IMG/VR virus record: IMGVR_UViG_3300035199_000184
Location: 1 to 64,000 of that record
Length of the DNA: 64,000 bases
DNA from: a virus
Reading direction: 5' to 3' (one strand)
Shown: piece after piece, positions 1 to 64,000 of the stretch
Layout: every line of letters begins with the position of its first letter
How positions within the stretch are numbered: the stretch's first letter is position 1
The notes under the pieces: model-generated
What the model was told of the DNA's origin: nothing
What the model saw: the letters and a program-made list of their open reading frames with translations, nothing else
The model's database searches: none
Position numbers and translations under genes: made by a program

Positions 1-15
1 TTAAGGAGATTACAC
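1..15 (+). promoter_or_regulatory. Partial leader repeat (ribosome-binding end)
   Basis: The sequence TTAAGGAGATTACAC directly precedes the first start codon. It matches the 3' end of the leader repeated in front of at least seven more genes to the right. The hairpin half lies outside the window. Confidence 0.75.
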
Positions 16-366
16 ATGGACCGTAAACGATTTGACGAACTGGTCAGCGAGTATGGCACGTGCTTTACCGATGCCGATGAGGCCAAAGACGGTGTATCCA
101 ATTACCTTGTCGATGTTTGCGACAAGGATGGCAACCGCGAAAACCGTGACGGGTCGTACGGCAGCTTTGATACCGAGCGTGAGGCTAATGCCGCCGCCCA
201 AGAAGCCGCCAACGAAACTGGATGCGATGCGGTTGTGGCTGAGCGTATCTGGCCGTTGGTTGCCGAGGGCTACATCGAAGAGGGCTACAATGGCGACTGG
301 GTAATCGATCACTACGGGATGGAAACCGGCGAGTTATGCTTTTATCCGCCGACAGTCACTAGCTAA
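16..366 (+). CDS. Small acidic phage protein, unknown function
   Basis: 116 residues, rich in Asp and Glu, with no signal peptide or membrane segment. I recognise no family. The start is set by AGGAG placed seven bases upstream, inside the repeated leader. It is the first complete gene of a same-strand array of small genes that each carry their own leader, so it is probably an early or host-modifying protein by position only. Confidence 0.75.
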   Translation: MDRKRFDELVSEYGTCFTDADEAKDGVSNYLVDVCDKDGNRENRDGSYGSFDTEREANAAAQEAANETGCDAVVAERIWPLVAEGYIEEGYNGDWVIDHYGMETGELCFYPPTVTS

Positions 367-443
367 CGATTAACCCTCCGCTCTGCTGAAGAGCAGATCG
401 GGGATGTTAACCGTTTTCACTACAACACTTTAGGAGATCACAC
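364..443 (+). repeat. Hairpin leader module 1
   Basis: After the stop codon comes CGATTAACC, then a hairpin (TCTGCT 382-387 with AGCAGA 392-397, extended by CCG 378-380 with CGG 399-401). Next is GTTAACCGTTTTCACTAC and TTTAGGAGATCACAC before the ATG at 444. There is no T-run after the stem, so it does not look like a terminator. Its outer arms match module 8 while the inner stem differs. Confidence 0.85.
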
Positions 444-677
444 ATGACTACGTACACGCTGTCCAGTAGTGCTTGGTGTTCGGCTCCGGGGATGATTCCC
501 TGGGCGATTGCCAAGTACCGGGAAGACACCGAATCCGGTGACATCAGTCAGGCACTCGTTGCCCTTGATATCATCAAGTGCTGGGAAATGCCTGATCGGG
601 TTGCCAAGGATTTGGCAGTCGGTCGCATCGAGTACCGCATCGAGGGCGACAAGGTCGTATTTGAGGTGGAAGCATGA
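444..677 (+). CDS. Small phage protein, unknown function
   Basis: 77 residues without a recognised domain. The start follows leader module 1 with AGGAG at ideal spacing. The stop overlaps the next start (ATGATG around 674-679), so this gene and the next are probably translationally coupled. No motif points to a function. Confidence 0.7.
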   Translation: MTTYTLSSSAWCSAPGMIPWAIAKYREDTESGDISQALVALDIIKCWEMPDRVAKDLAVGRIEYRIEGDKVVFEVEA

Positions 678-865
678 TGCATCCCGAACAAATCGATCAC
701 GTCGAGTACCCAAAACGGCTCGTCCGCATGGCGTCATCGACACTGCATCGGATCATATCCGACTGCAAAGCCGCTATCCAGGCATGGCCCGATGGTCAAA
801 AGGCAGGGTATTATGCTGACGAGATTAGCTACTGCTGCATGGAATTGAACAAGCGGAAACCGTAA
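674..865 (+). CDS. Small phage protein, unknown function
   Basis: 63 residues. It begins inside the stop of the preceding gene by a four-base overlap and has no leader hairpin of its own, so it relies on coupling. A start three bases later (677) is equally possible. Two Cys sit together near the C-terminus (YCCME), but there is no full metal-binding motif. Function unknown. Confidence 0.65.
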   Translation: MMHPEQIDHVEYPKRLVRMASSTLHRIISDCKAAIQAWPDGQKAGYYADEISYCCMELNKRKP

Positions 866-942
866 ACGATTAACCCTGGTTACACTCAGCGAGTGTGACC
901 AATTGTTAACCGTTTTCACTACACTACTTTAGGAGATTACAC
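866..942 (+). repeat. Hairpin leader module 2
   Basis: ACGATTAACC, then the stem GGTTACACTC (878-887) with GAGTGTGACC (891-900), ten pairs with one G-U and a 3-base loop AGC. It continues with TTGTTAACCGTTTTCACTAC and TTTAGGAGATTACAC. Confidence 0.88.
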
Positions 943-1278
943 ATGGCTACGTTTGTTGATCAGGACGGACGCAATAAGGTACACACAACCGTCCGCAATG
1001 AGGGTGCTGATACCATCGTTAGGTATCACGATACCGACATCGTCCGGTTCAACCATGACTATGTCTGGCTGAATACCGGCGGGTTTAATACCGCAACAAC
1101 CAAACGTCGAATAAATCAGGCGGCTGAGAAGTACGACCTGGGATTCTGGGTGTACCAGAAGGACCATGAATGGTTCATCCAGGAGGAATCCTACGGCGAG
1201 ACCATCTGGTTCAACGAAGAGATCAAAATGCATCGGCCCAGTGTCCTTGATGAATTCGGTCTGGTGCAGAACCCGTAA
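943..1278 (+). CDS. Conserved small phage protein, unknown function
   Basis: 111 residues. The segment LNTGGFNTATTKRRIN near residues 45-60 and the aromatic block YDLGFWVYQK resemble a small protein widespread in phages and plasmids that has no assigned function (recognised from memory). The start is fixed by leader module 2. No catalytic motif is visible. Confidence 0.75.
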   Translation: MATFVDQDGRNKVHTTVRNEGADTIVRYHDTDIVRFNHDYVWLNTGGFNTATTKRRINQAAEKYDLGFWVYQKDHEWFIQEESYGETIWFNEEIKMHRPSVLDEFGLVQNP

Positions 1279-1353
1279 CGATTCACAACGGTACTCACCT
1301 GCGGGTGGGTATCATTGTTAACCGTTTCACTACTTTACTTTAGGAGATTGCAC
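1279..1353 (+). repeat. Hairpin leader module 3
   Basis: CGATTCAC follows the stop. The hairpin is GGTACTCACC (1290-1299) with GGTGGGTATC (1304-1313), ten pairs including two G-U, loop TGCG. It ends with the conserved GTTAACCGTTTCACTAC and TTTAGGAGATTGCAC. Confidence 0.88.
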
Positions 1354-1689
1354 ATGTCGAATTTTGACTACAGTCTGGTCCGGGCCATTTGCACCGTCGA
1401 TGGCGACGAAGACCTGGAAACCGAAACTGTGACCCGTCAGGTTCGCAGCATTGTAGACGCCGAACGCATGCTCCGTGAGTTCGGTGATTCCCACTTCACC
1501 ACTGAGGTGTGGATCGATTTTGAGGTGCTGTGCGAAGACAACGAATGGCACCCGTGCATCGATCTCGATTCTATCGAGGTCAAGTGGGATCGTCACAACT
1601 TCGCCACTCCCCACCAGCGGCGAGCGATGGAAGGACGCACCATTGACCAACTGGTCAAGTGCGTCGATGGCGAATGGACTTTATTCTAA
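1354..1689 (+). CDS. Small acidic phage protein, unknown function
   Basis: 111 residues, acidic, no domain recognised. An upstream in-frame ATG at 1315 lies within the leader repeat and would translate the repeat itself. The ATG at 1354 has AGGAG seven bases upstream and is preferred. Function unknown; context is the small-gene array. Confidence 0.72.
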   Translation: MSNFDYSLVRAICTVDGDEDLETETVTRQVRSIVDAERMLREFGDSHFTTEVWIDFEVLCEDNEWHPCIDLDSIEVKWDRHNFATPHQRRAMEGRTIDQLVKCVDGEWTLF

Positions 1690-1793
1690 CGGTTCACCCC
1701 GGTTACAGTCGCTGATCGATGATCGTACCATCGGGAGTAACTGACTGTGACCGCTTGTTAACCGTTATTTCACTACTACTTAGGAGATTGCAC
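1690..1793 (+). repeat. Hairpin leader module 4 (long form)
   Basis: Outer stem GGTTACAGTC (1701-1710) with GACTGTGACC (1743-1752). The loop is 32 bases and holds a second small hairpin (CGATG with CATCG). It then continues GTTAACCGTTATTTCACTAC and TTAGGAGATTGCAC. It is the only module with a nested hairpin. Confidence 0.85.
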
Positions 1794-2036
1794 ATGTACC
1801 ATCACACAGCGTTCGGTAGTTACAAGATGGAACCGACTTCGTGGAAACCGGAATTCTTCGTCGATGGCTTGTGGAGCGGCAACGCCCTGCGGTTCGCCAC
1901 CAAAGAAGAGGCAGAGAAAAGCGGGCGAGAACTGCTGAGTCGTTGGTTTGTACCCAGCGACAGTCGGGCCGCTGAAAGTTCTGATCCCGTTAACTACAAG
2001 TTCACCAACGGCGAGAACGAGCGACTGAACGACTAA
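1794..2036 (+). CDS. Conserved small phage/plasmid protein
   Basis: 80 residues. It contains the pattern SGNALRFATKEEAEKSGREL, then SRWF and SSDPVNY. This resembles a small uncharacterised family I recall from alphaproteobacterial phages and plasmids, in which the conserved core is an ATKEEA helix followed by DPVN. No enzymatic motif. The start is set by leader module 4. Confidence 0.75.
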   Translation: MYHHTAFGSYKMEPTSWKPEFFVDGLWSGNALRFATKEEAEKSGRELLSRWFVPSDSRAAESSDPVNYKFTNGENERLND

Positions 2037-2106
2037 CACAGGTCGCCCTCAGCGTGAGGGCTACCCAATGTTAACCGTTTCACTACTTTACTTTAGGAGA
2101 TTGCAC
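2037..2106 (+). repeat. Hairpin leader module 5
   Basis: Stem GGTCGCCCTCA (2041-2051) with TGAGGGCTACC (2055-2065), one mismatch, loop GCG. It is followed by the conserved GTTAACCGTTTCACTAC and TTTAGGAGATTGCAC. Confidence 0.88.
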
Positions 2107-2397
2107 ATGGGAAACTTCGATTCTGAGCATAAGTTCTCGACTGAGGCTGAGGCCCAAGCGTTCATGTTAGGCTTTCACGTTGCTGCCAGCAATGGCATCT
2201 TCGTCAATCGGCCCAACGACTCAGCACACATTCAGGTCGAATTTCATGACACTGACGAGTGGACGGAAGAGGAGTCTATCGCCCACTGGGATGACGAACT
2301 GGCTATCCATATCACCGCCAGCAATCCTGACCGCCTGTCGAAACCGAAAGACCCAGCCATTGTCTCTCATTTCCACCGTAGGGGCACGATCCGCTGA
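2107..2397 (+). CDS. Small phage protein, unknown function
   Basis: 96 residues, acidic and His-containing, no domain recognised. The start at 2107 follows AGGAGATTGCAC. An in-frame ATG at 2068 falls in the leader and is rejected. Part of the leader-separated array. Confidence 0.7.
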   Translation: MGNFDSEHKFSTEAEAQAFMLGFHVAASNGIFVNRPNDSAHIQVEFHDTDEWTEEESIAHWDDELAIHITASNPDRLSKPKDPAIVSHFHRRGTIR

Positions 2398-2474
2398 CGA
2401 TCAACAGCCCTGCCCAACAGCGTGTTGGGTAGGCCTGTTAACCGTTTCACTACCTTTACTTTAGGAGATTGAGG
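2398..2474 (+). repeat. Hairpin leader module 6
   Basis: Stem TGCCCAACA (2411-2419) with TGTTGGGTA (2423-2431), loop GCG, extended by CC with GG. Conserved GTTAACCGTTTCACTACC and TTTAGGAGATTGAGG precede the ATG at 2475. Confidence 0.87.
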
Positions 2475-2639
2475 ATGCGTATACCCCACAGAATTGAGGG
2501 AACCCAAGAGTTCGCCATTTCGGCGGACGAGTTCTATGCGGCGTATAACTACCTGACCGAAAAGGGCGTCGATGAGGACATAGCCGAGAGCTTGTCAGAA
2601 AAATACTTGCTAATCGAACTGCAAGCCCTGGGCATGTGA
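2475..2639 (+). CDS. Very small phage protein (54 aa)
   Basis: A 54-residue reading frame from the ATG at 2475 to TGA at 2637-2639, starting MRIPHRIEGTQEF and ending LQALGM. AGGAG is in the expected place at the end of leader module 6, and a new leader begins directly after the stop. That placement supports it as a real gene despite its size. Function unknown. Confidence 0.68.
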   Translation: MRIPHRIEGTQEFAISADEFYAAYNYLTEKGVDEDIAESLSEKYLLIELQALGM

Positions 2640-2717
2640 ACGATTCACACTCCGCTCCCGCACGTTGCGGGATCGGGGATGTTAACCGTTTCACTACTTT
2701 ACTTTAGGAGATTGCAT
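2640..2717 (+). repeat. Hairpin leader module 7
   Basis: Inner stem TCCCGCA (2656-2662) with TGCGGGA (2666-2672), loop CGT, and outer stem CCG (2652-2654) with CGG (2674-2676). The outer arms are the same as in module 1 but the inner stem sequence is different on both sides. This is compensatory change that supports an RNA structure under selection. Confidence 0.88.
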
Positions 2718-2879
2718 ATGCTCTATGGTGCTTACATCGAGGGGATGAAAACCCCCTTCGCCACCACTGAGGCGTACAGTGTCGTTGAGGCAGCCAACAA
2801 GCTCGATAGAGTTATTTGGGCCTGCACCGATGCCACTGATCACGTCGAGATTCGACGTGTTAAGGAGGGGGCAGCATGA
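2718..2879 (+). CDS. Very small phage protein (53 aa)
   Basis: 53 residues, beginning MLYGAYIEGMKTPF. Start after AGGAGATTGCAT. Its stop overlaps the next gene by four bases (ATGA at 2876). The layout in the helix-rich centre (TTEAYSVVEAANKLDRV) resembles small phage proteins of unknown role. Confidence 0.68.
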   Translation: MLYGAYIEGMKTPFATTEAYSVVEAANKLDRVIWACTDATDHVEIRRVKEGAA

Positions 2880-3016
2880 AAGCCTACGTAGTTCGCTACC
2901 GAAACCGCTTCGGCGAGGTCAGAGAGTACGGACTTGCAGCCTCTTGCGTGCAACATTGCAAGCAATGGGTGTCAACTCTCGACGGGTGTACCTATCTGTC
3001 GGCCAGACTGATATAG
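2876..3016 (+). CDS. Very small phage protein (46 aa)
   Basis: 46 residues from the ATG at 2876, overlapping the previous stop, with AAGGAGG ten bases upstream. It begins MKAYVVRYRNRFGEVREYG and contains three Cys. There is no leader module between this gene and its partner, which suggests a coupled pair. Function unknown. Confidence 0.65.
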   Translation: MKAYVVRYRNRFGEVREYGLAASCVQHCKQWVSTLDGCTYLSARLI

Positions 3017-3083
3017 CCCCGATCACGCCCCCCACGGGGGGCACACTCGGTTCTATTCACTACCTTTACTTAGGGAGATCATC
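3017..3083 (+). repeat. Hairpin leader module 8 (GC-stem type)
   Basis: Hairpin GCCCCC with GGGGGC within 3027-3042 around CACG, followed by CACACTCGGTT, then ATTCACTACC and TTAGGGAGATCATC. The hairpin and its flank are almost identical to the next module, while the GTTAACCG part is lost. Confidence 0.8.
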
Positions 3084-3335
3084 ATGCCACACACATCTGA
3101 TCCTGCGTGCGTCAAGGCAAGCGTAGACCGGTTTCGTGCGATCCTTGAGAACTATCTCAAGGTGACGGGTGAGGACAGCAGCGTGCTGCAAGACTCACCT
3201 GAGCAGCCGGTCGCTGACCTGATCGCGGACCTTCGTCACTTCTGTGACGCATGGGACTTGGACTACCTCGATTGCGAAGATCGGGGTTCAGGTCACTACA
3301 ACTCTGAGCGGACGTGGTCGTCCAATCAGCGGTAG
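3084..3335 (+). CDS. Small acidic phage protein, unknown function
   Basis: 83 residues, with predicted helices (FRAILENYLKV, PVADLIADLRHF) and an acidic C-terminal half. No known motif. GGGAG upstream supports the start at 3084. Confidence 0.68.
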   Translation: MPHTSDPACVKASVDRFRAILENYLKVTGEDSSVLQDSPEQPVADLIADLRHFCDAWDLDYLDCEDRGSGHYNSERTWSSNQR

Positions 3336-3403
3336 ACCCGACCCTGCCCCCCACGGGGGGCACACTCGGCTTTATCAATGTTAACCCAAAATGGAGATGA
3401 ACA
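3336..3403 (+). repeat. Hairpin leader module 9 (GC-stem type)
   Basis: The same 16-base GC hairpin as module 8 (3346-3361), followed by CACACTCGGC and then ATGTTAACCC. The ribosome-binding part is different (ATGGAGATGAACA). Confidence 0.8.
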
Positions 3404-3631
3404 ATGGCAAAGGTACTTCCGTATCAATTCACATGTGTCGGTTGCGGTGAGCATGTGTATTGTGCCAACAAGGAGTTGAACAACCACAAGTGCGATCCTG
3501 TTAAGGAGGCACGCCGCAATGCTGGTATGCACGCCCACGATGATTACCGAGACTACAAGCCGACTGTCGGTCAGCGTATCGGTGCTGGGTTTGCAATGCT
3601 TGAAGATGACGAAACTCGTTACAGTCTTTGA
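3404..3631 (+). CDS. Small zinc-finger-like phage protein
   Basis: 75 residues. The N-terminal part has Cys-x2-Cys (CVGC), Cys (VYC) and His-x-Cys (NNHKC), enough for one zinc site around residues 11-31. The rest is polar. Phage proteins of this kind often bind host nucleic acid or RNA polymerase, but no specific family is recognised. GGAG precedes the start. Confidence 0.68.
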   Translation: MAKVLPYQFTCVGCGEHVYCANKELNNHKCDPVKEARRNAGMHAHDDYRDYKPTVGQRIGAGFAMLEDDETRYSL

Positions 3632-3643
3632 GAAAGGGGTATC

Positions 3644-3850
3644 ATGACTGATCATGAACCACTGTTGCGTTTCCCACACTTACGCAAGTTCGCCCGCAAG
3701 GGTGGGGCTTGGTGCTTTCGCTTCGAGGGCCGTGGATACGGTCCATACGATACGAAGGATGAGTGCTGGGAGGATTTCCGAGGCATGACGAAGTCCGCTA
3801 GGCGGGATCGTCAAGGCTATTCACCCACTATCGAAAGGGGGAAACAATAG
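3644..3850 (+). CDS. Small basic phage protein, unknown function
   Basis: 68 residues, net basic (KFARKGG, KSARRDRQG). Aromatic and Gly-rich middle (GAWCFRFEGRGYGPYDT) looks like a small beta-hairpin fold. It follows the zinc-finger gene after 12 bases without a hairpin leader, with GAAAGGGG as the likely ribosome-binding site. Confidence 0.65.
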   Translation: MTDHEPLLRFPHLRKFARKGGAWCFRFEGRGYGPYDTKDECWEDFRGMTKSARRDRQGYSPTIERGKQ

Positions 3851-3875
3851 ACCTAACCGAGTTCGTTTGCCCAGT

Positions 3876-3936
3876 CTGAGCTTGTGGCTCAGCCAACCCG
3901 TCCGGGTTTGTTCCCCCGGACGGGCTACTCAGCCAC
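3876..3936 (+). ncRNA. Strong hairpin element, possible structured RNA
   Basis: CCCGTCCGGG (3897-3906) pairs perfectly with CCCGGACGGG (3915-3924). TGTGGCT just upstream pairs with AGCCACA just downstream to extend it. No reading frame uses this stretch and no T-run follows, so it is not a standard terminator. It begins the 440-base non-coding block between 3851 and 4290. Confidence 0.4.
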
Positions 3937-3962
3937 ATACTTATGTGCTGAAGATTCACTAT

Positions 3963-4166
3963 GCCTGGGTGGTGTAATGGCAACACACCGTTTACCTGTT
4001 GTTGCCTGATGAGAGTTCGGTAGACCCGTACTCTCTGATGGCTTTGCTTTGCTTATTAGCGGTCTAACTAGCCGCGATGTAAGACCCGTTGAAGGATAGT
4101 TACCTTCAACGTTGGGAGGCCGACAGGTATTTGGCGGAGTACAGGGTTCGATTCCCTCCCTGGGCA
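3963..4166 (+). tRNA. Interrupted tRNA-like sequence
   Basis: The 5' part has an acceptor strand GCCTGGG (3963-3969), a D-arm GTGT/ACAC with loop AATGGCA (3972-3986), and half an anticodon stem CCGTT (3988-3992). The 3' part has GGCGG (4133-4137), a T-arm with the diagnostic TTCGATT loop (4147-4153) and CCTGGGC A (4159-4166). The halves are about 140 bases apart. The acceptor pairs 7/7 with two G-U. The anticodon cannot be read, CCA is not encoded and T-stem pair 49-65 is C-C. It may carry an intron or be a tRNA-derived remnant. Confidence 0.45.
3994..4128 (+). other. Structured insert within the tRNA-like sequence
   Basis: The ends of the insert pair: ACCTGTTG (3994-4001) with CGACAGGT (4121-4128), then GCCT (4004-4007) with AGGC (4117-4120). 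Inside are hairpins 4011-4035 (GAGAGT/ACTCTC), 4059-4075 (GCGG/CCGC) and 4088-4110 (GTTGAAGG/CCTTCAAC). It is shorter than known self-splicing group I introns and I cannot identify their conserved core, so the class is open. An alternative stem, GGCAACA (3979-3985) with TGTTGCC (4000-4006), would compete with the tRNA fold. Confidence 0.4.
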
Positions 4167-4262
4167 GCATACATTGTAGGCCGAAAGGCCGAACAACGAG
4201 GCGTCATATGTCCACGCCTACAACCCGAACGGTTCGGGGGAGAATGTATGGGGCAAGTTATC
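4167..4262 (+). other. Non-coding stretch with three hairpins
   Basis: Hairpins GGCC-GAAA-GGCC (4179-4190), AGGCGT/ACGCCT (4199-4219) and CCCGAA/TTCGGG (4224-4238). The only long frames crossing it also cross the tRNA-like sequence and look spurious. It may be the tail of one RNA that includes the tRNA-like part. Confidence 0.4.
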
Positions 4263-4290
4263 GCGGCGAATGCCGCAGAAAGAGGTGAGC
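4263..4290 (+). promoter_or_regulatory. Second-type leader hairpin with RBS, copy A
   Basis: GCGGC (4263-4267), loop GAAT, GCCGC (4272-4276), then AGAAAGAGG directly before the ATG at 4291. The same hairpin plus AGAAAG recurs before the next gene at 4423-4445. Confidence 0.65.
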
Positions 4291-4470
4291 ATGAGTGATT
4301 CAGCACCGACGTTGGTCGCGCCATCAAACTGCGAGGCGTGTTACGTCGAACTCGACGGGAGGATTTACTACCTCGACAACTCTACCGGAGAGGTGATCGT
4401 GGATAGCTGGGAACGAGTAGCAGCGGCGAATGCCGCAGAAAGGAGTTACCAATGCACGGTAATTCATTGA
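4291..4470 (+). CDS. Small acidic phage protein (59 aa)
   Basis: 59 residues from the ATG at 4291. The centre, YVELDGRIYYLDNSTGEVIV, looks like two beta-strands. The 3' end carries the second copy of the GCGGC-GAAT-GCCGC hairpin as codons for AANAAE, and the frame overlaps the next gene by 19 bases. Function unknown. Confidence 0.6.
   Translation: MSDSAPTLVAPSNCEACYVELDGRIYYLDNSTGEVIVDSWERVAAANAAERSYQCTVIH
4423..4451 (+). promoter_or_regulatory. Second-type leader hairpin with RBS, copy B
   Basis: GCGGC (4423-4427), GAAT, GCCGC (4432-4436), then AGAAAGGAG before the ATG at 4452. It lies inside the coding region of the upstream gene, so the leader serves as both coding and regulatory sequence. 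Confidence 0.65.
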
Positions 4471-4679
4471 TTCCGACTGCTTCCGAGCATGATCGGTACT
4501 GGGGGTATCCGCCTGAGGCACCCTCAGAGTACCAGGAGTCTTATGACTACTTGGTAGATCACCTGGACATCGAGAGTGATCGTGCCGAGCTCATTGCCGG
4601 TGACTACACCCGTTACGATGTCGAGATGATGGTTGCTGGTGAGCTCGACGCTCTTATCAAGCGTGAGTACACCGACTGA
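4452..4679 (+). CDS. Small acidic phage protein, unknown function
   Basis: 75 residues, rich in Asp, Glu and Tyr (YQESYDYLVDHLDIESDRAEL). Start after AAAGGAG. No domain recognised. It overlaps the preceding gene by 19 bases and is followed by another hairpin leader. Confidence 0.68.
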   Translation: MHGNSLIPTASEHDRYWGYPPEAPSEYQESYDYLVDHLDIESDRAELIAGDYTRYDVEMMVAGELDALIKREYTD

Positions 4680-4756
4680 CGACCAGCACTTCGCCCACTC
4701 GTCGTGAGTGGTCGAGGATGTTAGCCGTTTGTTTCATTTACACAAGGAGATTGAGT
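4680..4756 (+). repeat. Hairpin leader module 10 (diverged)
   Basis: Inner stem CCACTC (4695-4700) with GAGTGG (4706-4711), outer stem CTTCG (4689-4693) with CGAGG (4713-4717). It is followed by ATGTTAGCCGTTTG and AAGGAGATTGAGT. The two-part stem layout matches modules 1 and 7. Confidence 0.8.
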
Positions 4757-5209
4757 ATGCATGTATCCGAAAGTGCGATGATTGATGCGTTCAAGCGTGA
4801 CCGCGACAAGGTTGTGGACATGCTGAGGCAAGTGCTTCCAGGTTGCGGAAAATACAATCCGCCACTGCTGAAGCGTTTCGTCGTCGAACCACTCAAGCAT
4901 GTGGATGAGTGCTTCATCGAGATCGAAGAGCATGGTCTGACCCTGCAAATCGATGAGATGGATATCAGCACCATTGCCGGCAAAAAGTACCATCCATGCT
5001 GGACGGTGCTTGAGACTCGCTGTACCCCCGGCGGTCACTGGGAACCTGACGACTACGATCTGTACGAGTTGTCGTCTCATCGCAGTTACCCCGAGGCGAT
5101 TGCCAAGGTACTACTGGTCATTGCCGAGCGTGAGATTGATGGCGTAATGCAATCATACGCCGATGGTAAGCACGCTGAAGAGGTCGAGAGTTGGCCTGAC
5201 GACAAGTAA
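4757..5209 (+). CDS. Phage protein, unknown function (150 aa)
   Basis: 150 residues, the largest protein of the array. Helical N-terminus (FKRDRDKVVDMLRQVLP), an acidic middle and a helical C-terminus (AIAKVLLVIAEREIDGVMQ). No catalytic motif is seen. The ATG at 4718 is in the leader and is rejected in favour of 4757, which follows AAGGAG. Confidence 0.7.
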   Translation: MHVSESAMIDAFKRDRDKVVDMLRQVLPGCGKYNPPLLKRFVVEPLKHVDECFIEIEEHGLTLQIDEMDISTIAGKKYHPCWTVLETRCTPGGHWEPDDYDLYELSSHRSYPEAIAKVLLVIAEREIDGVMQSYADGKHAEEVESWPDDK

Positions 5210-5312
5210 CGATCCACTGAGGATACCCCAAATCTGGGGTATCCGATTGTCGACCGTTTGATACAATTGAGATTCTGAGCCGTTTTGTTTCTGTTTTGAG
5301 AGGAGTGATTCT
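5210..5312 (+). repeat. Hairpin leader module 11 (diverged)
   Basis: A perfect ten-pair stem GGATACCCCA (5221-5230) with TGGGGTATCC (5235-5244), loop AATC. The downstream part is AT-rich with GACCGTTTG and GAGAGGAG but lacks the GTTAACCG consensus. Confidence 0.78.
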
Positions 5313-5519
5313 ATGAGTGAGTCCCAAAGGGAAGTGATGATGTTTGCTGTGCGTGCAGCAATGGGCGAGCTTAGTGCGTCGGTGTGGGGATACGGTATGC
5401 CCCGCAATACCACTAAGCGGACCTTCCGTGACCTGTTTGAGGCGGCATCCACTGCCGGTCTCGACGTTGAAGAGTACCGTGAAGACTACAATCAGTTCGA
5501 CCTTAGCAAGGGAGCGTGA
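5313..5519 (+). CDS. Small phage protein, unknown function
   Basis: 68 residues, mainly helical (REVMMFAVRAAMGEL, TFRDLFEAASTAGLDVEEY). GAGAGGAG precedes the start. It is followed two bases after its stop by another small gene, so the last four genes form a short operon without leader hairpins between them. Confidence 0.67.
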   Translation: MSESQREVMMFAVRAAMGELSASVWGYGMPRNTTKRTFRDLFEAASTAGLDVEEYREDYNQFDLSKGA

Positions 5520-5521
5520 GC

Positions 5522-5683
5522 ATGAAAGAACCTAAAGTGCATGGTCTTGAGTACTTGACGATGGCACGCCTTAACGGGCGAGCAGTTGTCATGATCGGGG
5601 TTGCTAAGCATTTCGCCGTCGTCCGATTCGTGGGCGAGACTAAGCGCTTCAGCGTCCTAGCAAACCTATTGGAGAATTTCTAA
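5522..5683 (+). CDS. Very small phage protein (53 aa)
   Basis: 53 residues from the ATG at 5522 (preceded by GGGAG) to TAA at 5681-5683. The stop overlaps the next start as TAATG. Alternating hydrophobic segments (RAVVMIGVAKHFAVVRFVG) suggest a small beta fold. Function unknown. Confidence 0.62.
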   Translation: MKEPKVHGLEYLTMARLNGRAVVMIGVAKHFAVVRFVGETKRFSVLANLLENF

Positions 5684-5880
5684 TGGGTGCTGGTTTGATG
5701 TACTCAGGCTTTACTTACTACCTTTTCGGTTTCCTGTCCCCGGTCTACTGGGGATGGGAGGCCGAAACCCTTATTGCAACTACCATGCTGGGAGTTGTAA
5801 TGCATCTAATCGAGAGGAGACAAAAGAATGAGATGCTCTATCTGCAAGAAGCCCTTGGTGTCGAAGCACGTCAACGCTGA
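5683..5880 (+). CDS. Small membrane protein
   Basis: 65 residues with two hydrophobic segments, about residues 5-22 (LMYSGFTYYLFGFLSPVYW) and 27-42 (TLIATTMLGVVMHLI), and a charged C-terminus. It is probably an inner-membrane peptide with both ends on the same side. It overlaps both neighbours. A role in superinfection exclusion or host modification is possible but not shown. Confidence 0.65.
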   Translation: MGAGLMYSGFTYYLFGFLSPVYWGWEAETLIATTMLGVVMHLIERRQKNEMLYLQEALGVEARQR

Positions 5881-5959
5881 TGTGATGCACGCCAAGTGCT
5901 TACACAAGAAGATGTCTGCCGTGCGTGCACGGGTGACCAAGTTCAGAAACAAGGAGTGA
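5828..5959 (+). CDS. Very small zinc-binding peptide (43 aa)
   Basis: 43 residues from the ATG at 5828, overlapping the membrane-protein gene by 53 bases in another frame. Cys-x2-Cys at residues 3-6 (CSIC) and His-x2-Cys near residue 20 (HAKC) could bind one zinc. GAGAGGAG precedes it. It is the last gene before the terminator. Confidence 0.55.
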   Translation: MRCSICKKPLVSKHVNADVMHAKCLHKKMSAVRARVTKFRNKE

Positions 5960-5964
5960 GTGGT

Positions 5965-6002
5965 CTCGGTCGTCTCCTGTGTACACAGGACAGTACGCCG
6001 AG
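5965..6002 (+). other. Hairpin before terminator
   Basis: The palindrome TCCTGTGTACACAGGA (5975-5990) is enclosed by CTCGG (5965-5969) with CCGAG (5998-6002). It lies between the last plus-strand gene and the terminator. It may be a further member of the hairpin series or an RNase processing site. Confidence 0.5.
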
Positions 6003-6026
6003 GTAATGCATCCCACTGCCCTAGAA

Positions 6027-6062
6027 GCCCGTCGTCCCTTAATTGGGCCGGCGGGTTTTTTT
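6027..6062 (+). terminator. Rho-independent terminator of the small-gene array
   Basis: CCCGTCG (6028-6034) pairs with CGGCGGG (6049-6055), with an inner CCC/GGG, followed by seven T. The T-run is only on the plus-strand side, so it ends plus-strand transcription just before the convergent minus-strand block. Confidence 0.88.
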
Positions 6063-6072
6063 GTGCCCTGAT

Positions 6073-6825
6073 TTATACCAGGGTGCGGACGTGCTCGATC
6101 ACTCCAGGCTGAATGCCTTTGTACTCGACGCCCTCGGGGGGCATCCCTTCGAGTGCGGTCAGCAGTGCCGGCCAGTCAGTCTCGGCGTGATCCAGGTTGT
6201 ACTGTCGGACAATGAATATGGCACAGTTAGCCTCGGGGAATCCCTTGGTAAGCTGTCGCTCGACCTGGACGTAGACCTCGGGGTCTGAGGGATTGAACCG
6301 GTACGTGTTCCTGTCCTTGTGGTATCGCAGCAGGTCCTGAGAGTACGCAACCCCCCAGTTGTAACGCACAAAGGGGCCTCCAGTCATCATCGAGTGGGTG
6401 AGTGCCGGCGGTAATGCCATGCCTGGGACGTCTGCATGTGTGCCGGCAAACGATTCCCCGATCACTTCAGCGGGACTCCATCCACTCGGGAAGCAGAAGT
6501 GGAGCATGGCTAGCCAGTCCCGGTCCTCGGTGTAGCAGTGGATTGCGAAGTCCTCCTGCATTGCCATCGCTAGCTCATCCAGCGTAGCGTCGGCGGGCTC
6601 GTTGAGCTCCGCCGCGATCCATTCCCGCACGGTCTCACGGGCGAGCTCTGGCAGGAAGTGCTCCAGGTGAGGGTCGTGCGTGACGTTACGCTTGGCCTCG
6701 ATGAATCGGTCGAAGTCCCGGTCCATCTGGAAGAACTGATCGTCCTGGTCGTGGCCGGTATGATGTGGGAACCTGTGCAGTCCAGGCTTCACGCTCCATC
6801 CATTACGGTAGGGGTGATACGTCAT
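6073..6825 (-). CDS. HDOD/DUF3445-like protein (heme-dependent oxidative N-demethylase family)
   Basis: 250 residues. The core FCFPSGWSPAEVIGESFAGTH, then VRYNWGV, and PEVYVQVERQLTKGFPEA followed by AIFIVRQY fits the DUF3445/HdmA pattern as I remember it. Characterised bacterial members are heme-dependent oxidative N-demethylases; activity here is inferred only. The frame extends upstream to 7056, but the ATG at 6825 overlaps the stop of the upstream gene by four bases and has GAGAGAA before it, so it is preferred. It is the last gene of the minus-strand block. Confidence 0.55.
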   Translation of the reverse strand: MTYHPYRNGWSVKPGLHRFPHHTGHDQDDQFFQMDRDFDRFIEAKRNVTHDPHLEHFLPELARETVREWIAAELNEPADATLDELAMAMQEDFAIHCYTEDRDWLAMLHFCFPSGWSPAEVIGESFAGTHADVPGMALPPALTHSMMTGGPFVRYNWGVAYSQDLLRYHKDRNTYRFNPSDPEVYVQVERQLTKGFPEANCAIFIVRQYNLDHAETDWPALLTALEGMPPEGVEYKGIQPGVIEHVRTLV

Positions 6826-7031
6826 TTCTCTCGAATCTTCCGTCGCATAGCCGTGTAAACTCGGTCGTGCTCTCTCCGTCTGCCTATGTGCCAGCAATTG
6901 CATGCTTCGCACAGGTACACGCTCATGCCTGACTTCGTCAGACCCCGAACTTGGCGTATCATCTTGGCTCTGGCGGCTACCGCCCCCTTTCGGGTGGAGT
7001 GCCGTGCTTTCTGGCAGTGACCGGTTCTCAT
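6822..7031 (-). CDS. Small zinc-ribbon phage protein
   Basis: 69 residues, basic. C-terminal half has YLCEACNCWHIGRRR: Cys-x2-Cys-x-Cys-x-His. This is the small ribbon widespread in phages (usual form YxCxYCGxWHLG). Such proteins are thought to bind nucleic acid, but none is well characterised. It overlaps both neighbours by four bases (ATGA), so translation is coupled. Confidence 0.72.
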   Translation of the reverse strand: MRTGHCQKARHSTRKGAVAARAKMIRQVRGLTKSGMSVYLCEACNCWHIGRRREHDRVYTAMRRKIREK

Positions 7032-7552
7032 GACTGGGCCTCCTTGGCTCTCGCATCCGCGACGAACTTCTTGTGGAGTTTATGACCGGCTATCATGTCC
7101 ACACCATGCTTGAGGCCGTCTCCGTGATGGGCGATGCGGCTCAGGTAGGCATTCCGCTTACGCTTGGTGTCGAACTTCTCAGGGTCACCCAAAATCATGG
7201 AATGGGCTCCGGTGAGGCTCTCGAATATCTCAGCGTCGATGCACAACATCAGCAGGACGTCGGCGGATCGATGGCGGAAAGCAACCATGGCTAGCTCTGA
7301 GGTAGACTGATTCCATAGCCTACCCTTCTCTTTCCAGGTGACTCGCCGCGACATCGAGTTGATCTTGTCAGTGTCGGTGAAGCACAAGAAATCGAACCCA
7401 GCCGAGGTCTCAGTGGCCCCAGCGGGATCGAACAGCCAGCTACCCGTGGGCACTATCACCAGCAAGTCACCAACGCCGGAGTTCATGGCCTTCTTTTCGT
7501 GGGCGTTCATCTCTTTCCATATTCGCTTTGGCACTCCAGTGGGGCGGTTCAT
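7028..7552 (-). CDS. Possible nucleotidyltransferase-like phage protein
   Basis: 174 residues. A GSW motif near residue 37 followed by GFDFLCFTD is compatible with the Gly-Ser...Asp-x-Asp active site of minimal nucleotidyltransferases. A later segment (SADVLLMLCIDAEIFESL, then KRKRNAYLSRI) fits phage proteins carrying that label. The acidic pair is not canonical (FDF), so the call is weak. Four-base overlaps with both neighbours place it in one operon with the zinc-ribbon gene. Confidence 0.4.
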   Translation of the reverse strand: MNRPTGVPKRIWKEMNAHEKKAMNSGVGDLLVIVPTGSWLFDPAGATETSAGFDFLCFTDTDKINSMSRRVTWKEKGRLWNQSTSELAMVAFRHRSADVLLMLCIDAEIFESLTGAHSMILGDPEKFDTKRKRNAYLSRIAHHGDGLKHGVDMIAGHKLHKKFVADARAKEAQS

Positions 7553-8121
7553 TCGTCACCTCCGTCCAGGTCGAAAAGGTCGTCAAAGAATTTCTGCTTC
7601 TTGGCGGGGTCATCCCACTCGCTCGGCAGACTGAACCCGTCGTCTCCAGACTCCTTGAACCCGTCGAAGTCGTCCTTGAGGATTTTCTTTAGTGCCTCGG
7701 GGTCGAACAGGAATCCTATCTTAGAGTCCACGCCGGCCCCATGCTCCTTCATCTTCTCAATGGCCTTCTCGATACCAATGTCGTCCACTTCGATTCCGAG
7801 GTGATCCTTTAGGATGGTCTGTGTGGTTGAGTTGATGGCGTCGCCCACGGCCTGCATGATCTTGGCGTAGATATCGACAACGTACTCCTCGCCTTGACCG
7901 GCACTCCAGGCTAGCCCAGCGACTGCACCAGCGGCAGCCTCGGCCATGCCAAGGGCGACGGCTATACCGCCAACCGCACCGAATCGTCCTATCTCTTTTT
8001 CTGTGTGCGGTATCATGGTCCTTTCCAAACTGGAACGAACGTGCTCCTGAACCTTACCGAGTTCGTCCCCGGTATGGTCCATTGTTTCCTTGGGTGTTGG
8101 TTTTGGGATTCTGTTCTTCAT
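7549..8121 (-). CDS. Unknown protein with hydrophobic central segment
   Basis: 190 residues. A Gly/Ala-rich hydrophobic stretch at about 45-72 (FGAVGGIAVALGMAEAAAG) could be one membrane segment. It is followed by helical, charged sequence and an acidic C-terminus. No family recognised. It lies 20 bases downstream of the VWA gene, so it may act with the MoxR/VWA pair, perhaps as its membrane anchor or client (inference). Confidence 0.6.
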   Translation of the reverse strand: MKNRIPKPTPKETMDHTGDELGKVQEHVRSSLERTMIPHTEKEIGRFGAVGGIAVALGMAEAAAGAVAGLAWSAGQGEEYVVDIYAKIMQAVGDAINSTTQTILKDHLGIEVDDIGIEKAIEKMKEHGAGVDSKIGFLFDPEALKKILKDDFDGFKESGDDGFSLPSEWDDPAKKQKFFDDLFDLDGGDE

Positions 8122-8141
8122 TTTGGTCTCCAGGTTTGGGT

Positions 8142-9659
8142 TTACACTTTCAGTACGTCAGCCACAGCATCGCTCTCAACGCTCAAATTCGTTATGTGGT
8201 GGACTTTGTTGCTGACTGCGTTCAATGAGTCACGGTAGCCGTTCTCGCCTCGGTAGCCGTAGCCATGATCCTTCTGGCTGAGCACCAGCGTGGTCATCTT
8301 GACCTCTTTGGCAGCCTTCCAGGTATTGAACTCGGCCTCAACTTCGGTGGGCACCTTGATGTAGGCGTCGGTGATCAAGATAATGTCGGTCTTGCCGGCA
8401 GGGCACCCGAGGGAATCCCATCTAGCCGGTAGTTCCTTCAGGGGCACGTCGCAGGTAGTGCCACCGCCGTAGAAGTGGTCCAACCAGTCAAGCAGGTCGT
8501 CGGGCTTGTTTGCATCGGGCGGGATGGCAAGGTACGTACCCTCACGACCGCCGCTGAACCCGACTAAGCACACGTAACGCTTGGTGCTCTTGGCTATCCA
8601 ATACAACGCCAGGGCCAAGGCCTTAGCGTTTGCTATCGGGTCGCCGTACATGCTGCCAGACTCATCGCACACAACTACGATTGGCCCCTTGCCCTCCTCT
8701 TCGTATCCAATGTGCTCACGGGCAAAGGCCTGGGATTCGCTAATACGACGCAAGCACTCCAGTTCCAGCAGGTCATCCTCACCCAGGAACGCGATCTCTT
8801 GCGGCAGAACCTGGGAGATGTCTCCCGTGCGGGTCACCCCCACGACGTCCTCGCACCCATCGGGTGTCTTGGTACGCTGCTGGGATGCGGCAAGGTTCTG
8901 GTATCGACCGGCGAGCCGGCAGATTTCGGACAATTGCTTGCTGTTCTTGATCTTCTTGTAGATACGCTCAACCTCTTTGATGCCGAGCCGGGAAGTGTCG
9001 CCACTGCCCATGCCCCCGAGCGTACGCTGGGCATCTTTAAGGTCTTGAATGTCCTCTTTAGCGTTGTCCAGGGCCTTTTTAGCCTCTTGGCCGAAGCCTC
9101 CCTCAGGCCCAGGTTCCCCCGGCTCTTCGCCGTGCTTATCTTGGATGGCAGCCCACTGCTCGCTGATCCGCACGGTCGCCAGTGACGACGAATACTCATC
9201 CAGGGCGGTATCATTCCGCAATTGCTGGAACTCCTCGGTCTCCATCAGATCACGCATGTACTGCTCACGCTTGGCGTCGTGCGGGTTCTCAGCGAACTCG
9301 GTATTGAGCCCGAACAGAGACTCGAAGAAGTCAGCGGTCGCAAGCTCGGACTGACGACGTCGTTCCTTGTCCTCATCGGTCTTGAGGGACTGGCACCCGT
9401 ACATTTCCTGTAGTACCGGCGTGTCGTCGAGAATCTCGATGCCCCGATTCTTGGACCACAGGTCGTGCCTCAGTACGGTGTCTGAGTACACAACAGGGGT
9501 CTCGCCGTCGACCGTGGGGCCGAATTCGAGGTCATCGGACTTGGTGTCCTGAGCCTCGACCTTGCCGAGGAACCCCAGGTCAGACTTGCCCAGGGGGTTG
9601 AGTGACCGATCTAGCTGCGAGGCTAGGCCAGTCAGTTTTTCAGTTAGGTTCTCGCTCAT
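8142..9659 (-). CDS. VWA-domain protein (ViaA/CoxE-like partner of MoxR ATPase)
   Basis: 505 residues. A helical, charged N-terminal region (1-310) is followed by a von Willebrand A domain with a complete MIDAS: Asp-x-Ser-x-Ser at 332-336 (DESGS), Thr in GGTTCD at about 400, and Asp in ILITDAY. VWA proteins of this type work with MoxR ATPases in protein or metallo-complex remodelling, and a MoxR gene lies just upstream. A terminator-like hairpin lies between them, so VWA expression may be tuned separately. Confidence 0.82.
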   Translation of the reverse strand: MSENLTEKLTGLASQLDRSLNPLGKSDLGFLGKVEAQDTKSDDLEFGPTVDGETPVVYSDTVLRHDLWSKNRGIEILDDTPVLQEMYGCQSLKTDEDKERRRQSELATADFFESLFGLNTEFAENPHDAKREQYMRDLMETEEFQQLRNDTALDEYSSSLATVRISEQWAAIQDKHGEEPGEPGPEGGFGQEAKKALDNAKEDIQDLKDAQRTLGGMGSGDTSRLGIKEVERIYKKIKNSKQLSEICRLAGRYQNLAASQQRTKTPDGCEDVVGVTRTGDISQVLPQEIAFLGEDDLLELECLRRISESQAFAREHIGYEEEGKGPIVVVCDESGSMYGDPIANAKALALALYWIAKSTKRYVCLVGFSGGREGTYLAIPPDANKPDDLLDWLDHFYGGGTTCDVPLKELPARWDSLGCPAGKTDIILITDAYIKVPTEVEAEFNTWKAAKEVKMTTLVLSQKDHGYGYRGENGYRDSLNAVSNKVHHITNLSVESDAVADVLKV

Positions 9660-9694
9660 TTCTTTTCTCCGGGGTTAGGATTAAAAGGCCCGCT

Positions 9695-9741
9695 GGGGCT
9701 CGTGTTAGGAGCCCCCGACAGTGGTCTCATCAATCACTGTC
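9695..9741 (-). other. Two hairpins in the VWA upstream region
   Basis: GGGGCTC (9695-9701) pairs with GAGCCCC (9709-9715), and GACAGTG (9717-9723) with CACTGTC (9735-9741). They lie between the upstream terminator and the VWA start and could be a leader or operator. No clear promoter hexamers were found. Confidence 0.45.
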
Positions 9742-9793
9742 GTTGCGGGGCATTACCATGTTAGTACTACGCATCTGGTGTCTCGGGTGTTCG

Positions 9794-9853
9794 AAAAAAC
9801 CCAGGGGGGACTGAACGATCTCGGCGACCGATCAGGGAGACCTCCCCCCTGGG
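9794..9853 (-). terminator. Rho-independent terminator after the MoxR gene
   Basis: On the minus strand CCCAGGGGGGA pairs with TCCCCCCTGGG across a 32-base loop and is followed by six T (A-run 9794-9799 on the plus strand). The long perfect stem and T-run make it strong. It lies directly downstream of the MoxR-type ATPase stop. Confidence 0.85.
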
Positions 9854-9860
9854 CTGTTGG

Positions 9861-10985
9861 TTAGAATACAAATTCGAGGCTCTCGGCCAGGATGGTCTTG
9901 ATCCTGCACATCTCGGACTCGATGTTCTCCGAGATGCGAGAGGCCTTGCTGGTCTGCTTCAGCTTCCCGACCTGCTTGTACACCTTCTTGAGGCGTACCC
10001 CGGTGTCAGTCAGGGACTTCACGTTAGTCATGTCGGCCTCCTCCACGATGCTCTCGGCCTCCATCTTGAGGGTATTCAGCTTGAGAGCCTCGGGGTTAGC
10101 GATCTTGGTGACGATGTCCCTGGTCACATTGTGCTGGTCCGGGTCATTCCACATGGTGTGCTCCAGAACGCTCAGGTGCTCGGGCTCTACTGTCTTCGAG
10201 CCGGCCAGCCAAGCAGTGGCGTTGATGGCGGCAGTGGACTGGCGGATACGCCGGCAGCCCGTCATGACACCATTGCGGCGGAGCTCTTTCACGATAGCGT
10301 GATAAGAGTGCTCACACTCGGAGCTCGGCTTGAGTGCCTGAGCCTCGGCGGACGCCTTGTCGATCTCATCCCCACTGATCTTGAATCCGAGATCGGGGGT
10401 GAGGTCTTCCGGGGACGCCCACATCAAGCGGTGAAGTCCAGCGGACGTCGCAACCGGCTTAACGTGCTTGCGGATCAACCAGCGGTCAGCAAAGGCGTCG
10501 AGCCCCTGATCCGCCTTGGGGAATTCGTTAGACGTACCGATCATCGTCTTGACCGGGGTCTGACGAATCTCGTTCCCGTCCTCGAACGTGCCCTCATTGG
10601 TGATAGTCAAAAGCGAATTGAGTATGGCCGAGGAGCCCTTGAAGACTTCGTTGATGACCACAATCTCTGCCTCGGGCAGCTTGTTCGCGGTCAGGCGACG
10701 GTACTCGCCTTCTTTGTAGCCACGTAGGTCCAGGATACCGAACAGTTCATCAGGCATCGAGTACTTGGTGAGGGTACGCTTGAAGATTTTGGCGTCGATG
10801 ACGTCAGCCCATAGCTCCGCTAGGAGTGTCTTGGCTGTACCGGGAGCTCCCAGCATAAGGAAGTTGTCGCCGATGATCGCTGCGGTCAGCAGCAGGTCAA
10901 CTTCGTCCTCACGCTCGATGAGAGCGACCTTGAACGCTTCGGCTGCCTGAGAGAACTTGTCGAACGCTGTCATTTTCTTGCTCAT
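9861..10985 (-). CDS. MoxR/RavA-type AAA+ ATPase
   Basis: 374 residues. Walker A GAPGTAKT at 46-53, Walker B position VVINEVFKG at 109-117 (Asn in place of the usual Asp before Glu), sensor 1 TSNEFP at 151-156 and the DAFADRWLIR segment typical of MoxR/RavA ATPases. Such ATPases remodel protein complexes together with VWA proteins, one of which is encoded next. The frame opens upstream to 11153, but the ATG at 10985 follows GGAGA and starts where homology begins. The Walker B Asn should be checked for its effect on ATP hydrolysis. Confidence 0.85.
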   Translation of the reverse strand: MSKKMTAFDKFSQAAEAFKVALIEREDEVDLLLTAAIIGDNFLMLGAPGTAKTLLAELWADVIDAKIFKRTLTKYSMPDELFGILDLRGYKEGEYRRLTANKLPEAEIVVINEVFKGSSAILNSLLTITNEGTFEDGNEIRQTPVKTMIGTSNEFPKADQGLDAFADRWLIRKHVKPVATSAGLHRLMWASPEDLTPDLGFKISGDEIDKASAEAQALKPSSECEHSYHAIVKELRRNGVMTGCRRIRQSTAAINATAWLAGSKTVEPEHLSVLEHTMWNDPDQHNVTRDIVTKIANPEALKLNTLKMEAESIVEEADMTNVKSLTDTGVRLKKVYKQVGKLKQTSKASRISENIESEMCRIKTILAESLEFVF

Positions 10986-11010
10986 ATTGGTCTCCGAATG
11001 AGTAAGTGGG

Positions 11011-11253
11011 TTACTTGGAATACATGGTCTTGAGTGCTTCGACGACCAGGGACGAGCCGATGATCGCACAGAACACGAACGCTTCGGCTTTCTCCCTGTC
11101 ACTGTCGATGAATTTCTTGGCGACGTCCTGCACGTTGCCGTTATCGTACTCACTGAATGCGTCGCCCATGTTCATTGCCAGTCCTAGTGCAGCATGGGGT
11201 CCGATCTTCTCGATCAAATCACTTGCCAGATGCGTCGGGCTCAGATTTTCCAT
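11011..11253 (-). CDS. Small helical protein, MoxR-cluster companion
   Basis: 80 residues, predicted all-helical, with a hydrophobic C-terminal helix (AFVFCAIIGSSLVVEALKTM). No family known. It overlaps the end of the upstream DUF6744-like gene by 35 bases and sits 25 bases before the MoxR gene. This suggests that the three genes are expressed together. Confidence 0.65.
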   Translation of the reverse strand: MENLSPTHLASDLIEKIGPHAALGLAMNMGDAFSEYDNGNVQDVAKKFIDSDREKAEAFVFCAIIGSSLVVEALKTMYSK

Positions 11254-12175
11254 TTTTCTTTTCCTTTGCTTCGGTCAGGGTTGTCAGTTGACGCTGGAAC
11301 CTGCGGTTGATTTCGGTCGCCCGCATACGAAAGTCGACACGGCAGGAGTCCAGGTAGCTGTCGTAGGCCTCTAGCTTGAGAACCACGGCCTCAACTTCGC
11401 TGACCTTCTTGGCAACTGTGCCTTTGCGGGTCAAAGAGCCCTCCTCGGGGTCCATGTTGAAGGCCTGTGTAGCCTTCTCCAGGTCCGACAGGAGTTGGTC
11501 CATGCCGATTCGGAGCACGTTACTCAGAGCTTGCTTGCCCCTCTCGGTGCCCACTCGGATGGGGAACCGTGACAGAGCACAGGGGTCGCCAGTGACGTCA
11601 GTCATCCAACGCTCCAGTTTGTCGGCAAAGGCGTGGAACTCTGACGGGCAGAAGTAGGCAACGCCCTTGTTCTTATTGATCGGCCACAGGTCCGCATTGT
11701 CCCTGCACAACTTCTTGACCATCCTGGTGATGTCACCGGAGTTACGTCGGGTCTGCTCTTCGGCCATGTACCGCTCGATGTCGATGGCGAGTCTTTCCTG
11801 CCCTAAGGTCACTGGGGTAACGGTCCCGGTCTTGACGTCCAGTTCGACTACCGCCTCAAAGACGTGATTGATCATAGCGTCGGTCTTGCTCTCGTAGGTG
11901 AACTGGTGGCGGACCAAGGTGCCGTCCCTGGATACCCGCTCGACGATCTTGTCCAGACCCTTCACCATCCTGTTGGTGGCACGGGTGAACGCACTCTTGT
12001 GCTGAAGGTCTTGGATCATGTCGGCATCCAGGCCGGCGGCAGTTGCTGCGTCCCGCAGTAGCGAAACCTTTACGATCTTACTGGGAATGTCCCAGGTTAG
12101 GATATCGCCCGCGAGCTCTTTGTCGTCCACCTTCGGGGTGGACTTCGGGTTGTGTGAAGTTGTGAGTGTGGTCAT
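11219..12175 (-). CDS. DUF6744-like phage protein, MoxR-cluster companion
   Basis: 318 residues. N-terminal alpha/beta part, a central conserved-looking block (LWPINKNKGVAYFCPSEF near residue 190) and a long C-terminal coiled coil ending Lys-rich. It resembles phage proteins I recall as DUF6744, found beside MoxR and VWA genes, but this is from memory and unverified. An ATG at 12208 is possible; 12175 is preferred because GGAGAC lies just upstream. Its start overlaps the recombinase gene by about 98 bases. Confidence 0.55.
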   Translation of the reverse strand: MTTLTTSHNPKSTPKVDDKELAGDILTWDIPSKIVKVSLLRDAATAAGLDADMIQDLQHKSAFTRATNRMVKGLDKIVERVSRDGTLVRHQFTYESKTDAMINHVFEAVVELDVKTGTVTPVTLGQERLAIDIERYMAEEQTRRNSGDITRMVKKLCRDNADLWPINKNKGVAYFCPSEFHAFADKLERWMTDVTGDPCALSRFPIRVGTERGKQALSNVLRIGMDQLLSDLEKATQAFNMDPEEGSLTRKGTVAKKVSEVEAVVLKLEAYDSYLDSCRVDFRMRATEINRRFQRQLTTLTEAKEKKNGKSEPDASGK

Positions 12176-12827
12176 GTGTGGTCTCCATTGCGAATATGTC
12201 TTGTTCATGGTTAGTCTCGATCAGGTGAGCATATCTGTTCGTGGTAAGGATTGTTCTGTGCCCGACTGCTCGGGCTACTTCAACTAGTGTCTTACCAGCG
12301 TATAGGCAGTTGCTCACATACGAATGTCTCCCGCTGTGTAGCGTCGTTTGTCTTCCCCGGTCCTCTCCGAGGCACTGTATCAGTGATTTCCATCGTTGAC
12401 TGAGGGTGCTCTCCTTAAGTCGACCGCCGACTTTGGCACCAAGTTTGGCTGCATGTGATACGCAACATACGAGAGGTTGGTTCGAATCTTTATCAGAAAA
12501 GTAAGAACTTTTTCTGAACTCCATCCAGGCAGCTAAATCGTCCAGCGTTCCCCGGTCCCAGTACAGCGGTACGTAGCGACCGTGTGCCTCACCCCGAGAC
12601 GCTTTGGTAGCCTCAGGGCGTACCCGGATTACTGGTCGTGCACCTGTTAGCAGCACGTCACGAATCTCCAAGAGGCTAATCTCTTTGCGTCGGAGCCCGC
12701 AGCATGCCGCTAGGCGGAAGAGGGTAAGGTTGAGCCTGCCGGCTGGGTGTCGAGACTTAGACCGCAGCATGGTCACTACGGTGCGTATCTCGTCAGGTTG
12801 CAGGATTTCAGATGGATCGAAACTCAC
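12078..12827 (-). CDS. Tyrosine recombinase, catalytic domain only
   Basis: 249 residues. All catalytic positions are present: Arg46 (CGLRRKE), Lys75, His164-x-x-Arg167 (HSGR), His190 (VGHR) and Tyr199 (TTNRYAH). Full phage integrases are usually 300-400 residues with an N-terminal core-binding domain, which is lacking here. No repressor or attachment site is visible, so a role in genome resolution or DNA inversion is as likely as lysogeny. The last 30 residues are encoded in the overlap with the next gene. Confidence 0.82.
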   Translation of the reverse strand: MSFDPSEILQPDEIRTVVTMLRSKSRHPAGRLNLTLFRLAACCGLRRKEISLLEIRDVLLTGARPVIRVRPEATKASRGEAHGRYVPLYWDRGTLDDLAAWMEFRKSSYFSDKDSNQPLVCCVSHAAKLGAKVGGRLKESTLSQRWKSLIQCLGEDRGRQTTLHSGRHSYVSNCLYAGKTLVEVARAVGHRTILTTNRYAHLIETNHEQDIFAMETTHDHTHNFTQPEVHPEGGRQRARGRYPNLGHSQ

Positions 12828-13162
12828 GGCGTCTCCTCCGCAATGTCTACTTGTCGTCCGTATATCTCTTGGAACCTCTCCAAGTCAAACCCCTCGGGGT
12901 CTGCTAACTTCTTCAGTCTCAATTGTCTCTCGACCGGCCACTCCGCGTAGTCTCCCATGAGCTCATGGCAGGGCCGGCACAGATGAAGTAAGCAACATCG
13001 TACACCCTGAGCCCTAACACGTCTAGCCCCCCTGGCGATCTCATGAACGTCACAGGCGACGCTACCGCATAGCTGGCAGAATGGGAACAGATCACGATAA
13101 GTCGACCTCAGTGTCTCGTCCGAACGGTCCTGTTTCGAGCGTTTCTTTGAGCGGTTTCTCAT
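12824..13162 (-). CDS. HNH-type endonuclease
   Basis: 112 residues. Basic N-terminus, zinc site Cys29-x2-Cys32 with Cys62-x2-Cys65, and the HNH core CDVHE (37-41) plus His60/His66. Small phage HNH proteins cut or nick DNA and often act in recombination or packaging. The frame opens to 13237, but 13162 is the first start consistent with the domain. It overlaps the upstream gene by about 70 bases and the recombinase start by four. Confidence 0.65.
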   Translation of the reverse strand: MRNRSKKRSKQDRSDETLRSTYRDLFPFCQLCGSVACDVHEIARGARRVRAQGVRCCLLHLCRPCHELMGDYAEWPVERQLRLKKLADPEGFDLERFQEIYGRQVDIAEETP

Positions 13163-13361
13163 TCTTCGAGCCCCCCGTGGCCTCGATAGTCTCGTCCAAG
13201 GCTTGGTCCATTTTCTGCCAGTTCGCCATGCGGTCATCCTCAGTTTTCGGGAGCCTAGTCGGGAACAGGGCGGCTAACTTCAGCATGTACACAGCACGTT
13301 GCCATGGGTCTAATTCAGCCATGCGAGACCAGCGGTCAGATTTCGACGATTTGTAGATCAT
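13092..13361 (-). CDS. Small phage protein, unknown function
   Basis: 89 residues, helical centre (DPWQRAVYMLKLAALFP) and a charged C-terminus. GTGGAG before the ATG at 13361 supports this start; an internal Met at 13322 lacks a ribosome-binding site. It overlaps the DUF1064 gene by 26 bases and the HNH gene by about 70 bases. Probably part of the recombination operon. Confidence 0.6.
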   Translation of the reverse strand: MIYKSSKSDRWSRMAELDPWQRAVYMLKLAALFPTRLPKTEDDRMANWQKMDQALDETIEATGGSKNEKPLKETLETGPFGRDTEVDLS

Positions 13362-13680
13362 AAAGGCACTCCACTATTTTCTTTTTCCTGAGATATTCCT
13401 TGGTCCGCCAACCCTTGACGTCCTCTACGATTACCTTGCCGTCACCGTCCAGGTATCGAAAGTCAGCCCGGTAATGGTAGCGATTGTTCTCCATGGACCT
13501 GCCGTTCGCTTCATAGATTGTCTTCCATGAAAACCTTGGTTGCAGTTCCAGGTTGCTTATCAGCCCATCGGCCTTCATGTTACGTAGCTCGACGTAGCGT
13601 TTCGATTCCTTGACGCTGGCGAAATTATGACCGTCGACCGCAATGGACTTCGCGTTGTACTTATGCCGCTTACCAACCAT
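13336..13680 (-). CDS. DUF1064 family nuclease-like protein
   Basis: 114 residues, typical length for the family. The pattern KYNAKSIAVDGHNFASVKES at the N-terminus, then YRADFRYLDGDGKVIVEDVKG, gives the DUF1064 signature. Asp in ADF and Glu-x-x-Lys (EDVKG) resemble a PD-(D/E)XK nuclease core. Related phage proteins are annotated as Holliday junction resolvase-like. It overlaps the upstream gene by 11 bases. Confidence 0.82.
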   Translation of the reverse strand: MVGKRHKYNAKSIAVDGHNFASVKESKRYVELRNMKADGLISNLELQPRFSWKTIYEANGRSMENNRYHYRADFRYLDGDGKVIVEDVKGWRTKEYLRKKKIVECLYDLQIVEI

Positions 13681-14071
13681 ACTTCGTTCTCCGCTTGGCG
13701 TCCTCCTTGCATTCCCGTACAGCCGATTTCTCTATCTCGCTGAGCATCTGGTCCAGGAACTCCCCCTGACCGTCGCGGCCTAGGTTCTGGATCACTCTGC
13801 CTACGTTCTCGACTCGGGCTGTTGTCATACCGAGCATGAGCATAATGAAGGCAACCTTTTCAAGTCCCTCTGGTTCATCGGCGTTGGGTGCCGCCTTGTT
13901 AAGTTCCCTTCCGATGTCCTTGAAGTCGGCGGCAATAACTTCAAGGGACCGAGCGAGCCGCCTGATGTTGTCCTTGTTCTTTGTTTCGAGAACTTCCTTG
14001 CTAATGTCTACGCGGTCCCAGCGGGTGGTATCTTCCTTGGCCCTAGAGGCCCGTTGTCGCTTTACCTTCAT
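13670..14071 (-). CDS. Phage protein, unknown function (133 aa)
   Basis: 133 residues, mostly helical with basic ends and a hydrophobic centre (VAFIMLMLGMTTARVENVGRVI). No motif recognised. GGAG precedes the start at 14071. Position within the recombination operon suggests a DNA-metabolism accessory role, nothing more. Confidence 0.6.
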   Translation of the reverse strand: MKVKRQRASRAKEDTTRWDRVDISKEVLETKNKDNIRRLARSLEVIAADFKDIGRELNKAAPNADEPEGLEKVAFIMLMLGMTTARVENVGRVIQNLGRDGQGEFLDQMLSEIEKSAVRECKEDAKRRTKYGW

Positions 14072-14084
14072 GGTTCACTCCTTG

Positions 14085-14174
14085 CTAAAATACTCTGAAT
14101 AACAACCAGACATAGACTATCACGTAAATGGGGACCAGTATTACCCCCACTGTATCGAAGTCTTTCTCCTTCAT
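14085..14174 (-). CDS. Possible 29-residue membrane peptide
   Basis: From the ATG at 14174 the frame encodes MKEKDFDTVGVILVPIYVIVYVWLLFRVF (written here as two parts: a polar start MKEKDFDTVG and a single hydrophobic helix to the end). A longer version from 14267 would overlap the neighbouring membrane gene. The ribosome-binding site is weak, so the call is tentative. Confidence 0.35.
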   Translation of the reverse strand: MKEKDFDTVGVILVPIYVIVYVWLLFRVF

Positions 14175-14196
14175 GTCCAAACCCTGAGAACATACG

Positions 14197-14421
14197 TCAT
14201 CGTCGTACGCCAAGAGAAATAAACAGTAGGCCAAAACCAAAGTATGCTCCGATCTCAATGATTGCACACGCCGTCATACCGAGTATGATCCCCAGCAGGC
14301 CCCCGAGGTACAGCCACACCTCAATGCCAACTATCACCCCGGCTACTGCCGGCAGGGCGAACAAACAAAACACGAGGACTCCGAAGAAAAAACTGACGAT
14401 GCATTGCGCTGCTAATTTCAT
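14197..14421 (-). CDS. Small membrane protein
   Basis: 74 residues that are almost entirely hydrophobic, with two or three membrane helices (about 6-28, 31-48 and 50-70) separated by Gly. Short charged tail GVRR. No family recognised. It could be an early membrane protein acting on the host. Confidence 0.6.
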   Translation of the reverse strand: MKLAAQCIVSFFFGVLVFCLFALPAVAGVIVGIEVWLYLGGLLGIILGMTACAIIEIGAYFGFGLLFISLGVRR

Positions 14422-14435
14422 GAGGTATACCCTTC

Positions 14436-14873
14436 CTATTCTGTAAGTTCACTTCGGTACTTGTTTTTAGATATCCTCAAGTACTCGCTGACCACATCCC
14501 GAAACTGGTTGGTTCCCCATCCCTTCTGGATCGCTAGCTCCAAAAACTCGTCCTGGAACTGAGCCGGCAGACGGGCTGCTGTATCGTAGTGAGCCTGTGA
14601 GAGCCCCAAATTCGGCTTCCTAGAGGCTTTCGCCACCCTGTCACTGGTACTACGCAATCTATTTAATTTGCTCAGAGACAGTGATTCTGGGATGCTCTGG
14701 GCATATCCGTCCCCGAACCGCCGTTCTGCTTCATTCAATAGGTCTCCGATCCACCAAGGAGCACCCTGGATGGCCCAGGCCGCGAACTGGAGGGCCTGTT
14801 CGAAGTCCCTCACAGTCGCGTCCTTGGGCATCGTGGCACCGTACTCATCAACTTCAGCTTTGCCGATCTTCAT
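14436..14873 (-). CDS. Helical phage protein with ParB-like C-terminal features
   Basis: 145 residues. The block FEQALQFAAWAIQGAPWW, then GDLLNEAERRFGD, followed by LSQAHYDTAARLPAQFQDEF and KGWGTNQFRDVVSEYLR resembles helical DNA-associated proteins of phages and plasmids that share this helix order with ParB-like regions. A function in replication or partition is inferred only. It overlaps the nuclease gene by 20 bases. Confidence 0.5.
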   Translation of the reverse strand: MKIGKAEVDEYGATMPKDATVRDFEQALQFAAWAIQGAPWWIGDLLNEAERRFGDGYAQSIPESLSLSKLNRLRSTSDRVAKASRKPNLGLSQAHYDTAARLPAQFQDEFLELAIQKGWGTNQFRDVVSEYLRISKNKYRSELTE

Positions 14874-15435
14874 GCTCTCTCTCTTCCAGCCCCACGGTGC
14901 GGTGCCAAGATACGTAGCGGTCCACCCAGTGCTCTATGTCGGCCTTCAGGTCAGGGTACGGGTAGCAGACGAACTGCTCCATGCCCTTGACCGTCCAGAT
15001 TCCATTCAGCAGCTTGATCTGCACCACGTCGTACCAGAATTCAGTACCACCGAAAGCCTCAAGGTATATCCGCCACTGGAGACTGTCCAGGTAGCGGTCT
15101 ATCTTGATAGCTTTCTGTGTTGTCTTAAGGTCTCGTACCTGGAGCCCATGCAAGTAGTCGGCCTTGGCGACGATCTCGTGTCCGAGGACATCGAGCGTCA
15201 CCTTGGCCTGGGTAATGCGACCTTCAGGGAGACGCTCTCGGACGCCTTGCACATCCGATGCGTCTACCCCGTCAGTCACTTCACCGTCCACAGCACTCTC
15301 GAAGAGGGTGCCGGCGGACATTGCAGGTGTCCACTCTTTCGTTCCTGTTGCGGTTGCGACCATGTCGTCGGTCGTCATCCAAGAAAAGGTTCGATAGAGG
15401 CGATACGATTCCAGTGTTGTTGTTGATATCCGCAT
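14854..15435 (-). CDS. PD-(D/E)XK nuclease (Cas4/RecB-like exonuclease)
   Basis: 193 residues. N-terminal GTLFESAVDG at about 42-51, the catalytic Asp93 (KADYL), Asp102-Leu-Lys104 (RDLKT) and the QW-type motif YLDSLQWRIYLEAF at 115-128. This is the RecB/Cas4 pattern. It stands next to SSB and Sak4-like genes, so it probably supplies the 5'-end resection of a phage single-strand annealing pathway. No iron-sulphur Cys cluster is seen. Confidence 0.78.
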   Translation of the reverse strand: MRISTTTLESYRLYRTFSWMTTDDMVATATGTKEWTPAMSAGTLFESAVDGEVTDGVDASDVQGVRERLPEGRITQAKVTLDVLGHEIVAKADYLHGLQVRDLKTTQKAIKIDRYLDSLQWRIYLEAFGGTEFWYDVVQIKLLNGIWTVKGMEQFVCYPYPDLKADIEHWVDRYVSWHRTVGLEEREHEDRQS

Positions 15436-15436
15436 C

Positions 15437-15790
15437 TTACCAAGGTAGCTCTTCGGTCACGGTCTGAGTCTCGGCAACAGGTGCCGCTGCGGGGGCTGCG
15501 GGACGTACCCAAAGACCTTCGCAGGACAAGAAGTAACGCACCTCACTCGACTCATCCTTACGCCAGCGGCGACCGGACAGACGATAGCCGACTTCGACTT
15601 CGTCACCGACGTTGAACCCATCGGGGATACCGATCAGGTCACGGGTGAATTCAATCGGCACGAAATTCGGGTACTTGCTGTCGGCACCCTGGACCAAAAT
15701 CATCGACCTCTTCTGGAAGCCGTTCTTCCCGAATTCCTTCGTGGGCTCGATGTCGTGGACCGTCGCCTTGATTGTTTGTTCTGTGAACAT
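15437..15790 (-). CDS. Single-stranded DNA-binding protein (DUF3127-type)
   Basis: 117 residues. OB-fold pattern of the DUF3127 family: FGKNGFQKRSMIL, then a VPIEF strand, GDEVEVGYRLSGRRW and EVRYFLSCEGLWV. The C-terminus is a Pro/Ala linker ending EELPW, which resembles the acidic aromatic tail by which bacterial SSBs bind partner proteins. It lies between the nuclease and the Sak4-like ATPase. Confidence 0.8.
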   Translation of the reverse strand: MFTEQTIKATVHDIEPTKEFGKNGFQKRSMILVQGADSKYPNFVPIEFTRDLIGIPDGFNVGDEVEVGYRLSGRRWRKDESSEVRYFLSCEGLWVRPAAPAAAPVAETQTVTEELPW

Positions 15791-15819
15791 ACGCTGTATT
15801 CCTTTCTAGAATACGGGGT

Positions 15820-16716
15820 TTAGACAAAAGCCTTCTGCTTCTTGTCGTAGGTAATCCCAAGTTCAGTCACTCTGACTTGGAGAAGTTTCTTTCGTTGTGC
15901 GACCAGGGCGCGGTTGCCCTTGAAGTACTTGTCGAGCCCGAGCAGTGTATTGGCGTCGTCAGCGGACTCGACGAAGCCACACTCAGCCTTGAACTCTTCG
16001 AGCTCTTCCACTGCCTTGAACTGGGTCTTGGCAATGCATCCCATGCCCTTCTTGATTGCCGTCACTTGGCCGGCGAACCAGTTGGGCTCGTCGTCGAAGC
16101 TAGGCACAACCAGCGGCTGAAGGCCGGCGGGATTCTTGCCGAGGCACTCGCCACGGGGTGAGAAGTCCAACACGGTCTTGTCGTCTCCACGCTTGTGCAG
16201 CCGGCCAACGGCGTCACACAGCTTGAAGATTTCATGGTACGTGCCGCCGGTAATGTCGGGGCGTATGTACAGGTCGTCACCATTCCGGGCCTCTTTGTCA
16301 TGAGCCAAGAAGATCACGTCCTTGCCGAGCGTCAGGATACCCTTAACCCAGCGGGCGAAGGTGCTTTTAAGCTCCCCGTATCCCTGTAGCGTCGGCTCAC
16401 CAGACTCTCGCACCAGTCGCCGGTCTCGGCTTCCGATCTCCATGATCAGGTAGTCCAGGGCTCGACCAACGGTGTCCAGGATGACGGTATCGTACTCCAC
16501 TAGGTCTTGTGCCCCCAAGCCCGAGACTTCAGACCAAGAGTCGATGATCACGGTGTCGCCACGGTAGCCCGAGCGATGTGATCCATGGTCGAAGTCCAGG
16601 CAAAGAGGCTTGGACGCAGTGAACGCACAGGAGGTCTTGCCGGTTCCAGGTGAACCGTAGACCATGACGTTGGTGTTAGCCACTACCAGTTGTTCCGTTG
16701 CTCGTACAATCTTCAT
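15820..16716 (-). CDS. Sak4-like RecA-fold ATPase
   Basis: 298 residues. Walker A GSPGTGKT at 21-28, FDHGSHR as the next conserved turn, Walker B VILDT at 78-82 and FLAHDKE as the sensor-like segment. This matches the phage AAA_24/Sak4 family, which promotes single-strand annealing with a cognate SSB. Here the DUF3127 SSB follows directly. The C-terminal 90 residues are charged and may contact DNA or SSB. Confidence 0.82.
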   Translation of the reverse strand: MKIVRATEQLVVANTNVMVYGSPGTGKTSCAFTASKPLCLDFDHGSHRSGYRGDTVIIDSWSEVSGLGAQDLVEYDTVILDTVGRALDYLIMEIGSRDRRLVRESGEPTLQGYGELKSTFARWVKGILTLGKDVIFLAHDKEARNGDDLYIRPDITGGTYHEIFKLCDAVGRLHKRGDDKTVLDFSPRGECLGKNPAGLQPLVVPSFDDEPNWFAGQVTAIKKGMGCIAKTQFKAVEELEEFKAECGFVESADDANTLLGLDKYFKGNRALVAQRKKLLQVRVTELGITYDKKQKAFV

Positions 16717-17408
16717 GCGTTCACCTCTTTCAGTTTCATTGCTCTATGGGTTGCTGTGCGGTCCTGGCTGCACATATCAGCCCAAACTTCGTCATTGATC
16801 TCGTCTCGGGACTTCGGTTGCCACTCCTCGTTCTGGTAGAAGAGCGTATTCTCCATCTCCCGCTTCCGGGCTCGTACCCGCTTTGGTAGCTGCCCCTTGT
16901 GGTACAACTGTGAGGCGCGCTGTTTGCTGATTCCGAGAAGCTTGGACCAGCCTGTCAGAGTTCTAGTGTCACCTCCGACGTCAACCACGGTTCCCGCACA
17001 CTTGCCGCTGAAAGTTACGTAGTTTTGTGGACCCAGAAACTTTCTCTTGTCACGGGGGCCGATCCATAGAGTCTCGTCACCGATGTCCCGCAATAGGTCG
17101 CGGAAATTGACCCACCGTGCTACGACACGACGGAGCTTGATGTACTTTCGATGACACTGGTAGAGTCGACTGCTGACGGGTATGGGGGATTGCCGGAGGG
17201 TGCACTGGGCGGTGCAGTAGAGCACTGCACCTTTTTTTACGGAGTGCTTAACTGCCTGGACCGTCGCACCACAATCGCACCGGATTGTGATTCGAGGATT
17301 CGTGCTGCACTGACCCTCGGGATCTTCCGCTACTACAATGTTGCCGTAGCGGCGACCTTCGAGATTGCAGAACCTAGATGATTTGCTAGGCTGTCGCTCG
17401 TTGCTCAT
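16713..17408 (-). CDS. Zinc-ribbon DNA-binding protein related to phage HNH/AP2 homing proteins
   Basis: 231 residues. NLEGRRYGNIVVAEDPEGQ followed by RCDCGATVQAV and YCTAQC is the zinc-ribbon module found at the N-terminus of many phage HNH or AP2 homing proteins. Near residue 165, LTGWSKLLGISKQRASQLYH looks like a helix-turn-helix. No HNH core follows, so it may be a regulator derived from a homing protein. Its stop overlaps the Sak4 start by four bases. Confidence 0.6.
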   Translation of the reverse strand: MSNERQPSKSSRFCNLEGRRYGNIVVAEDPEGQCSTNPRITIRCDCGATVQAVKHSVKKGAVLYCTAQCTLRQSPIPVSSRLYQCHRKYIKLRRVVARWVNFRDLLRDIGDETLWIGPRDKRKFLGPQNYVTFSGKCAGTVVDVGGDTRTLTGWSKLLGISKQRASQLYHKGQLPKRVRARKREMENTLFYQNEEWQPKSRDEINDEVWADMCSQDRTATHRAMKLKEVNA

Positions 17409-17418
17409 TCGTCACTCC

Positions 17419-17484
17419 TTCTAAAAAATTCGAACGTCTGGCTATTGTACGCCGGCTAGACGTCAATGGTTCGATAATTTAGAA
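17419..17484 (-). repeat. Nested inverted repeat
   Basis: TTCTAAA (17419-17425) mirrors TTTAGAA (17478-17484), and ACGTCT (17434-17439) mirrors AGACGT (17458-17463) around GGC/GCC. CGAAC (17431-17435) also mirrors GTTCG (17469-17473). A/T runs flank both sides. It lies between two same-strand genes and could be a terminator on the minus strand, an operator or a replication-related site. Confidence 0.55.
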
Positions 17485-17496
17485 AAAATTCCGAAA

Positions 17497-17985
17497 CTAT
17501 TTACGAGCAGGAAGAAAAGGAATCAAATGGGTGTCGGTATCTGTGTCGGGCTGTGGAGTGACTACAGTTCCTGACTTAAACAGACTACCGATAGCGAGGG
17601 GAATGCCCACGCCGGCCCCCAAGCCCGTGCCGCCTATGCCAGCGGCGAGTGCGAACTTGAGAAGGGGAGACAATAAGCTCTTCTTGAGAGCGACCTCCTT
17701 TACAGGAGCGGCCTCAGCAGGGGGCTCGGGATTAGCCGGCATCCCAATGCTAATGTCATCAGCAATGATGATATCACCCATCTGGTCTTCCTCTGCCCCC
17801 CCACTAGGGGGGAGCATTTGGTCGAGATATCTATCCGCTTTGCGGCGGCTGTGGGACGTCATAGCTATCTGATCCTGAAGGTGCGAGGCTTCTTCCCCCG
17901 CCTTCAGTTTCAGAAACTTCGCTGTCAGCTTCTCCCTCAAATTCTTTGGCAAGGTCATCAAGTCTTCTTGCGATATCTCTTCCAT
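17497..17985 (-). CDS. Single-pass membrane protein, unknown function
   Basis: 162 residues. Charged helical N-terminus, a Pro/Ala linker around 85-100 and one hydrophobic Gly-rich segment at about 110-135 (FALAAGIGGTGLGAGVGIPL), then a polar tail. Function unknown. Its first 155 bases overlap another reading frame (17831-18070). Confidence 0.55.
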   Translation of the reverse strand: MEEISQEDLMTLPKNLREKLTAKFLKLKAGEEASHLQDQIAMTSHSRRKADRYLDQMLPPSGGAEEDQMGDIIIADDISIGMPANPEPPAEAAPVKEVALKKSLLSPLLKFALAAGIGGTGLGAGVGIPLAIGSLFKSGTVVTPQPDTDTDTHLIPFLPARK

Positions 17986-18070
17986 GCTCTTGAATGACTT
18001 TCCCTACACCATCGCCGTCAATTACGGCTCGGCGTAGCTTGAAGAAGTAGGCATCGTAGTTTATATCCAC
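17831..18070 (-). CDS. Possible overlapping small protein (GTG start)
   Basis: 79 residues starting with GTG at 18070. Helical N-terminus (AYFFKLRRAVIDGDGVGKVI) and an acidic, Ser/Gly-rich end. Sensible composition and position between two genes support it, but the ribosome-binding site is weak and 155 bases overlap the next gene. Confidence 0.45.
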   Translation of the reverse strand: MDINYDAYFFKLRRAVIDGDGVGKVIQEHGRDIARRLDDLAKEFEGEADSEVSETEGGGRSLAPSGSDSYDVPQPPQSG

Positions 18071-18099
18071 GATTCAGTCCCAGGTTGGTACTACTCAGC

Positions 18100-18357
18100 T
18101 TACGAACTGGAAGCAGCATCACGTTCCGGCGGCAGATTGCGGATCGCTACGCTCTCACGCATGCCCACTTTGCCTTCGAGGTGCTGACTTCGCAGAGCGT
18201 CACTGAAGAAATCGGCGGAATCCGACTGGCGTTGACCACTCTTGTACAAGTGTTCCTTCCAATGCAGATAGCTGTCGCTGTCTAGTGCTGCCATGCTTTT
18301 GTTACTCCCGGACTCAGCCTCGTCGTTGGGACAGGGCATCCCATCAAGAATTCCCAT
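18100..18357 (-). CDS. Small phage protein, unknown function
   Basis: 85 residues from the ATG at 18357, which has GGAG ten bases upstream and lies five bases after the upstream stop. Polar, Ser-rich sequence with no motif. An extended frame from 18405 would overlap the upstream gene and is not favoured. Confidence 0.58.
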   Translation of the reverse strand: MGILDGMPCPNDEAESGSNKSMAALDSDSYLHWKEHLYKSGQRQSDSADFFSDALRSQHLEGKVGMRESVAIRNLPPERDAASSS

Positions 18358-18361
18358 CCAC

Positions 18362-18751
18362 CTACTCCGACTTCGCTGTATCCTTAGCTTTCCCCTTGAA
18401 ACCAATTCTCAGCGGCGAGCCAAGGGGTTGGGCCTGCCGTAGAATCTCGTTGTTATCAATAATCCCGTCTCCGTTAAAGTCATAATGGAGTTCCAGTACG
18501 ACCGGAGGGAGGAATCTCATTATCTCAGCCACAGCCTCCTCGTCAAGCACAACCCCAGGTCCGGGGGGGCCTGTCATGCCCTCTGGTCCTCGGAGTTTTT
18601 CTAAGTACTTCTCGACGATTATGGGGGCGAGGGCCTCGGCCAGCTTGTCGTAGTCAATCTCCGGGGACGTGGGCTCTGGTGTGTCTGGAGGACATTTCTC
18701 GGGTAGCAACTTCGGAGGCCTAAACTTAGGACCTGCTTGGCCCGGAGGCAG
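18362..18751 (-). CDS. In-frame continuation of the protease gene: collagen-like and EF-hand-like segment
   Basis: After the protease TGA (18752-18754) the same frame stays open for 129 codons. It starts CTG and contains a Pro-rich linker, GPEGMTGPPGPG (collagen-like) and DFNGDGIIDNNEI (an EF-hand or dockerin-like calcium loop). No ATG or GTG and no ribosome-binding site open it; only a TTG at 18709 is possible. The proline-rich sequence is continuous across the stop. It may be expressed by UGA readthrough, by TTG initiation, or be a decayed C-terminal domain. Confidence 0.5.
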   Translation of the reverse strand: MPPGQAGPKFRPPKLLPEKCPPDTPEPTSPEIDYDKLAEALAPIIVEKYLEKLRGPEGMTGPPGPGVVLDEEAVAEIMRFLPPVVLELHYDFNGDGIIDNNEILRQAQPLGSPLRIGFKGKAKDTAKSE

Positions 18752-19402
18752 TCACGTACCACCTGGAGGGCAGCGCCAGCCCAGCTTATTTAGCACCCGT
18801 GATGCGAACGACTCGATGTGCTCGGGCGAGACCGCATTTGTGTGGGTGAACCGAGGATTGGCCGAAAAGCCCTGGCCGGGGGCCGATATCTCGATAGCCA
18901 TCCCAACAACTCGGGCTTGGTCGTCAAATATCGGACCACCGCTATCGCCGGGGCGTACTGCCCCTAATAGTGTGTATTTGGTTTGAAGTTTTGTAGCCTT
19001 AAAGCTACCACCACCGTATCCATAAGCGTGGTAGGTCTTGCCTCGCTCGGCTCTGCCAACGGAATACGGGACCCAGGACTGCTCTCCGGTGTCGATGACG
19101 AACGCCGCAAGATCGTGCCCCTCGCCATCTTTCCAGACTAACGTGTTGTTGTTGTCTACCCGGTACGAGACAGCCGGGTATGCGGTGTCTCCGAGCTTGG
19201 CGAAAGCGTCCCCTTGGGTGTTTAGTACATGCCACGCCGTTATGACCAGTGATCTGTTTGCCGTGCCCTTCTGACTTGCGAGGATGAATCCGGTGCCGAG
19301 CCGGTCACCTCGACCAACACGTAAAATTTTGGATGCAAAGGAATCACTGACTGGTAGTAACGCCAGACAGATCAGGGCCGCTGCTAGTAAAGCTCTCTTC
19401 AT
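18752..19402 (-). CDS. Secreted trypsin-like serine protease (S1 family)
   Basis: 216 residues. A clear signal peptide (MKRALLAAALICLALLPVSD, cleavage after about residue 24) precedes a chymotrypsin-fold domain. The triad is visible: His58 (ITAWHV), Asp97 (GHDLAAF) and Ser154 (RPGDSGGP). It is presumably exported to the periplasm. A secreted S1 protease is unusual in phages. It could act in lysis or on envelope proteins. The frame continues past its UGA stop. Confidence 0.85.
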   Translation of the reverse strand: MKRALLAAALICLALLPVSDSFASKILRVGRGDRLGTGFILASQKGTANRSLVITAWHVLNTQGDAFAKLGDTAYPAVSYRVDNNNTLVWKDGEGHDLAAFVIDTGEQSWVPYSVGRAERGKTYHAYGYGGGSFKATKLQTKYTLLGAVRPGDSGGPIFDDQARVVGMAIEISAPGQGFSANPRFTHTNAVSPEHIESFASRVLNKLGWRCPPGGT

Positions 19403-19468
19403 ACCATTCTCCAGGCTTATCTACTAAGCTAGCTTGATGCGTTCTTAATTATAGCCTACTTAGGGGGT

Positions 19469-19852
19469 TCATTCAAAGAGGTGGGCCCAGTTGGCACCCC
19501 AAACGGTGTCCTCCATGAGCCGCCGTTCCTCGACTTCTGGGTCCTGTGACGTAAACGTATACCTCACAACACTATACTCTATCCGACATAGCACCCCCTC
19601 ACTGTACCAGGACAGGGTCTTCTTGGTTCCGTCCTCAGACCAACGGGGGTTATGGACTTGGCGTACCCAGTGCCATCCTCGGCACTGTCTACCGAGAACC
19701 GGATGATAGTCCCAGAGAATGATCTGGAAATTGTCCGGTTCATCCCAAGCGTCCGACACCCGAGCGTTGATCTCAAGGATGTCTACCTGGACTACGTGGA
19801 CTTCTGTTCGGAGCACGGCTCCGAGAATGACGATGATTCCGAGGCCTGACAT
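19469..19852 (-). CDS. Phage protein with N-terminal hydrophobic segment
   Basis: 127 residues. A short hydrophobic start (MSGLGIIVILGAVL) could be a signal or anchor. The rest is Trp- and Tyr-rich (WDYHPVLGRQCRGWHWVRQV), suggesting a beta-rich domain. No family recognised. It overlaps the DUF3310 gene by about 60 bases. Confidence 0.58.
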   Translation of the reverse strand: MSGLGIIVILGAVLRTEVHVVQVDILEINARVSDAWDEPDNFQIILWDYHPVLGRQCRGWHWVRQVHNPRWSEDGTKKTLSWYSEGVLCRIEYSVVRYTFTSQDPEVEERRLMEDTVWGANWAHLFE

Positions 19853-20238
19853 TTTTCTGTCATTTCCTCTCGAACCAACTGCCCAAGCATTTTTGCTTCG
19901 TGAACTATCTTGTCGATTTCCTCAAGGTCGGGATCACCACTGCGGTAGCTGGCCACAAACGAATAGCAGCGGTTGATTATCTCTCCCATTGCGACTTCCG
20001 GTCCCCAGTTTTTGAAGTTAGTGACGAACGGCTGAACCTTCAGGTGCTTGTAGTGATCACCTCCGACTTGGTCATCGAGCGGCGTGTGCTTATCAAACAG
20101 GGATGCACAGAATTCGGGTAGCTTAATCTCAGGGGCATGGATAGCGGTTGCTCTGCCGAATTCGATATCCTTAACGACGGGTCGGGGTAGCTCTTTGCTT
20201 CTGCCATTTCCGCTTTTGTTCTCAACTGTGGACGACAT
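19792..20238 (-). CDS. DUF3310 family protein
   Basis: 148 residues. The signature DQVGGDHYKHLKVQP followed by FVTNFKNWGPE and MGEIINRC is DUF3310, a small phage family sometimes annotated as SaV-like or nucleotide-kinase-associated, with no settled function. A Ser/Lys-rich N-terminus of about 50 residues precedes it. The start at 20238 follows AGGAG. Confidence 0.82.
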   Translation of the reverse strand: MSSTVENKSGNGRSKELPRPVVKDIEFGRATAIHAPEIKLPEFCASLFDKHTPLDDQVGGDHYKHLKVQPFVTNFKNWGPEVAMGEIINRCYSFVASYRSGDPDLEEIDKIVHEAKMLGQLVREEMTEKCQASESSSFSEPCSEQKST

Positions 20239-20292
20239 GGTCACTCCTGGGGGGTAGATAGTGTGGAAAAAAAATGTGGGATTGGAATCATA

Positions 20293-20691
20293 CTACCGGC
20301 TACAGCCGGGGCAGCATGCGGGATTGTTGGTAGAGTTGCAGTTGTCGCAACACTTGCATTCGTCACAGTCACAGGAGCCCGTGTCCGAACAGCCAGCACA
20401 ACACTGACAGTCCTCACAGTCGCATCCAGAGTTGCTGGACGAGAGCAGGCCAATCGACGCAACAACTAAGATTATTGCTGAGAGTCCCGCTGCTGTTTTG
20501 CTTTTGATTAGTTTCTTTAGGTTCATAGCTAGGTTACTCCTATTTAGATTCCTTCTGACGCCCCAAACTGCGATCAGTTGGGCGACGATTATGGCCGCAC
20601 CGATGATGAGCGACCCTCCTAGTAGACCGGACGTGATGCCTTCGGCGATGCCGTGACAACTCACGTCGATGGTGATGTCTGATGTGTCCAT
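20293..20691 (-). CDS. Membrane protein with Cys-rich, metallothionein-like C-terminus
   Basis: 132 residues from the ATG at 20691 (GGGTGATATA upstream). A membrane helix lies near 18-42 and a second hydrophobic stretch before a tail of about 43 residues with 15 Cys. The tail has the pattern CDCxxCxCCxxC twice, then CCPGC. An internal ATG at 20526 has its own AGGAG and would give a 77-residue product that begins like a signal peptide or lipoprotein. Metal binding is inferred from the Cys pattern. Confidence 0.6.
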   Translation of the reverse strand: MDTSDITIDVSCHGIAEGITSGLLGGSLIIGAAIIVAQLIAVWGVRRNLNRSNLAMNLKKLIKSKTAAGLSAIILVVASIGLLSSSNSGCDCEDCQCCAGCSDTGSCDCDECKCCDNCNSTNNPACCPGCSR

Positions 20692-20720
20692 TATATCACC
20701 CCCTGTGGCCTCGGCAAACT

Positions 20721-21290
20721 TTACTTCTCGTACCAAATATGGTCAGCAATTCCCCAGTCGATAGCCTGCGTTGCCGTAAAAAAAGTGTCGGATGTCTTTG
20801 AGCCAAAGCTCTTCCAAAACCGCTTGTCTTTGTTTGTGTTTAGAGTCATAGCATTTATCCAGGCCTCGTCGGTAAGTTCAAACCATTTCACTGTGGACTT
20901 GATGTTGGCACCCCGGTCCTCTAACTCTCCACCCCAGTCGTGGCACATGAACTGAGCGTTGGGGGCTACCCAGCGTTCCCCCTTGTCACCTGCTGCCAGA
21001 ATCAGCGGGGCTGCTGACATGCAGCTACCGAAGGCAAAGGTGTGGATCGGACACCGGATGGTGTTGATGATATCGTAGAGAGCCAGGGACTCGACTATGT
21101 CGCCGCCCGTGGAGTTGACGAACAGTTCCACGGGCTTGGCGGCGTTGGCTGTCTCCAGGTAGTAGAGCGACTTCACGGCGTTACTGATCGACTCGGTTTC
21201 CAGGTCTCCCACCAGGAAGACTCGGCGGTTAGCCAAATCGAGTCCACGTTCGAAGTATGCACCTGAGATGTCGTTCGACGACGTTGTCAT
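20721..21290 (-). CDS. ClpP-like serine protease
   Basis: 189 residues, normal ClpP length. Triad by alignment: Ser92 (GSCMSAAPL), His117 (FMCHDWGG) and Asp168 (KTSDTFF). The strand-turn VNSTGGDIVESL is also typical. It is not next to capsid genes, so it is less likely a prohead protease than a ClpP-type peptidase working with a host or phage unfoldase. The MoxR ATPase is not a known ClpP partner. Confidence 0.82.
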   Translation of the reverse strand: MTTSSNDISGAYFERGLDLANRRVFLVGDLETESISNAVKSLYYLETANAAKPVELFVNSTGGDIVESLALYDIINTIRCPIHTFAFGSCMSAAPLILAAGDKGERWVAPNAQFMCHDWGGELEDRGANIKSTVKWFELTDEAWINAMTLNTNKDKRFWKSFGSKTSDTFFTATQAIDWGIADHIWYEK

Positions 21291-21298
21291 GTAACCAC

Positions 21299-21580
21299 CT
21301 ACTTGGCGATAAACCGGTACATCTGCACCGCTGTACGCTCCTCTGTTAGCGGGGAAGTCGTCGGGACTCGACCGAGATTCACGAGTAGGCCGGCGTCTTT
21401 GAACTCGCTCAGTCGAAGCAGTGCCGTTTTTCTTGAGACACCTACGTGTGCCGCGAACTCCTTAGTTGTGAACGCTCCTGCGGGACGTAGTCCGTCGCGG
21501 ACTCCCCCGAGGTTGGACAGTATCTTCTTGATCGCTTTGGCGTTTGATTCTAGCCCGTGTTTTGTCGCTGCCTTCGCCAT
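21299..21580 (-). CDS. Winged helix-turn-helix DNA-binding protein
   Basis: 93 residues. FTTKEFAAHVGVSRKTALLRL is a helix-turn-helix at about 37-57, followed by FKDAGLLVNLGR as the wing. It fits a small MarR/ArsR-like or phage regulator. It lies between the phosphoesterase and ClpP genes and may regulate this block. Confidence 0.7.
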   Translation of the reverse strand: MAKAATKHGLESNAKAIKKILSNLGGVRDGLRPAGAFTTKEFAAHVGVSRKTALLRLSEFKDAGLLVNLGRVPTTSPLTEERTAVQMYRFIAK

Positions 21581-21590
21581 ATTGTTACTC

Positions 21591-22535
21591 CTACTTCAAC
21601 GGAATTAACATGGATTTGCCGTCGATGATTTGGACGTTGGTGTGCATGAATCCACCGTCTGGTCTAACATGTTGTAGTGCATATCCATGCGTCCAACTCG
21701 ACGTGTTGCCGCGAGAGTGCATCCATTTCGGATTCAGTCCAGTGAGGCATCCAGGGTTGGCGGACATAATTACTCCGGTCCCAGGGGTGCGGATGTACGA
21801 GCAGTCCGCACGGTGAGTGTGCCCAAATACGACCGAGGCCCCGAACTTGGCTAATGAAGTCCTGGCCGCATTCTGACCCCCAGCAACTTCGTGAATGAAG
21901 TGGCACTTGCCTAATTTAATGACACCACGCTCCTCACAGGTGTCATTGAACTCACCCCGCCTGAAGTACTTGATCCCTCGTCCCTTGAGGTCCAGTCGGA
22001 ACTCGGGGTCCAGGGCCTCCATCAGCATCTGTCGATCCGAGCTATGAGCGAGCGAGTTCTCCGCTACCCACTTCTCTAGTCGGGCCTCATGGTTCCCCTG
22101 GCACATGTAGTACTTGGCGTTTGGGCACACTTCCTGTAGCTCGTCCAGCCACTGGTTGGCTGCCTGTATGTCCGTGGCGTACGAATAGTCGGCGTCATCG
22201 GCGTACGCTCGACCCTGGTGTGCACTGAGGAACCCAGAGCAGTCAACGTGGTCACCGAGCAAAACCACTTCCTGGATGTCCAGTGTCTTGAGGTCACCCA
22301 TACAGGCAGCCCAAGCGTCACGGTCCATAAAGGACCCGTGTGTGTCTGCGATGATGACCCGCAGGTATCCCTTGGCAGATCGCCGTGCGGGCTTAGTACG
22401 GACAGGCCTCTTGGCCTTGGATAGGCCGGCTAGCTGCTTACCAAGTACTTTGTTAGCTTTACCGGACTCTGCCAACTGTTTTTTGAGGTCGTCAATCTGC
22501 GATTGCAGAACTGATTCATAAGCCTTTCCGTCCAT
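21591..22535 (-). CDS. Calcineurin-like metallophosphoesterase
   Basis: 314 residues. A coiled coil (about 5-45) leads to a phosphoesterase domain with all metal ligands: Asp64-x-His66 (ADTHG), GDHVD (94-98), GNHE (147-150) and GHTH (238-241). Phage members are thought to act on nucleotides or nucleic acid ends, and the substrate is unknown. GGAGGTAAT before the ATG at 22535 fixes the start; the frame opens upstream to 22592. Confidence 0.85.
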   Translation of the reverse strand: MDGKAYESVLQSQIDDLKKQLAESGKANKVLGKQLAGLSKAKRPVRTKPARRSAKGYLRVIIADTHGSFMDRDAWAACMGDLKTLDIQEVVLLGDHVDCSGFLSAHQGRAYADDADYSYATDIQAANQWLDELQEVCPNAKYYMCQGNHEARLEKWVAENSLAHSSDRQMLMEALDPEFRLDLKGRGIKYFRRGEFNDTCEERGVIKLGKCHFIHEVAGGQNAARTSLAKFGASVVFGHTHRADCSYIRTPGTGVIMSANPGCLTGLNPKWMHSRGNTSSWTHGYALQHVRPDGGFMHTNVQIIDGKSMLIPLK

Positions 22536-22601
22536 ATTACCTCCGTGGGTTTTGCGTCGGGAGGGGGTACTTATACCATGTAAATCAGTCAAAAAAGTCT
22601 G

Positions 22602-25600
22602 CTAATTTAGCAATTCGCCTAAGTTCTTGGCAGACTCAGCCTTACCTGGATGCTTTCTGAAGGACCTTCGTCGGTACTTATATGACTTCTGCTTCTTATA
22701 CTTACTCAATACCCTAGTGAAGTAGGGATTGTCGCTGTTGTTGATGAGCCACAATGCTGCTGCCTCTTGCTTCTCTTTCCAGGTCGCAATAGACTTTTCT
22801 CGTTTATCAATGTCGTCGCTATCGTATGCTTCGTTCTCTGGATCTATGACACTGGGCATGCGGGCAGCTTGGGCTACTGTGGCTAGCGAATCCCAGGCGA
22901 TCCTCTCATACTCCTGCTGTACCTTCAGGTGGTCTCGGTCTACTCCTGGGTTCTTCCGCAGGTACTTGCCCATCGTTTCTTTCCAGTCGTCCCCGGTCTC
23001 GGTTCCCTTAATTGGGGAGTCGATGGGGTCAGGAGCACCCCAATCAGTCATTTCCAGCCGTGCCCATGTCTGAGACAGACGGGCCATATTATTCAGGGCC
23101 TTCCGTTCTGCCTCTTTATCATTGGCTCTGCGGGCCGGCATCACTTCGTTGTCGAAGATTTCCTTAACTTCGGACCACAATCCTGCCGCAATCCTGGCGG
23201 ACTGGGCGTCGTTACGCATCTGGTCGATCTCTATCTGGGACTTGCCCTCCTCTTTGGCCTTGGTGATCTCTCTTCCAATGGCACCATGCGCTCGGTACGC
23301 ATTGTGTAGTTCCTGGGTAGCGGCGTCCTCGAACTTAGGCTTGCCCTTCGGAGTCCAAACATGGTCCAGGATGTATCGCTTGGGACCAGAAATGGGGATA
23401 CCGCCGGCACCTAGTGCGTCCAGGAACTTGTCGCCGGCTACCTTTAACTGCTCCGGTCTCTTCGACTGCCCCTCGCGGATGTCGCCCTTAGCGTACTCGC
23501 CACCCGTAGTGAGTGCGCCCAGTGCCTTGCCGAAATCGACGACCTTGGTTATAGCGGAGGCGACAACCGTCTGTCGCGGTCTCTTGAAGTGATCGGGCTT
23601 GTCGTCATTAAGGAGCACATCCCTGGTCAGATCAATCCAGTCGCCTGCGGCTACGTATGTAGTGATCGCAACCCCGCCGGTGTCCCAGGCCAGTCCTTCC
23701 CAGAACCCTTGTTCTTCATCTTCATCATCGCCACCAAATCCCAACATAGCCCACCATAGAGCCGTGCCGGCAACGACGCCTCGTTTTGTCGCGGCAATCA
23801 TTACTGCGTTAAGCACCAGGGGAGCGAACATCTTTTTAAGCATTATCCCGATAGCCTTAGGGCTGTTCATCTCGCCGAACTCCCCGTGCTTCCAGTCCAG
23901 GAATACCTGCCGCATCATGTTGGTGATCTTGCTACGCTGGGTCCCATACGCGGTGGATGTTAACTTGAATATATCACCGTGGCGTCCCTCTCGTGCCAGA
24001 CCAGAGATCGTCGATGCATCCCAGGTGGGCTGAGACCTCAGGAACACGTCCACTGCCATGTCATTAACTCGCTCGAAGAACTCAGCGTCCTCGACGATGG
24101 GGGTGGTGTCCTTAGCGGCAGCCTTTTCTGCCTTGATCTGCTGGGTTACTTTCCACTTCGAGCCTTCCCAGACCATGTAGCCGATCTGCATGTCCATCTC
24201 TTGAATGCCCCACATGCCTAGCTCGCCAAACTCGCTTATGGCCCAGCGTGTTCTGGCTAACAGGCCGGTCCGTTTTTCCATGCCTGGAGTAAAGTACTTG
24301 CCCTGCATGTAGAACTCCTGCATGCCCCCTCCACCGAGGCCGGCGGACAGTATCTGGTGCCCCCCACCTTGCTTACGCTCTCGGAAGAACGGGGAGTGCT
24401 TCTCCATCTCGTCGTTGAGTCGTCCCCGAGTTTTCCCTCTTACTTTTATAAACCCTCCATGGCCCATAGCCCTGAGACCCAGTATCTCCTGGGCAGTGAC
24501 CCATGACGTTGTCTGAAAGAGTGCAATGTGTAGCTTGAGGCCGAGGATACCCTTATGTGCCATCGACATATATGACTTGAGCATCGCGGCTGAGGCGTCC
24601 ATCCCTGGACGGTTAACCCCGGCAAAGTGGTCAAGGTTAGCCTTCATTTCCTGCCTTAGCCGGCGGGCCTTCATCGGATGGAACCGAGCAGTAACCTCGG
24701 ACTCCAGTATCCTCAGTAGATGCTCAGCGTCCCGATACGCCTCTTGCTTGGAGATGTACAGATTTGTCATCTGCATGGTCTCGAAGAAGTTAGAGAACAG
24801 CCCCTCGATCAGGAACGGTGCGTTGGACCGATTGCGGTGAAGGAAAATATGCTGGGACTCGATAGATCCCTCTTTGTCCTTGGCGTCTCGTATGTCTTTG
24901 TCCTTGGCGCTGGCATAGGCGGGGTCAAGTTTCATGGCCCGTGCTCGGTGCCAGTACTCGGGATTGTTTGCGATCTCGCTACCCGTTACCCGCACGCTGA
25001 CTTCGTTCAACTGGTCACGCATGTGGGTGTTCAGGTATCGCTTCATCGCCTTGGCAAGCGTCATGATCTTCTTGTACTTGGGCTTCTCGGACTCCCTTAG
25101 GATAACGTCGAGCGTCTCTGCGGTGACCTTGCTGGCTGTCTCGCCGGCACGATTCATATTCTTAGCGACGACGCCCAGGTTGTTGTTGCGTAACATCTCG
25201 GCCTTGGTCATGGGGTCACTGATCATATTGATCAGGCCGGCGAACTCGTCCATGCCGATTACTAGGTTGGGAACCTCCTCGATGACTCGCCCCTTATTGT
25301 CCCGGATAGGCGGCATCTCAATCTCAACTGAATTTTCGTCCTTATGCCAGTCTGAGATATCCTTATCGGTTACACCTAGATGCTCCCGAACTGAATTAAC
25401 GAAGTCCATAGCTGTATGGTTCAGTTCGAGCATCTTCTCTTCGGCTTTGTTCACATTATCCAGGAGGATCTTTGTGGCTTCCGGCCCCCTGCCTACTAGC
25501 TCGACCACCAGGGAGATTTGATTCCACTGCTGCTGTCGGAAGTAGTTATTAGCACCTTCTGTAAGTTTCCCCGAGAACGTAGAGTCATGGCGATCCTTCT

Positions 25601-28600
25601 GTCCTTCTCGCTGTTCCCTGGTGGACTGCTTCGGGTTAGCCTTAGCCAGTTCCTTCTTGGCTTCCTCGACGATCCTGGCAGACTCCTTCGCGTCCCTGGC
25701 TGTGATCAGTCGGTACTTGGTCTTCTGTGCATGTGCAGTGGCCTCGATGCCTCGCAGGATAAGGCGGAATACGTCGATCTTCTGTATGACCTGAAGGTCT
25801 AGTGCGTCTCGCAGTCCCTTGATCTTGGCGTTGATTGCATTACGCCGCCCTCTTACTCTGTCCTTCTCTGACTCCTCGGTCAGTGCAGACAACTCAGGCA
25901 GATTCTTCTTCTGCTCTGCGAGCTCGGCGAGTTTCTTATTGATCGCCTCAGTGTCCCTGCCCCAGGTGTCGATATCGGCAGCCTCAAGGACCTCCGCCAT
26001 GTTATCCTTTAGCCGCTGTGGGATCGTGCCGTTGGGGTCAGCGGCATTCAGTACGCTCTGCGCATGCTCGATCATTGCCTTACTGGGGAACGCTTTACCT
26101 GACGCAATAGCCTTGCCGAGTAGACCGGACAGTGCGTCCAGTCTCTCCAGGTACTTCTTCTGGTCCTCAATGTCAGTGACTGGTGCCTGCTCAGCGTCAT
26201 TGATCGCGTCCTTGAGCTTGCTCATCACTTCGCCGAGCTCAAAGCTGTCTCGGTATCTCTCGGCAGACTCCCATACTCTCTTGATCTGTGACGGCGTCCG
26301 AGCTCTCACTAGGTGACGCATGATCCGGTCAACGACGGGCTTGGGCATGAATGCTTTCATGTAGTCGTACATACCCAGGTGAATTTCAACCAACTCCTTC
26401 TTGCCCGCCTTGGTGCCCTCCTTGTAGCCTCGGTCCAGGCCGGCGATCAGGCCAACGACGTAAGCCTCCTTCTTGCCGTCTCTCTTGCCGGCCTTGTAGC
26501 CACGGGCTTCCAGCTTGTCGTGCACCTTGCGTGAGTCCCTGGCGAGCTTCGCTATGTTCATGGTCATGCGGGCGTCGGGCTCTGCGTACTTCAGGATTTC
26601 TGCGGCGAGCTCGTCGCTATCCAGCGGGGCGTCGGCCAGGATCTTGCGGACGATCTTAGACATATCAGATGCCTTGTCGGCCTTGGCTTGCTTGTCGCCA
26701 GGGGATCTCTGGGCGTCCTTCCTCTTCTTGGCTGCCTTGGCTCTCCTGGCAACGCTGGCTTCATCGTCCTTGAGCTCACGCTTTGGTGGAGCAGCCATCG
26801 CAGAGGACTCGGTACTCCGCTCGGCGTTCCTGGTGCCCATCTTTGGCGTCTTAACGAATACCGTATTGCCTACTGAGATGGCGTCGGTCCCGCCCAGGAC
26901 TTCTGTCCCGGTTCGCTTGTCGTAGAAGAACGGTGCCTTCTTGGGGTTGTACCCCACGGGGGTGTAGTCATCGAAGTCTGAGGGGATCTCCGTTGCGTCC
27001 TTGTCTACCCGTCCCTTCACTGTTGCGATGGGCGACTTGGCCTTTTCCCCTGATTGGATTTCTCCAGCCATACGCTCGTCGCTTACGAACGTAACGTCGC
27101 CCTTCATGAACACGATACCAGTGTATGTCAGCACGTCACTGGGAACTCCGCTCTTGGAGGACCTTGCGTGGATCGTCTGGAAGTACTGCCCCGTGCTTGA
27201 GTAGATCGGAATGTCGATCCGCACGTAGACGTCACTGTCAGTGGGTATGTCGTGATTCTCTCCCAGGGTCGCCAGTTGATTCTTGGATGCCATGGAGAGA
27301 ATGAGTGACTCCGATGGGATGCCTGTATTCTTCAGCCACTCGGAGTTGGTCGAGTCTCCGTGTAATTCTTCGAACCTTTCCTGTGACGCCTTGGACCAGT
27401 CCCTGAAGTTCAGGTCTGTCTTCTTGTCACCCTTCTCGATGATGTAGTGGTCAAACTGACTGCGATACTCTGGCTCCTTACTCTTGGCCCATACGTATAG
27501 ACGACGCTCGTCCATGCCACGCTTAGTCTCCAGGTGATCCGGGGCACCTTCTACTTCGGACTCTAGTACCCCCAGGTCCTGGGGCAGAGTCAGTATCTCC
27601 GTGCCCCATGGATTGGCGGTGTCACTGACTGGTCCGGGGGTCCTAATGGCAGCGGCGGACTCGCCCTTTACCCGCTCGAAGTAGCTGTCGTCAATGGGGA
27701 GCAGTAGCTTCGTTAGTTCCTCAATAAGATCGTCTCTCTCTTTAGAGAGCTTCGCGTCATCTTGCCCGAAGGCTCTCTCCCTCTCGATACTTTCTAGTCG
27801 TCTATGTATCCTCGCTCTCTCTTCCTTGATAGCGGGCAGGTCCTCATTGAGTCGCCTTCGGTTCTCATTGATTGTTCTGGGGAGACCTGTCGTCAGTACG
27901 AGGTTCTCCTGTTCCTTCACTAGCTCAGAGATCATGGTGTCGGTTAGGGCCTGGACCTCTTCAAGAGCAGATGTTCCTTTTACGCCCAAGAACGACATGA
28001 GGTCTTTCACAACAGCCATCACGGCGTCGAAGAAGTTGCCCCCTCGGATTCCCTTGTATCGCATAGACCCAGGCACTTTCTGCTTCTGTAGCCATGCCAT
28101 GAATTCAATGTTTGAGAATGACTCGGTAATTAACTCGGCGGGATTTTTTAGGCCATACCAATCGGTCGTTTCTCCTGGAATCAGGTCTTCCCACCCCGTC
28201 GCTTTGCCTTTCTTCTTATTCTTCCGGTATAGGTATCCCCAGATTTGCAGCAAACGAGAAGACGCCGCAACTTGCTTCTTGGATAGACCTGTCGCCTTCG
28301 CCCTGTCCCTCAATAATATACCCAATCTCGTAGGATCGGTTGTGTCTTTAAGGAGCTTGGAATAGATTTGTCCAGATAACTGCATGTCATCTGCCGGTCC
28401 CGTTCCTCCATACGTCGGGGCACGCATATTCATCGGCATGACAAGATTGATGGTGTCCACGGTCAGTGCGTGCAGTACTTCATGAAGCACCGTGCCGGCC
28501 AGATTGCCGCCACCGCCACCTTTGTTTACATGTATTGCACTGAGATAAATTTCGCCGTCTTTTCGGATGTACTTCCCGGCATACGTATGAGCATCGAGAT

Positions 28601-31600
28601 CGTCCTTCCATATGACCTGCCCTGTGCCTGACGTGTGGCGTCCAAGACTCCCTATCATCACAGTACGGGACCACTTCTCATTCGGATCGTCAGTCTTAGC
28701 CTCTTCGTCCTTTTCTATGTTCTTGGCGGCGGCGTCCTGAACTTGCTGTAGTCTGGAGGTAGCCGCAATGAGTGCATCGAGCAGAACCACTTGGTCTGGC
28801 AGCAGTGCTCTCGCTCTGCCCCCATGGCTGGCCTTGAGCTCGCGTAGCACTTCTTCATAGGTGCCCAGTGAGCGTTCCCTCTTGTCAACCACTGCCAGTG
28901 CCAGTTGATCCAGGAGCAGCTTTGGGGTGGGGGTCTTCTGAGATGCTTTGAAGTCCCACTGATGCATGAGAGCCTCGTCTCTCTCTTCTACTCGCTGCTT
29001 GAACTCCCTCCATTTCTGGTTTCTCTTTCGTTCTTCTGTATCTACATTGGTTCCCTGGCCCCTGCTCTTGTTTCTTTGTATCCTCAGTCGTCTCTGGGCG
29101 GCTGTCTCTTTTGGTATTCCAGGGGCTGGTTCCTTTAGGCTTTCGGTGGATTCTTCTTTGAAGCTACCTTTAGTGCTGCGAGTGTCTGCTCCAGACTCAT
29201 CTCCCCTAGCGGGTGGTGCTCCTCGTGCTTCTTGGCTAATGAATCCAGTTGTGGACTCTGTTGAAAAGATTCCAGTGCTTTTGTTAGCGCGTCGGTTTTC
29301 TTCTTGTCGCTCATATTCTTCTTCTCCTAGTTCATCTTTGACTAGCGTCGTAGCGTTACGGTCGAAGTCATTGTCTCGTACTGTTGGTGGCAGTCCTACT
29401 TCCTTGAACAGATGCTTCTCGAAGTACCAAAGCACGCTCTGCACCTGGGCGGGCTTCATGTCCACCCCTCGTCTCTTGAGCTCGCCTACTATCTCGGCGA
29501 CTACTTCGTCAAACAGCTTTCGCATTCCGCCGGCACCGGGATCATCTACGACCCTGTTGACTACGTCGTGCATGCCCTTGGTGAGCTTGGCTTTCTTAGC
29601 CCTGGCTATGTCTTCTGGAGAAAACCTTGCCATCTGCTCGTCGGAGAATCCCTTTGCCTTTTCTGAAGGCTTGCTGCTCAGGGCGTTAGCGATCCCGCTA
29701 AGGACTACGTGGGCTGATCCAAGAAGATCGGGATCCTTCTGGTCTTTACTGGTCTTCACCAAGGGGCGTTTAGTAACGACATCCCTGGGACCACCAGTGG
29801 ATGAGTTGAAGTAGGAATACTCCTCGGCGTATGTCTTGTCGGCGTAATCCACAGAGGCTTGATTGTCTTCTGCCCTGACCTTGAACTTCTGCCTTTGGCT
29901 TTTATTGGGAAGGGCCTCCTTAGCCGCGAGGTATTTCTCTTCTGTCAGCTTCGTGCCTGCTTTGATTCCTGTCTTACCTGGATCGACAACGATGTACTTA
30001 ACTTGGAACTTCTTGGGGAGCGGCTCTCCTGTGAGTCTCTCGTATTTCTCTCTGAAGTTCTTCTGCTGTAGAAGCGTCGCGTATGGTGCCAGTTCCCCGA
30101 GGTATCGGTACATGCTCCTGGCGAACCAGCGGTCTTGTGTCACTACACTCAGATCCCCGCGTAGGTTCGTGTAGAACGTGCCCACCTTCGGCCCGAACAG
30201 GTTGCTGACGTGAATCTCGTCATTCGTTCGACGAGAGCTAACGTCCACTCCCTTCACTGCCTTACGAACGACCTTTTTATCTTCCTTTTTCTCGCCAAAG
30301 TACTCCGATGACTTGAGGTCTTTGACCTTGACCGTCTTGCCCAGTAAGTCTAGGTAAGCGTCCCACTTGTTCTCTTCATTGATTTCTTTCCCCTGGGCCT
30401 TCAGTCGATCCTCGACGACTTCACTATTAAGCGTGTTGACCAGCAAGTTGAGAGACTTCTTGATTGCTGCGGCTTTGCCGTCATACTTCAGACCGAGGAT
30501 CGCCTTGACGTCCCCCTTCTCCGACATCGCCCTGTAGGCGTCTACGGCATTCTTTAGGTTCTGCTCCACCTTGGTCTCGGTGGACGTGAGTGCCGTAAAC
30601 AAAGTGAGCTTCAGTCTGGCTATCTCGATCTCTCGCAGGATGGCCTTACGCTCGTCTTCGGTTGCCCCCTCTAGTCGTTTCTTGTTTTGCTCGGAGTGGG
30701 GATTCATCTCGGGGAACATGTAGGAGATTTTGTCTAGGGCCTCCTGTGTGTTCTTTGTGTACCATTCAGCGGCCTCTTCGTAGGTGTAAGGGAACTTCTC
30801 GTTGGGTCCTTCGCCTTTCGATTCCCTCGGTAAATTATCCATTATCCACTGGATCTCGTCTGACGCCTCTTCTCTGGCGAACTTATGGAACGCTGATCTT
30901 GCCCTTCCTGCGGGGGAGTCCGGGTCAGCGAACTCGCCATTGACGATGAGCTCGATGTCCCAAGACTGGGACTCTTCATTCCATCGCTCTCCGAACATGC
31001 GATTGGTTCGTTCTGTTTCCGCTGCTACTTCTCCCTTTTTATTCAGCACCCCACGCATGAATGTCTTGGGGTTGAGAAGACTTAGGATGTCGGTCGCAAA
31101 TGAGAACGCTGGGGAGTCCGTGCTTGTTTTCGTAGTTCCAGAGAGCCCCTCGATCTTTCTGTCTTCAAGAGCGTGGGTGCCCCTGTCTGTTCGGGCAGTC
31201 TCTCCCACAGTTTGTCGGGCTATGTCTCCTAGCACCTCAAGCAGGGTCTGTACTGTCGCCTCCCCTTTCTTGAAGGACTTCTTAGAGGAACCAAACAGGG
31301 AGTCACTTAGTTTTAGATTCGCCTTCTTAATAATATCCCTGAGTGCCTCGACCAAGCTCTTGAGCAGGGAGCGAATCTCTGATTTCTCCTTGGGGGTTTT
31401 AGCAGCAGCGGCCATCTCTTTTAGGAAGTCAAGTCCTGCTTCTATTGCGTCTTGCCCTGTGAGATTGCCTCCAGCGAAGTGATCCTGGATGTACTGAGTA
31501 ACTGCCTCTTCTTTTGCTATGTTATCGTCTATGCCATGCAAAGCTGAGCCCACTGCTCGGGCGGCTGCGAGCTTCTCCTGATACCACTCGCCGGCAGCCT

Positions 31601-34600
31601 TGAGACCTTCCGGGTCATACTCCTGGAGGGCATCAAACAGCCTGAGACCCATTTCCGGTGAGGTTCTGAACACGCTGTGAATCCACTCATGAGCGATAAC
31701 CCCAACCCGATATCCCTCATCTACCCCCTGGGTTGACTGAACCATGAGGTACTTTGGATCGTTGATCGTGTTCATTCCACCGATCTTCTTGACAGTAGAC
31801 GGGGCATCTATGAACATGATTTCCCTGCCCAGTGCCTTGGCGAGCTTAGCCAATTCTTTTTCGGCGGCAGTGTATTCGTTCTCTGTCTTTAGATGAGCGT
31901 CATCTCCAAAGTAGTACTCGACATGATGAGCCATGGATTCCCTGGAAGTACTAGACTCCCCTTCCATAAACGCATCAACTTCGCTGACGATTCGAGGACT
32001 AATCTTAGGCTTGGGAGCCGCCTTAGGCTTAGGAGTCGCCTTGGGCTTAGTGGCAGTAGTGTCGCCTGCAACGGCGAAGGGGGGAGCACTCTCGTCCCTG
32101 AGTTTTTGTGCTGCGGCGGCGTCCGCCTTGGCAGCAGCCTCGTTGCCTGCTAACTCATGGGCAAGGCCCCGCTTGTGATACGCATGCGAGTCAGACGGAT
32201 TTTTGTTAATCCGCTCGGTCATCGCCTCTATCTCTGCATGGATCCCTTCGGAGTCGCTCTGCTGAGCTTGAGACGACGCCTCACCAGGAGGCACAATGTC
32301 TTCATTTTTTAGCTGCTCGCGGGCCTCTTCCCTTCGGGCCTCCCTGGCTTCTGAATTCGCACGCCCCTTAACTGGCTTTGGCCCTGGGCCATTCCTGAGC
32401 AGGTCGAATACCACCTCTGCGGCGTCGATTCCATCGCCCGTTTCAGCATTCTCGCCCAGTTCAGTCTTAGTCCCCAGAATCCCTTCGGTATCGATTCCTT
32501 CTTGCCTGAGATCTCTAGCAACTACGTCCAGGTTCTTGACTGCGTCGGCGTCTCTAAGTTCACTGCGTCTCTCTTTCCACCTCGCAGGTGTCATGTAGGG
32601 AATCCCGAGCTTCTTGAATGCCTCTGTTCGGATTCTCTGCCTATTGTCCCACTGTCTTTTTTCTGATTCGTAATTCTCTTCCGCCCTTTGATCGACCGCA
32701 CGATCATAGTCCTCTTGGGTGGGCTTTGGTGCGGGCGTCGGGTCTACGTCGAATCCTGACCCGTCATCTATGGGCGTGACTACTGGGGTATCTTCGGGCG
32801 TTACTACCGGGGTATCTTCACTCGCCTTCTCGGCGGTCGGCGTTCCCGTTTTGTCACTAAGTTCAGAAATGACATCTGCATCAGGCTCCGATAATTCAAC
32901 GTCATCGGCCTCATCATCAACGATATCATCGGTAGCAGTCTCGTCACCGAGGTCAAGGAAATCATCGGTGGACGTCTCGTCACCGAGGTCAAGGAAATCA
33001 TCGGTGGACGTCTCGTCACCGAGGTCAAGGACATCATCAGGATTGTAGTCCGGGTCAATGCCGTCAAGCGCGGCGTCTTCAGCGGCGGAAGAATCAGCCT
33101 CTTCTTGATCATTAGCTTCAGCTTCTGCGGCTTCAGCTTGGTCTGCTAAGTCGTTCTTGATCTTCTCGCTTTTGGCCTCCTGCTCCGCCTTGATCTTGTC
33201 CTGTGCTTCCATGAACTTATGGAGGCGTTCTCTCTTCTCCTTAGGGGAACCCGCAGTGTCCTCTCCGGCGATTTCAAGTAGCCGATTGACTTCGCTGTTG
33301 TCTACCTTCTTGCCGTCCAGGAGATCCGCTGTTGAATAACCCTGGAGCTCCATGGAGACTCGGGCACTGAATATCTGGTCTTCTTTTTCAGCGGCTTCAG
33401 CGACTTCCGCTAGGGTCTTTTCTATGAGCTCAACCTGGGAGTCGATGGTGTCTAGGGCTTGCTGTTTATCCCCTTCGCTGAACTGGTCATCTCCTGGTAT
33501 GTCGATCTCAGCCCTAAGTTTCTTGAGCCTAGCGATGTCGGCCTCTGCCGCCGACTTAAGCATCTCGGCCTGCCCCTTGGCCCGTGACTTCTCATACTCG
33601 GCCTCGGTTATCGGGAAGTCCAGGATGGCGTCCTGCATTAACTTCTTCTGTTGATCATCTGGCTTGCCCGTGCCTTCACGGTTGGGATCGTGACTGTCTA
33701 TCAAGCCACGAGCTCTGTCGAGTGCGCCTTCGGAACCAATAAGGAGCCCAGATGATTCGTCAGTCTTGATCCCCAAGAAGTCACGTCGCCTAGCGTTCCT
33801 GGCTATCTCCTGTGGGCTCGCATCCTCTGCATCGGGGGTCATTGCCTGATTGACTAACCAAGCCGCGTAGGAATCCTTGTGTTTTACTACCGGGGCCTGC
33901 TCTTTGTCACCGATGGGCTTGCCCTTGTCGTCCATCTTGGTATGACGGTCCTCAAAGTAAGCCTCGACATCTCTAGCCTGAAGGAGTTTTCTAACCTTCT
34001 CTCCATCGGCCTTGCTTATGGACCCATCATAGAATGACTCCATCAGTCGCATGCCTTCTTTTTCACCGAAGGCGTCTATGTATAGCTGCGACTCTCCCTT
34101 GTGTTCCTTCATCCACTTTGCGCCCTTGATCGCTTGCACGATATTGATCGGACCCGTGGTAATGAGCGTGGACTTCAGGACGTCCATGAACTCGTCGACT
34201 GTCCCGAAATGCCCCTGCTTATTGAACGTCTGGTTGAGATGAACGAGAGGCTCTTCGATGAGCTCTCCACCAGTCGCACGGATGAACTGACGAGCGGATC
34301 CTTTGCCGACGTCCTTTAGGCTCTGCGTGAACAAGCCCTCAGCGCCGGGACCAAAGACCTTGTGCACGATGGCCTGCATGGCGACCTCGGGGATGCCCTG
34401 GGCTGCACCCACCAGTAATCCATCAATAAGGTCGCCACCCTCGATCACATGCCGCAGTGTCTCTTCCGTTGTGATCTGTCCGCCCATCGTGCCGTACATA
34501 CCCCAGTTAAGGGCAGCCACTTTGGATACTCCGGGGATGGCAGTCATTAACCTACCAACGGCACCACCCTGGGCCATGGTTCCTAAGGACCTAGCGGCGT

Positions 34601-36059
34601 TACTGAATAGTGCGTGATACTCTGCTCCAACGGACCCCTCTTCGTAGTTGCTCGCAGTAGCTTCAGCCATGGCGTCGAAGTCGCCCATGCGTGCCCCGCC
34701 AAAGCCCATCTCTCCCAGTAATGCTGCTCCGAGCCCAACGACACTGCTCTGCGCTGCCCCACCGGCAATTGTGCCGAATACCTTGTTCTTGTAGGCTCCC
34801 CCGTACCAGTTCTCTTTCCAGTTCTCTACGACGTCGCCTTTGTGGCCCCGGTACTCCTTGACTACGTCCGCTTGTCCAGATAACTTTGCACGTCGGAGTC
34901 GGTCAGTCTTGGACTTCTTTACCCCCCTGACTTTACTGTCGATGTACTTGTTTATCTCATCCTTTTTCTTAGGATCACTTTTGCTGTGGAGGTCTTTTCT
35001 CAGCTTCTCCAGGTCTTCTAAGTCGCCGGCAATCGAAGCGTCTACCTCAGCACGCTGGTCGCCTACCATCCTGTCGAACGCTGCGGCGTCGTTTAATCCA
35101 CTGCCGATTTCCTGTCTGGTCTGATCAACACTGTCGGCTCTAGCCATTGGGTCCTTCAGGCTAGCGGTGAACTCTCGCTCTAGCTTGGACCCGTACTTCG
35201 AGGATTGATTAGGGGCTCCCTTGAAGAACTTATGCCCAGGCTTGCTTCCGGTGCGGCCTCCAACAATTGGCATGTCATGAAAGTATCCCTTCTCTCCTAG
35301 TATTTCTCGGCCCGTCTTCAGCCAGTCGTTGTATCTGGCGTCGGCTAACTCCTGATTGATACCAGGGAATTGCTTGGCTAGATTCTGACCGAACGTGAGC
35401 CCCGGTTCGATCTTGTAGGGATTAGCCATAGACTGACCATAGCCCTCATCTGTGAGGATGCGAGCCCTCGAAGCGGCCATGGCGTGAGCGTCCCTTAGCT
35501 TGTTCCACTTTGCCTGAGTCAGCCCCTTGGGGACCCAGTCTTCCTTTTTAGACCTGTCATCCAGATCGTACCCGAGGGCAATCCCGTTATCTGTACCCTG
35601 CGGGATGTCGGAGTATCTCGTCTTCCCCTTTGGTAACTTGTGATCAAGGAATACCTCACCGGACTCTCGTGCTGTCATGGCCGCTTTGTCGAGGCCGTAC
35701 TGGAAGTCTTCCCTAGACGACGTCCGAGTGTCGCCCATCTGGTCGGCTAGCTCGGGGGTCATGCGGGGAGAGATGGTGCGCCCGTCTGCCGTCATGGTAG
35801 GAGCCGCCTCAGCGGGAGCGGCAGCGGCAGGAGTCACGGTGGGCTCAGGTTCCGGGGCGGGCTGTACGGCGAACGCCGACAGAAAGTCCCTTTCAGCGCT
35901 TCGCGTCTGTTCCTCTTTCAGGACTTCACTACGAACTCGCTGACGCTCTTCCTCAGCCTGCTGTTCCTGAACAGCTAGAGTGCCGTCGTCTTCAGGAGCT
36001 AGGGGTTCGAGAGGTTCGAGTGGTGGAGTCGGATTGAGGGGGTCGAAGTTATCGGGCAC
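22602..36059 (-). CDS. Giant polyvalent internal virion protein (4,485 aa)
   Basis: 4,485 residues in one frame. Order: Pro/Glu/Ala-rich start (1-80); Gly/Ala-rich hydrophobic region (about 430-650); coiled and acidic stretches with three 12-residue repeats (1010-1045); Pro-Lys linker, then a zinc-peptidase motif HEWIH (1457-1461); a second HEVLH (2526-2530); long charged helical regions; and a C-terminal module (about 3840-4350) resembling the LPD-type domain of phage polyvalent proteins, with a hydrophobic patch near 4087. Such proteins are packaged and injected with DNA. No RNA polymerase or methylase motif was found. Confidence 0.75.
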   Translation of the reverse strand: MPDNFDPLNPTPPLEPLEPLAPEDDGTLAVQEQQAEEERQRVRSEVLKEEQTRSAERDFLSAFAVQPAPEPEPTVTPAAAAPAEAAPTMTADGRTISPRMTPELADQMGDTRTSSREDFQYGLDKAAMTARESGEVFLDHKLPKGKTRYSDIPQGTDNGIALGYDLDDRSKKEDWVPKGLTQAKWNKLRDAHAMAASRARILTDEGYGQSMANPYKIEPGLTFGQNLAKQFPGINQELADARYNDWLKTGREILGEKGYFHDMPIVGGRTGSKPGHKFFKGAPNQSSKYGSKLEREFTASLKDPMARADSVDQTRQEIGSGLNDAAAFDRMVGDQRAEVDASIAGDLEDLEKLRKDLHSKSDPKKKDEINKYIDSKVRGVKKSKTDRLRRAKLSGQADVVKEYRGHKGDVVENWKENWYGGAYKNKVFGTIAGGAAQSSVVGLGAALLGEMGFGGARMGDFDAMAEATASNYEEGSVGAEYHALFSNAARSLGTMAQGGAVGRLMTAIPGVSKVAALNWGMYGTMGGQITTEETLRHVIEGGDLIDGLLVGAAQGIPEVAMQAIVHKVFGPGAEGLFTQSLKDVGKGSARQFIRATGGELIEEPLVHLNQTFNKQGHFGTVDEFMDVLKSTLITTGPINIVQAIKGAKWMKEHKGESQLYIDAFGEKEGMRLMESFYDGSISKADGEKVRKLLQARDVEAYFEDRHTKMDDKGKPIGDKEQAPVVKHKDSYAAWLVNQAMTPDAEDASPQEIARNARRRDFLGIKTDESSGLLIGSEGALDRARGLIDSHDPNREGTGKPDDQQKKLMQDAILDFPITEAEYEKSRAKGQAEMLKSAAEADIARLKKLRAEIDIPGDDQFSEGDKQQALDTIDSQVELIEKTLAEVAEAAEKEDQIFSARVSMELQGYSTADLLDGKKVDNSEVNRLLEIAGEDTAGSPKEKRERLHKFMEAQDKIKAEQEAKSEKIKNDLADQAEAAEAEANDQEEADSSAAEDAALDGIDPDYNPDDVLDLGDETSTDDFLDLGDETSTDDFLDLGDETATDDIVDDEADDVELSEPDADVISELSDKTGTPTAEKASEDTPVVTPEDTPVVTPIDDGSGFDVDPTPAPKPTQEDYDRAVDQRAEENYESEKRQWDNRQRIRTEAFKKLGIPYMTPARWKERRSELRDADAVKNLDVVARDLRQEGIDTEGILGTKTELGENAETGDGIDAAEVVFDLLRNGPGPKPVKGRANSEAREARREEAREQLKNEDIVPPGEASSQAQQSDSEGIHAEIEAMTERINKNPSDSHAYHKRGLAHELAGNEAAAKADAAAAQKLRDESAPPFAVAGDTTATKPKATPKPKAAPKPKISPRIVSEVDAFMEGESSTSRESMAHHVEYYFGDDAHLKTENEYTAAEKELAKLAKALGREIMFIDAPSTVKKIGGMNTINDPKYLMVQSTQGVDEGYRVGVIAHEWIHSVFRTSPEMGLRLFDALQEYDPEGLKAAGEWYQEKLAAARAVGSALHGIDDNIAKEEAVTQYIQDHFAGGNLTGQDAIEAGLDFLKEMAAAAKTPKEKSEIRSLLKSLVEALRDIIKKANLKLSDSLFGSSKKSFKKGEATVQTLLEVLGDIARQTVGETARTDRGTHALEDRKIEGLSGTTKTSTDSPAFSFATDILSLLNPKTFMRGVLNKKGEVAAETERTNRMFGERWNEESQSWDIELIVNGEFADPDSPAGRARSAFHKFAREEASDEIQWIMDNLPRESKGEGPNEKFPYTYEEAAEWYTKNTQEALDKISYMFPEMNPHSEQNKKRLEGATEDERKAILREIEIARLKLTLFTALTSTETKVEQNLKNAVDAYRAMSEKGDVKAILGLKYDGKAAAIKKSLNLLVNTLNSEVVEDRLKAQGKEINEENKWDAYLDLLGKTVKVKDLKSSEYFGEKKEDKKVVRKAVKGVDVSSRRTNDEIHVSNLFGPKVGTFYTNLRGDLSVVTQDRWFARSMYRYLGELAPYATLLQQKNFREKYERLTGEPLPKKFQVKYIVVDPGKTGIKAGTKLTEEKYLAAKEALPNKSQRQKFKVRAEDNQASVDYADKTYAEEYSYFNSSTGGPRDVVTKRPLVKTSKDQKDPDLLGSAHVVLSGIANALSSKPSEKAKGFSDEQMARFSPEDIARAKKAKLTKGMHDVVNRVVDDPGAGGMRKLFDEVVAEIVGELKRRGVDMKPAQVQSVLWYFEKHLFKEVGLPPTVRDNDFDRNATTLVKDELGEEEYERQEENRRANKSTGIFSTESTTGFISQEARGAPPARGDESGADTRSTKGSFKEESTESLKEPAPGIPKETAAQRRLRIQRNKSRGQGTNVDTEERKRNQKWREFKQRVEERDEALMHQWDFKASQKTPTPKLLLDQLALAVVDKRERSLGTYEEVLRELKASHGGRARALLPDQVVLLDALIAATSRLQQVQDAAAKNIEKDEEAKTDDPNEKWSRTVMIGSLGRHTSGTGQVIWKDDLDAHTYAGKYIRKDGEIYLSAIHVNKGGGGGNLAGTVLHEVLHALTVDTINLVMPMNMRAPTYGGTGPADDMQLSGQIYSKLLKDTTDPTRLGILLRDRAKATGLSKKQVAASSRLLQIWGYLYRKNKKKGKATGWEDLIPGETTDWYGLKNPAELITESFSNIEFMAWLQKQKVPGSMRYKGIRGGNFFDAVMAVVKDLMSFLGVKGTSALEEVQALTDTMISELVKEQENLVLTTGLPRTINENRRRLNEDLPAIKEERARIHRRLESIERERAFGQDDAKLSKERDDLIEELTKLLLPIDDSYFERVKGESAAAIRTPGPVSDTANPWGTEILTLPQDLGVLESEVEGAPDHLETKRGMDERRLYVWAKSKEPEYRSQFDHYIIEKGDKKTDLNFRDWSKASQERFEELHGDSTNSEWLKNTGIPSESLILSMASKNQLATLGENHDIPTDSDVYVRIDIPIYSSTGQYFQTIHARSSKSGVPSDVLTYTGIVFMKGDVTFVSDERMAGEIQSGEKAKSPIATVKGRVDKDATEIPSDFDDYTPVGYNPKKAPFFYDKRTGTEVLGGTDAISVGNTVFVKTPKMGTRNAERSTESSAMAAPPKRELKDDEASVARRAKAAKKRKDAQRSPGDKQAKADKASDMSKIVRKILADAPLDSDELAAEILKYAEPDARMTMNIAKLARDSRKVHDKLEARGYKAGKRDGKKEAYVVGLIAGLDRGYKEGTKAGKKELVEIHLGMYDYMKAFMPKPVVDRIMRHLVRARTPSQIKRVWESAERYRDSFELGEVMSKLKDAINDAEQAPVTDIEDQKKYLERLDALSGLLGKAIASGKAFPSKAMIEHAQSVLNAADPNGTIPQRLKDNMAEVLEAADIDTWGRDTEAINKKLAELAEQKKNLPELSALTEESEKDRVRGRRNAINAKIKGLRDALDLQVIQKIDVFRLILRGIEATAHAQKTKYRLITARDAKESARIVEEAKKELAKANPKQSTREQREGQKDRHDSTFSGKLTEGANNYFRQQQWNQISLVVELVGRGPEATKILLDNVNKAEEKMLELNHTAMDFVNSVREHLGVTDKDISDWHKDENSVEIEMPPIRDNKGRVIEEVPNLVIGMDEFAGLINMISDPMTKAEMLRNNNLGVVAKNMNRAGETASKVTAETLDVILRESEKPKYKKIMTLAKAMKRYLNTHMRDQLNEVSVRVTGSEIANNPEYWHRARAMKLDPAYASAKDKDIRDAKDKEGSIESQHIFLHRNRSNAPFLIEGLFSNFFETMQMTNLYISKQEAYRDAEHLLRILESEVTARFHPMKARRLRQEMKANLDHFAGVNRPGMDASAAMLKSYMSMAHKGILGLKLHIALFQTTSWVTAQEILGLRAMGHGGFIKVRGKTRGRLNDEMEKHSPFFRERKQGGGHQILSAGLGGGGMQEFYMQGKYFTPGMEKRTGLLARTRWAISEFGELGMWGIQEMDMQIGYMVWEGSKWKVTQQIKAEKAAAKDTTPIVEDAEFFERVNDMAVDVFLRSQPTWDASTISGLAREGRHGDIFKLTSTAYGTQRSKITNMMRQVFLDWKHGEFGEMNSPKAIGIMLKKMFAPLVLNAVMIAATKRGVVAGTALWWAMLGFGGDDEDEEQGFWEGLAWDTGGVAITTYVAAGDWIDLTRDVLLNDDKPDHFKRPRQTVVASAITKVVDFGKALGALTTGGEYAKGDIREGQSKRPEQLKVAGDKFLDALGAGGIPISGPKRYILDHVWTPKGKPKFEDAATQELHNAYRAHGAIGREITKAKEEGKSQIEIDQMRNDAQSARIAAGLWSEVKEIFDNEVMPARRANDKEAERKALNNMARLSQTWARLEMTDWGAPDPIDSPIKGTETGDDWKETMGKYLRKNPGVDRDHLKVQQEYERIAWDSLATVAQAARMPSVIDPENEAYDSDDIDKREKSIATWKEKQEAAALWLINNSDNPYFTRVLSKYKKQKSYKYRRRSFRKHPGKAESAKNLGELLN
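32925..33032 (-). repeat. Three tandem 36-base repeats
   Basis: Units 32925-32960, 32961-32996 and 32997-33032 are nearly identical and encode LDLGDETSTDDF, the same again, and LDLGDETATDDI within the acidic region of the giant protein. They look like recent slippage or recombination copies in a linker. Confidence 0.88.
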
Positions 36060-36075
36060 TGGTTACTACCTTGTT

Positions 36076-37671
36076 TTATAATGCGTTTGCTTCATCCCAT
36101 GCTATCTTCTTTAGTAGCAATTCATCGAGCGTGTGCCTTACACCGTCTATGATGTAAAGGTGCTCTCCAGCGTCTCCTTCCCCTGCTTTAACTTCTAGGG
36201 CAACTCCGTAAACAGCGTTCTGATCTTTTAGCCAATCATGGACGATCTTCTTTTGATCTGAGATACGCTCGGGGCCATTACCTTCTCCGTCTTCATGAGC
36301 CTTCGCAAACCTTGCTCTCGTGTCCTCGGACTGCTTGTACTTCTCGATGAATGCAGCGGCGTGGTTGTGCTCGTAGGTGTTCCCTCGACGATACCCCTCG
36401 ATGGTCTCTTTCACGTTCCCCAGGATTCCGCCTTTCTTTTTCCTGAAGTCTGACTTGTCTTTGATTCCGTATTCGTCATTCAGGAACTGCTTGGTTTCGT
36501 CACTCAGGTCAACCCAGCCCTTACCTTTCACGGCAGTGCCGATGTTTCTCCGAATGTCTTCATAGTATCCAGCGTCAGTCTCGTCGTTCATGAGAGTAGA
36601 TGCCGCATACTTCGCTCTCGCTGCGGCCATCCTGTCCCGTGGTTTCTTGCTTTCTTCTAAGTCGCGGACCTTCTTGTCATCGTCGGTTTTCCGCTCGCTA
36701 TGTGAGTACTGGGTCCCGTACCTGCGTCTAGCCAAGTCCTCCGCCTCTTGGCGGGTGTACAGAGGCGTAGCGAGGTCGGGATCAGCATCCCCATCACTGT
36801 CGACGCCCGGTTTAGTCATCGCCCTTAGTTCCTTCACATATTCCTCATGTGCGTCCCTATTGGCCTTCGTTGCAGCGGACTTTGCGGTCGCGTCCTGCAC
36901 TCGCATTTTGGCGTGCTCTTCTTGAGTCTTCGCTGTGGCTCTCCAGTGTCCGCCAGATCCGTCGTCGTTCTGGACGTACTCGTACTGATCCCCTGGTCGG
37001 CCATATGGGCTTTCTGGAACCTGGATTCCTTTTCCGCGTAGGTTCTCAGCAGAGGGGCTTTCCCCGGACAGACTGAACTGCTGTGACGGCGTCATTGTTG
37101 CCTTCTGGAGAGCGGCCAGCTTTTCGTGCTCAGCCGCAAGCAGCTTGAGTTTAGTTTCCGGCGGCACCCCTGAAGCGTTATTAAGGATCTTGATCATCGA
37201 GTCCTTGATCTCCTGGGCTTGGTCCCGAGACGAACCAAGAACGCCACCGTCCCCTGTCTCATACGCTGATGAGTCTATGGCAGTCGCCTGGGTCCGCATG
37301 TTTTCAATGCCCGTCAGGTCGTCCGCTCTCTTGAACCCCTCCTGCTGAATGGTAGCGTCGTGCTCGAATCCTTTGCCTTGGATGTCCAGTCTGTTCTGGT
37401 GGGCTTGGTTCGCGGCGGCAATGTTAGCGTCACGTCCCATCTGGGCTTGGTTCCCCCGGAACTGCTGGTCCCGTTCCTGTGCGAACCGCTCTGCCATGAG
37501 CTTCTGCTGGAACTGTTTTTGCTGCGTCTGGTCTCGACGGGCAGATGCATCTATCTGCTGCTGACTCTGATTAAGCTGGATAGCCTTTGGAATCTGCTCA
37601 GCGTAGCCGGCCTTCTGTTCCAGGTTCGCAATTACCGACGCCTGGGGATAATGCTTAAAGACGAATGGCAT
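36076..37671 (-). CDS. Internal virion protein, coiled-coil type
   Basis: 531 residues, Gln/Ala/Lys-rich and strongly helical (QLNQSQQQIDASARRDQTQQ and following). No catalytic motif. Position between the giant polyvalent protein and a Gly/Arg-rich protein corresponds to the internal core genes of podophages, so it is probably ejected or forms a core inside the capsid. Inference from position and composition. Confidence 0.6.
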   Translation of the reverse strand: MPFVFKHYPQASVIANLEQKAGYAEQIPKAIQLNQSQQQIDASARRDQTQQKQFQQKLMAERFAQERDQQFRGNQAQMGRDANIAAANQAHQNRLDIQGKGFEHDATIQQEGFKRADDLTGIENMRTQATAIDSSAYETGDGGVLGSSRDQAQEIKDSMIKILNNASGVPPETKLKLLAAEHEKLAALQKATMTPSQQFSLSGESPSAENLRGKGIQVPESPYGRPGDQYEYVQNDDGSGGHWRATAKTQEEHAKMRVQDATAKSAATKANRDAHEEYVKELRAMTKPGVDSDGDADPDLATPLYTRQEAEDLARRRYGTQYSHSERKTDDDKKVRDLEESKKPRDRMAAARAKYAASTLMNDETDAGYYEDIRRNIGTAVKGKGWVDLSDETKQFLNDEYGIKDKSDFRKKKGGILGNVKETIEGYRRGNTYEHNHAAAFIEKYKQSEDTRARFAKAHEDGEGNGPERISDQKKIVHDWLKDQNAVYGVALEVKAGEGDAGEHLYIIDGVRHTLDELLLKKIAWDEANAL

Positions 37672-37700
37672 TAGTCTTGTCCTCTATTGAAGTTCATTAT

Positions 37701-38777
37701 CTAGCCTTGAGCCTCGCGTCGAGCTTTACGCTGGGCGCGGTCCTGTTGCCGAATGCCACGGTTCTGGGGGCGAAATCCCTGGGCTTGGTTCGCCATGTTC
37801 TGCATCCTTTGTCCAGCGTTCCAAGCACCTGCATGTCCACCTCCCATCCGCCTGCCGATACCCTGGAACTGCGCTGCCAGTCCCTGCATTGCACCACCAC
37901 CGCCGCCGTATGCTCCACCGCCACCGATAGCTCGGTTAGCACCGGCGAACTGCTGCCAGTCGGGTCCCTGGTTGTGTACACTAGCCAAGGTCCGGGCTAC
38001 ATTACCAGAACCCCAGCGATGGGAGCCAATTTTGTTAGTGGCGTACTGCCCCATGATGTTAGCTCGATCTCTGGCTGTCCTGGCGTCCTGTTCTCCACCC
38101 CAGCGACCGACGTCTGCTCTGCGAGCGGCGTTGCGCTCCATCATCCCAGTGACTTCTCTGGCTCGGCGGGACATTCCCATGGTCGCTAGTTCTGGCGTCG
38201 ATCCCTGAAATCTGCCACCAGTAGTGCCACGGCCAGCACCAACATAGCCACCCAAACCACGGCTAACGTTTTTTTGGTAGTCACCAACAGTACCCATATC
38301 AAGGTCATAACCAAGTCCTTCTGCTGCGGCCCTTTCCCCAGCGTGTAGTGCCGCCATTTGGTTTGCTTCACCACGCTGATGTCCGCCTTGCCCGATGGCT
38401 CCAAGCTGAAGGCGTGCACCTTCTTCGCCGGCCATCAACTGCCGTTGGCGTCCAGCTTGGTACTGGTCGATGGTAGCCCCAAGCATCCTCCGGTTCTCGG
38501 CGTTGGCCTGATCCTGGGCCTGCTGGTAGGCACCGGCAGCATCATTTGAATAAGACCGCCCAGGGGAGGCTCCGCCGCGCGATGTCGAGCCAGAGCCTGA
38601 CCCCTGAACGGCTTGTGCACTCATGCCTCCACGTCTACCGAACGGCCTCGCACTGGGCCGACCGCCCGGTCGATTGGCCGATCCGAGAGAGACGAAAGGT
38701 TGATTTTGCATTCGGGCGCGATTGGTAGCTGCCCTGTTCGATCTCATCATCTGACCCATTCCGTATCCCATGGGCAT
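37701..38777 (-). CDS. Gly/Arg/Gln-rich internal virion protein
   Basis: 358 residues, low complexity at both ends (GGGGAYGGGGGAMQG near the C-terminus, basic tail RKARREAQG) and a helical centre of repeated GEEGARLQLGAIGQGG-like segments. It resembles the small internal virion proteins upstream of large ejection proteins. Strong positive charge suggests DNA or membrane contact. Confidence 0.58.
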   Translation of the reverse strand: MPMGYGMGQMMRSNRAATNRARMQNQPFVSLGSANRPGGRPSARPFGRRGGMSAQAVQGSGSGSTSRGGASPGRSYSNDAAGAYQQAQDQANAENRRMLGATIDQYQAGRQRQLMAGEEGARLQLGAIGQGGHQRGEANQMAALHAGERAAAEGLGYDLDMGTVGDYQKNVSRGLGGYVGAGRGTTGGRFQGSTPELATMGMSRRAREVTGMMERNAARRADVGRWGGEQDARTARDRANIMGQYATNKIGSHRWGSGNVARTLASVHNQGPDWQQFAGANRAIGGGGAYGGGGGAMQGLAAQFQGIGRRMGGGHAGAWNAGQRMQNMANQAQGFRPQNRGIRQQDRAQRKARREAQG

Positions 38778-38789
38778 GTTTATCTACTC

Positions 38790-39488
38790 CTATAGCTTGG
38801 TTATGCAAAGAAAACTGGGGGTCTGTAGTGTCCAGTTGGCTGAAGAGTCTCCAGCCACACGCTCTATCCATATTCCTATTTTATCATTTGCCTGTATATC
38901 GAAACAGCGTGCTGGGTAAACCAGGGACTGGGTGATCCCTGTGTCCTCTTCTCCGAATGACGCAGCACTTGAGTAGTGCCGTTCGCTGTCTTCGGTTCGC
39001 ATTGAGGGGTAAGTCTTAGCATGGTCCTGAGTTGACCCATGTGCGGTCCAGACTAATGCCCATGATAACTGATACAGGCCCCCAGCGGTGAACTGAATTT
39101 CAGTTGTACCTGGACCGCCAGTCTCCCAGTTGCCTATCCAGTTAGGGACCAGCCCGTCTCCGTCTGGTCGATTTAGGTACAGGTAGTCCCACCTAATGAG
39201 TCCGCTGTCGGGAGACGCTTCAGTCCTCCCCGGAGTTGCGCCCAGGTCCAGGTCCTGACCGATTCCAAGCGTGACCGTGGTCTGGCTGATTGGTCTGGCG
39301 ACCTGACCACGCATAAAATCACTAAGACGACGCAGGCCGTCGCTTAACTGGTTCAGCCCATCTATCTCAATCTGAGGAGGGGGCATCGTGACATTGCCCT
39401 GATCATCGACCCTGCCCGGCTCCTGAGTAGCCCGGATGTTAAAACATACGTTAGTTGGGATACTTGCGCTAGCTGGTGTTCTTGACAT
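38790..39488 (-). CDS. Tail or head fibre-like protein with C1q-like C-terminus
   Basis: 232 residues. N-terminal 90 residues include a short coiled coil (GLNQLSDGLRRLSDFMRGQV). The C-terminal 130 residues form a beta pattern (GGLYQLSWALVWTAHG, then a final LQTPSFLCITKL) as in C1q/TNF-like trimeric tips. Start at 39488 overlaps the nozzle gene stop (TAATG). It probably decorates the tail. Confidence 0.6.
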   Translation of the reverse strand: MSRTPASASIPTNVCFNIRATQEPGRVDDQGNVTMPPPQIEIDGLNQLSDGLRRLSDFMRGQVARPISQTTVTLGIGQDLDLGATPGRTEASPDSGLIRWDYLYLNRPDGDGLVPNWIGNWETGGPGTTEIQFTAGGLYQLSWALVWTAHGSTQDHAKTYPSMRTEDSERHYSSAASFGEEDTGITQSLVYPARCFDIQANDKIGIWIERVAGDSSANWTLQTPSFLCITKL

Positions 39489-41650
39489 TAGGCTCGAGTC
39501 CTCGACACCGTACGCACCGTGCCTATTAGAGACTCTAAGGCCCAACGTCGGTCACTGTCACCGTTTTTCAGGCGGACCTTAGCCCAGGTGCCCTTGCACA
39601 TCGGGTACTCTGTGTGCTGCATGCCGGCGTCTGAGTGACCATACCACGTTCCCTTGTAGTTAGGCTCAGTCATGTTATTGACCCGCTCAGCGGATGATCC
39701 GATGTAGACTTCAAAGTCCACGTCCCCTGAGCCCTCGGCTAGGGTACACTTGAGATTCATCAGCATGGCTTCCATGCCTTCCTCTACTAGCTGACCGAAC
39801 AGGTCCACGTAGCTCTCGATGTCAGTGGAGGCATCATCCTGCGCTTGGCCCTCATCATGGTACATAACGTACCCGTTTCGAGTGCCAATCAGTGCCCAGG
39901 AAGTGTTCTTGGTGTACCCCCTCCTTTGGTGGGCCATACGGGGCTCATCGTTGCTGTCGCCAAAGGTTTCCTCGAAAAACGAAAGGTCAAATCTGTCGCC
40001 CTTCAGTGTGGTGCTAATGTCTACGTAGTAGTGAGTCTTGGCCCCTGACGTCGCACTGCGGAAGATATAGAACCCACGGGCGTGTGTGTCCTTCATTAGG
40101 ATGAGGTCATCTGATTCGTTTAGTAGGTCCGCTGGTAGCCGCTCCCTGGACAGACTGGCGGGTGGGCTCCCACAGGGGCCGGATACGAGATAGAGACCAT
40201 CGTGTGACATGAAGACTGCTCGGTTCATTCCCACGAAGCACCACGCTAGCGGGCTGACCATGCCGATCTCACCGTCCAGCTTGATCAGTTGGCCGGCACT
40301 GGCAGGGTCACCACGCAGAACCCAAGTGGAGTTCTCGGTGAATATCATGAGACAGTTGTCGGACCAGTCGATGCATCCGATGATGGGCTCGCCCAGTACG
40401 CCAGCTTCTGCCGTGGCGAACTCCATCGGGCGTCCAACGTCGTACACGTCGTCGGTGATCTGCCAGTCGTGGGGGTCTCCCTGTCGGGACATCCTCAGGA
40501 CGTGGGGATCGGAGTTGTCGGCCATCACCATACGTGATCGCCAGTTGACCAGGAACTTGGAGCCAATCGGAATCTGCCCCTTACCGGGGGCCGCTTCCCA
40601 CCGAACCACGTCCGCTGCACCAGCAACTGGGTCATTGGGGTCCAGTATTTTGGGGCACCTCTCGATCCGGTAGTTTATGGCAGTAGCCCCTGCGGTGGGG
40701 TCCGGTGAGTACTTTACTCGTAGCTCAGTCTGGCTGGTAATTACCTCAATGGGGTAGGACCCCTTACGTGCGAGGCCTGTTGAACCCTTGGTTGTCTCTG
40801 CGATGACCACCTGTGGGGACGATCCCGTCAGGGAGTTGTCCTCGACGACAATCATTGGGGCGTCACCAAAAATCGGGAAGGCTCCCACTTTTGTGAACGT
40901 GATTGTCACCGCTGTGGGGAGAGCACCGCCCGCTCCAGCCACTCCACCGACACCGATAGTGGAAAGGTTTTCTAGTTCCTTTTGGATAGTAGCGGCAGCA
41001 GCGTTGTACGCGATGGCGTTTGTCTCTTCGCCCTGGAAGCTCAGGGTGAACGTACCGCCCGAGACTGTGCCCGTGTTTGTTATGGTCTGGACCTCGGCGG
41101 TCTGTGCCCCGGCATCCTCAAGGACTAGCATGTGCTTCTCGATACTGACTCCAGCGTCCGTGAAGGTAGCCCCTGAGGAGGTGACCGTCGTTCCCGTTGT
41201 TGTGGTAGCCCCTACTGCCATGTTGCTGCCAGAGGAGATCGGCGTCGTATCGTAGTCAGCGATGTACAACTTGCCGGCGAACTCCACTGACTGTATGGGA
41301 TGATCGGCTGCAAGGATGCCCGCAGCGGCGGTACTTATCTTGGATAGAGTACCCGTATCTCCCCACCACACTTCTCCGTTGGCGGAGGCCACAACCTTCT
41401 CGTTACGTCCTGATCCTGGCTGAGTGAGATACCTAACAGTGTCCAGAAGGACAATGTCATAGTCCCCGCCGGCTACCTGTGTGGAGTACTCTTTGGCGAG
41501 TGCGGGGCGAGAGCCGCCACGTTCACGTCGCTCAAAGCTGTCATCCGGTCGGACGTTACGAGCGGCTGGGGTCGTTAGCTCGGGCTGTGCCCCATGGGGT
41601 AGCCTCTTGTTGATGCCCTGGACTGGGAACGAGAATTTGACTTTACGCAT
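39488..41650 (-). CDS. Tail nozzle protein (tail tubular protein B-like)
   Basis: 720 residues, a usual size. Beta-rich with the sequence SKFLVNWRSRMVMADN and later CIDWSDNCLMIFTENSTWVL, as in nozzle beta-propeller proteins of podophages. It follows an adaptor-type gene in the tail module. It forms the distal tube through which DNA leaves. Confidence 0.7.
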   Translation of the reverse strand: MRKVKFSFPVQGINKRLPHGAQPELTTPAARNVRPDDSFERRERGGSRPALAKEYSTQVAGGDYDIVLLDTVRYLTQPGSGRNEKVVASANGEVWWGDTGTLSKISTAAAGILAADHPIQSVEFAGKLYIADYDTTPISSGSNMAVGATTTTGTTVTSSGATFTDAGVSIEKHMLVLEDAGAQTAEVQTITNTGTVSGGTFTLSFQGEETNAIAYNAAAATIQKELENLSTIGVGGVAGAGGALPTAVTITFTKVGAFPIFGDAPMIVVEDNSLTGSSPQVVIAETTKGSTGLARKGSYPIEVITSQTELRVKYSPDPTAGATAINYRIERCPKILDPNDPVAGAADVVRWEAAPGKGQIPIGSKFLVNWRSRMVMADNSDPHVLRMSRQGDPHDWQITDDVYDVGRPMEFATAEAGVLGEPIIGCIDWSDNCLMIFTENSTWVLRGDPASAGQLIKLDGEIGMVSPLAWCFVGMNRAVFMSHDGLYLVSGPCGSPPASLSRERLPADLLNESDDLILMKDTHARGFYIFRSATSGAKTHYYVDISTTLKGDRFDLSFFEETFGDSNDEPRMAHQRRGYTKNTSWALIGTRNGYVMYHDEGQAQDDASTDIESYVDLFGQLVEEGMEAMLMNLKCTLAEGSGDVDFEVYIGSSAERVNNMTEPNYKGTWYGHSDAGMQHTEYPMCKGTWAKVRLKNGDSDRRWALESLIGTVRTVSRTRA

Positions 41651-41651
41651 G

Positions 41652-41803
41652 TCACACCAAGGCTAGGGCTAGAATCACAATAGACTGGATGGCAACAACT
41701 ATTGACAATGCCAGACATGTACTGGCTTGGCCTTCACTTCTTGGGGCCGGAATAGGCTGAATGTCCGGGGTGCCAAAACCCCTGTCGGCTCCCTTAAAGC
41801 CGT
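41652..41803 (-). CDS. Possible membrane-spanning C-terminal segment lacking a start codon
   Basis: This open frame ends with a hydrophobic helix (LALSIVVAIQSIVILALALV) right before the nozzle gene. Between it and the XhlA-like stop no ATG, GTG or TTG lies at a sensible place. It could be reached by a -1 frameshift from the XhlA-like gene or be non-coding. Low confidence. Confidence 0.25.
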
Positions 41804-42013
41804 TCAGCCCTTCAGTGCCGCTGCTCCTAGGCCTATTGCCACGGCAGCCATGCCTCCCATTAGCCCCCAGATTCCAGACCTCACCTTGAGTGCGGTGATC
41901 CCGATCAGGCATTGGTCTACCTTCCTGTCTATTTGTTCCACTCGCTGTTTTAGCTCCAGAATATCCGAAGTAACTTTGAGTCGATGCTCATTCCAACCAT
42001 TATCAGGAGCCAT
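41804..42013 (-). CDS. XhlA-like membrane protein, possible holin
   Basis: 69 residues. An amphipathic coiled coil (VTSDILELKQRVEQIDRKVD) is followed by one membrane helix (GLMGGMAAVAIGLGAAAL) and LKG. This layout is that of haemolysin/XhlA-like phage proteins, often in lysis modules. No endolysin gene is obvious nearby. Confidence 0.65.
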   Translation of the reverse strand: MAPDNGWNEHRLKVTSDILELKQRVEQIDRKVDQCLIGITALKVRSGIWGLMGGMAAVAIGLGAAALKG

Positions 42014-42176
42014 ATTAGGCCTCGTATATTACACCTTCATGTAGCGTCCAGTGACGTTCATGTTCCTAAGTTAGTGATGCCCCCTGCCCCCAGGTGATAC
42101 CTAGGGGCGAGGGGGGGTTACCAGCGATCATATCCTTTAGGCCAGTGAAGTCCATTTCACCACTCCCAAGGAAGCG

Positions 42177-42539
42177 TTACGACAGGGAGCCGCCGTCGTT
42201 TTCTATTACTCGCCATACAAAATCACCGCTGGATGATGGATCGGGAACCGAAACCAGCGCGAGTATGTCGCCAGCATCCGCGAAAACACAGACGGTATTG
42301 CCAGCCTGATTGATCCCAGTCGAGGCCGTTACCGTGCAGTCACCGCCATCGGTTTTCAAGGTGAGAACCAGGAAAACGCCAGCCGCCAACGGATCGGCCA
42401 GCGTCCGGGCTTCTGCGTCAGCAGTAACGATATCGACAACAGCAGGGGATCGATGAACCTGAATGGTTCCGCCAGCACCTGGGTCTTCGACAGTGGTATC
42501 TCCGAGATAGTTGTCACTTAAAGCTCTGTGACCTGACAT
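42177..42539 (-). CDS. Small beta-rich structural protein
   Basis: 120 residues. Alternating strands and Gly/Ala/Asp-rich turns (TLADPLAAGVFLVLTLKTDG, then GNTVCVFADAGDIL). It resembles head decoration or fibre-associated proteins of phages. AAGGAGG precedes the ATG at 42539, an unusually strong site, which suggests abundant product. Confidence 0.6.
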   Translation of the reverse strand: MSGHRALSDNYLGDTTVEDPGAGGTIQVHRSPAVVDIVTADAEARTLADPLAAGVFLVLTLKTDGGDCTVTASTGINQAGNTVCVFADAGDILALVSVPDPSSSGDFVWRVIENDGGSLS

Positions 42540-42740
42540 AAGTAATTCCTCCTTAAGGGAAAATGTAAGACCCCGGTTTGAAGGTCTTGGGAGTAATATC
42601 CTACTTCGCCGTGGCTGATAGGCGATACTATGTATCTACAGCACCGGGGGTGTTATTCAGTTAAAGTATCCAAATTGTATCCAAAAATAGTAACCGAGAA
42701 GTTCCTCCCCAGGAGGGTTCTCATGCATTCGTCTAGGTCA
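42540..42740 (-). promoter_or_regulatory. 200-base intergenic region with hairpins
   Basis: On the minus strand it holds AAGACC/GGTCTT (42567-42588) and CGCC/GGCG (42607-42624) hairpins. Upstream there is a direct repeat TTGGATAC. No convincing promoter pair was found. Its length, in a block with otherwise tight spacing, suggests a control region for the strongly translated gene downstream. Confidence 0.4.
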
Positions 42741-43115
42741 TTAGTCCTCTACGAGGAGGTACTCAAGAGTGGGAGTACCCGAAGCGGCAATAACGTAAGG
42801 AGCCGTCGCGTTAGACCCGAATCGGAAACAGGCAAACTCCCCAGGCTCGATCTTTATCGTGTCATACGCCGCGCCGGTCTGAGTTCTAATTTCAATGATT
42901 TCTGCGGCGGTTGTTGATCTATTGATACCAAGAAACCAACCAGGGGTTGTTATTTTCCCTAAATCAAGAGCCGCCTCGCCTGTAGCAGTATTCTGGCTCT
43001 GGTGAACAAAGTCTGACCCTGCCAGATCGACGCTGAGACCAACCTTAGACAGACTGGCTGAGACAATGCCATTATCGACTGCTAACGAAGCAGATACAGT
43101 GATTTCTTCGGCCAT
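42741..43115 (-). CDS. Small beta-rich structural protein
   Basis: 124 residues with repeated Ala/Ser/Val strands (ITVSASLAVDNGIVSASLSK) and a C-terminal strand-rich half. It looks like a virion decoration or tail-associated protein. Its start overlaps the next gene by one base (stop/start at 43115). Confidence 0.55.
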   Translation of the reverse strand: MAEEITVSASLAVDNGIVSASLSKVGLSVDLAGSDFVHQSQNTATGEAALDLGKITTPGWFLGINRSTTAAEIIEIRTQTGAAYDTIKIEPGEFACFRFGSNATAPYVIAASGTPTLEYLLVED

Positions 43116-43327
43116 TACTTATCTCCTGTCTGGAACATCCCTGTGGATTCAGGCACTTCCTTGTAGATTACATATTTGTGTTGATGACCAACCGTGTCCA
43201 TGAAGTAATGGAGGTCGGAGGTCGTGGTTACGGTAATTGATTCCCCTAGGCTATTGATCGTTTTGCAACCATCATAATGGATTGCTGCGTCTATTAGTGT
43301 CGGATATTCCAGTCTCAATTCGGGCAT
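43115..43327 (-). CDS. Small structural-module protein, unknown function
   Basis: 70 residues, beta-rich (HYDGCKTINSLGESITVT). It sits between the adaptor-like protein and a structural protein with one-base overlaps on both sides, so it is probably co-translated virion or assembly protein. No family recognised. Confidence 0.58.
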   Translation of the reverse strand: MPELRLEYPTLIDAAIHYDGCKTINSLGESITVTTTSDLHYFMDTVGHQHKYVIYKEVPESTGMFQTGDK

Positions 43328-44835
43328 TAGTACAGTATCCCATTGTATGAGATTGTGTTTAGGTCAGCGTCATGGTAGTCAAACGGGAACGAGGGACGAT
43401 CTGATCCGTCGTAGTCACGGCCCAGCGTCTCGGGTGACGACTGCTGTCGGTCGTAGCTAACTGAGGCCTGCAAACACCTTACATACTCATTGTAGTGTAA
43501 TGACCTATTATTGCCCAGAAACTGATCTGCCGCGAACAGACAGGACTCCAGGGTCGTCTGGGCGTGAGGCTGTCCCCCGAGTGGATGCTCCGACTCCTCT
43601 ACCAGGAACCGGGGGTTGGTCTCATAGCGGTAATGTAGCGTATAGGCCTGATCCGGGACCGGGTATAGGAGGACCTCATATCGGGTCCCCTTGAACTCGC
43701 CGTGCAGTGTCGGCCTTAGGGCATAGTACTTAGTTCTTCCGGTGAAGTCCCCGGCTTGCCTTAGCTGCTCGATCTGGGATTCCGAGACCTCTTCGACAGC
43801 GGGGTATAGGACTGAGGAGCCCGGAGCGTAATGCAGCGGACCCATCATGGACCCAAAGTCGTCTGGGAGGTCGTGAGTGTAGGTTGATGCGGCGAGTTTT
43901 AGGGTCTGGCTTGGGTATAGAAAAGACCAACGATGCATCTCTCTTTCGTTAGGAAGGACCATCGGATAGTAGAACTTCCTGAGTCCGTCCATGACAATCT
44001 GTTCTAGGCGGACTTTCTCGTCATGTGACCAGGAACCCCGGTTGGGCTTGTCGAACGTGTGGTCGCCCACTCTCTGTAACAGAGTCTCACGGTTGAGAGC
44101 TAGGTCAGTTGGTGTGTCCTTGACGGGCCACAGTGACGCGCCTTCTGCTGATTCCTTGAACTCACGATCCCGGTAGACCGAGGCCGCTAGGCACTTCTGG
44201 AACTCTTGGTCGTGATTAACCCCGGACTCTTCAGTGTCGAGGAACTTGCGTTGGGCGACGGCGAGGCAGGACTCAAGGATAGTGACTGAGTGCAGCCGGC
44301 TCCCATAGGGGAACTTATTGGAGTCATCGATAAGGCCCGGAATGACCGAGTATCGGTATCGAAGGGTGTGAGCCGCAGTGGGCTTTGGATAGAATAAAAT
44401 CTCGTAAATCTGCTCGTGTCCTTCGCTGCTGATCTTGGGGCGGATGGCGCAGTACGACGGACCACTAGCCGTCTTAGCCACAGTACCCCTTACTTGACGC
44501 AACTCCTCTTCGGTAACCAGTTTAATGGGGGACTGTGACCCTGAGTCGAAGGTGAACCCGTCAGAATACATTCCCCCGAAGTCCGTAGGAAGGTCGTAAG
44601 TGTCGGTATCAGCGATAAGACTGAGAATCTTGCTGGGCCGAAGGAAGGACCATGAGTGCTGTCGTTGCCCCTCCGGGGGGACGTACCAGTAAAATTGGGA
44701 CAGCCCGGTAACAATCACGTCCCGCACGTTTCGAGCTAGTTCTGGCTCCCACTGCTCGGGGTCACGAGACTGACCGATCATCCAGCCTATCTCTCGGCGT
44801 AGGTCTTCGAAACTTTTTGAGAGAGTCTGTGGCAT
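43327..44835 (-). CDS. Duplicated head-tail adaptor protein (tail tubular A-like)
   Basis: 502 residues made of two related halves. Residues about 8-240 and 260-490 share the order: helix ending VIVTGLSQFYW or VMDGLRKFYYP, then HSWSFLRPSK or HRWSFLYPSQ, then TYDLPTDFGGM or THDLPDDFGSM, and later YEILFYP or YEVLLYP with TLRYRYS or TLHYRYE. Adaptor subunits of other podophages are about one half of this size. The fused dimer may change ring stoichiometry under the portal. Confidence 0.7.
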   Translation of the reverse strand: MPQTLSKSFEDLRREIGWMIGQSRDPEQWEPELARNVRDVIVTGLSQFYWYVPPEGQRQHSWSFLRPSKILSLIADTDTYDLPTDFGGMYSDGFTFDSGSQSPIKLVTEEELRQVRGTVAKTASGPSYCAIRPKISSEGHEQIYEILFYPKPTAAHTLRYRYSVIPGLIDDSNKFPYGSRLHSVTILESCLAVAQRKFLDTEESGVNHDQEFQKCLAASVYRDREFKESAEGASLWPVKDTPTDLALNRETLLQRVGDHTFDKPNRGSWSHDEKVRLEQIVMDGLRKFYYPMVLPNEREMHRWSFLYPSQTLKLAASTYTHDLPDDFGSMMGPLHYAPGSSVLYPAVEEVSESQIEQLRQAGDFTGRTKYYALRPTLHGEFKGTRYEVLLYPVPDQAYTLHYRYETNPRFLVEESEHPLGGQPHAQTTLESCLFAADQFLGNNRSLHYNEYVRCLQASVSYDRQQSSPETLGRDYDGSDRPSFPFDYHDADLNTISYNGILY

Positions 44836-44851
44836 AGGTTGTTCCCTTTAC

Positions 44852-45028
44852 TTATACGGTCTTCGTGACGCTGTCGCCCACAATCCAGGCAACGATGCAC
44901 ATAACTACGTTATTGATGGCGTCTGGGGACAGTCCTAGTCCCAGGCCATCCGAGATGACAATTAGGATACCTGTCACTGCGGCGTAGAACCTACGGCTCT
45001 TAAGTAGTGATTTTAGCTTATCGATCAT
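44852..45028 (-). CDS. Small holin-like membrane protein (58 aa)
   Basis: 58 residues from the ATG at 45028, with AAGGAG six bases before it, to TAA at 44852. It has Lys-rich ends and two hydrophobic helices (YAAVTGILIVISDGLG and NNVVMCIVAWIVGDS) around LSPDAI. This is the pattern of a common small phage holin-like family (LLKSR...GLGLSP...AWIVGDS). It lies between two structural genes. Confidence 0.68.
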   Translation of the reverse strand: MIDKLKSLLKSRRFYAAVTGILIVISDGLGLGLSPDAINNVVMCIVAWIVGDSVTKTV

Positions 45029-45072
45029 GTGTGTCTCCTTATATGGGGTGGGCCTGTTGGAATTGTGCCATT

Positions 45073-45291
45073 TCAGTCTCCAAACATGCCAGGGGAACGA
45101 GCTAGACGTTTTCGGTCTCGACCGTCAACCTTCTCTTTGCCTGATACGTAGTGTGGATTGTTCTTGTAGAACGCAGCCCAGTCGGGGACGCCTGGGTAAG
45201 GCTTCTTGGGCTTACGTTTTTTCTTCTTAGACTTGGCGGCATTAGCCGCCTGCTCGACGTTCGATGTCGGTCTTAAGCTTTCGTAGGGCAT
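45073..45291 (-). CDS. Small basic structural-module protein
   Basis: 72 residues with a Lys cluster (AAKSKKKKRKPKKPYPG) and a polar C-terminus. Start overlaps the preceding stop by one base. Probably virion-associated or DNA-binding. No family known. Confidence 0.58.
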   Translation of the reverse strand: MPYESLRPTSNVEQAANAAKSKKKKRKPKKPYPGVPDWAAFYKNNPHYVSGKEKVDGRDRKRLARSPGMFGD

Positions 45292-45617
45292 TAGGCTAGG
45301 TTCCTTTTGACGTGGAAGCCCTCGATCTCGGACTTGAAGGTTCCGGCTGTGATTATCACCTTTGCTTGCATCTCCCAGTAACCGACTTCGTCTAAGTCAC
45401 CGGCAACTGTTGTATATTTGATCCTACCATCTTCTCCGCCAGTGCCCCCTGCGGTTCCGAACGCAGCAGTTTGAGTCACAACCTTTCCGCTAGGCTTCTT
45501 GAAGAAGATTTGCATTTCGTTGGCACCGTCAGCATCGCTAACATCCACGGCAACGCCCGCGTCCTTAAGCGTCAGCATGAAGATAGTGCCGATGTCGCCC
45601 TTGTGTATTTCAGCCAT
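45291..45617 (-). CDS. BppU-like N-terminal domain protein (tail/fibre adaptor)
   Basis: 108 residues. The pattern KGDIGTIFMLTLKDAG, then VDVSDAD, FFKKPSGK, GRIKYTTVAGDLDEVGYWEMQ and a final GFHVKRNL is the beta-sandwich fold found at the N-terminus of receptor-binding or baseplate upper proteins. In podophages it occurs as a separate small protein near the tail genes. Confidence 0.7.
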   Translation of the reverse strand: MAEIHKGDIGTIFMLTLKDAGVAVDVSDADGANEMQIFFKKPSGKVVTQTAAFGTAGGTGGEDGRIKYTTVAGDLDEVGYWEMQAKVIITAGTFKSEIEGFHVKRNLA

Positions 45618-45621
45618 AGGA

Positions 45622-45858
45622 CTACCTGTCTGTTGGTTTATTCACGCCGATGCCGAGCTCTGGGTCCTCGTCGAAGGTCCCTGTGATCTCGGCTCTCTGG
45701 CTCTTAGTCTGAGTGAACGCAGTGTCCACCTCGAAAACCGTTGTTATCTCCGTCGCGGTAAACAGAGTCTGGCTGAATTCCATGTCAAACTCATGAGCAT
45801 AGACAGTAGCACTGCCCGCAACCCCAAGCCAAACAATATTACCAAGACCAAGTCCCAT
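45622..45858 (-). CDS. Small structural-module protein, unknown function
   Basis: 78 residues from the ATG at 45858, with GAGGTG upstream (a frame start at 45873 has no site). It opens with a hydrophobic stretch (GLGLGNIVWLGVAGSATV) and continues as Thr/Phe-rich beta sequence. Function unknown. Confidence 0.55.
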   Translation of the reverse strand: MGLGLGNIVWLGVAGSATVYAHEFDMEFSQTLFTATEITTVFEVDTAFTQTKSQRAEITGTFDEDPELGIGVNKPTDR

Positions 45859-45862
45859 GACG

Positions 45863-46735
45863 TTACACCTCAATGTATGACAAGTGACCGTCCACGCTGA
45901 CTCCAGAGCTTAGTTCCAGATTCAGGAGTGCGCTAGCCGCTGTCTCAAACAGACCGTCCGATGAAGCCGCAGATACAACAGAATTAGCAACTAAATTCAT
46001 TTGACCAGTCTTGGCCGTTCCAGATGCACCGCTCTCAAACCTAGCGGTAACCGTGCCAGAAGACACCAACGTGTAGGACAAGACCCGTATTTTCTTGTCG
46101 GTCACTCCAGCGACTATAGTGTTGTCTCCACTGCTGGCATCATCAATCACGGCAAACTTCACATCCACTGTGTTTATGCCTTGAACCCACAGCGCGCCCT
46201 TATTCCCCACACGAAGAAAAGTATAGTCAGCGTCCGCATTGGTTCCAGCATTGGCAGAGGGAGTGTCTTTTCTCTGAACCAGTGCCAACATGCCCTTATC
46301 GCCACTTTGTACAGCCACATCTTCAGCATGAACGGCTTCGGCAATTACGTCCAGAACTGCGTTGTCTGTTGGCGAGAGGGCGGCGATCAGGTATCCGTTC
46401 GCCGTAACCTGAACCGGCCCAACGTCGCCATCAGTAATAGACTGTGGAGAACTTTGATAGAGGCCGCCGACTAGAGCGTGCTTACTGCTACCATCCGACC
46501 AATCTGCATCATCCGCATAGACAACGTCGTCGATTAGTTGGAGGGAGGTCAGCGCGGACCCCGCTACCAGATCAACCGGCAGTCCTGTTGAGCCAGTCAC
46601 AAGGGTCTTCGATCCGTTGTCAGCACCAACAATCAGTTGGCTAACGGGGTAATCTACGTCAGATACCCTATCAACTGCTATGTTGGCAATGACCGATGAA
46701 GCATCGCTTGTGATATTTTTGACTTCGAATCCCAT
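45863..46735 (-). CDS. Beta-rich tail or fibre structural protein
   Basis: 290 residues, rich in Ser, Ala, Val and Asp with many short strands, ending LSSGVSVDGHLSYIEV. The N-terminal half (SQLIVGADNGSKTLVTGSTG, PVQVTANGYLIAAL) looks like a phage tail-associated protein. It precedes the LamG-type genes in one operon. Confidence 0.6.
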   Translation of the reverse strand: MGFEVKNITSDASSVIANIAVDRVSDVDYPVSQLIVGADNGSKTLVTGSTGLPVDLVAGSALTSLQLIDDVVYADDADWSDGSSKHALVGGLYQSSPQSITDGDVGPVQVTANGYLIAALSPTDNAVLDVIAEAVHAEDVAVQSGDKGMLALVQRKDTPSANAGTNADADYTFLRVGNKGALWVQGINTVDVKFAVIDDASSGDNTIVAGVTDKKIRVLSYTLVSSGTVTARFESGASGTAKTGQMNLVANSVVSAASSDGLFETAASALLNLELSSGVSVDGHLSYIEV

Positions 46736-46736
46736 C

Positions 46737-47552
46737 TTACTCTACCCCCAGTAGCATCATAGATTTTGAAGCCTCGCCCACAACCGCCGAGGCCACCGGC
46801 AGGTGATGGAACCGTGTTGGCTGTCTCGCCAGATCGCCATAGCCGCCGCTGCGGGTTTGGTTGTAAGTAACTGCGACCTCGCCGGTGGATAAGGTGCGAT
46901 CATAAATGCGGACATCGTCAATCAAGCCATTCCACGCATTGCTGCCAGCGTTATGCGCTCCGATTCGGCCATGATTTATGTGGGCGGCAGAGGCACCTAC
47001 TGCTGGCGTTTGACTCCCGGAACCATCTTGTGTGCCATTGATGTAAAGCTTTTGTGCCGTTCCCACCGACGTAAAGCCTACGTGATACCACGTATTAGCT
47101 GAGAGTGTTGCGCTAGAATTAAAGTATGCAAGGCCGTTAACGCTGCAACCCAGGACTCCACTCGCTTGAACTACCAACTGAATCCATCCGGTCCCTTGTG
47201 AGAATGCGGTTATATAAGTGCCGATAGCCGCAGCATTAATCCACATAAACAGGCTGAATTCGTTTGTGTTTCTGATTGGACCATAGTAGCCACCTGCTCC
47301 GTCCAGAAAGTAATAGTGGGAGTCGGTTCCGCTGCCAGGAAATTGCACACCTCGCCGGTGACCGTGACTCACAACGCCACCGACAGTGGTATCGGGTGTA
47401 GCGGACCTGGGAAGCTTGTACAGACCTAAATTTCTCCCATCTCGGTAGCGAGCAATTGGAAACCAACTAAGTAAACCCGCAGCTTGCCACGAATTGCGGT
47501 TCAACTCGATCCTGTTGGAATGCTGCGGTAGTGGTGTTGCGATTACGGGCAT
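46737..47552 (-). CDS. LamG/concanavalin-like tail protein, copy A
   Basis: 271 residues. Jelly-roll pattern: EFSLFMWINAAAIGTYITAF, ANTWYHVGFTSVGTAQKLYI, NGLIDDVRIYDRTLSTGEV. This is the LamG/Con A-like lectin fold typical of carbohydrate- or cell-surface-binding phage proteins. N- and C-terminal parts closely match the next gene; the centre differs. Probably receptor binding. Confidence 0.78.
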   Translation of the reverse strand: MPVIATPLPQHSNRIELNRNSWQAAGLLSWFPIARYRDGRNLGLYKLPRSATPDTTVGGVVSHGHRRGVQFPGSGTDSHYYFLDGAGGYYGPIRNTNEFSLFMWINAAAIGTYITAFSQGTGWIQLVVQASGVLGCSVNGLAYFNSSATLSANTWYHVGFTSVGTAQKLYINGTQDGSGSQTPAVGASAAHINHGRIGAHNAGSNAWNGLIDDVRIYDRTLSTGEVAVTYNQTRSGGYGDLARQPTRFHHLPVASAVVGEASKSMMLLGVE

Positions 47553-48404
47553 TTACTCTACCCCCAGAAACATCGCTGTTCTTGAGCCTTTTCCTGTCAC
47601 CGCAGCGGCTGCCGACAGGTGGTGGAACCGTGTCGGCTGCTTAGCTAAACCGCCGTAGCCACCGTCTCTTGTCTCATTATAGATAGCCGCAACTTCGTTT
47701 GCACTTAGTGCGCGGTTGTAGATACGGGCATCGTCGAGATTTGCATGTGTGAAATATCCTGGCGCGTGGCTAACGGTAGTACCTGCACCGATACGCACCC
47801 CATAGACACTCAGGCGGGCCGCATTGCTGTGGGTATTCCACGTTTTTGCCCCTGTGTCCTTCAGAACACCGTCCAAATAGATTCTTTCGTTTGTGCCATC
47901 GTATGTACCTACGATGTGATGCCAGGGCGTCGGATACGACCAACCGCTAATGTCAATTCCCGTAGCGGTTCCGTACTCGCTAACCCAGAATTGCAATTCA
48001 GTTTGCGCGGCGATAGTATTAAAGCCCCAACCTGCAGTCCAAGCACTGCTGTTTCCCATTCCAAAGAAGCCACGATACGCTGAAAACGATAGAAACTTGG
48101 CCCATATCGAAGCGGTTATGTGAGTGAACTGCTCTGTGTCTCCCTTAGTCTCGACGGAATCATCTGTGCCGTCGAAAAGAAGACTGCGGCGAGGGGCATC
48201 ATAAATGGGACTCGATGCCGAATTGAGCGGGTGAGATGATCGCCAATATCCGTGATGACCATGAAGGCTCATGTCCCTCATGTCAGGACACGCACCAAGC
48301 GGCCACCATCCTTTCAGACCCGCAGCCTGCCACGAATTGCGGTTCAACTCGATGCGATCCGTGTTGTGTAGCCGCTGCGGGAGTGGTGTTGCGATTACGG
48401 GCAT
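47553..48404 (-). CDS. LamG/concanavalin-like tail protein, copy B
   Basis: 283 residues. Shares the start MPVIATPLPQ, the block RIELNRNSWQAAGL and the ending QPTRFHHL with copy A, plus the LamG core (TPWHHIVGTYDGTNERIYLD and LDDARIYNRALS). DNA is also alike at the ends, for example around 47480-47552 and 48330-48404. The divergent centre is the likely binding face. Confidence 0.78.
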   Translation of the reverse strand: MPVIATPLPQRLHNTDRIELNRNSWQAAGLKGWWPLGACPDMRDMSLHGHHGYWRSSHPLNSASSPIYDAPRRSLLFDGTDDSVETKGDTEQFTHITASIWAKFLSFSAYRGFFGMGNSSAWTAGWGFNTIAAQTELQFWVSEYGTATGIDISGWSYPTPWHHIVGTYDGTNERIYLDGVLKDTGAKTWNTHSNAARLSVYGVRIGAGTTVSHAPGYFTHANLDDARIYNRALSANEVAAIYNETRDGGYGGLAKQPTRFHHLSAAAAVTGKGSRTAMFLGVE

Positions 48405-48851
48405 CTACTGACTCTCAGCGGAATGTAATCTGTACTTGAGCGTTGAACCGGAACCGAAGAACGCCTGACCGAGTTCGTTCATAACTAACAATTTGAAATC
48501 AAACGGCGCAAGCGGCAGGTTGGCCACTGTCCGATAGCGAGTCGTTGTTGCTGCGTCAAACGACATCACGGTCAGCAGCGTTTCGGGGCGAGGATCAACA
48601 GAGGCCGAACCCATGTCGAAGTTGGTATCGTCCACGCTGTACAATACGTAAATCTCTATCCGTGCATCTGCGTCCCTGGAAGATGTGGCGGCGAGATTCA
48701 ATTCCAAGTTAATGAACATCTCGTTCTCGCCATCTGCGACGTTGTCAACTTTCGCACCCAGTACGTTTGCACCGTCTGCCAGAGAATTGAGTTCCGTTGT
48801 TAGGTACGAAACTATACTCGCAGGGGCTTCCCATTTGGATTCTGTTGGCAT
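48405..48851 (-). CDS. Beta-rich structural protein
   Basis: 148 residues with an Asn/Leu/Ala-rich strand region (MFINLELNLAATSSRDADAR) and RYRTVANLPLAPFDFKLLVM. It resembles small tail-associated proteins next to LamG-type genes. Unknown exact role. Confidence 0.58.
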   Translation of the reverse strand: MPTESKWEAPASIVSYLTTELNSLADGANVLGAKVDNVADGENEMFINLELNLAATSSRDADARIEIYVLYSVDDTNFDMGSASVDPRPETLLTVMSFDAATTTRYRTVANLPLAPFDFKLLVMNELGQAFFGSGSTLKYRLHSAESQ

Positions 48852-48863
48852 TTTGTTGTTCCT

Positions 48864-49310
48864 TTATGCTCTGGCTTTTCCGATGTACCCAGGCTTAACT
48901 CGGCCCAGGCCCAATTCCGCAGCGCGGCTGGTTGGTGTTGTACCTAATGCCACAAGGTCGTCCCGCTCATCCAACGTAAAGACACCCGCCGTCACCAGGG
49001 CGTCGAGCATCTCGGACAGTTCGGGGTCGTGGACATTAAACGACTCGATATGCGGCGAGGCGATCATTATCTGTGCGGCGCGGGCCACGGAGCGTACCCC
49101 TGGAGAGGCACTGGACGCTGCGGTATCAAGCGAGGCCAGAGAATCATGTCTCGCACACCAGCGTACAACGCTTGCCATAGGGACAGGCTGGAGGTCACTG
49201 CGATATTCCGCTTGTAGGTCGGCGGCAGCTTCCTCGTCGGACATAGACGAATAGCCGCGATCCAACGGATCATCCGCTAGCTCGGCTCTTAGTTTCTCGT
49301 AACTAGGCAT
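48864..49310 (-). CDS. Conserved phage structural-module protein
   Basis: 148 residues. N-terminus YEKLRAELADDPLDRGYSSM, then SDEEAAADLQAEYR, is a pattern I recall from phage tail regions; C-terminus ends with GRVKPGYIGKARA. Mainly helical. Function unknown, probably tail or assembly. Confidence 0.65.
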   Translation of the reverse strand: MPSYEKLRAELADDPLDRGYSSMSDEEAAADLQAEYRSDLQPVPMASVVRWCARHDSLASLDTAASSASPGVRSVARAAQIMIASPHIESFNVHDPELSEMLDALVTAGVFTLDERDDLVALGTTPTSRAAELGLGRVKPGYIGKARA

Positions 49311-49325
49311 TTTTGTTCCTTTTAT

Positions 49326-49718
49326 TTACGTGTAAGCGTCTATGTATCCGGTAACTATAATTGAAATGCTGCCTCCGGTAGCCTCTTCGCATGTATACCT
49401 CAAGTCCTCGTCAGCCGCGCCGTATGCTATCGGCTCACCATGATTATTAACCACAGCACCACCACCCTTGCTAACGCCAGGGTGATCAAACGCAATTCCG
49501 TCATTCTCTGCCAATGCTGGCGTCGGAACGGCAGCGGTGCCGAACCCAACCTGAACCCCTACATCCACTGAATTGGCGTTGTCGGCCATTACGCGAACAC
49601 TGGTGAGAACGAGTCTTGAGTCGCCAGGGCATGCGAATAGTTCGATGTTGCTCTTGGCACCATCAGCCTCGGCAACACGCACATGACGAGTAAACGTCAT
49701 TTGGGCTAATTCTCTCAT
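49326..49718 (-). CDS. Beta-rich virion protein
   Basis: 130 residues, strands with SRLVLTSVRVMADNANSVDV and GSISIIVTGYIDAY. Reads as a virion decoration or tail-associated domain. No family assigned. Confidence 0.58.
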   Translation of the reverse strand: MRELAQMTFTRHVRVAEADGAKSNIELFACPGDSRLVLTSVRVMADNANSVDVGVQVGFGTAAVPTPALAENDGIAFDHPGVSKGGGAVVNNHGEPIAYGAADEDLRYTCEEATGGSISIIVTGYIDAYT

Positions 49719-49772
49719 TATTTAAACTCCATTTACTGTCTGGGATTTTGGAATGAAGGACATGACGCTCTC

Positions 49773-50555
49773 CTACTCATGGCCGGCGACAGCGGAGAGG
49801 TCGGCAAGAGTGACTTGTTCCTCGAAGTATTCTCCAGGCCCACTGTCCCCATGGGGCGTAGCCAGAACCTTAACGAACTCCCGAGTCTCACCCTTTACGT
49901 CCATCTTGACTGTGGTTACCGCCGCGAACTTTCCTTCCGCAAACGAACCATCTTCGTTCTCGATGTACACGGCGTCACCTTGGGACACACTGTTCCAGTC
50001 CGTGCTATCCAGGTCGATGTCGACCAATTGCGGGTCTGGATCAACAAAGTCCTCTGTTGGATCTTCTTCGATGTCTGCGATGTATTGCGACTCATCGAAC
50101 TCAGCGGCGGCGGCGGTAATGTCCTTCTTGGCTTCGTTCTCTCTGGCGAACGTGCCCTGTTGCACAACCCGGACGAGGTCCTTAGTTGCTCGGGCTAGCT
50201 CGACAATCCTGCCGGGTTCGTCCATCATCTCGACGCCGAGGGTGCCGCTCGCAATCTTCCCTCGGTACTTGGCCGGCAACCAGTCTCCGTTCATGCGAAC
50301 CTCGACCAGGATACTACCGTCTGTGGGAAGAAGGTCCCAGTCGGCTACAGAGTGTAGCTCTTTCTTTCCAGGTGCTGACCGGAACTTGATTCCTAGGCGG
50401 GCTACCATGTTGATGAGCATGTCGAACCCGATAGGTCCGTTCTTAAACATGTGCCGTACGTTCACTAATTTAGTGTATGCTTCGGTCACCTCTGCCGTTG
50501 GCTCTCGGCCTGTAATCTTAATGTACTGCTCATAGTCCGTGGGGTGCATGTCCAT
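49773..50555 (-). CDS. Structural-module protein, unknown function (260 aa)
   Basis: 260 residues. Helical N-terminal half, an acidic linker near 150-175 (DIEEDPTEDFVDPDPQL) and a beta-like C-terminal half (GDAVYIENEDGSFAEGKFAA). No motif recognised. Ten bases separate it from the nuclease gene upstream. Confidence 0.6.
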   Translation of the reverse strand: MDMHPTDYEQYIKITGREPTAEVTEAYTKLVNVRHMFKNGPIGFDMLINMVARLGIKFRSAPGKKELHSVADWDLLPTDGSILVEVRMNGDWLPAKYRGKIASGTLGVEMMDEPGRIVELARATKDLVRVVQQGTFARENEAKKDITAAAAEFDESQYIADIEEDPTEDFVDPDPQLVDIDLDSTDWNSVSQGDAVYIENEDGSFAEGKFAAVTTVKMDVKGETREFVKVLATPHGDSGPGEYFEEQVTLADLSAVAGHE

Positions 50556-50565
50556 AATCGCGCTC

Positions 50566-50889
50566 CTATTCGTATAATGTTGCGTGTCCGTCTTCGATCA
50601 TCTGTGAATTTATATTGACCCCCTCCTGGTCGTATATTACCGCAAGGTATCTACCGTACTTGCCTTTTTTGTCTTTAATGGTCTGGACCAGTAGGGGTCC
50701 TTTTAGTAGAAGCTCCAGGTGACGAGTGGCCTCGATACCTTCTACTCTTTCTTCACCTCTCTTCTCGGGGGCATCTATTCCGTGCAAACGTAAGCGTTCA
50801 TTCTTATAAATTCCGAGCCCTAGATCAAGGCGAACGTCTACAGTATCTCCGTCCACTACTCGAACTAGATTGGCGTGGTATTCATACAT
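50566..50889 (-). CDS. Thermonuclease (SNase) family protein
   Basis: 107 residues. VVDGDTVDVRLDLG at about 11-24, LRLHGIDAPEKRG near 33-45 and KYGRYLAVIY near 78-87 are the conserved SNase segments; the catalytic Arg/Glu region is present. No signal peptide, so it acts inside the cell. It may help degrade host DNA. It starts just beyond a strong terminator, so readthrough or its own promoter is needed. Confidence 0.82.
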   Translation of the reverse strand: MYEYHANLVRVVDGDTVDVRLDLGLGIYKNERLRLHGIDAPEKRGEERVEGIEATRHLELLLKGPLLVQTIKDKKGKYGRYLAVIYDQEGVNINSQMIEDGHATLYE

Positions 50890-50902
50890 AAGCTGTCGCT
50901 AT

Positions 50903-50941
50903 AAAAAAGGGGGGAGAGGTCTCGTCAGACCGCTTCCCCCC
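50903..50941 (-). terminator. Rho-independent terminator downstream of the capsid-region genes
   Basis: On the minus strand a G-run stem (GGGGGG with CCCCCC, inner GGTCT with AGACC around GACG) is followed by six T (A-run 50903-50908 on the plus strand). It separates the highly expressed capsid and decoration genes from the tail genes. Confidence 0.9.
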
Positions 50942-50983
50942 GGCGCAATTAACCGGGCAGCGTAATCCCGGCGCAACATTACA

Positions 50984-51838
50984 TTACGTTATGACCTGGG
51001 CAAAGGCCCACCAATCAACACCCAAGGTAGCGGCTGTCGCGGTGATACCCTTAGTGGCAAATACCGCCGTCAGAGCCTCGGCGTCGGGGAACGTCGCCGC
51101 TGCGATGTTCGTTCCCGTAACGTATGTCGATTGCTCGACATTATCGACGTATACCTTGATCCGTTTGGAAGTCGCTTCGTCGGGATCGTAGAGGAACCCC
51201 AACTTAACGAACGTATCAGCAACCGGAACAGCCACACCCTCGATGACATCCACCCGAGCCTGACCAGCCGCCTCATAAAAGAAGTCAATGGCATCGCCAT
51301 CGTCCGCTTTAATGTTGAAGCCAATGCCATGATTGGCAGCGGTTGGAATTCCACTCGTGTCGGTGAGTACGTCACCATCGTTTGAACCAGGACCAGCCAG
51401 ACCAGCCAGCATAGAGGCTGCACCATCCGTGATCGTGCTGATCTTCACTCGGCACTCGAATGCCGTCATGTGGGCATCTGCGGTAGTGTCAGAAATTTGA
51501 CCCAACTGCTGCACACCGTCGCCGCATTCGATTCCAGTTTCCTCATTGGCACCAGAAGCGTCCACGAGAATGTTAACCACGCCGCCCTTTTGGTCGGCTG
51601 CACCCAGGATCGTTCCGCCGGTATCGATGTAGCCTACATAATTCAAATCGCCTGAGATTTCAGTATATGTGTTACTGTTATCCACTGACGAGAAATCGTC
51701 TCCGGTCAGGAACAATCTCTTCGTTCCATCAGACGACATGATGTTTCCAGAGACTTGACTCCAGAGACGAGGTGAAAGACCAGAGGTACTCTGGCCTAAA
51801 TGATTAGTAAATAAATTGTGCGGTAAGAAACCAAACAT
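50984..51838 (-). CDS. Capsid decoration or fibre protein, LamG-like fold
   Basis: 284 residues. Beta-sandwich pattern with AFECRVKISTITDGAASML and FVKLGFLYDPDEATSKRIKV followed by VYVDNVEQS, as in Con A-like virion proteins. It follows the capsid gene and shares its transcript, separated by a hairpin, so it is probably abundant on the capsid. Confidence 0.68.
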   Translation of the reverse strand: MFGFLPHNLFTNHLGQSTSGLSPRLWSQVSGNIMSSDGTKRLFLTGDDFSSVDNSNTYTEISGDLNYVGYIDTGGTILGAADQKGGVVNILVDASGANEETGIECGDGVQQLGQISDTTADAHMTAFECRVKISTITDGAASMLAGLAGPGSNDGDVLTDTSGIPTAANHGIGFNIKADDGDAIDFFYEAAGQARVDVIEGVAVPVADTFVKLGFLYDPDEATSKRIKVYVDNVEQSTYVTGTNIAAATFPDAEALTAVFATKGITATAATLGVDWWAFAQVIT

Positions 51839-51878
51839 AGTTTAAACTCCTCCTAAACCACGGAGTTAAAAGTAAATG

Positions 51879-51908
51879 CTAGGGGCTAGCGGAATTGCTA
51901 ACCCCTAG
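51879..51908 (-). terminator. Hairpin between capsid and decoration genes
   Basis: CTAGGGGTTAGC pairs with GCTAGCCCCTAG on the minus strand (12 pairs, one G-U), loop AATTCC, then CATTTACTTTT. The T-run is weak. It probably gives partial termination or mRNA stability, reducing the downstream gene relative to the capsid gene. Confidence 0.65.
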
Positions 51909-51924
51909 CGGTTATCATCTTCTG

Positions 51925-52962
51925 TTACTTGGACCCAACCCACATGGCTCGGCGGTTGTAACAGACATAATTCATCCAGTTATCAATATGGACTTCCCTA
52001 ACGGTATGCTGTTTCGCAGCAGCCTTCGGCTTGTTGCGACGCATATTCGCACCCTTCTTGACGACGGGGCGGAAGTATTTCCAATTGATGCCGTACAGCG
52101 GATCGGAGGTGTCGTTGCTTTCCAAGTAGGGAACCCACTTGACCGGCACACCACCGATAACAGTCGAGTTAATGTACTTCGCCACATCAGTACCAAGATT
52201 ATCATTGCGAGTTTCCGCCAGTCGCTCCAGCGGCTCTTGCACTCGGTACGTGGTGTAGATACAGTGACTCGGGGACGAGAATCCGAGCTCCGGGTGCGGA
52301 ACGGGCGGGGTGAACTTGGTGAAGGCCAAGGATTTCTTTACCTTCTTTACCAAGTCGTCCGTAGCCACGTTAGTGTACCCAAACGTCCAGTTTTTCCAGC
52401 GGGGGTAGGTATCAGCATCGACACCCGCCGCACCGGCGGTAAAACCAGTAGGATCGCCACCATTAAAGCCACCGCCGACCGTGGTCGTGGCGTCTTTCTG
52501 AATCCAGAACGGGATGCCCATCGGGCGCGTGTCCGTGGTTCCAGTCGGTGCCGACCAAAGATTCTCTTCATTCAGTTCGGCCATATCGCTGAGTGCATCG
52601 TGCTCACGCAGGACGAGCTCTTTGATAATGGTCTCTTTATCGCTTTGAAACAAGTCTTCGTAGATATCATAGCTAAAATTGGTAGTCTGCATAGCCCACG
52701 GGACTGCTGCGTTCACGGTGACATCTTCCACAGCCGTAATGTCCTGGGCGAACATTCCGGTGTTTCGGGAGTTACCTGTATTTTTATGCTTGATGCGGAA
52801 GGCAATATCCTTGCCGCCTCTTTCCTGCACGTTTTTGTCGGTGATAATCGACGACGCGATATACTCTTGATGCTCAAGGGACAGGTCTGTCCACTTATGA
52901 CGCTTAAAGAGCGATAATGTCAAATTGACAAAATCGTCGATTTGGTCTGGTGTCAAAGCCAT
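51925..52962 (-). CDS. Major capsid protein
   Basis: 345 residues. It lies downstream of scaffold and portal genes and upstream of decoration genes. Features include an early helical region (DFVNLTLSLFKRHKW), an E-loop-like region and a C-terminal aromatic end (MNYVCYNRRAMWVG). Size and context fit the HK97-fold capsid protein of a podophage. No cleavage site or prohead protease is evident nearby. Confidence 0.8.
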   Translation of the reverse strand: MALTPDQIDDFVNLTLSLFKRHKWTDLSLEHQEYIASSIITDKNVQERGGKDIAFRIKHKNTGNSRNTGMFAQDITAVEDVTVNAAVPWAMQTTNFSYDIYEDLFQSDKETIIKELVLREHDALSDMAELNEENLWSAPTGTTDTRPMGIPFWIQKDATTTVGGGFNGGDPTGFTAGAAGVDADTYPRWKNWTFGYTNVATDDLVKKVKKSLAFTKFTPPVPHPELGFSSPSHCIYTTYRVQEPLERLAETRNDNLGTDVAKYINSTVIGGVPVKWVPYLESNDTSDPLYGINWKYFRPVVKKGANMRRNKPKAAAKQHTVREVHIDNWMNYVCYNRRAMWVGSK

Positions 52963-53050
52963 CTTGTAATTCCTTCTACAATGTAGGGCTAGTTAGTAAG
53001 TACCGTCGTTAGCGAAAACAGATCGCCAAGTCAGGTAAACGAATAAAATG

Positions 53051-53464
53051 TTAAGTACTACGCTTCTTTTCTTTTTCTAAAATCAATCTGGCCTGTTCTG
53101 CCTTGCGGTCCATAGTCTTACCTTGGTCCGTCCAGCTAGACAACCGGCGATCCGCTGGATCCGGCCTGCGTGTGGCCTTGGCGTAGTCGGCCCTGGCTCG
53201 AGCAGTTCGATCTTCCGGCGTCTCTGCCGCTCTAATTCTTTTTTTCGCCCTCGCCTCGACTGCGGCCTTCTGGGCATTTCGTCTGGCAGTTGCCGCTGCT
53301 GTCTTTTGTGCGGCGGTTGGCTTGCCTCGGAACTTGGCTTCGGATAACTTCTGTTTGGCCGTTTTCTTGCCGGCCTGCCGGCCCGCCGCGCGGGCAGCCT
53401 TAGCAGCCGCCAGCTTCTTTCTCGGGGATGAGCCGGGGATGTCTTCATAGCCGGGATTTGGCAT
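53051..53464 (-). CDS. Small highly basic Ala/Lys/Arg-rich protein 1
   Basis: 137 residues, strongly basic and Ala-rich throughout (LAAAKAARAAGRQAGKKTAK). The end (AEQARLILEKEKKRST) resembles the end of basic protein 3. Histone-like composition and position between scaffold and capsid suggest a DNA-condensing or internal head protein; function is not known. Confidence 0.65.
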   Translation of the reverse strand: MPNPGYEDIPGSSPRKKLAAAKAARAAGRQAGKKTAKQKLSEAKFRGKPTAAQKTAAATARRNAQKAAVEARAKKRIRAAETPEDRTARARADYAKATRRPDPADRRLSSWTDQGKTMDRKAEQARLILEKEKKRST

Positions 53465-53490
53465 TGTGCTTTCCTTGTGTTTAGCTTGTA

Positions 53491-53808
53491 TTAGCCACTG
53501 CGTCCGCGAAAGCCAGTTAAATCTTCTAGGTCTTTAGTTCTCTTTGTCCACTTCTGCGATTTCAACCGTCTGCCGGCCTCGGCTTGGTTTTTATCCATAC
53601 TGTCTCCTGGGGCAGCCTCAGTTTTCTTTTTCGTTGTTTTCTGTTTCTTTGACGCAGGGGCTGCCCTCGCTCGCTCCTCTCCAGGTTTCCTGTCTTCCTG
53701 CTGCTGCCTTTGCCAATCCGTGGTTCCAGAGTCATCTGCTGGAATGTCTGTTCTCTCCGTCTTCACCATCAGTTTCTTTACGTACTTCGGTTTTTTCTTA
53801 GCCGCCAT
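53491..53808 (-). CDS. Small highly basic protein 2
   Basis: 105 residues, Lys/Arg-rich at both ends (KKKPKYVKKLMVKTERTD and KKTEAAPGDS). No folded domain evident. It forms a set with its two neighbours. Confidence 0.62.
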   Translation of the reverse strand: MAAKKKPKYVKKLMVKTERTDIPADDSGTTDWQRQQQEDRKPGEERARAAPASKKQKTTKKKTEAAPGDSMDKNQAEAGRRLKSQKWTKRTKDLEDLTGFRGRSG

Positions 53809-53850
53809 TGCGTTTTCCTTGCTGTTGAGCTTTATGTTATCTTGCGTTAT

Positions 53851-54348
53851 TTAACCGCCGCTCTGCTTACGTTCTCGTTCTAAAATCAATCTGGCCTTTT
53901 CTGCCTTGCTAGCCATTCTGTCTTCGACATCCATTTTAATTTTAGCCGTTCTCGCTTGTTCAGCGATTCCAGAACGACGCTTGGGCGCGGCGGCCTTCCT
54001 GGCAGGGTCTGGGCCACTTTCTGCCTTACCTAGCACACCTTGGCGTGGGGTAAGCCGGTTCGCCAATGTATCAGCAGGACCAATTCGTCCCGGTTTGCCA
54101 GTTATAGGACCTCTTTCCCCGTATCTTTTCGAAGAAGTTCGACCGGCGGCTGCCTTGGCGGCAGCGGCCTTTCTGTCTCTCGCCCTTTGAGCAGTGGCGT
54201 CTGACTTTGCTTTTCGGCTGGCCGCCGCTTCCTCTATCTTTTGTTTCTGACCTTTAGGATAGGCCTTGGCTTGAGCCCTTTTTTCTTTGCTTGTTAACTC
54301 TCTCTGCTTACCCGCAAAAAGGGCGTCTTCATCTCGTTGATTTGCCAT
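53851..54348 (-). CDS. Small highly basic Ala/Lys/Arg-rich protein 3
   Basis: 165 residues, basic and Ala-rich (RDRKAAAAKAAAGRTSSKRY), ending AEKARLILERERKQSGG, close to the end of basic protein 1. Low complexity resembles histone H1 tails. Probable virion or packaging-related DNA-binding protein. Confidence 0.65.
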   Translation of the reverse strand: MANQRDEDALFAGKQRELTSKEKRAQAKAYPKGQKQKIEEAAASRKAKSDATAQRARDRKAAAAKAAAGRTSSKRYGERGPITGKPGRIGPADTLANRLTPRQGVLGKAESGPDPARKAAAPKRRSGIAEQARTAKIKMDVEDRMASKAEKARLILERERKQSGG

Positions 54349-54378
54349 GATCTATGTTTTCCTTTGTTGAGCCCTGTG

Positions 54379-55407
54379 TTAATTCTTGAAGAACTCTTCG
54401 AATCGTGGGTCAGAAGCGATGTCCTCGACCGACCGTTCCTTGGTCTGCTGTGTGGCCGAGGGTGCGGACGCCTTAGCGGAACCAACAGGACGACGCCTGT
54501 TAGACTGCTGCTGTACCTTGCGGGAGACATCCTTAGCAGCCCGACCGCGAAGATCGGTGCCGAACTCCATGTTGAGCGCAAGCTCGGCTAGTGCCTTATC
54601 GGACGGCAGGTGGGGTTCCTTGCCCTCCCTGACAGCTTGCTGGACCATGCCATTAGCAATGACATCCATGGCGTTCCAGAGCTTCTCCCTATTAGCGTCA
54701 TGTTCCTTGCTAATGTTTGTGAACTTGCCGTCTTCGAACGTCTGTCCGAATAGGCTCTCATCGAGAGTGTCGGCAAGGCTATGAAAGTCTGCCGCCTGCC
54801 GGTCGAGGTCATCTTGTTGTTGTCTCTCGACAAGATGTTCCATTTGAGAGCGGAGCTCCTCAGAATGCTGCTTCTCCGTCATGACCGCTTCATGCTGGTC
54901 TCTTAGAAGATCGAGGACATCATCCTCGTATCCAGCTTCTCTGAGAGTCTCAACCCGCTCATTAAACTTCCCTGTGAGGTCCTCAGGAGAGTCCTCCTCT
55001 GAGGACGAAGATTCCTCGGAGGTCTCTTCGGGTGTTTCTTTGGTTAATTCTTCGTCGCCCACTTCGGCGAACTTCTTTGAGAACGCATTTGCGGCGGCGT
55101 TGAATGACGCCTCGGAGTCGAAGTCCGATATGTCGAGTCCGTATGCCTCGGAAATCTCTCGGGCGTCGTCGCCGGCCCAGTCAGGCGACTGATCCGTCTC
55201 AGGCTTTTCGGGTTCAGGCTCTGGGTCCGTGTTCTCTTCGGCAGCGGGCTCCTCAGGAGCAGCTTCCGAAGCTTCTATCATATCGGGGTCTTCGCCACGA
55301 GCGATAGCCATCTCCCGCTCGGAGAGTTCAAATTCGCTGTTGGCCTGAGCGACTTCGGGGCTGTCAACTTCTTCTGCCACGGCTTGTTGTGTGCTTTCTT
55401 CTGACAT
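54379..55407 (-). CDS. Scaffolding protein
   Basis: 342 residues. Very acidic N-terminal half (Glu/Asp with Pro and Ser), coiled-coil middle (EELRSQMEHLVERQQQDDLD) and a basic C-terminus. This layout and its place just upstream of the capsid gene are those of internal scaffolds of podophages. Confidence 0.78.
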   Translation of the reverse strand: MSEESTQQAVAEEVDSPEVAQANSEFELSEREMAIARGEDPDMIEASEAAPEEPAAEENTDPEPEPEKPETDQSPDWAGDDAREISEAYGLDISDFDSEASFNAAANAFSKKFAEVGDEELTKETPEETSEESSSSEEDSPEDLTGKFNERVETLREAGYEDDVLDLLRDQHEAVMTEKQHSEELRSQMEHLVERQQQDDLDRQAADFHSLADTLDESLFGQTFEDGKFTNISKEHDANREKLWNAMDVIANGMVQQAVREGKEPHLPSDKALAELALNMEFGTDLRGRAAKDVSRKVQQQSNRRRPVGSAKASAPSATQQTKERSVEDIASDPRFEEFFKN

Positions 55408-55448
55408 TATTGCGCGCCTCGTAATGTTGTTGCTGGGTAATGTTGCTA

Positions 55449-55471
55449 AGAGAGACTAACAGGCTCTCTCT
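55449..55471 (-). other. Hairpin in the scaffold leader
   Basis: AGAGAGA pairs with TCTCTCT on the minus strand around a nine-base loop, 42-64 bases before the scaffold start. No T-run follows. It may be an RNase III-type processing site of the late transcript. Confidence 0.5.
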
Positions 55472-55563
55472 AAGAAATTATTCTATCAGACAAACGTAAA
55501 CACCGAAACTCCAAAGATAGACGGCAGTTAGGTGTGTGACCAGAGAGTCATCGTGGTAGGACC

Positions 55564-55827
55564 TTAGCTCTTATAGATGAAAACTGGAGTGTACTCTCCC
55601 ACCCAGGCCCCAATGATATTGAACTGGAAATACTCCTCTGCGGCTTCCCGGCTCAGGTCCTTCATGAGTATTTCAATACACTTCTCGTAGTCGTAGGCAA
55701 CCACAGGCTCCTGGCCGAACCGATGACAGGTTCCAATAATGGCGTTTTCAAACCCGTCCGCAAGTATGGCATCGGGGTTCTGCTCGGCAATACTAGCCAG
55801 GAACTGGGTCGCGTTTTCAGTTGTCAT
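55564..55827 (-). CDS. Conserved small phage protein, unknown function
   Basis: 87 residues. The pattern VVAYDYEKCIEILMKD, then EYFQFNIIGAWVGEYTPVF is a small family present in many phages, sometimes near structural genes, without known function. GGTGAGGAT precedes the start. First gene of the late transcript after the structured leader. Confidence 0.75.
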   Translation of the reverse strand: MTTENATQFLASIAEQNPDAILADGFENAIIGTCHRFGQEPVVAYDYEKCIEILMKDLSREAAEEYFQFNIIGAWVGEYTPVFIYKS

Positions 55828-56111
55828 ATCCTCACCTTTTCCTCTGTTGGAACAGATCAGAGTGCAGTAAGCCCTAGTAGACTTAATACACCCTGCCGAG
55901 AAAGGGAATCCCCTCCGCCGGAACGAGTCGTCGCTTGGTCGCCCTCCGTGTTTTTAACGTGGTATCCTCCGCCCACCGCAGTGGGTCCATCCACGCCCCT
56001 GACGGAAGACCACCAGGGGAGCGACTCAACACATGGATTAGACGACACTGGCACTACGCCACCCCCGTCTAGTACGCCATGACCGTACAATTAAATTTTA
56101 CCGACGTCGGA
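55828..56111 (-). ncRNA. Long structured leader of the late transcript or separate ncRNA
   Basis: About 280 bases without a credible gene. Pairings: GTCGCT (55930-55935) with AGCGAC (56020-56025) enclose CCCCTG/CAGGGG (55996-56001, 56014-56019) and CCCAC/GTGGG (55972-55985). Upstream, TAGACG (56039-56044) pairs with CGTCTA (56066-56071) around TGGC/GCCA. A 77-codon frame crosses it but has composition dictated by the stems. It could be a leader riboswitch-like element, a packaging-type RNA or simple UTR. Confidence 0.5.
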
Positions 56112-56139
56112 ATAGTAGCATACTTGGGAACCTTGACAA
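56112..56139 (-). promoter_or_regulatory. Sigma-70-like promoter for late genes
   Basis: On the minus strand TTGTCA (56134-56139) and TACTAT (56112-56117) are 16 bases apart, with TGC before the -10 as an extended -10. Transcription would start near 56105 and run through the structured leader into the scaffold and capsid genes. Confidence 0.65.
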
Positions 56140-56160
56140 GCCCCCTAAATGAAAACATTA

Positions 56161-56604
56161 CTACGTCGGTTTTCCGTACTGGTCAAGTACCCTCTGTTTG
56201 GCCTTCTCTAGGTCCAGCGGACTGAGGGCCTTTCCGCTGTGAGGGTTCTTATCGAAGAACCCTCTGGCCCGGACGTACTTCTCACGTTCCCGCTCAGACT
56301 CGAATACAGCGTTGTAGAACGTGGGCTCGTGGGGATCAGGGACGAACTCGACGTCGTGGTTCCCTAGGCGGGCATGTTCACGCCAATCATCTACAGATGA
56401 CTCAGGACACCCCATAGCTGACGAAACGGTCTTAGGCGTAGAGCTAGAGGGCTCCTTGATGGTCCTGCGGATGTTACCTCCCTCATGGAAGCGTCTGGCC
56501 CACTCGCCATTATCTAGCTCAAGGAACCCGTCCTTGGCTCGCATCATCGTGTCGTAGTCCACTTCGATGATCTCACCGCAGTCCTTGCGGAACTTGTACG
56601 TCAT
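56161..56604 (-). CDS. Phage protein of the packaging module, unknown function
   Basis: 147 residues. N-terminus MTYKFRKDCGEIIEVDYDTM, a middle Ser/Thr-rich segment (KEPSSSTPKTVSSAMG) and a charged helical C-terminus. Similar layouts occur in small proteins beside portal genes. Overlaps the next gene start by four bases. Confidence 0.62.
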   Translation of the reverse strand: MTYKFRKDCGEIIEVDYDTMMRAKDGFLELDNGEWARRFHEGGNIRRTIKEPSSSTPKTVSSAMGCPESSVDDWREHARLGNHDVEFVPDPHEPTFYNAVFESEREREKYVRARGFFDKNPHSGKALSPLDLEKAKQRVLDQYGKPT

Positions 56605-56903
56605 AACTCAATTCTCCCATGTCTTAGCTCATGTCTGACGATCTCCTCGAATTCCAGTCCCCGCCTCACGCCGGCCTCGGCAATACGGTCAGGGTCTCCC
56701 AGGCCGGATTTCCGTAGACGCTCCTTATGGTACTCACGGATTTCGAGACACTTCTTGCGTATGTGCTCCTGGACTAGCTCGTGATCCCCCTCAAGCGGGA
56801 CGAGCTTTACGTTGCGATCACGGCCTTCGAGTCTCAATAGAGCACGGTACACCTCATCAGGTGTTTCTTCCATGCCGTAGAGGCTATTCTCCAGGCTCGC
56901 CAT
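56601..56903 (-). CDS. Small helical protein downstream of portal
   Basis: 100 residues, helical and charged (LVQEHIRKKCLEIREYHKER, then DRIAEAGVRRGLEFEEIVRH). Nine bases separate it from the portal stop. Function unknown; assembly or packaging accessory by position. Confidence 0.6.
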   Translation of the reverse strand: MASLENSLYGMEETPDEVYRALLRLEGRDRNVKLVPLEGDHELVQEHIRKKCLEIREYHKERLRKSGLGDPDRIAEAGVRRGLEFEEIVRHELRHGRIEL

Positions 56904-56912
56904 TTCGCAATC

Positions 56913-58754
56913 CTAGGCGACAGGAACTTCTTCTTGCGGTGCACCTTCTGGTCCCGGACCATTGATTGGCCCCAGTTCCTGTTCTGCATTACTGGAGATG
57001 TTGTGCCTGATACTCTCATTCGGGGTGCTTGGCGGCTTGGCTCCAGCCCCTTGAGGACCGTTGCCCATCTGTGTATTATCAATCCCGCCCTCGAATGTGA
57101 TGACCTCTTTAAGTCGAGGCTCATTAGTGAGTTCAGAGTATAGTTCAACTAGGCGTTGCAAGTCAATTCGACCCCCAGACGCTTGGAGGGATTCCTGATG
57201 CTGTGCTATCAAGCCGACCACTTCGACTATGCTTCCGATACGATCCTTGGGACTTTTGTAGCTCATGGAGTAGACATCGATGTCCATGTTGTAGTCAAAG
57301 AAGTCGCCCTCCCGGTATTCCGGGGTCCAGTCAGCCTTGATGATCACGTCCTTCATGCCCTCGATGGCATACTCACCTGGAGTGGATCGGACGTTATCGT
57401 GCCACAACATGAACCCCAGGTCCCGAATCAGCCCCTGAGTTCCCTTGATGACACGGTGCTGCATCTGCGCTTCCTTCTTGGAAGCGTGACGGGCGACAAG
57501 CTGCTCCTGGCGGGCTGTCGGAGCAGACGCCCCCAGGCCTGCCTGAAGTTGGAGATTGCCCGCCATGCGGTCGAACATTTGAATGACGCCCTGAAGAAAT
57601 CCTTGGTTCTCAGCGTCAACCCCACCGATCTGGACATCCCGTAGCTCACCGTTCTCCTGGACCTTCACCCAGGCGTCATCTCCGGCCCGCTGCACTGCCT
57701 GGGCGTCCTGGTGGGAAGCCGGTGGGTACGTGTGGATGCGACGAGCGGAACGGGCCCGCTTGCCCTGCTTGCGGATGATGTTGTTCGCCAACTTAGACAG
57801 GTTGTTCAGATGCCCGGCTGGACTGGACGGCATGATGTTCTCAGGCACGTCATTGAACGACAGAATGTGGTACGGGCCGAACTCCGGGCCGTTCCATTCC
57901 ATCTCGGCAAGCGGCGCATGCCGGTTCTCGAAACGTTTGACATGGTCCATGGCGAACGTGTAAATCTTGCCATCACGGGGAATCCAGATGTCCATGAGGT
58001 CGATCATGGGCTCGTACTCGTCTGGATCAGTAACCTGTCCGCGACTGATTAGCTCCAAGCGGGACTCCTCTTGCTGGAACTTCGATGTCGGCGAGAGCTC
58101 TTTGGTTACCTTCTGATCGTACATATTTGAATCTTTAAGGGCATTGAACGGCACCCGGTAGCTGTCACCGGCCCACTGAATCTCGGACCACTTCTTCGCA
58201 CCGGTGTCGAAGACGAAGTTATCCAAGGCCACATTACTGGCAAAGGGCTTGCCTGGGTCCATCCAGAGGTCCTGCTCGATCTCCACCTGACCCGAGTCGG
58301 CCATGTGCACTTTGACGATACCAACACAGAAGAACGCATCCAGCACCCAACGGCGAATTGTCTCTTCGAGTTGGATTTCCTTCATTAAATTGTTGCAAGC
58401 CTGCTCGAACGTCGTAGCGAAGTGCCGCATCTGCTCGTACTCTGTGGTGATCAGAATACGGGGCGTGTTTGCGGCTAGGCTCATGGTGTACGCCTCGACT
58501 GCCTGATTCATCAGGTTGAGGTATATCTCATGACGGGGACCTGTACCGGTGCCGTACGAGGAGCCGGCATACTCTTCTACTAGAGTGTGCATTAGTCGGC
58601 GGAACGGTTCCAGCTTCTTATAAGAACCCGATACGGCTGTCATGAGACGGCCCCTGGTCTCTTCGTCCTTCATTCCCTTCGGCTTGAAGTCATCCCCTCG
58701 GCCTGCGCCCATCTGGCCTCGATAGTCCTTATCGCCTGTATATTTACCTTCCAT
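56913..58754 (-). CDS. Portal protein
   Basis: 613 residues, usual podophage portal length. After a polar start come ALTYGTG-like helices (MNQAVEAYTMSLAANTPRIL), a central region and a Gln-rich C-terminal helix (MAGNLQLQAGLGAS, then ARQEQLVARHASKKEAQM). It lies directly after the terminase genes. Twelve copies should form the DNA channel at one vertex. Confidence 0.8.
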   Translation of the reverse strand: MEGKYTGDKDYRGQMGAGRGDDFKPKGMKDEETRGRLMTAVSGSYKKLEPFRRLMHTLVEEYAGSSYGTGTGPRHEIYLNLMNQAVEAYTMSLAANTPRILITTEYEQMRHFATTFEQACNNLMKEIQLEETIRRWVLDAFFCVGIVKVHMADSGQVEIEQDLWMDPGKPFASNVALDNFVFDTGAKKWSEIQWAGDSYRVPFNALKDSNMYDQKVTKELSPTSKFQQEESRLELISRGQVTDPDEYEPMIDLMDIWIPRDGKIYTFAMDHVKRFENRHAPLAEMEWNGPEFGPYHILSFNDVPENIMPSSPAGHLNNLSKLANNIIRKQGKRARSARRIHTYPPASHQDAQAVQRAGDDAWVKVQENGELRDVQIGGVDAENQGFLQGVIQMFDRMAGNLQLQAGLGASAPTARQEQLVARHASKKEAQMQHRVIKGTQGLIRDLGFMLWHDNVRSTPGEYAIEGMKDVIIKADWTPEYREGDFFDYNMDIDVYSMSYKSPKDRIGSIVEVVGLIAQHQESLQASGGRIDLQRLVELYSELTNEPRLKEVITFEGGIDNTQMGNGPQGAGAKPPSTPNESIRHNISSNAEQELGPINGPGPEGAPQEEVPVA

Positions 58755-58947
58755 GGCTTACTCCTGGTTTGTCTTGCCCCTTACAGACAAGGTCGTCGGG
58801 GTGATGTATATTCTCCCCCACGGCGTCTCGTTCTGCCATGAGGTGTACCTTACTTTTTGATCCCGGCCTGAGCTCCGTTGGGGAACTGGCAGGGAGAATA
58901 ATCTTCTGTCTTTCTTCGTCGTAAACTGGTTCGCTTCTCAAGTCCAT
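58744..58947 (-). CDS. Small protein between terminase and portal
   Basis: 67 residues, polar and charged. It overlaps the terminase stop by ten bases and the portal start by eleven, which suggests tight coupling. No motif. Role unknown. Confidence 0.58.
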   Translation of the reverse strand: MDLRSEPVYDEERQKIILPASSPTELRPGSKSKVHLMAERDAVGENIHHPDDLVCKGQDKPGVSHGR

Positions 58948-60905
58948 TGTTGTCCTGACATCCTTCCTACTTCGACCTCATCCCAGTCGTCACTCTTTTT
59001 ATTGTCGTCCCACTCGGCCATCCGAGCCGCCATAGTCCAGGGTGGGATATGACCCTGGTTTGCGGATGTCTGGCCCAGGCTCACACTAGACCCCGTGGGC
59101 CTGTCGATTGCTGCCTGGACGCTGACCATGAACGCCATTACTCTGTCACCATGGGCCTCGCCCTTGGTGGTGTCGCTCGGGTTCTTCTTGGCAGTGAGGT
59201 GCTCTATCTTGCCCTCGATCATCACATACTCACTGCATTCCTGCCGTAGAGCTTCGGAGCGAATCTTAATTTCGCCCTTCTCTACCATCCGTATCATGTC
59301 AGCAAACCCAGCGGACTTACTGGCAGGGTTAGTGTGCCAGCCAATCTCTTTGGTCTTTCGACGCCCCTTCTTGGTCCACGCTGTACGCATGAAGACGTTA
59401 GGGTAGTTCAGGTCCTTCACCCGCTTACCGAACCCACCGCCGTAGTTGATTTCCCAAGCAAGGTATGCCTCGTGAAACCACTTAGAGATGGCTACTGCCT
59501 GTTCCCCAAATACCGAGGGTTCTACGATGTTAGTCGTGTACTCCATCACCTGCTCCATAGAGATCAGGTCGATCACCTGGATGACAGAGTTCGACGTGTG
59601 AGAGCCACCAAGACCTGACGAAACATCTGCCGCTACGACGTAAGGACGAATCGGCGGACGCCCCGAGTGGTCGAGGTTACACCAAATCTTTATGGGACCA
59701 TTCTTAGTCTCCTGAAAGTTCATTTTCATTGTGCCACGGTCATAGGTGAGACCGCCCTCAACCTTGTGGGGCATGACGGTCGACCGGGCCTTCTTAAAGA
59801 ACGCATCACCCATAATACGATGCACGGAGCCGCCATAATCCCGGTCTAGCTCCTGTGCGATAGATTGTGGAGTTGCGCCGGGCTTATCGCATTGCCTGTC
59901 GTACCAGGGGGAACGGGCCTTGTTCTCTAGCTTGAAACCCTTGGCCCTTAGTCGGGAGAACATGTCCTTGACGTCCTCGGATGGCGGATCGTAATCTGCC
60001 GCCAGTGTATGTCCCTCCAACGGGACGGTCTTTCCGTGAACTAATTTATACGACCCCTGGTTCCTGGTCTGGTTGTCTTTCCAGTCGAATACCAACTTAA
60101 CCATATTGCTTGGCCTGTGCATGATTTGGTAGTACTCACCGGATGCTCCTTTGGGAGTGGAGATAAGAACCTTAGTGTCTGTTACGTGCTCAATGGACGC
60201 CATGACTTCGTGGTCTAGAGGACGAGGGAAGGACGCGAGTTCATCAAACATGATCCAGGTCCGTCGCCCGCCACGGAACGTGTCTCCAGTAGCAGACGCC
60301 CCCACTATCTGGGAACCGTTTTGGTGATTAGTGATCGTATGCTTGCTTACACTACGAGTCCAGTCTTTCGGTTTATCCCCCGGACCCGTCTTATCTCCCA
60401 CTAGCCACTGCGGTAATGATTCGATAGCCCAGTTAATCTTCCACAACAGCGTGTCCGGGTCATCGGTTGCGTCGACTGCGGCCTCACTTCGGGACATGAT
60501 ACCGATAGAACACATGTCCTCGAACAGCCAGTCGTGCATTGCCATCAGACAGAATATCCAGGAGGCCCCCTCGCCACGAGACTTCTCGATGCCCAGGTCT
60601 CCACCCTCTTCTGACTGCATCACGTCCCGAGCCTTCTGGATGATCGGGACTTGGTGCTTCCAGGGGATGAACGGGATTACATTGGGAAGACGCTTGCCGT
60701 CGACGTACCTCTTGCGGGGTTCGTATAGCCAGCATGCGGATATGAAAAAGAACAAGATGTCCTTCTGCCAAGACGCAATCAGGCCCTTCTGGAACACTGG
60801 TTCGTTAGCTGCCCTATTGAGCATTTCGGCCCGGAGCGTCAGGTTCTTGGCGAATTCATCGCCGCCTTTGGCAAGAAAACTCTCGTAGTACTTGCTAAAC
60901 GCCAT
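58938..60905 (-). CDS. Large terminase subunit
   Basis: 655 residues. ATPase: Walker A variant KSRGEGAS (108-115), Walker B IMFDE (218-222) and the coupling motif ISTP (248-251). Nuclease: Asp427 (AADVSSG) and a late GDRVMA near 605. It cuts concatemers and drives DNA into proheads. The Walker A lacks the usual final Gly-Lys-Thr, as in several phage terminases. Confidence 0.88.
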   Translation of the reverse strand: MAFSKYYESFLAKGGDEFAKNLTLRAEMLNRAANEPVFQKGLIASWQKDILFFFISACWLYEPRKRYVDGKRLPNVIPFIPWKHQVPIIQKARDVMQSEEGGDLGIEKSRGEGASWIFCLMAMHDWLFEDMCSIGIMSRSEAAVDATDDPDTLLWKINWAIESLPQWLVGDKTGPGDKPKDWTRSVSKHTITNHQNGSQIVGASATGDTFRGGRRTWIMFDELASFPRPLDHEVMASIEHVTDTKVLISTPKGASGEYYQIMHRPSNMVKLVFDWKDNQTRNQGSYKLVHGKTVPLEGHTLAADYDPPSEDVKDMFSRLRAKGFKLENKARSPWYDRQCDKPGATPQSIAQELDRDYGGSVHRIMGDAFFKKARSTVMPHKVEGGLTYDRGTMKMNFQETKNGPIKIWCNLDHSGRPPIRPYVVAADVSSGLGGSHTSNSVIQVIDLISMEQVMEYTTNIVEPSVFGEQAVAISKWFHEAYLAWEINYGGGFGKRVKDLNYPNVFMRTAWTKKGRRKTKEIGWHTNPASKSAGFADMIRMVEKGEIKIRSEALRQECSEYVMIEGKIEHLTAKKNPSDTTKGEAHGDRVMAFMVSVQAAIDRPTGSSVSLGQTSANQGHIPPWTMAARMAEWDDNKKSDDWDEVEVGRMSGQQWT

Positions 60906-60911
60906 GGAGGT

Positions 60912-61550
60912 CTATTCCTCTAGGGAGACGCCGTCACCCAGGAAAGCCTCTAGCATTTCCCGGCACTGCTTGGCGGTAGGGTCGATCTTTACCTTCTCGG
61001 CCTCATCCTTCTGAACTTTCTTGGATGCAGGGGGAGGGGCCGGCTTCTCTGCGGCCTGGAGCCCCTTAAAGAACTCCTTAGGCTCATTGGCCCAGTATTG
61101 TAGTTTATTCACAGCCGCCTGTGAGGGGGCATCGGTGATGTCGTCTATAGTTAGCACGACCGCCTTGGCCCCCGTCAGGGCCTTCCGCCTCATGGCAGCA
61201 TGGGATGCAATCCAGTTGTTCTCTTTCTTGGAGGAGACGCGGTCTGATAGGCGGGACACGATCTTCTCAAACTCCAGCAACGCCTCGGTTCTCAGGTCGC
61301 CGCCTTCTTGGAGAGCATCTTCAAGTGCCTCATACTTACGAAACAACTCACGCTCCTTCGCGGCACCATCATACCCATGGTCCTTAGCGTGTTTGTGCAT
61401 AATGGAAGAGAACCCCTTCTCCCCTGTAGCCTCTTGAATACTCTTGAAGTCCTCTAGGATGTCTTTCCAGGTTCCGTCCTTCTCCATGCGGAACTGCCAC
61501 AACTTAAACGGGTCGCTCTTCTTAGCATCGAGCAGGTCTCTTGCAATCAT
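60912..61550 (-). CDS. Probable small terminase subunit
   Basis: 212 residues, helical and charged, with a Pro/Ala linker before a short C-terminal helix (EKPAPPPASKKVQKDEAEK, then CREMLEAFLGD). It ends six bases before the large terminase. Small terminases are poorly conserved, so this rests mainly on place and helix content. Confidence 0.6.
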   Translation of the reverse strand: MIARDLLDAKKSDPFKLWQFRMEKDGTWKDILEDFKSIQEATGEKGFSSIMHKHAKDHGYDGAAKERELFRKYEALEDALQEGGDLRTEALLEFEKIVSRLSDRVSSKKENNWIASHAAMRRKALTGAKAVVLTIDDITDAPSQAAVNKLQYWANEPKEFFKGLQAAEKPAPPPASKKVQKDEAEKVKIDPTAKQCREMLEAFLGDGVSLEE

Positions 61551-61828
61551 TCTTTCCTCCCGAACAAGGCGGAGTCGGTTAGTTTCCTTAGAACGGATGT
61601 GGGGCTTTGGCCTGTTACGATCCAGTTCTCCTGTGCGTCGATGATCATGAATTCTTCAGAGCCTTCGTCATCCTCCACTTGCCCCTCAACTTCATTCTTA
61701 ATCGAGGGCGGTATCGCCACAGCAGTATATTTGTTATTCTGGTTTATGAACAGTTGGATCATCCACCCGTTGTCTAGCAGCTTCATGCACTCGTCGCCAG
61801 GAGCTAGTGGGCTCAATTCTTCGGACAT
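61547..61828 (-). CDS. Small protein upstream of terminase
   Basis: 93 residues. Beta-like N-terminal half (WMIQLFINQNNKYTAVAIP) and an acidic stretch, then ENWIVTGQSPTSVLRKLTD. Overlaps the small terminase start by four bases. Reads as a conserved small phage domain, function unknown. Confidence 0.6.
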   Translation of the reverse strand: MSEELSPLAPGDECMKLLDNGWMIQLFINQNNKYTAVAIPPSIKNEVEGQVEDDEGSEEFMIIDAQENWIVTGQSPTSVLRKLTDSALFGRKE

Positions 61829-61877
61829 GACTTGTCACCTTGGTATTTCGGCCTAAGATGTATGGAGAAGAACAGCT
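61829..61877. promoter_or_regulatory. Divergent intergenic region
   Basis: Only 49 bases between the minus-strand packaging genes and the plus-strand methyltransferase island. It carries GGAGAAG before the plus-strand start. It must hold or be crossed by two opposite promoters; none is clear. Confidence 0.4.
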
Positions 61878-62093
61878 ATGCATGCATCATCTTTATGGAC
61901 TTGTCCTACTTGCAAACGTGAGATATTATCTAAACCCGGCCTGAGACCTCGGCGATGTAATAAATGTAAAACCGCTGGGGATCAGTTAGCTTATAGGGGT
62001 GGACGCTGGAATACCAAGGAGCCCAAGAATGCCAAAGACGACAATAATCGAGGGAAGCTGCATTTCGGCGATGAGCCACCTAGACCGGGATAG
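61878..62093 (+). CDS. Small zinc-ribbon protein
   Basis: 71 residues with Cys-x2-Cys (TCPTCKRE) and Cys-x2-Cys (RRCNKCKT) for one zinc ribbon, then a basic tail ending GDEPPRPG. GGAGAAG precedes it. Its 3' third overlaps the methyltransferase start in another frame, so the two are probably coupled. It could aid DNA recognition by the enzyme. Confidence 0.68.
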   Translation: MHASSLWTCPTCKREILSKPGLRPRRCNKCKTAGDQLAYRGGRWNTKEPKNAKDDNNRGKLHFGDEPPRPG

Positions 62094-62769
62094 CTTGCCT
62101 GATCTGGTATTTCTTGATCCACCTCCCTATGACATCCCGGACGATGACCCCTCAAAAGTGCTCCGAGTAAACGAGGAACAGTACAAGTATAACATCCGTG
62201 CCGCTACTATGTTAAGTTGGAAAGTGTGCCAGGGTGTCATGGTGCTTCACGGTGATGACGAGTTGGTCAAGCTATGGCTCGACTTGGAGGATAAAGCTGG
62301 AATGTCCCGAGTATGCTGGATCAATTGGCTATACGACTTCGGCAAGAACGACAGGCACAACTTCAACGACAGCAGAACTCACCTGCTGGTCTACGCTAAG
62401 GACACTGAGAACTACACCAAGAACATAGACTCGGTCCTCATTAGCGGAGCCAAGAAGGGCAGCAAGGCCACAAGGACCCCTGGGCGTGTGTGGGGGATTC
62501 CCCCGGACGGCCCCAACTGGGGAAGGGTGACCGGAACTTCAAAGGAACATGTGGCCTCCGGGCGGGCTCAGCTTCCCGAGAACCTCATGGCTCGGATCAT
62601 CAAGTTCTACTCCAACCCCGGCGATACCGTTCTGGACCCGTACTCCAACGCCGGCACCACGGCAGTCGTGGCTGAAGCCCTCGGTCGTAGCGTGATTGCC
62701 ATCGATGACGACACCACAGTTACTGAGGAGCGGATTCAGCGTGGGCCGTCTAGGAAGCTCTCTTCTTAG
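62029..62769 (+). CDS. DNA methyltransferase (N4-cytosine/N6-adenine type)
   Basis: 246 residues from the ATG at 62029, preceded by AAGGAG at 62016-62021. Motif IV LDPPPYD lies near the N-terminus and motif I-like LDPYSNAGTT near residue 202: the order of beta-class methyltransferases (N6_N4_Mtase fold). An Asn replaces a Gly in motif I. It is an island gene on the opposite strand to the flanking genes and converges with the helicase (20-base overlap of 3' ends). It may protect phage DNA from restriction. Confidence 0.82.
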   Translation: MPKTTIIEGSCISAMSHLDRDSLPDLVFLDPPPYDIPDDDPSKVLRVNEEQYKYNIRAATMLSWKVCQGVMVLHGDDELVKLWLDLEDKAGMSRVCWINWLYDFGKNDRHNFNDSRTHLLVYAKDTENYTKNIDSVLISGAKKGSKATRTPGRVWGIPPDGPNWGRVTGTSKEHVASGRAQLPENLMARIIKFYSNPGDTVLDPYSNAGTTAVVAEALGRSVIAIDDDTTVTEERIQRGPSRKLSS

Positions 62770-64000
62770 TCCACGGGTAGACTTCGGCGGCCTTCTTGTG
62801 CCAGTCCGGGTCATCCTTCAGTGGGATGTAGATATCCACGTCATCTCGACGGATATTGATGGATAGATCAAGGGGCTTGCCGTAGTACTCACGCTTGGCC
62901 TTGACGGCGATACCAAAGGCCTGGCCGACAGTCATGTTACACTTAGAAGCCGCCCATATTCCCGACCGAATGAACTGACTGTCCCGCTTGAGCTTACGCT
63001 TCTTTGTGACGGCCCCGGTTTTCTTGACGAGCCTCCCATCCACCTGGATGATTCGACGCTGGGACTTTCCGAACTTGTGGCCACATAAACACTTTGTCGG
63101 GAACCGCCTCCAAAGCCTCGAGCATGATGGGCAGCGAACCGGCTCCGATTCCTTCTCCAGTGCCGACTCGTACTTCTTGCGTCGCTTCGATCTTATCTTC
63201 CTGGCGGTGTCTCCAATCTCCCAATGGCGGTCCTCGTTGGGGCTCCCTAGCTCATACCAGGAGCCTGTGTGGTCCTGTAGTGTGGCGTGGTCCTTGCCTG
63301 GGGAGGCCCTGAGAATACGTCCTACAGACTGGAGGTACACAGCCACGCTCTTGGTAGGCCGGCAGAATATGGCATGGGAAACCCTGGGGCAATCCCACCC
63401 CACATTGATGATCCCAAAACTGGAGATCATGTTGATGGAGCCGTCCGTAAGATCAGAAAACGCCTTATTTCGGACTGCGTCCTTGGTCTTAGCTTCCAAG
63501 TGAACACAGGACACGCCAGCGTGGTTCATATACTCAGTAATCCATCGGCTCTCGGGGACCCCTGGCGCGAACAGGACAGTGGGAGCTCTCAGAGGATTGA
63601 GCCTCAGGTAGTGCTTGTGGATGTCCCCGATTACGGAGTTCTTTACCGTGTTAAACCGCTCTCGCATCGCCTCCTGAACATAGTCATCCCCTGACTCTGA
63701 GACTCCAGACATGTCGATCTCTGAGGGGGCAAACACCTCGCAGGGGACGATAACCCCCTTGGCCCTCAACTCGGAGCTAGACACCAAGTGCACTATCTCC
63801 ATGTAGTACCCTTTGAGTCCGACTGGGGTTGCTGAGAATCCGACTTGGTATGCCCCGGCCTTACTATGGAATTCCATAATCGCCTGAGCAGTCTTCCCTT
63901 TGACAGCGTGACATTCGTCGTAGATTGCGAGGGTTGCGGCATGGAGGGGCCACTTCCCTCCTGAAACGGCTCGGGCAGCTTCGGTATGGACACTGGAGAC
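62750..64000 (-). CDS. DECH-box SF2 helicase, 5' end beyond the window
   Basis: The frame is open to the right edge; 416 codons are visible. Visible motifs: Walker B IYDECH (just inside the edge, about 63900-63935), motif III GFSATP, motif IV VLFAPGVPES, and motif VI QSVGRILR. A Cys4 zinc ribbon (RCPSCSRLW, then CLCGHKFG) follows. The Walker A part is missing because of the window end. It resembles UvsW/RecG-like or DEAD-like phage helicases for branch migration or replication. Confidence 0.85.
   Translation of the reverse strand, partial: VSSVHTEAARAVSGGKWPLHAATLAIYDECHAVKGKTAQAIMEFHSKAGAYQVGFSATPVGLKGYYMEIVHLVSSSELRAKGVIVPCEVFAPSEIDMSGVSESGDDYVQEAMRERFNTVKNSVIGDIHKHYLRLNPLRAPTVLFAPGVPESRWITEYMNHAGVSCVHLEAKTKDAVRNKAFSDLTDGSINMISSFGIINVGWDCPRVSHAIFCRPTKSVAVYLQSVGRILRASPGKDHATLQDHTGSWYELGSPNEDRHWEIGDTARKIRSKRRKKYESALEKESEPVRCPSCSRLWRRFPTKCLCGHKFGKSQRRIIQVDGRLVKKTGAVTKKRKLKRDSQFIRSGIWAASKCNMTVGQAFGIAVKAKREYYGKPLDLSINIRRDDVDIYIPLKDDPDWHKKAAEVYPWTKKRAS

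Follow-up and report, generated by a model that had tools for sequence, protein, structure and literature searches.

We report an array of repeated leaders in a phage of an uncultured lineage. A leader of ~80 nt is common to nine intergenic gaps at 364–5312 (+ strand) of the window, i.e., the whole 64,000-nucleotide stretch analysed, and precedes unrelated small genes. Covariance-model and fold scores confirm in these nine gaps the plan of gene-specific hairpin, conserved spacer, AGGAG and start that an earlier note on this DNA had described; its count of at least eleven such leaders stands at nine with the full plan, and reaches eleven only if the GC-rich gaps at 3014 and 3333 are included. 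We suggest that the leader is an intercistronic RNA cassette, most likely serving RNase III-type processing or forming mRNA ends, a reading in which our confidence falls a little short of even.

The canonical leaders (n=11, nine in the window and two in a sister phage) run from an imperfect hairpin at the upstream stop codon through a mostly conserved spacer to AGGAG (the SD), 7 nt and ATG. The hairpin is a rod of 10 pairs, a small internal loop, 10–11 pairs and a short loop, and the upstream stop codon lies within or adjoins its base in all cases. In its outer part TTAAC base-pairs with GTTAA. The two TTAACC copies, described earlier as flanking the hairpin, are thus not separate signals but opposite strands of a single outer helix, and the element is one rod. 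The rod spans 23–25 columns in 10/11 leaders, with hairpins of 50–52 nt (79 nt in L5); the hairpin-to-SD distance is 16–18 nt in ten of the 11, and the SD lies 7 nt from the ATG, again in ten. GTTAACCGTTTCACTAC occurs in four exact copies (chance 0.08) and CTTTAGGAGATTGCACATG in 7 copies at ≤3 mismatches (chance 0.00). Conservation of the spacer reaches beyond the SD, and mismatches (A-C, C-U) recur at fixed places in the rod, including a fixed A-C at pair 5.

The covariance model of the leader, R1, was built from a set that included seven window leaders, with L5 and L12 left out. It scores those seven at 76–92 bits and the two outside the building set at 46 bits (1688–1796) and 24 bits (5208–5277), and a scan of the 67.5 kb record gave no other convincing match beyond the nine, all of which lie on the + strand. 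L2 (364–443; hairpin 365–415; R1 86.1 bits; fold z −4.5) stands before the gene at 444–677, L3 (863–942; hairpin 865–914; 85.3 bits; z −6.1) before a + strand gene of the Kyano_Gp96/phrog_554 family at 943–1278 (Pfam PF23790, E 7e-11), and L4 (1276–1353; hairpin 1277–1326; 80.8 bits; z −4.7) before the gene at 1354–1689. L5 (1687–1793; hairpin 1688–1766; 46.4 bits; z −5.0; gene 1794–2036) retains the rod and carries ~30 nt of additional apical hairpin, while the 5' arm of L6 (2028–2106; hairpin 2028–2079; 89.6 bits; z −4.3; gene 2107–2397) overlaps the last codons and the stop codon (2034–2036) of the preceding gene. L7 (2395–2474; hairpin 2396–2446; 80.2 bits; z −5.7), L8 (2637–2717; hairpin 2639–2690; 91.9 bits; z −4.9) and L11 (4677–4756; hairpin 4678–4729; 76.7 bits; z −3.1) precede the genes at 2475–2639, 2718–2879 and 4757–5209, respectively. 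L12 (5207–5312; hairpin 5208–5258; 23.6 bits; z −4.4; gene 5313–5519) has a longer spacer of 43 nt and arm changes (GTCGAC/GATCCAC). The 3' part of a tenth leader, with the SD, is preserved at 1–15 (+ strand) before the gene at 16–366, its 5' part and spacer being cut by the contig start; here TTAAGGAGATTACAC lies immediately 5' of the ATG and matches R1 positions 64–81 (16.8 bits). Genes whose starts overlap the previous stop (674, 2876) are without a hairpin of their own; a hairpin therefore goes with one mono- or dicistronic unit. No tRNA or tmRNA was found in the window (default ARAGORN).

The rod-like RNA structure of the leaders is well supported. Each of the 11 canonical leaders folds better than its shuffles (z −3.1 to −6.1), and of 1500 background windows at least 99.9% have lower helix scores. 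Across 12 leaders, 87.6% of cells are paired, compared to 67.0% in shuffles, and 15/19 pairs have changed on both sides; the earlier interpretation is supported in this respect, a unit of conserved structure being repeated before unrelated genes. Both-side-change cells number 45 in the same 12 leaders vs 17.4 in shuffles (0/500 shuffles equally high), and this covariation signal is lost when the arms are slid against each other. Further to that, inner arms form 10.3 Watson-Crick pairs with their own partner and 6.3 with another leader's, with 0/20,000 permutations equally good. Stem length is constant across leaders and stem sequence changes. The excess of G-U pairs over A-C mismatches is only moderate (20 vs ~10, the fixed A-C at pair 5 excluded), and selection on single-stranded or duplex DNA is therefore still conceivable.

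Tandem promoters, one of the roles proposed earlier, find no support in a sigma-70 promoter scan, where the best match per leader was no better than in its shuffles; the search covered the sigma-70 type only. Intrinsic terminators were not found after the stems and no T run follows them, as had been noticed before. Rfam gave nothing at gathering score in the window, and one chance-level match inside a gene (E 0.37). Processing sites, the other role put forward previously, are our best functional guess. Each small gene or coupled pair would form an autonomous translation unit within one co-oriented early transcript, with the hairpin as a processing or mRNA-end signal. RNase III favours about two turns of helix, and the rod, with 23–25 pair positions (~two helical turns) and a small internal loop near the middle, may be an RNase III-type substrate, of which the enzyme would read the shape and length and not the sequence. 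Cleavage, or the bare hairpin acting as an exonuclease barrier, would yield separated and stabilised mono- and dicistronic messages, as happens in the early region of T7. There, RNase III cleaves the early precursor at five sites into mono- and dicistronic mRNAs; the model substrate of the enzyme, R1.1, is an RNA of 60 nt (PMC4858673). The T7 sites are likewise hairpins of ~60 nt between early genes, and their traits, an irregular intercistronic hairpin of about two turns, an internal loop and mono-/dicistronic units, are found in the window, where the loop follows 10 pairs. The T7 sites are few and individual, however, whereas the window repeats one near-identical leader, conserved spacer and SD included, nine times and cleavage is a proposal. 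The arms AACGATTAAC and GTTAACCGTT are conserved beyond the needs of a signal read by shape alone, pointing to an extra sequence-reading partner or to recent copying.

Translational control, in which the hairpin, or a protein on its A-C/C-U mismatches, would set access to the SD and tune the genes together, appears to us rather unlikely. Conserved TTTCACTA could cover the SD by pairing with TAGGAGA, and a ribosome that completes the upstream gene could open up the rod. The stop codon in or next to every canonical rod base, the fixed places of the mismatches and the conservation past the SD are consistent with such control, as is a predicted SD accessibility of 0.28 vs 0.43 in 50 other window genes (p 0.03); this difference is small, though, and comes from leaders that are not independent of one another; L11 and L12 have lost the TTTC-CTA pairing, and the scanned proteins gave no candidate RNA-binding protein. 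Alternatively, the inverted repeat could bind a regulator as DNA and overlap a promoter, a model recently put forward for the ESAS of phage Adephagia. The leaders do resemble ESAS in position, orientation and repeat number (PMC3203893; PMC11373665), the outer arms are conserved in sequence, and the sister phage has a gene for an ECF sigma factor. No homologue of that factor was found in the window phage, however, the sigma-70 matches do not exceed those of shuffles, and the variable inner arms keep complementarity and not sequence, which a DNA-binding site does not need; we consider an operator or promoter improbable.

Stable hairpins right after stop codons would also suit factor-dependent terminators or attenuators stepping transcription down along the array. 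The T run is absent, and the strong SD at fixed spacing after every hairpin indicates that the element belongs to the downstream gene, making this the least likely of the explanations considered. It is also very unlikely that the leaders are recombination cassettes, i.e., swap sites for small genes, whether attC-like or by plain repeated homology, despite the decoupling of leaders and genes between the two phages. At the first array gene the window phage and the sister phage share a 122-nt block with 100% identity, amid other matching DNA of ~64–83% identity, and G007, a distant relative, has a true attC-like array, which indicates that cassette systems occur in the wider lineage. However, the attC-type model of that relative (R2) finds nothing in the window; each left arm matches its own right arm no worse than a neighbour's, whereas cassette arrays pair with the preceding site; and the hairpins, 50–52 nt and 79 nt in L5, fall short of the relative's sites of 89–91 nt. 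The conserved part extends via the SD to the ATG, that is, inside the would-be next cassette. The recombinase at 12078–12827 reaches 27 bits against an integron-integrase cut-off of 265, in a match of only 48 residues (159–206) near its C-terminus. Integron attC arrays also place imperfect hairpins of variable sequence next to stop codons, between small genes that are unrelated, but the window hairpins are shorter and own-arm paired, the SD is conserved, and there is no integron integrase and no attC-model match; the attC traits (R'' arm complementary to the preceding R', extrahelical bases, model match) occur in G007 and not in the window. An integron, a reading prompted by the relative's array, is, for the window, rejected on the integrase score, own-arm pairing and the attC model. 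Homologous exchange between leaders is possible as a by-product.

The sister phage (64.9 kb, L040) carries two canonical leaders. L2 is 83% identical over 75 nt to L040:924–998, and the downstream genes are unrelated, so the same leader precedes an unrelated gene in another phage; the orthologue of gene 943–1278 (53%) has no hairpin leader there, the leader being present in one phage only. This agrees with the earlier impression of units that had been refilled. It is possible, if on balance doubtful, that the lineage copied a modular leader before newly acquired small genes, as an insulated plug-in 5' UTR that joins a standard SD to a processing hairpin defined by its length, and that would spread separately from the genes. 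In viral contigs, the exact 16-base motif gave four single matches in unrelated sequence, attributable to chance, and the arm pattern gave only the sister phage as a real match, the rest being one repeated sequence or a plain palindrome. Among 84,980 bacterial and archaeal genomes the arm pattern had 12 single matches, about the chance expectation, none >17 bits, and a leader search in 17 more relative records (mostly short or structural-gene-only contigs) gave matches of just 11–16 bits. Nucleotide comparison with phages and plasmids gave no useful match, and a host search by capsid in genomes no match.

The idea of repeated leaders is already known from other phages, and the earlier view that no comparable phage array had been described was too strong; the present element itself is new. 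Its closest known counterparts are the SAS/ESAS of cluster K, the PeSLs of T4-like phages and the T7 RNase III sites. PeSLs (promoter early stem-loops; Arbiol 2010, Comeau 2014) reportedly pair an early promoter with a stem-loop resembling a terminator. They are repeated intergenic stem-loop modules of T4-like phages, thought to aid gene shuffling (PMC4503421); the window leaders share the repeated intergenic module and its occurrence before different genes in related phages (L2 and L040:924–998), but sigma-70 and T-run searches detected neither promoter nor terminator here. The SAS/ESAS of cluster K mycobacteriophages (PMC3203893, Pope 2011; PMC11373665; PMC12699233) and similar motifs of Microbacterium cluster EF (PMC7302621) are, like the leaders, short repeats, almost all in one orientation, directly before non-structural gene starts in larger gaps, with an SD-containing conserved part, an imperfect inverted repeat upstream, ~10–19 copies and downstream genes of different families. 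The arrangement typical of SAS/ESAS, a one-orientation inverted repeat upstream of a start-associated repeat before non-structural genes, is present in the window. In ESAS, however, the inverted-repeat sequence is conserved and RNA pairing unsupported (Pope 2011, PMC3203893), and SigA-like −35/−10 boxes lie 17–18 bp apart inside the repeat (PMC11373665), whereas here the inner stem is free in sequence and covaries and no promoter was found: a search for such boxes inside the leaders found none, no leader exceeding its shuffles. The 13-bp SAS GGGATAGGAGCCC, which in cluster K lies at the ribosome-binding site, is matched three times at two mismatches, against a chance expectation of 2.1, and never within a leader. 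Microbacterium cluster EG and cluster O mycobacteriophages comparably have 8–10 short inverted repeats, 14–22 bp before genome-end gene starts (PMC7302621), but these are a conserved 18-bp DNA sequence, whereas the RNA-type rod of the window leaders is far longer and varies in sequence.

Phage genomes turn over many small genes, and every newcomer needs expression; a copy-and-paste leader that keeps only pairing and length would be a natural expression insulator. The array offers a single RNA structure in about nine naturally occurring sequence versions, with which the role of such leaders could be probed, and a case with clearly selected RNA structure reopens the role of SAS/ESAS-like repeats, debated more than a decade after their description.

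Two divergent leaders on the + strand lie within the array: L9 at about 3014–3083 (gene 3084–3335; R1 19.1 bits, E 0.008; z −4.7), with a GC-rich GCCCCC-CACG-GGGGGC hairpin and the spacer TTCACTACCTTTACTTAGGGAG, and L10 at about 3333–3403 (gene 3404–3631; z −4.1), with a GC-rich hairpin as in L9 and 78% identity over 59 nt to 2998–3056. Their hairpins differ from the canonical ones in missing the CGATTAACC arm, GTTAACC being retained in L10. A shorter second leader type, a GCGGC-GAAT-GCCGC hairpin adjoining the SD, is found at 4263–4290 (+ strand) and recurs at 4423–4451 and in the sister phage at L040:1926–1957.

The nine canonical leaders of the window (+ strand, 364-5312) share one plan, in which a hairpin is followed by a spacer, a Shine-Dalgarno (SD) site and the start codon, and they sit in the stop-to-start gaps, oriented like the genes. 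The hairpin starts at the upstream gene's stop codon, except in L6, where the arm starts six bases earlier; starts that overlap the preceding stop (674, 2876) have no leader. In the earlier note the two TTAACC copies count as separate motifs on either side of the hairpin, but on folding AACG-A-TTAAC pairs with GTTAA-C-CGTT, and both copies therefore form the outer half of a single rod, a long imperfect helix. This outer stem has 10 positions, the fifth being an A-C mismatch (G-C in L5 only). After it come a small internal loop, which usually carries a single additional base on its 3' side, and an inner stem of 10-11 pairs; most copies have C-U or U-G in this stem, a few pairs short of the terminal loop. 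The terminal loop has 3-5 bases in the window copies except L5, which has an apical extension on top of the retained rod. Rod length (23-25 columns), hairpin-SD distance (16-18 nt) and SD-ATG distance (7 nt) each hold in 10 of the 11 canonical leaders, two of which belong to a sister phage (G001). A second, short leader type, a GCGGC-N4-GCCGC hairpin abutting the SD, occurs at 4263-4293 and 4423-4454 and in the sister phage (L040:1926-1957).

Every one of the 11 canonical leaders folds better than expected (z -3.1 to -6.1), with helix scores of 26.5-38 against a background 99th percentile of 22 and maximum of 26.5 (1500 windows). In a 12-leader alignment 87.6% of cells are paired, against 67.0% in shuffles. 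Of the 19 pairs, 15 change on both sides; such double changes occupy 45 cells, versus 17.4 in shuffles (0/500 as high). Shifting the arms by one to three columns lowers pairing to 30-46%. As this alignment was fitted to the structure, weight falls on an arm-exchange test independent of it, in which inner arms form 10.3 pairs with their own partner and 6.3 with exchanged ones (0/20,000 permutations as good). Outer arms point the same way on thinner evidence: GTTAGCC with GACCAGC in L11, and GTCGACC with GATCCAC in L12, fit their own partners best. Pairing, length and SD context are what the leaders retain.

The leaders are not tied to their genes. L2 (364-438) and the sister-phage stretch L040:924-998 share 83% identity over 75 nt, yet the genes downstream of the two have no similarity when compared; 943-1278 and L040:612-926 are orthologues (53% identity over 70 residues), with a hairpin leader in the window copy only. 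Within the array we found no convincing kinship between any two leader-bearing genes. Given this decoupling, the leaders do not stem from tandem duplication of a single gene family; either they were copied to new genes, or they were retained while genes were replaced. At the first array gene the phages share 122 nt (231-352; L040:1-122) at 100% identity, compared with about 64-83% in their remaining matching DNA, a sign of recent exchange of that gene.

Tandem promoters, one option in the earlier note, found no backing in a sigma-70-type promoter scan, which was empty for the leaders, and no intrinsic terminator was found in them either. Together with the retained pairing, length and SD context, this leads us to favour a role in processing or at the mRNA end: these are the features needed by a nuclease that reads shape or by a hairpin that protects an end, and the scheme would entail operon transcription, cleavage at the leader and an enzyme to carry it out. 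The main rival, translational control by the leader, draws on a predicted SD openness of 0.28 versus 0.43 in other genes (p 0.03), a small difference that comes from non-independent leaders. With the fixed pair-5 A-C set aside, there are about 20 G-U pairs to 10 A-C mismatches, and on the + strand 17 C-U to 1 G-A. The imbalance speaks for folding of the + strand, but only moderately, because the fixed A-C reads as G-U on the other strand.

Integron attC sites had to be weighed seriously because a distant relative, G007 (IMGVR_UViG_3300035665_000023, a 73-kb viral contig; TerL 31%, portal 33%, capsid 31%), bears a real attC-like array. Its eight sites of 89-91 nt (record positions 32200-35247 and 35814-36890), which are expected to fold as DNA, have few G-U pairs and two extrahelical bases each, and from the second site on each R'' arm is complementary to the preceding R' arm; among the cassettes is a Lar-type restriction alleviation gene, and the array is followed by a tyrosine recombinase. 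For the window, an attC identity failed on three counts: the integrase, the pairing logic of the arms and the search with an attC-type model. An integron-like cassette array within a phage genome merits separate study. Elsewhere in G007 (22916-23599; L054:2916-3599), a direct repeat of about 42 nt occurs in ten copies at a spacing of 68-74 nt, which looks like a regular repeat array.

The closest described arrangement is SAS/ESAS (PMC3203893, PMC12699233). The SAS consensus is missing from the window leaders, the ESAS of Adephagia contain SigA-like promoters (PMC11373665), unlike the leaders, and Pope and colleagues found no RNA covariation in ESAS (PMC3203893), in contrast to that seen here. 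PeSLs of T4-like phages resemble the leaders in the modular idea but, unlike them, are composites of promoter and terminator. We claim membership in none of SAS/ESAS, PeSL or integron attC.

Judged by its genes, the virus is a tailed phage, with terminase large subunit (58938-60905), helicase (62750-63877), major capsid protein (51925-52962) and SU10-type adaptor (43327-44835); its record is linear (67,527 bases in IMG/VR), the window covering the first 64,000. The minus strand carries nearly all long genes; about 20 small + strand genes form the array (16-5959). No nucleotide relative was found in the phage and plasmid collections searched, and relatives were recruited by capsid protein search. 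The best, G001 (64,892-base record), matches at 83% in the capsid protein and lower, about 21-68%, in most other proteins compared. These two phages are the only known carriers of the canonical leader, and a contig end cuts the array in both; absence from other relatives is weak information because most of their contigs stop short of the early region. The sister's early region encodes an ECF-type sigma factor (L040:1943-2545), no homologue of which was found in the window phage. Both phages carry a vWA protein (ViaA-like) and MoxR/RavA-like ATPase pair (8142-9659 and 9861-11153; about 45%).

A hairpin leader also lies by the capsid gene (51836-51974, minus strand; G001 53706-53797, minus; G002, a further relative, 17065-17149, minus), with a conserved flank, TTTACTTT..AACTCCGTGGTTT..AGGAGGAGTT, and a quite different hairpin sequence in G002; it would seem to follow the grammar of the array leaders outside the array. 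At 3961-4168, tRNA-like acceptor, D and T arms enclose a structured insert. Default ARAGORN and Rfam gave nothing there; when introns are permitted, ARAGORN proposes tRNA-SeC(tca) with an intron of 111 nt, a doubtful call. Near the record's right end (66994-67050; L005:3995-4051), several tandem AACTAACCGACA copies are possible iterons.
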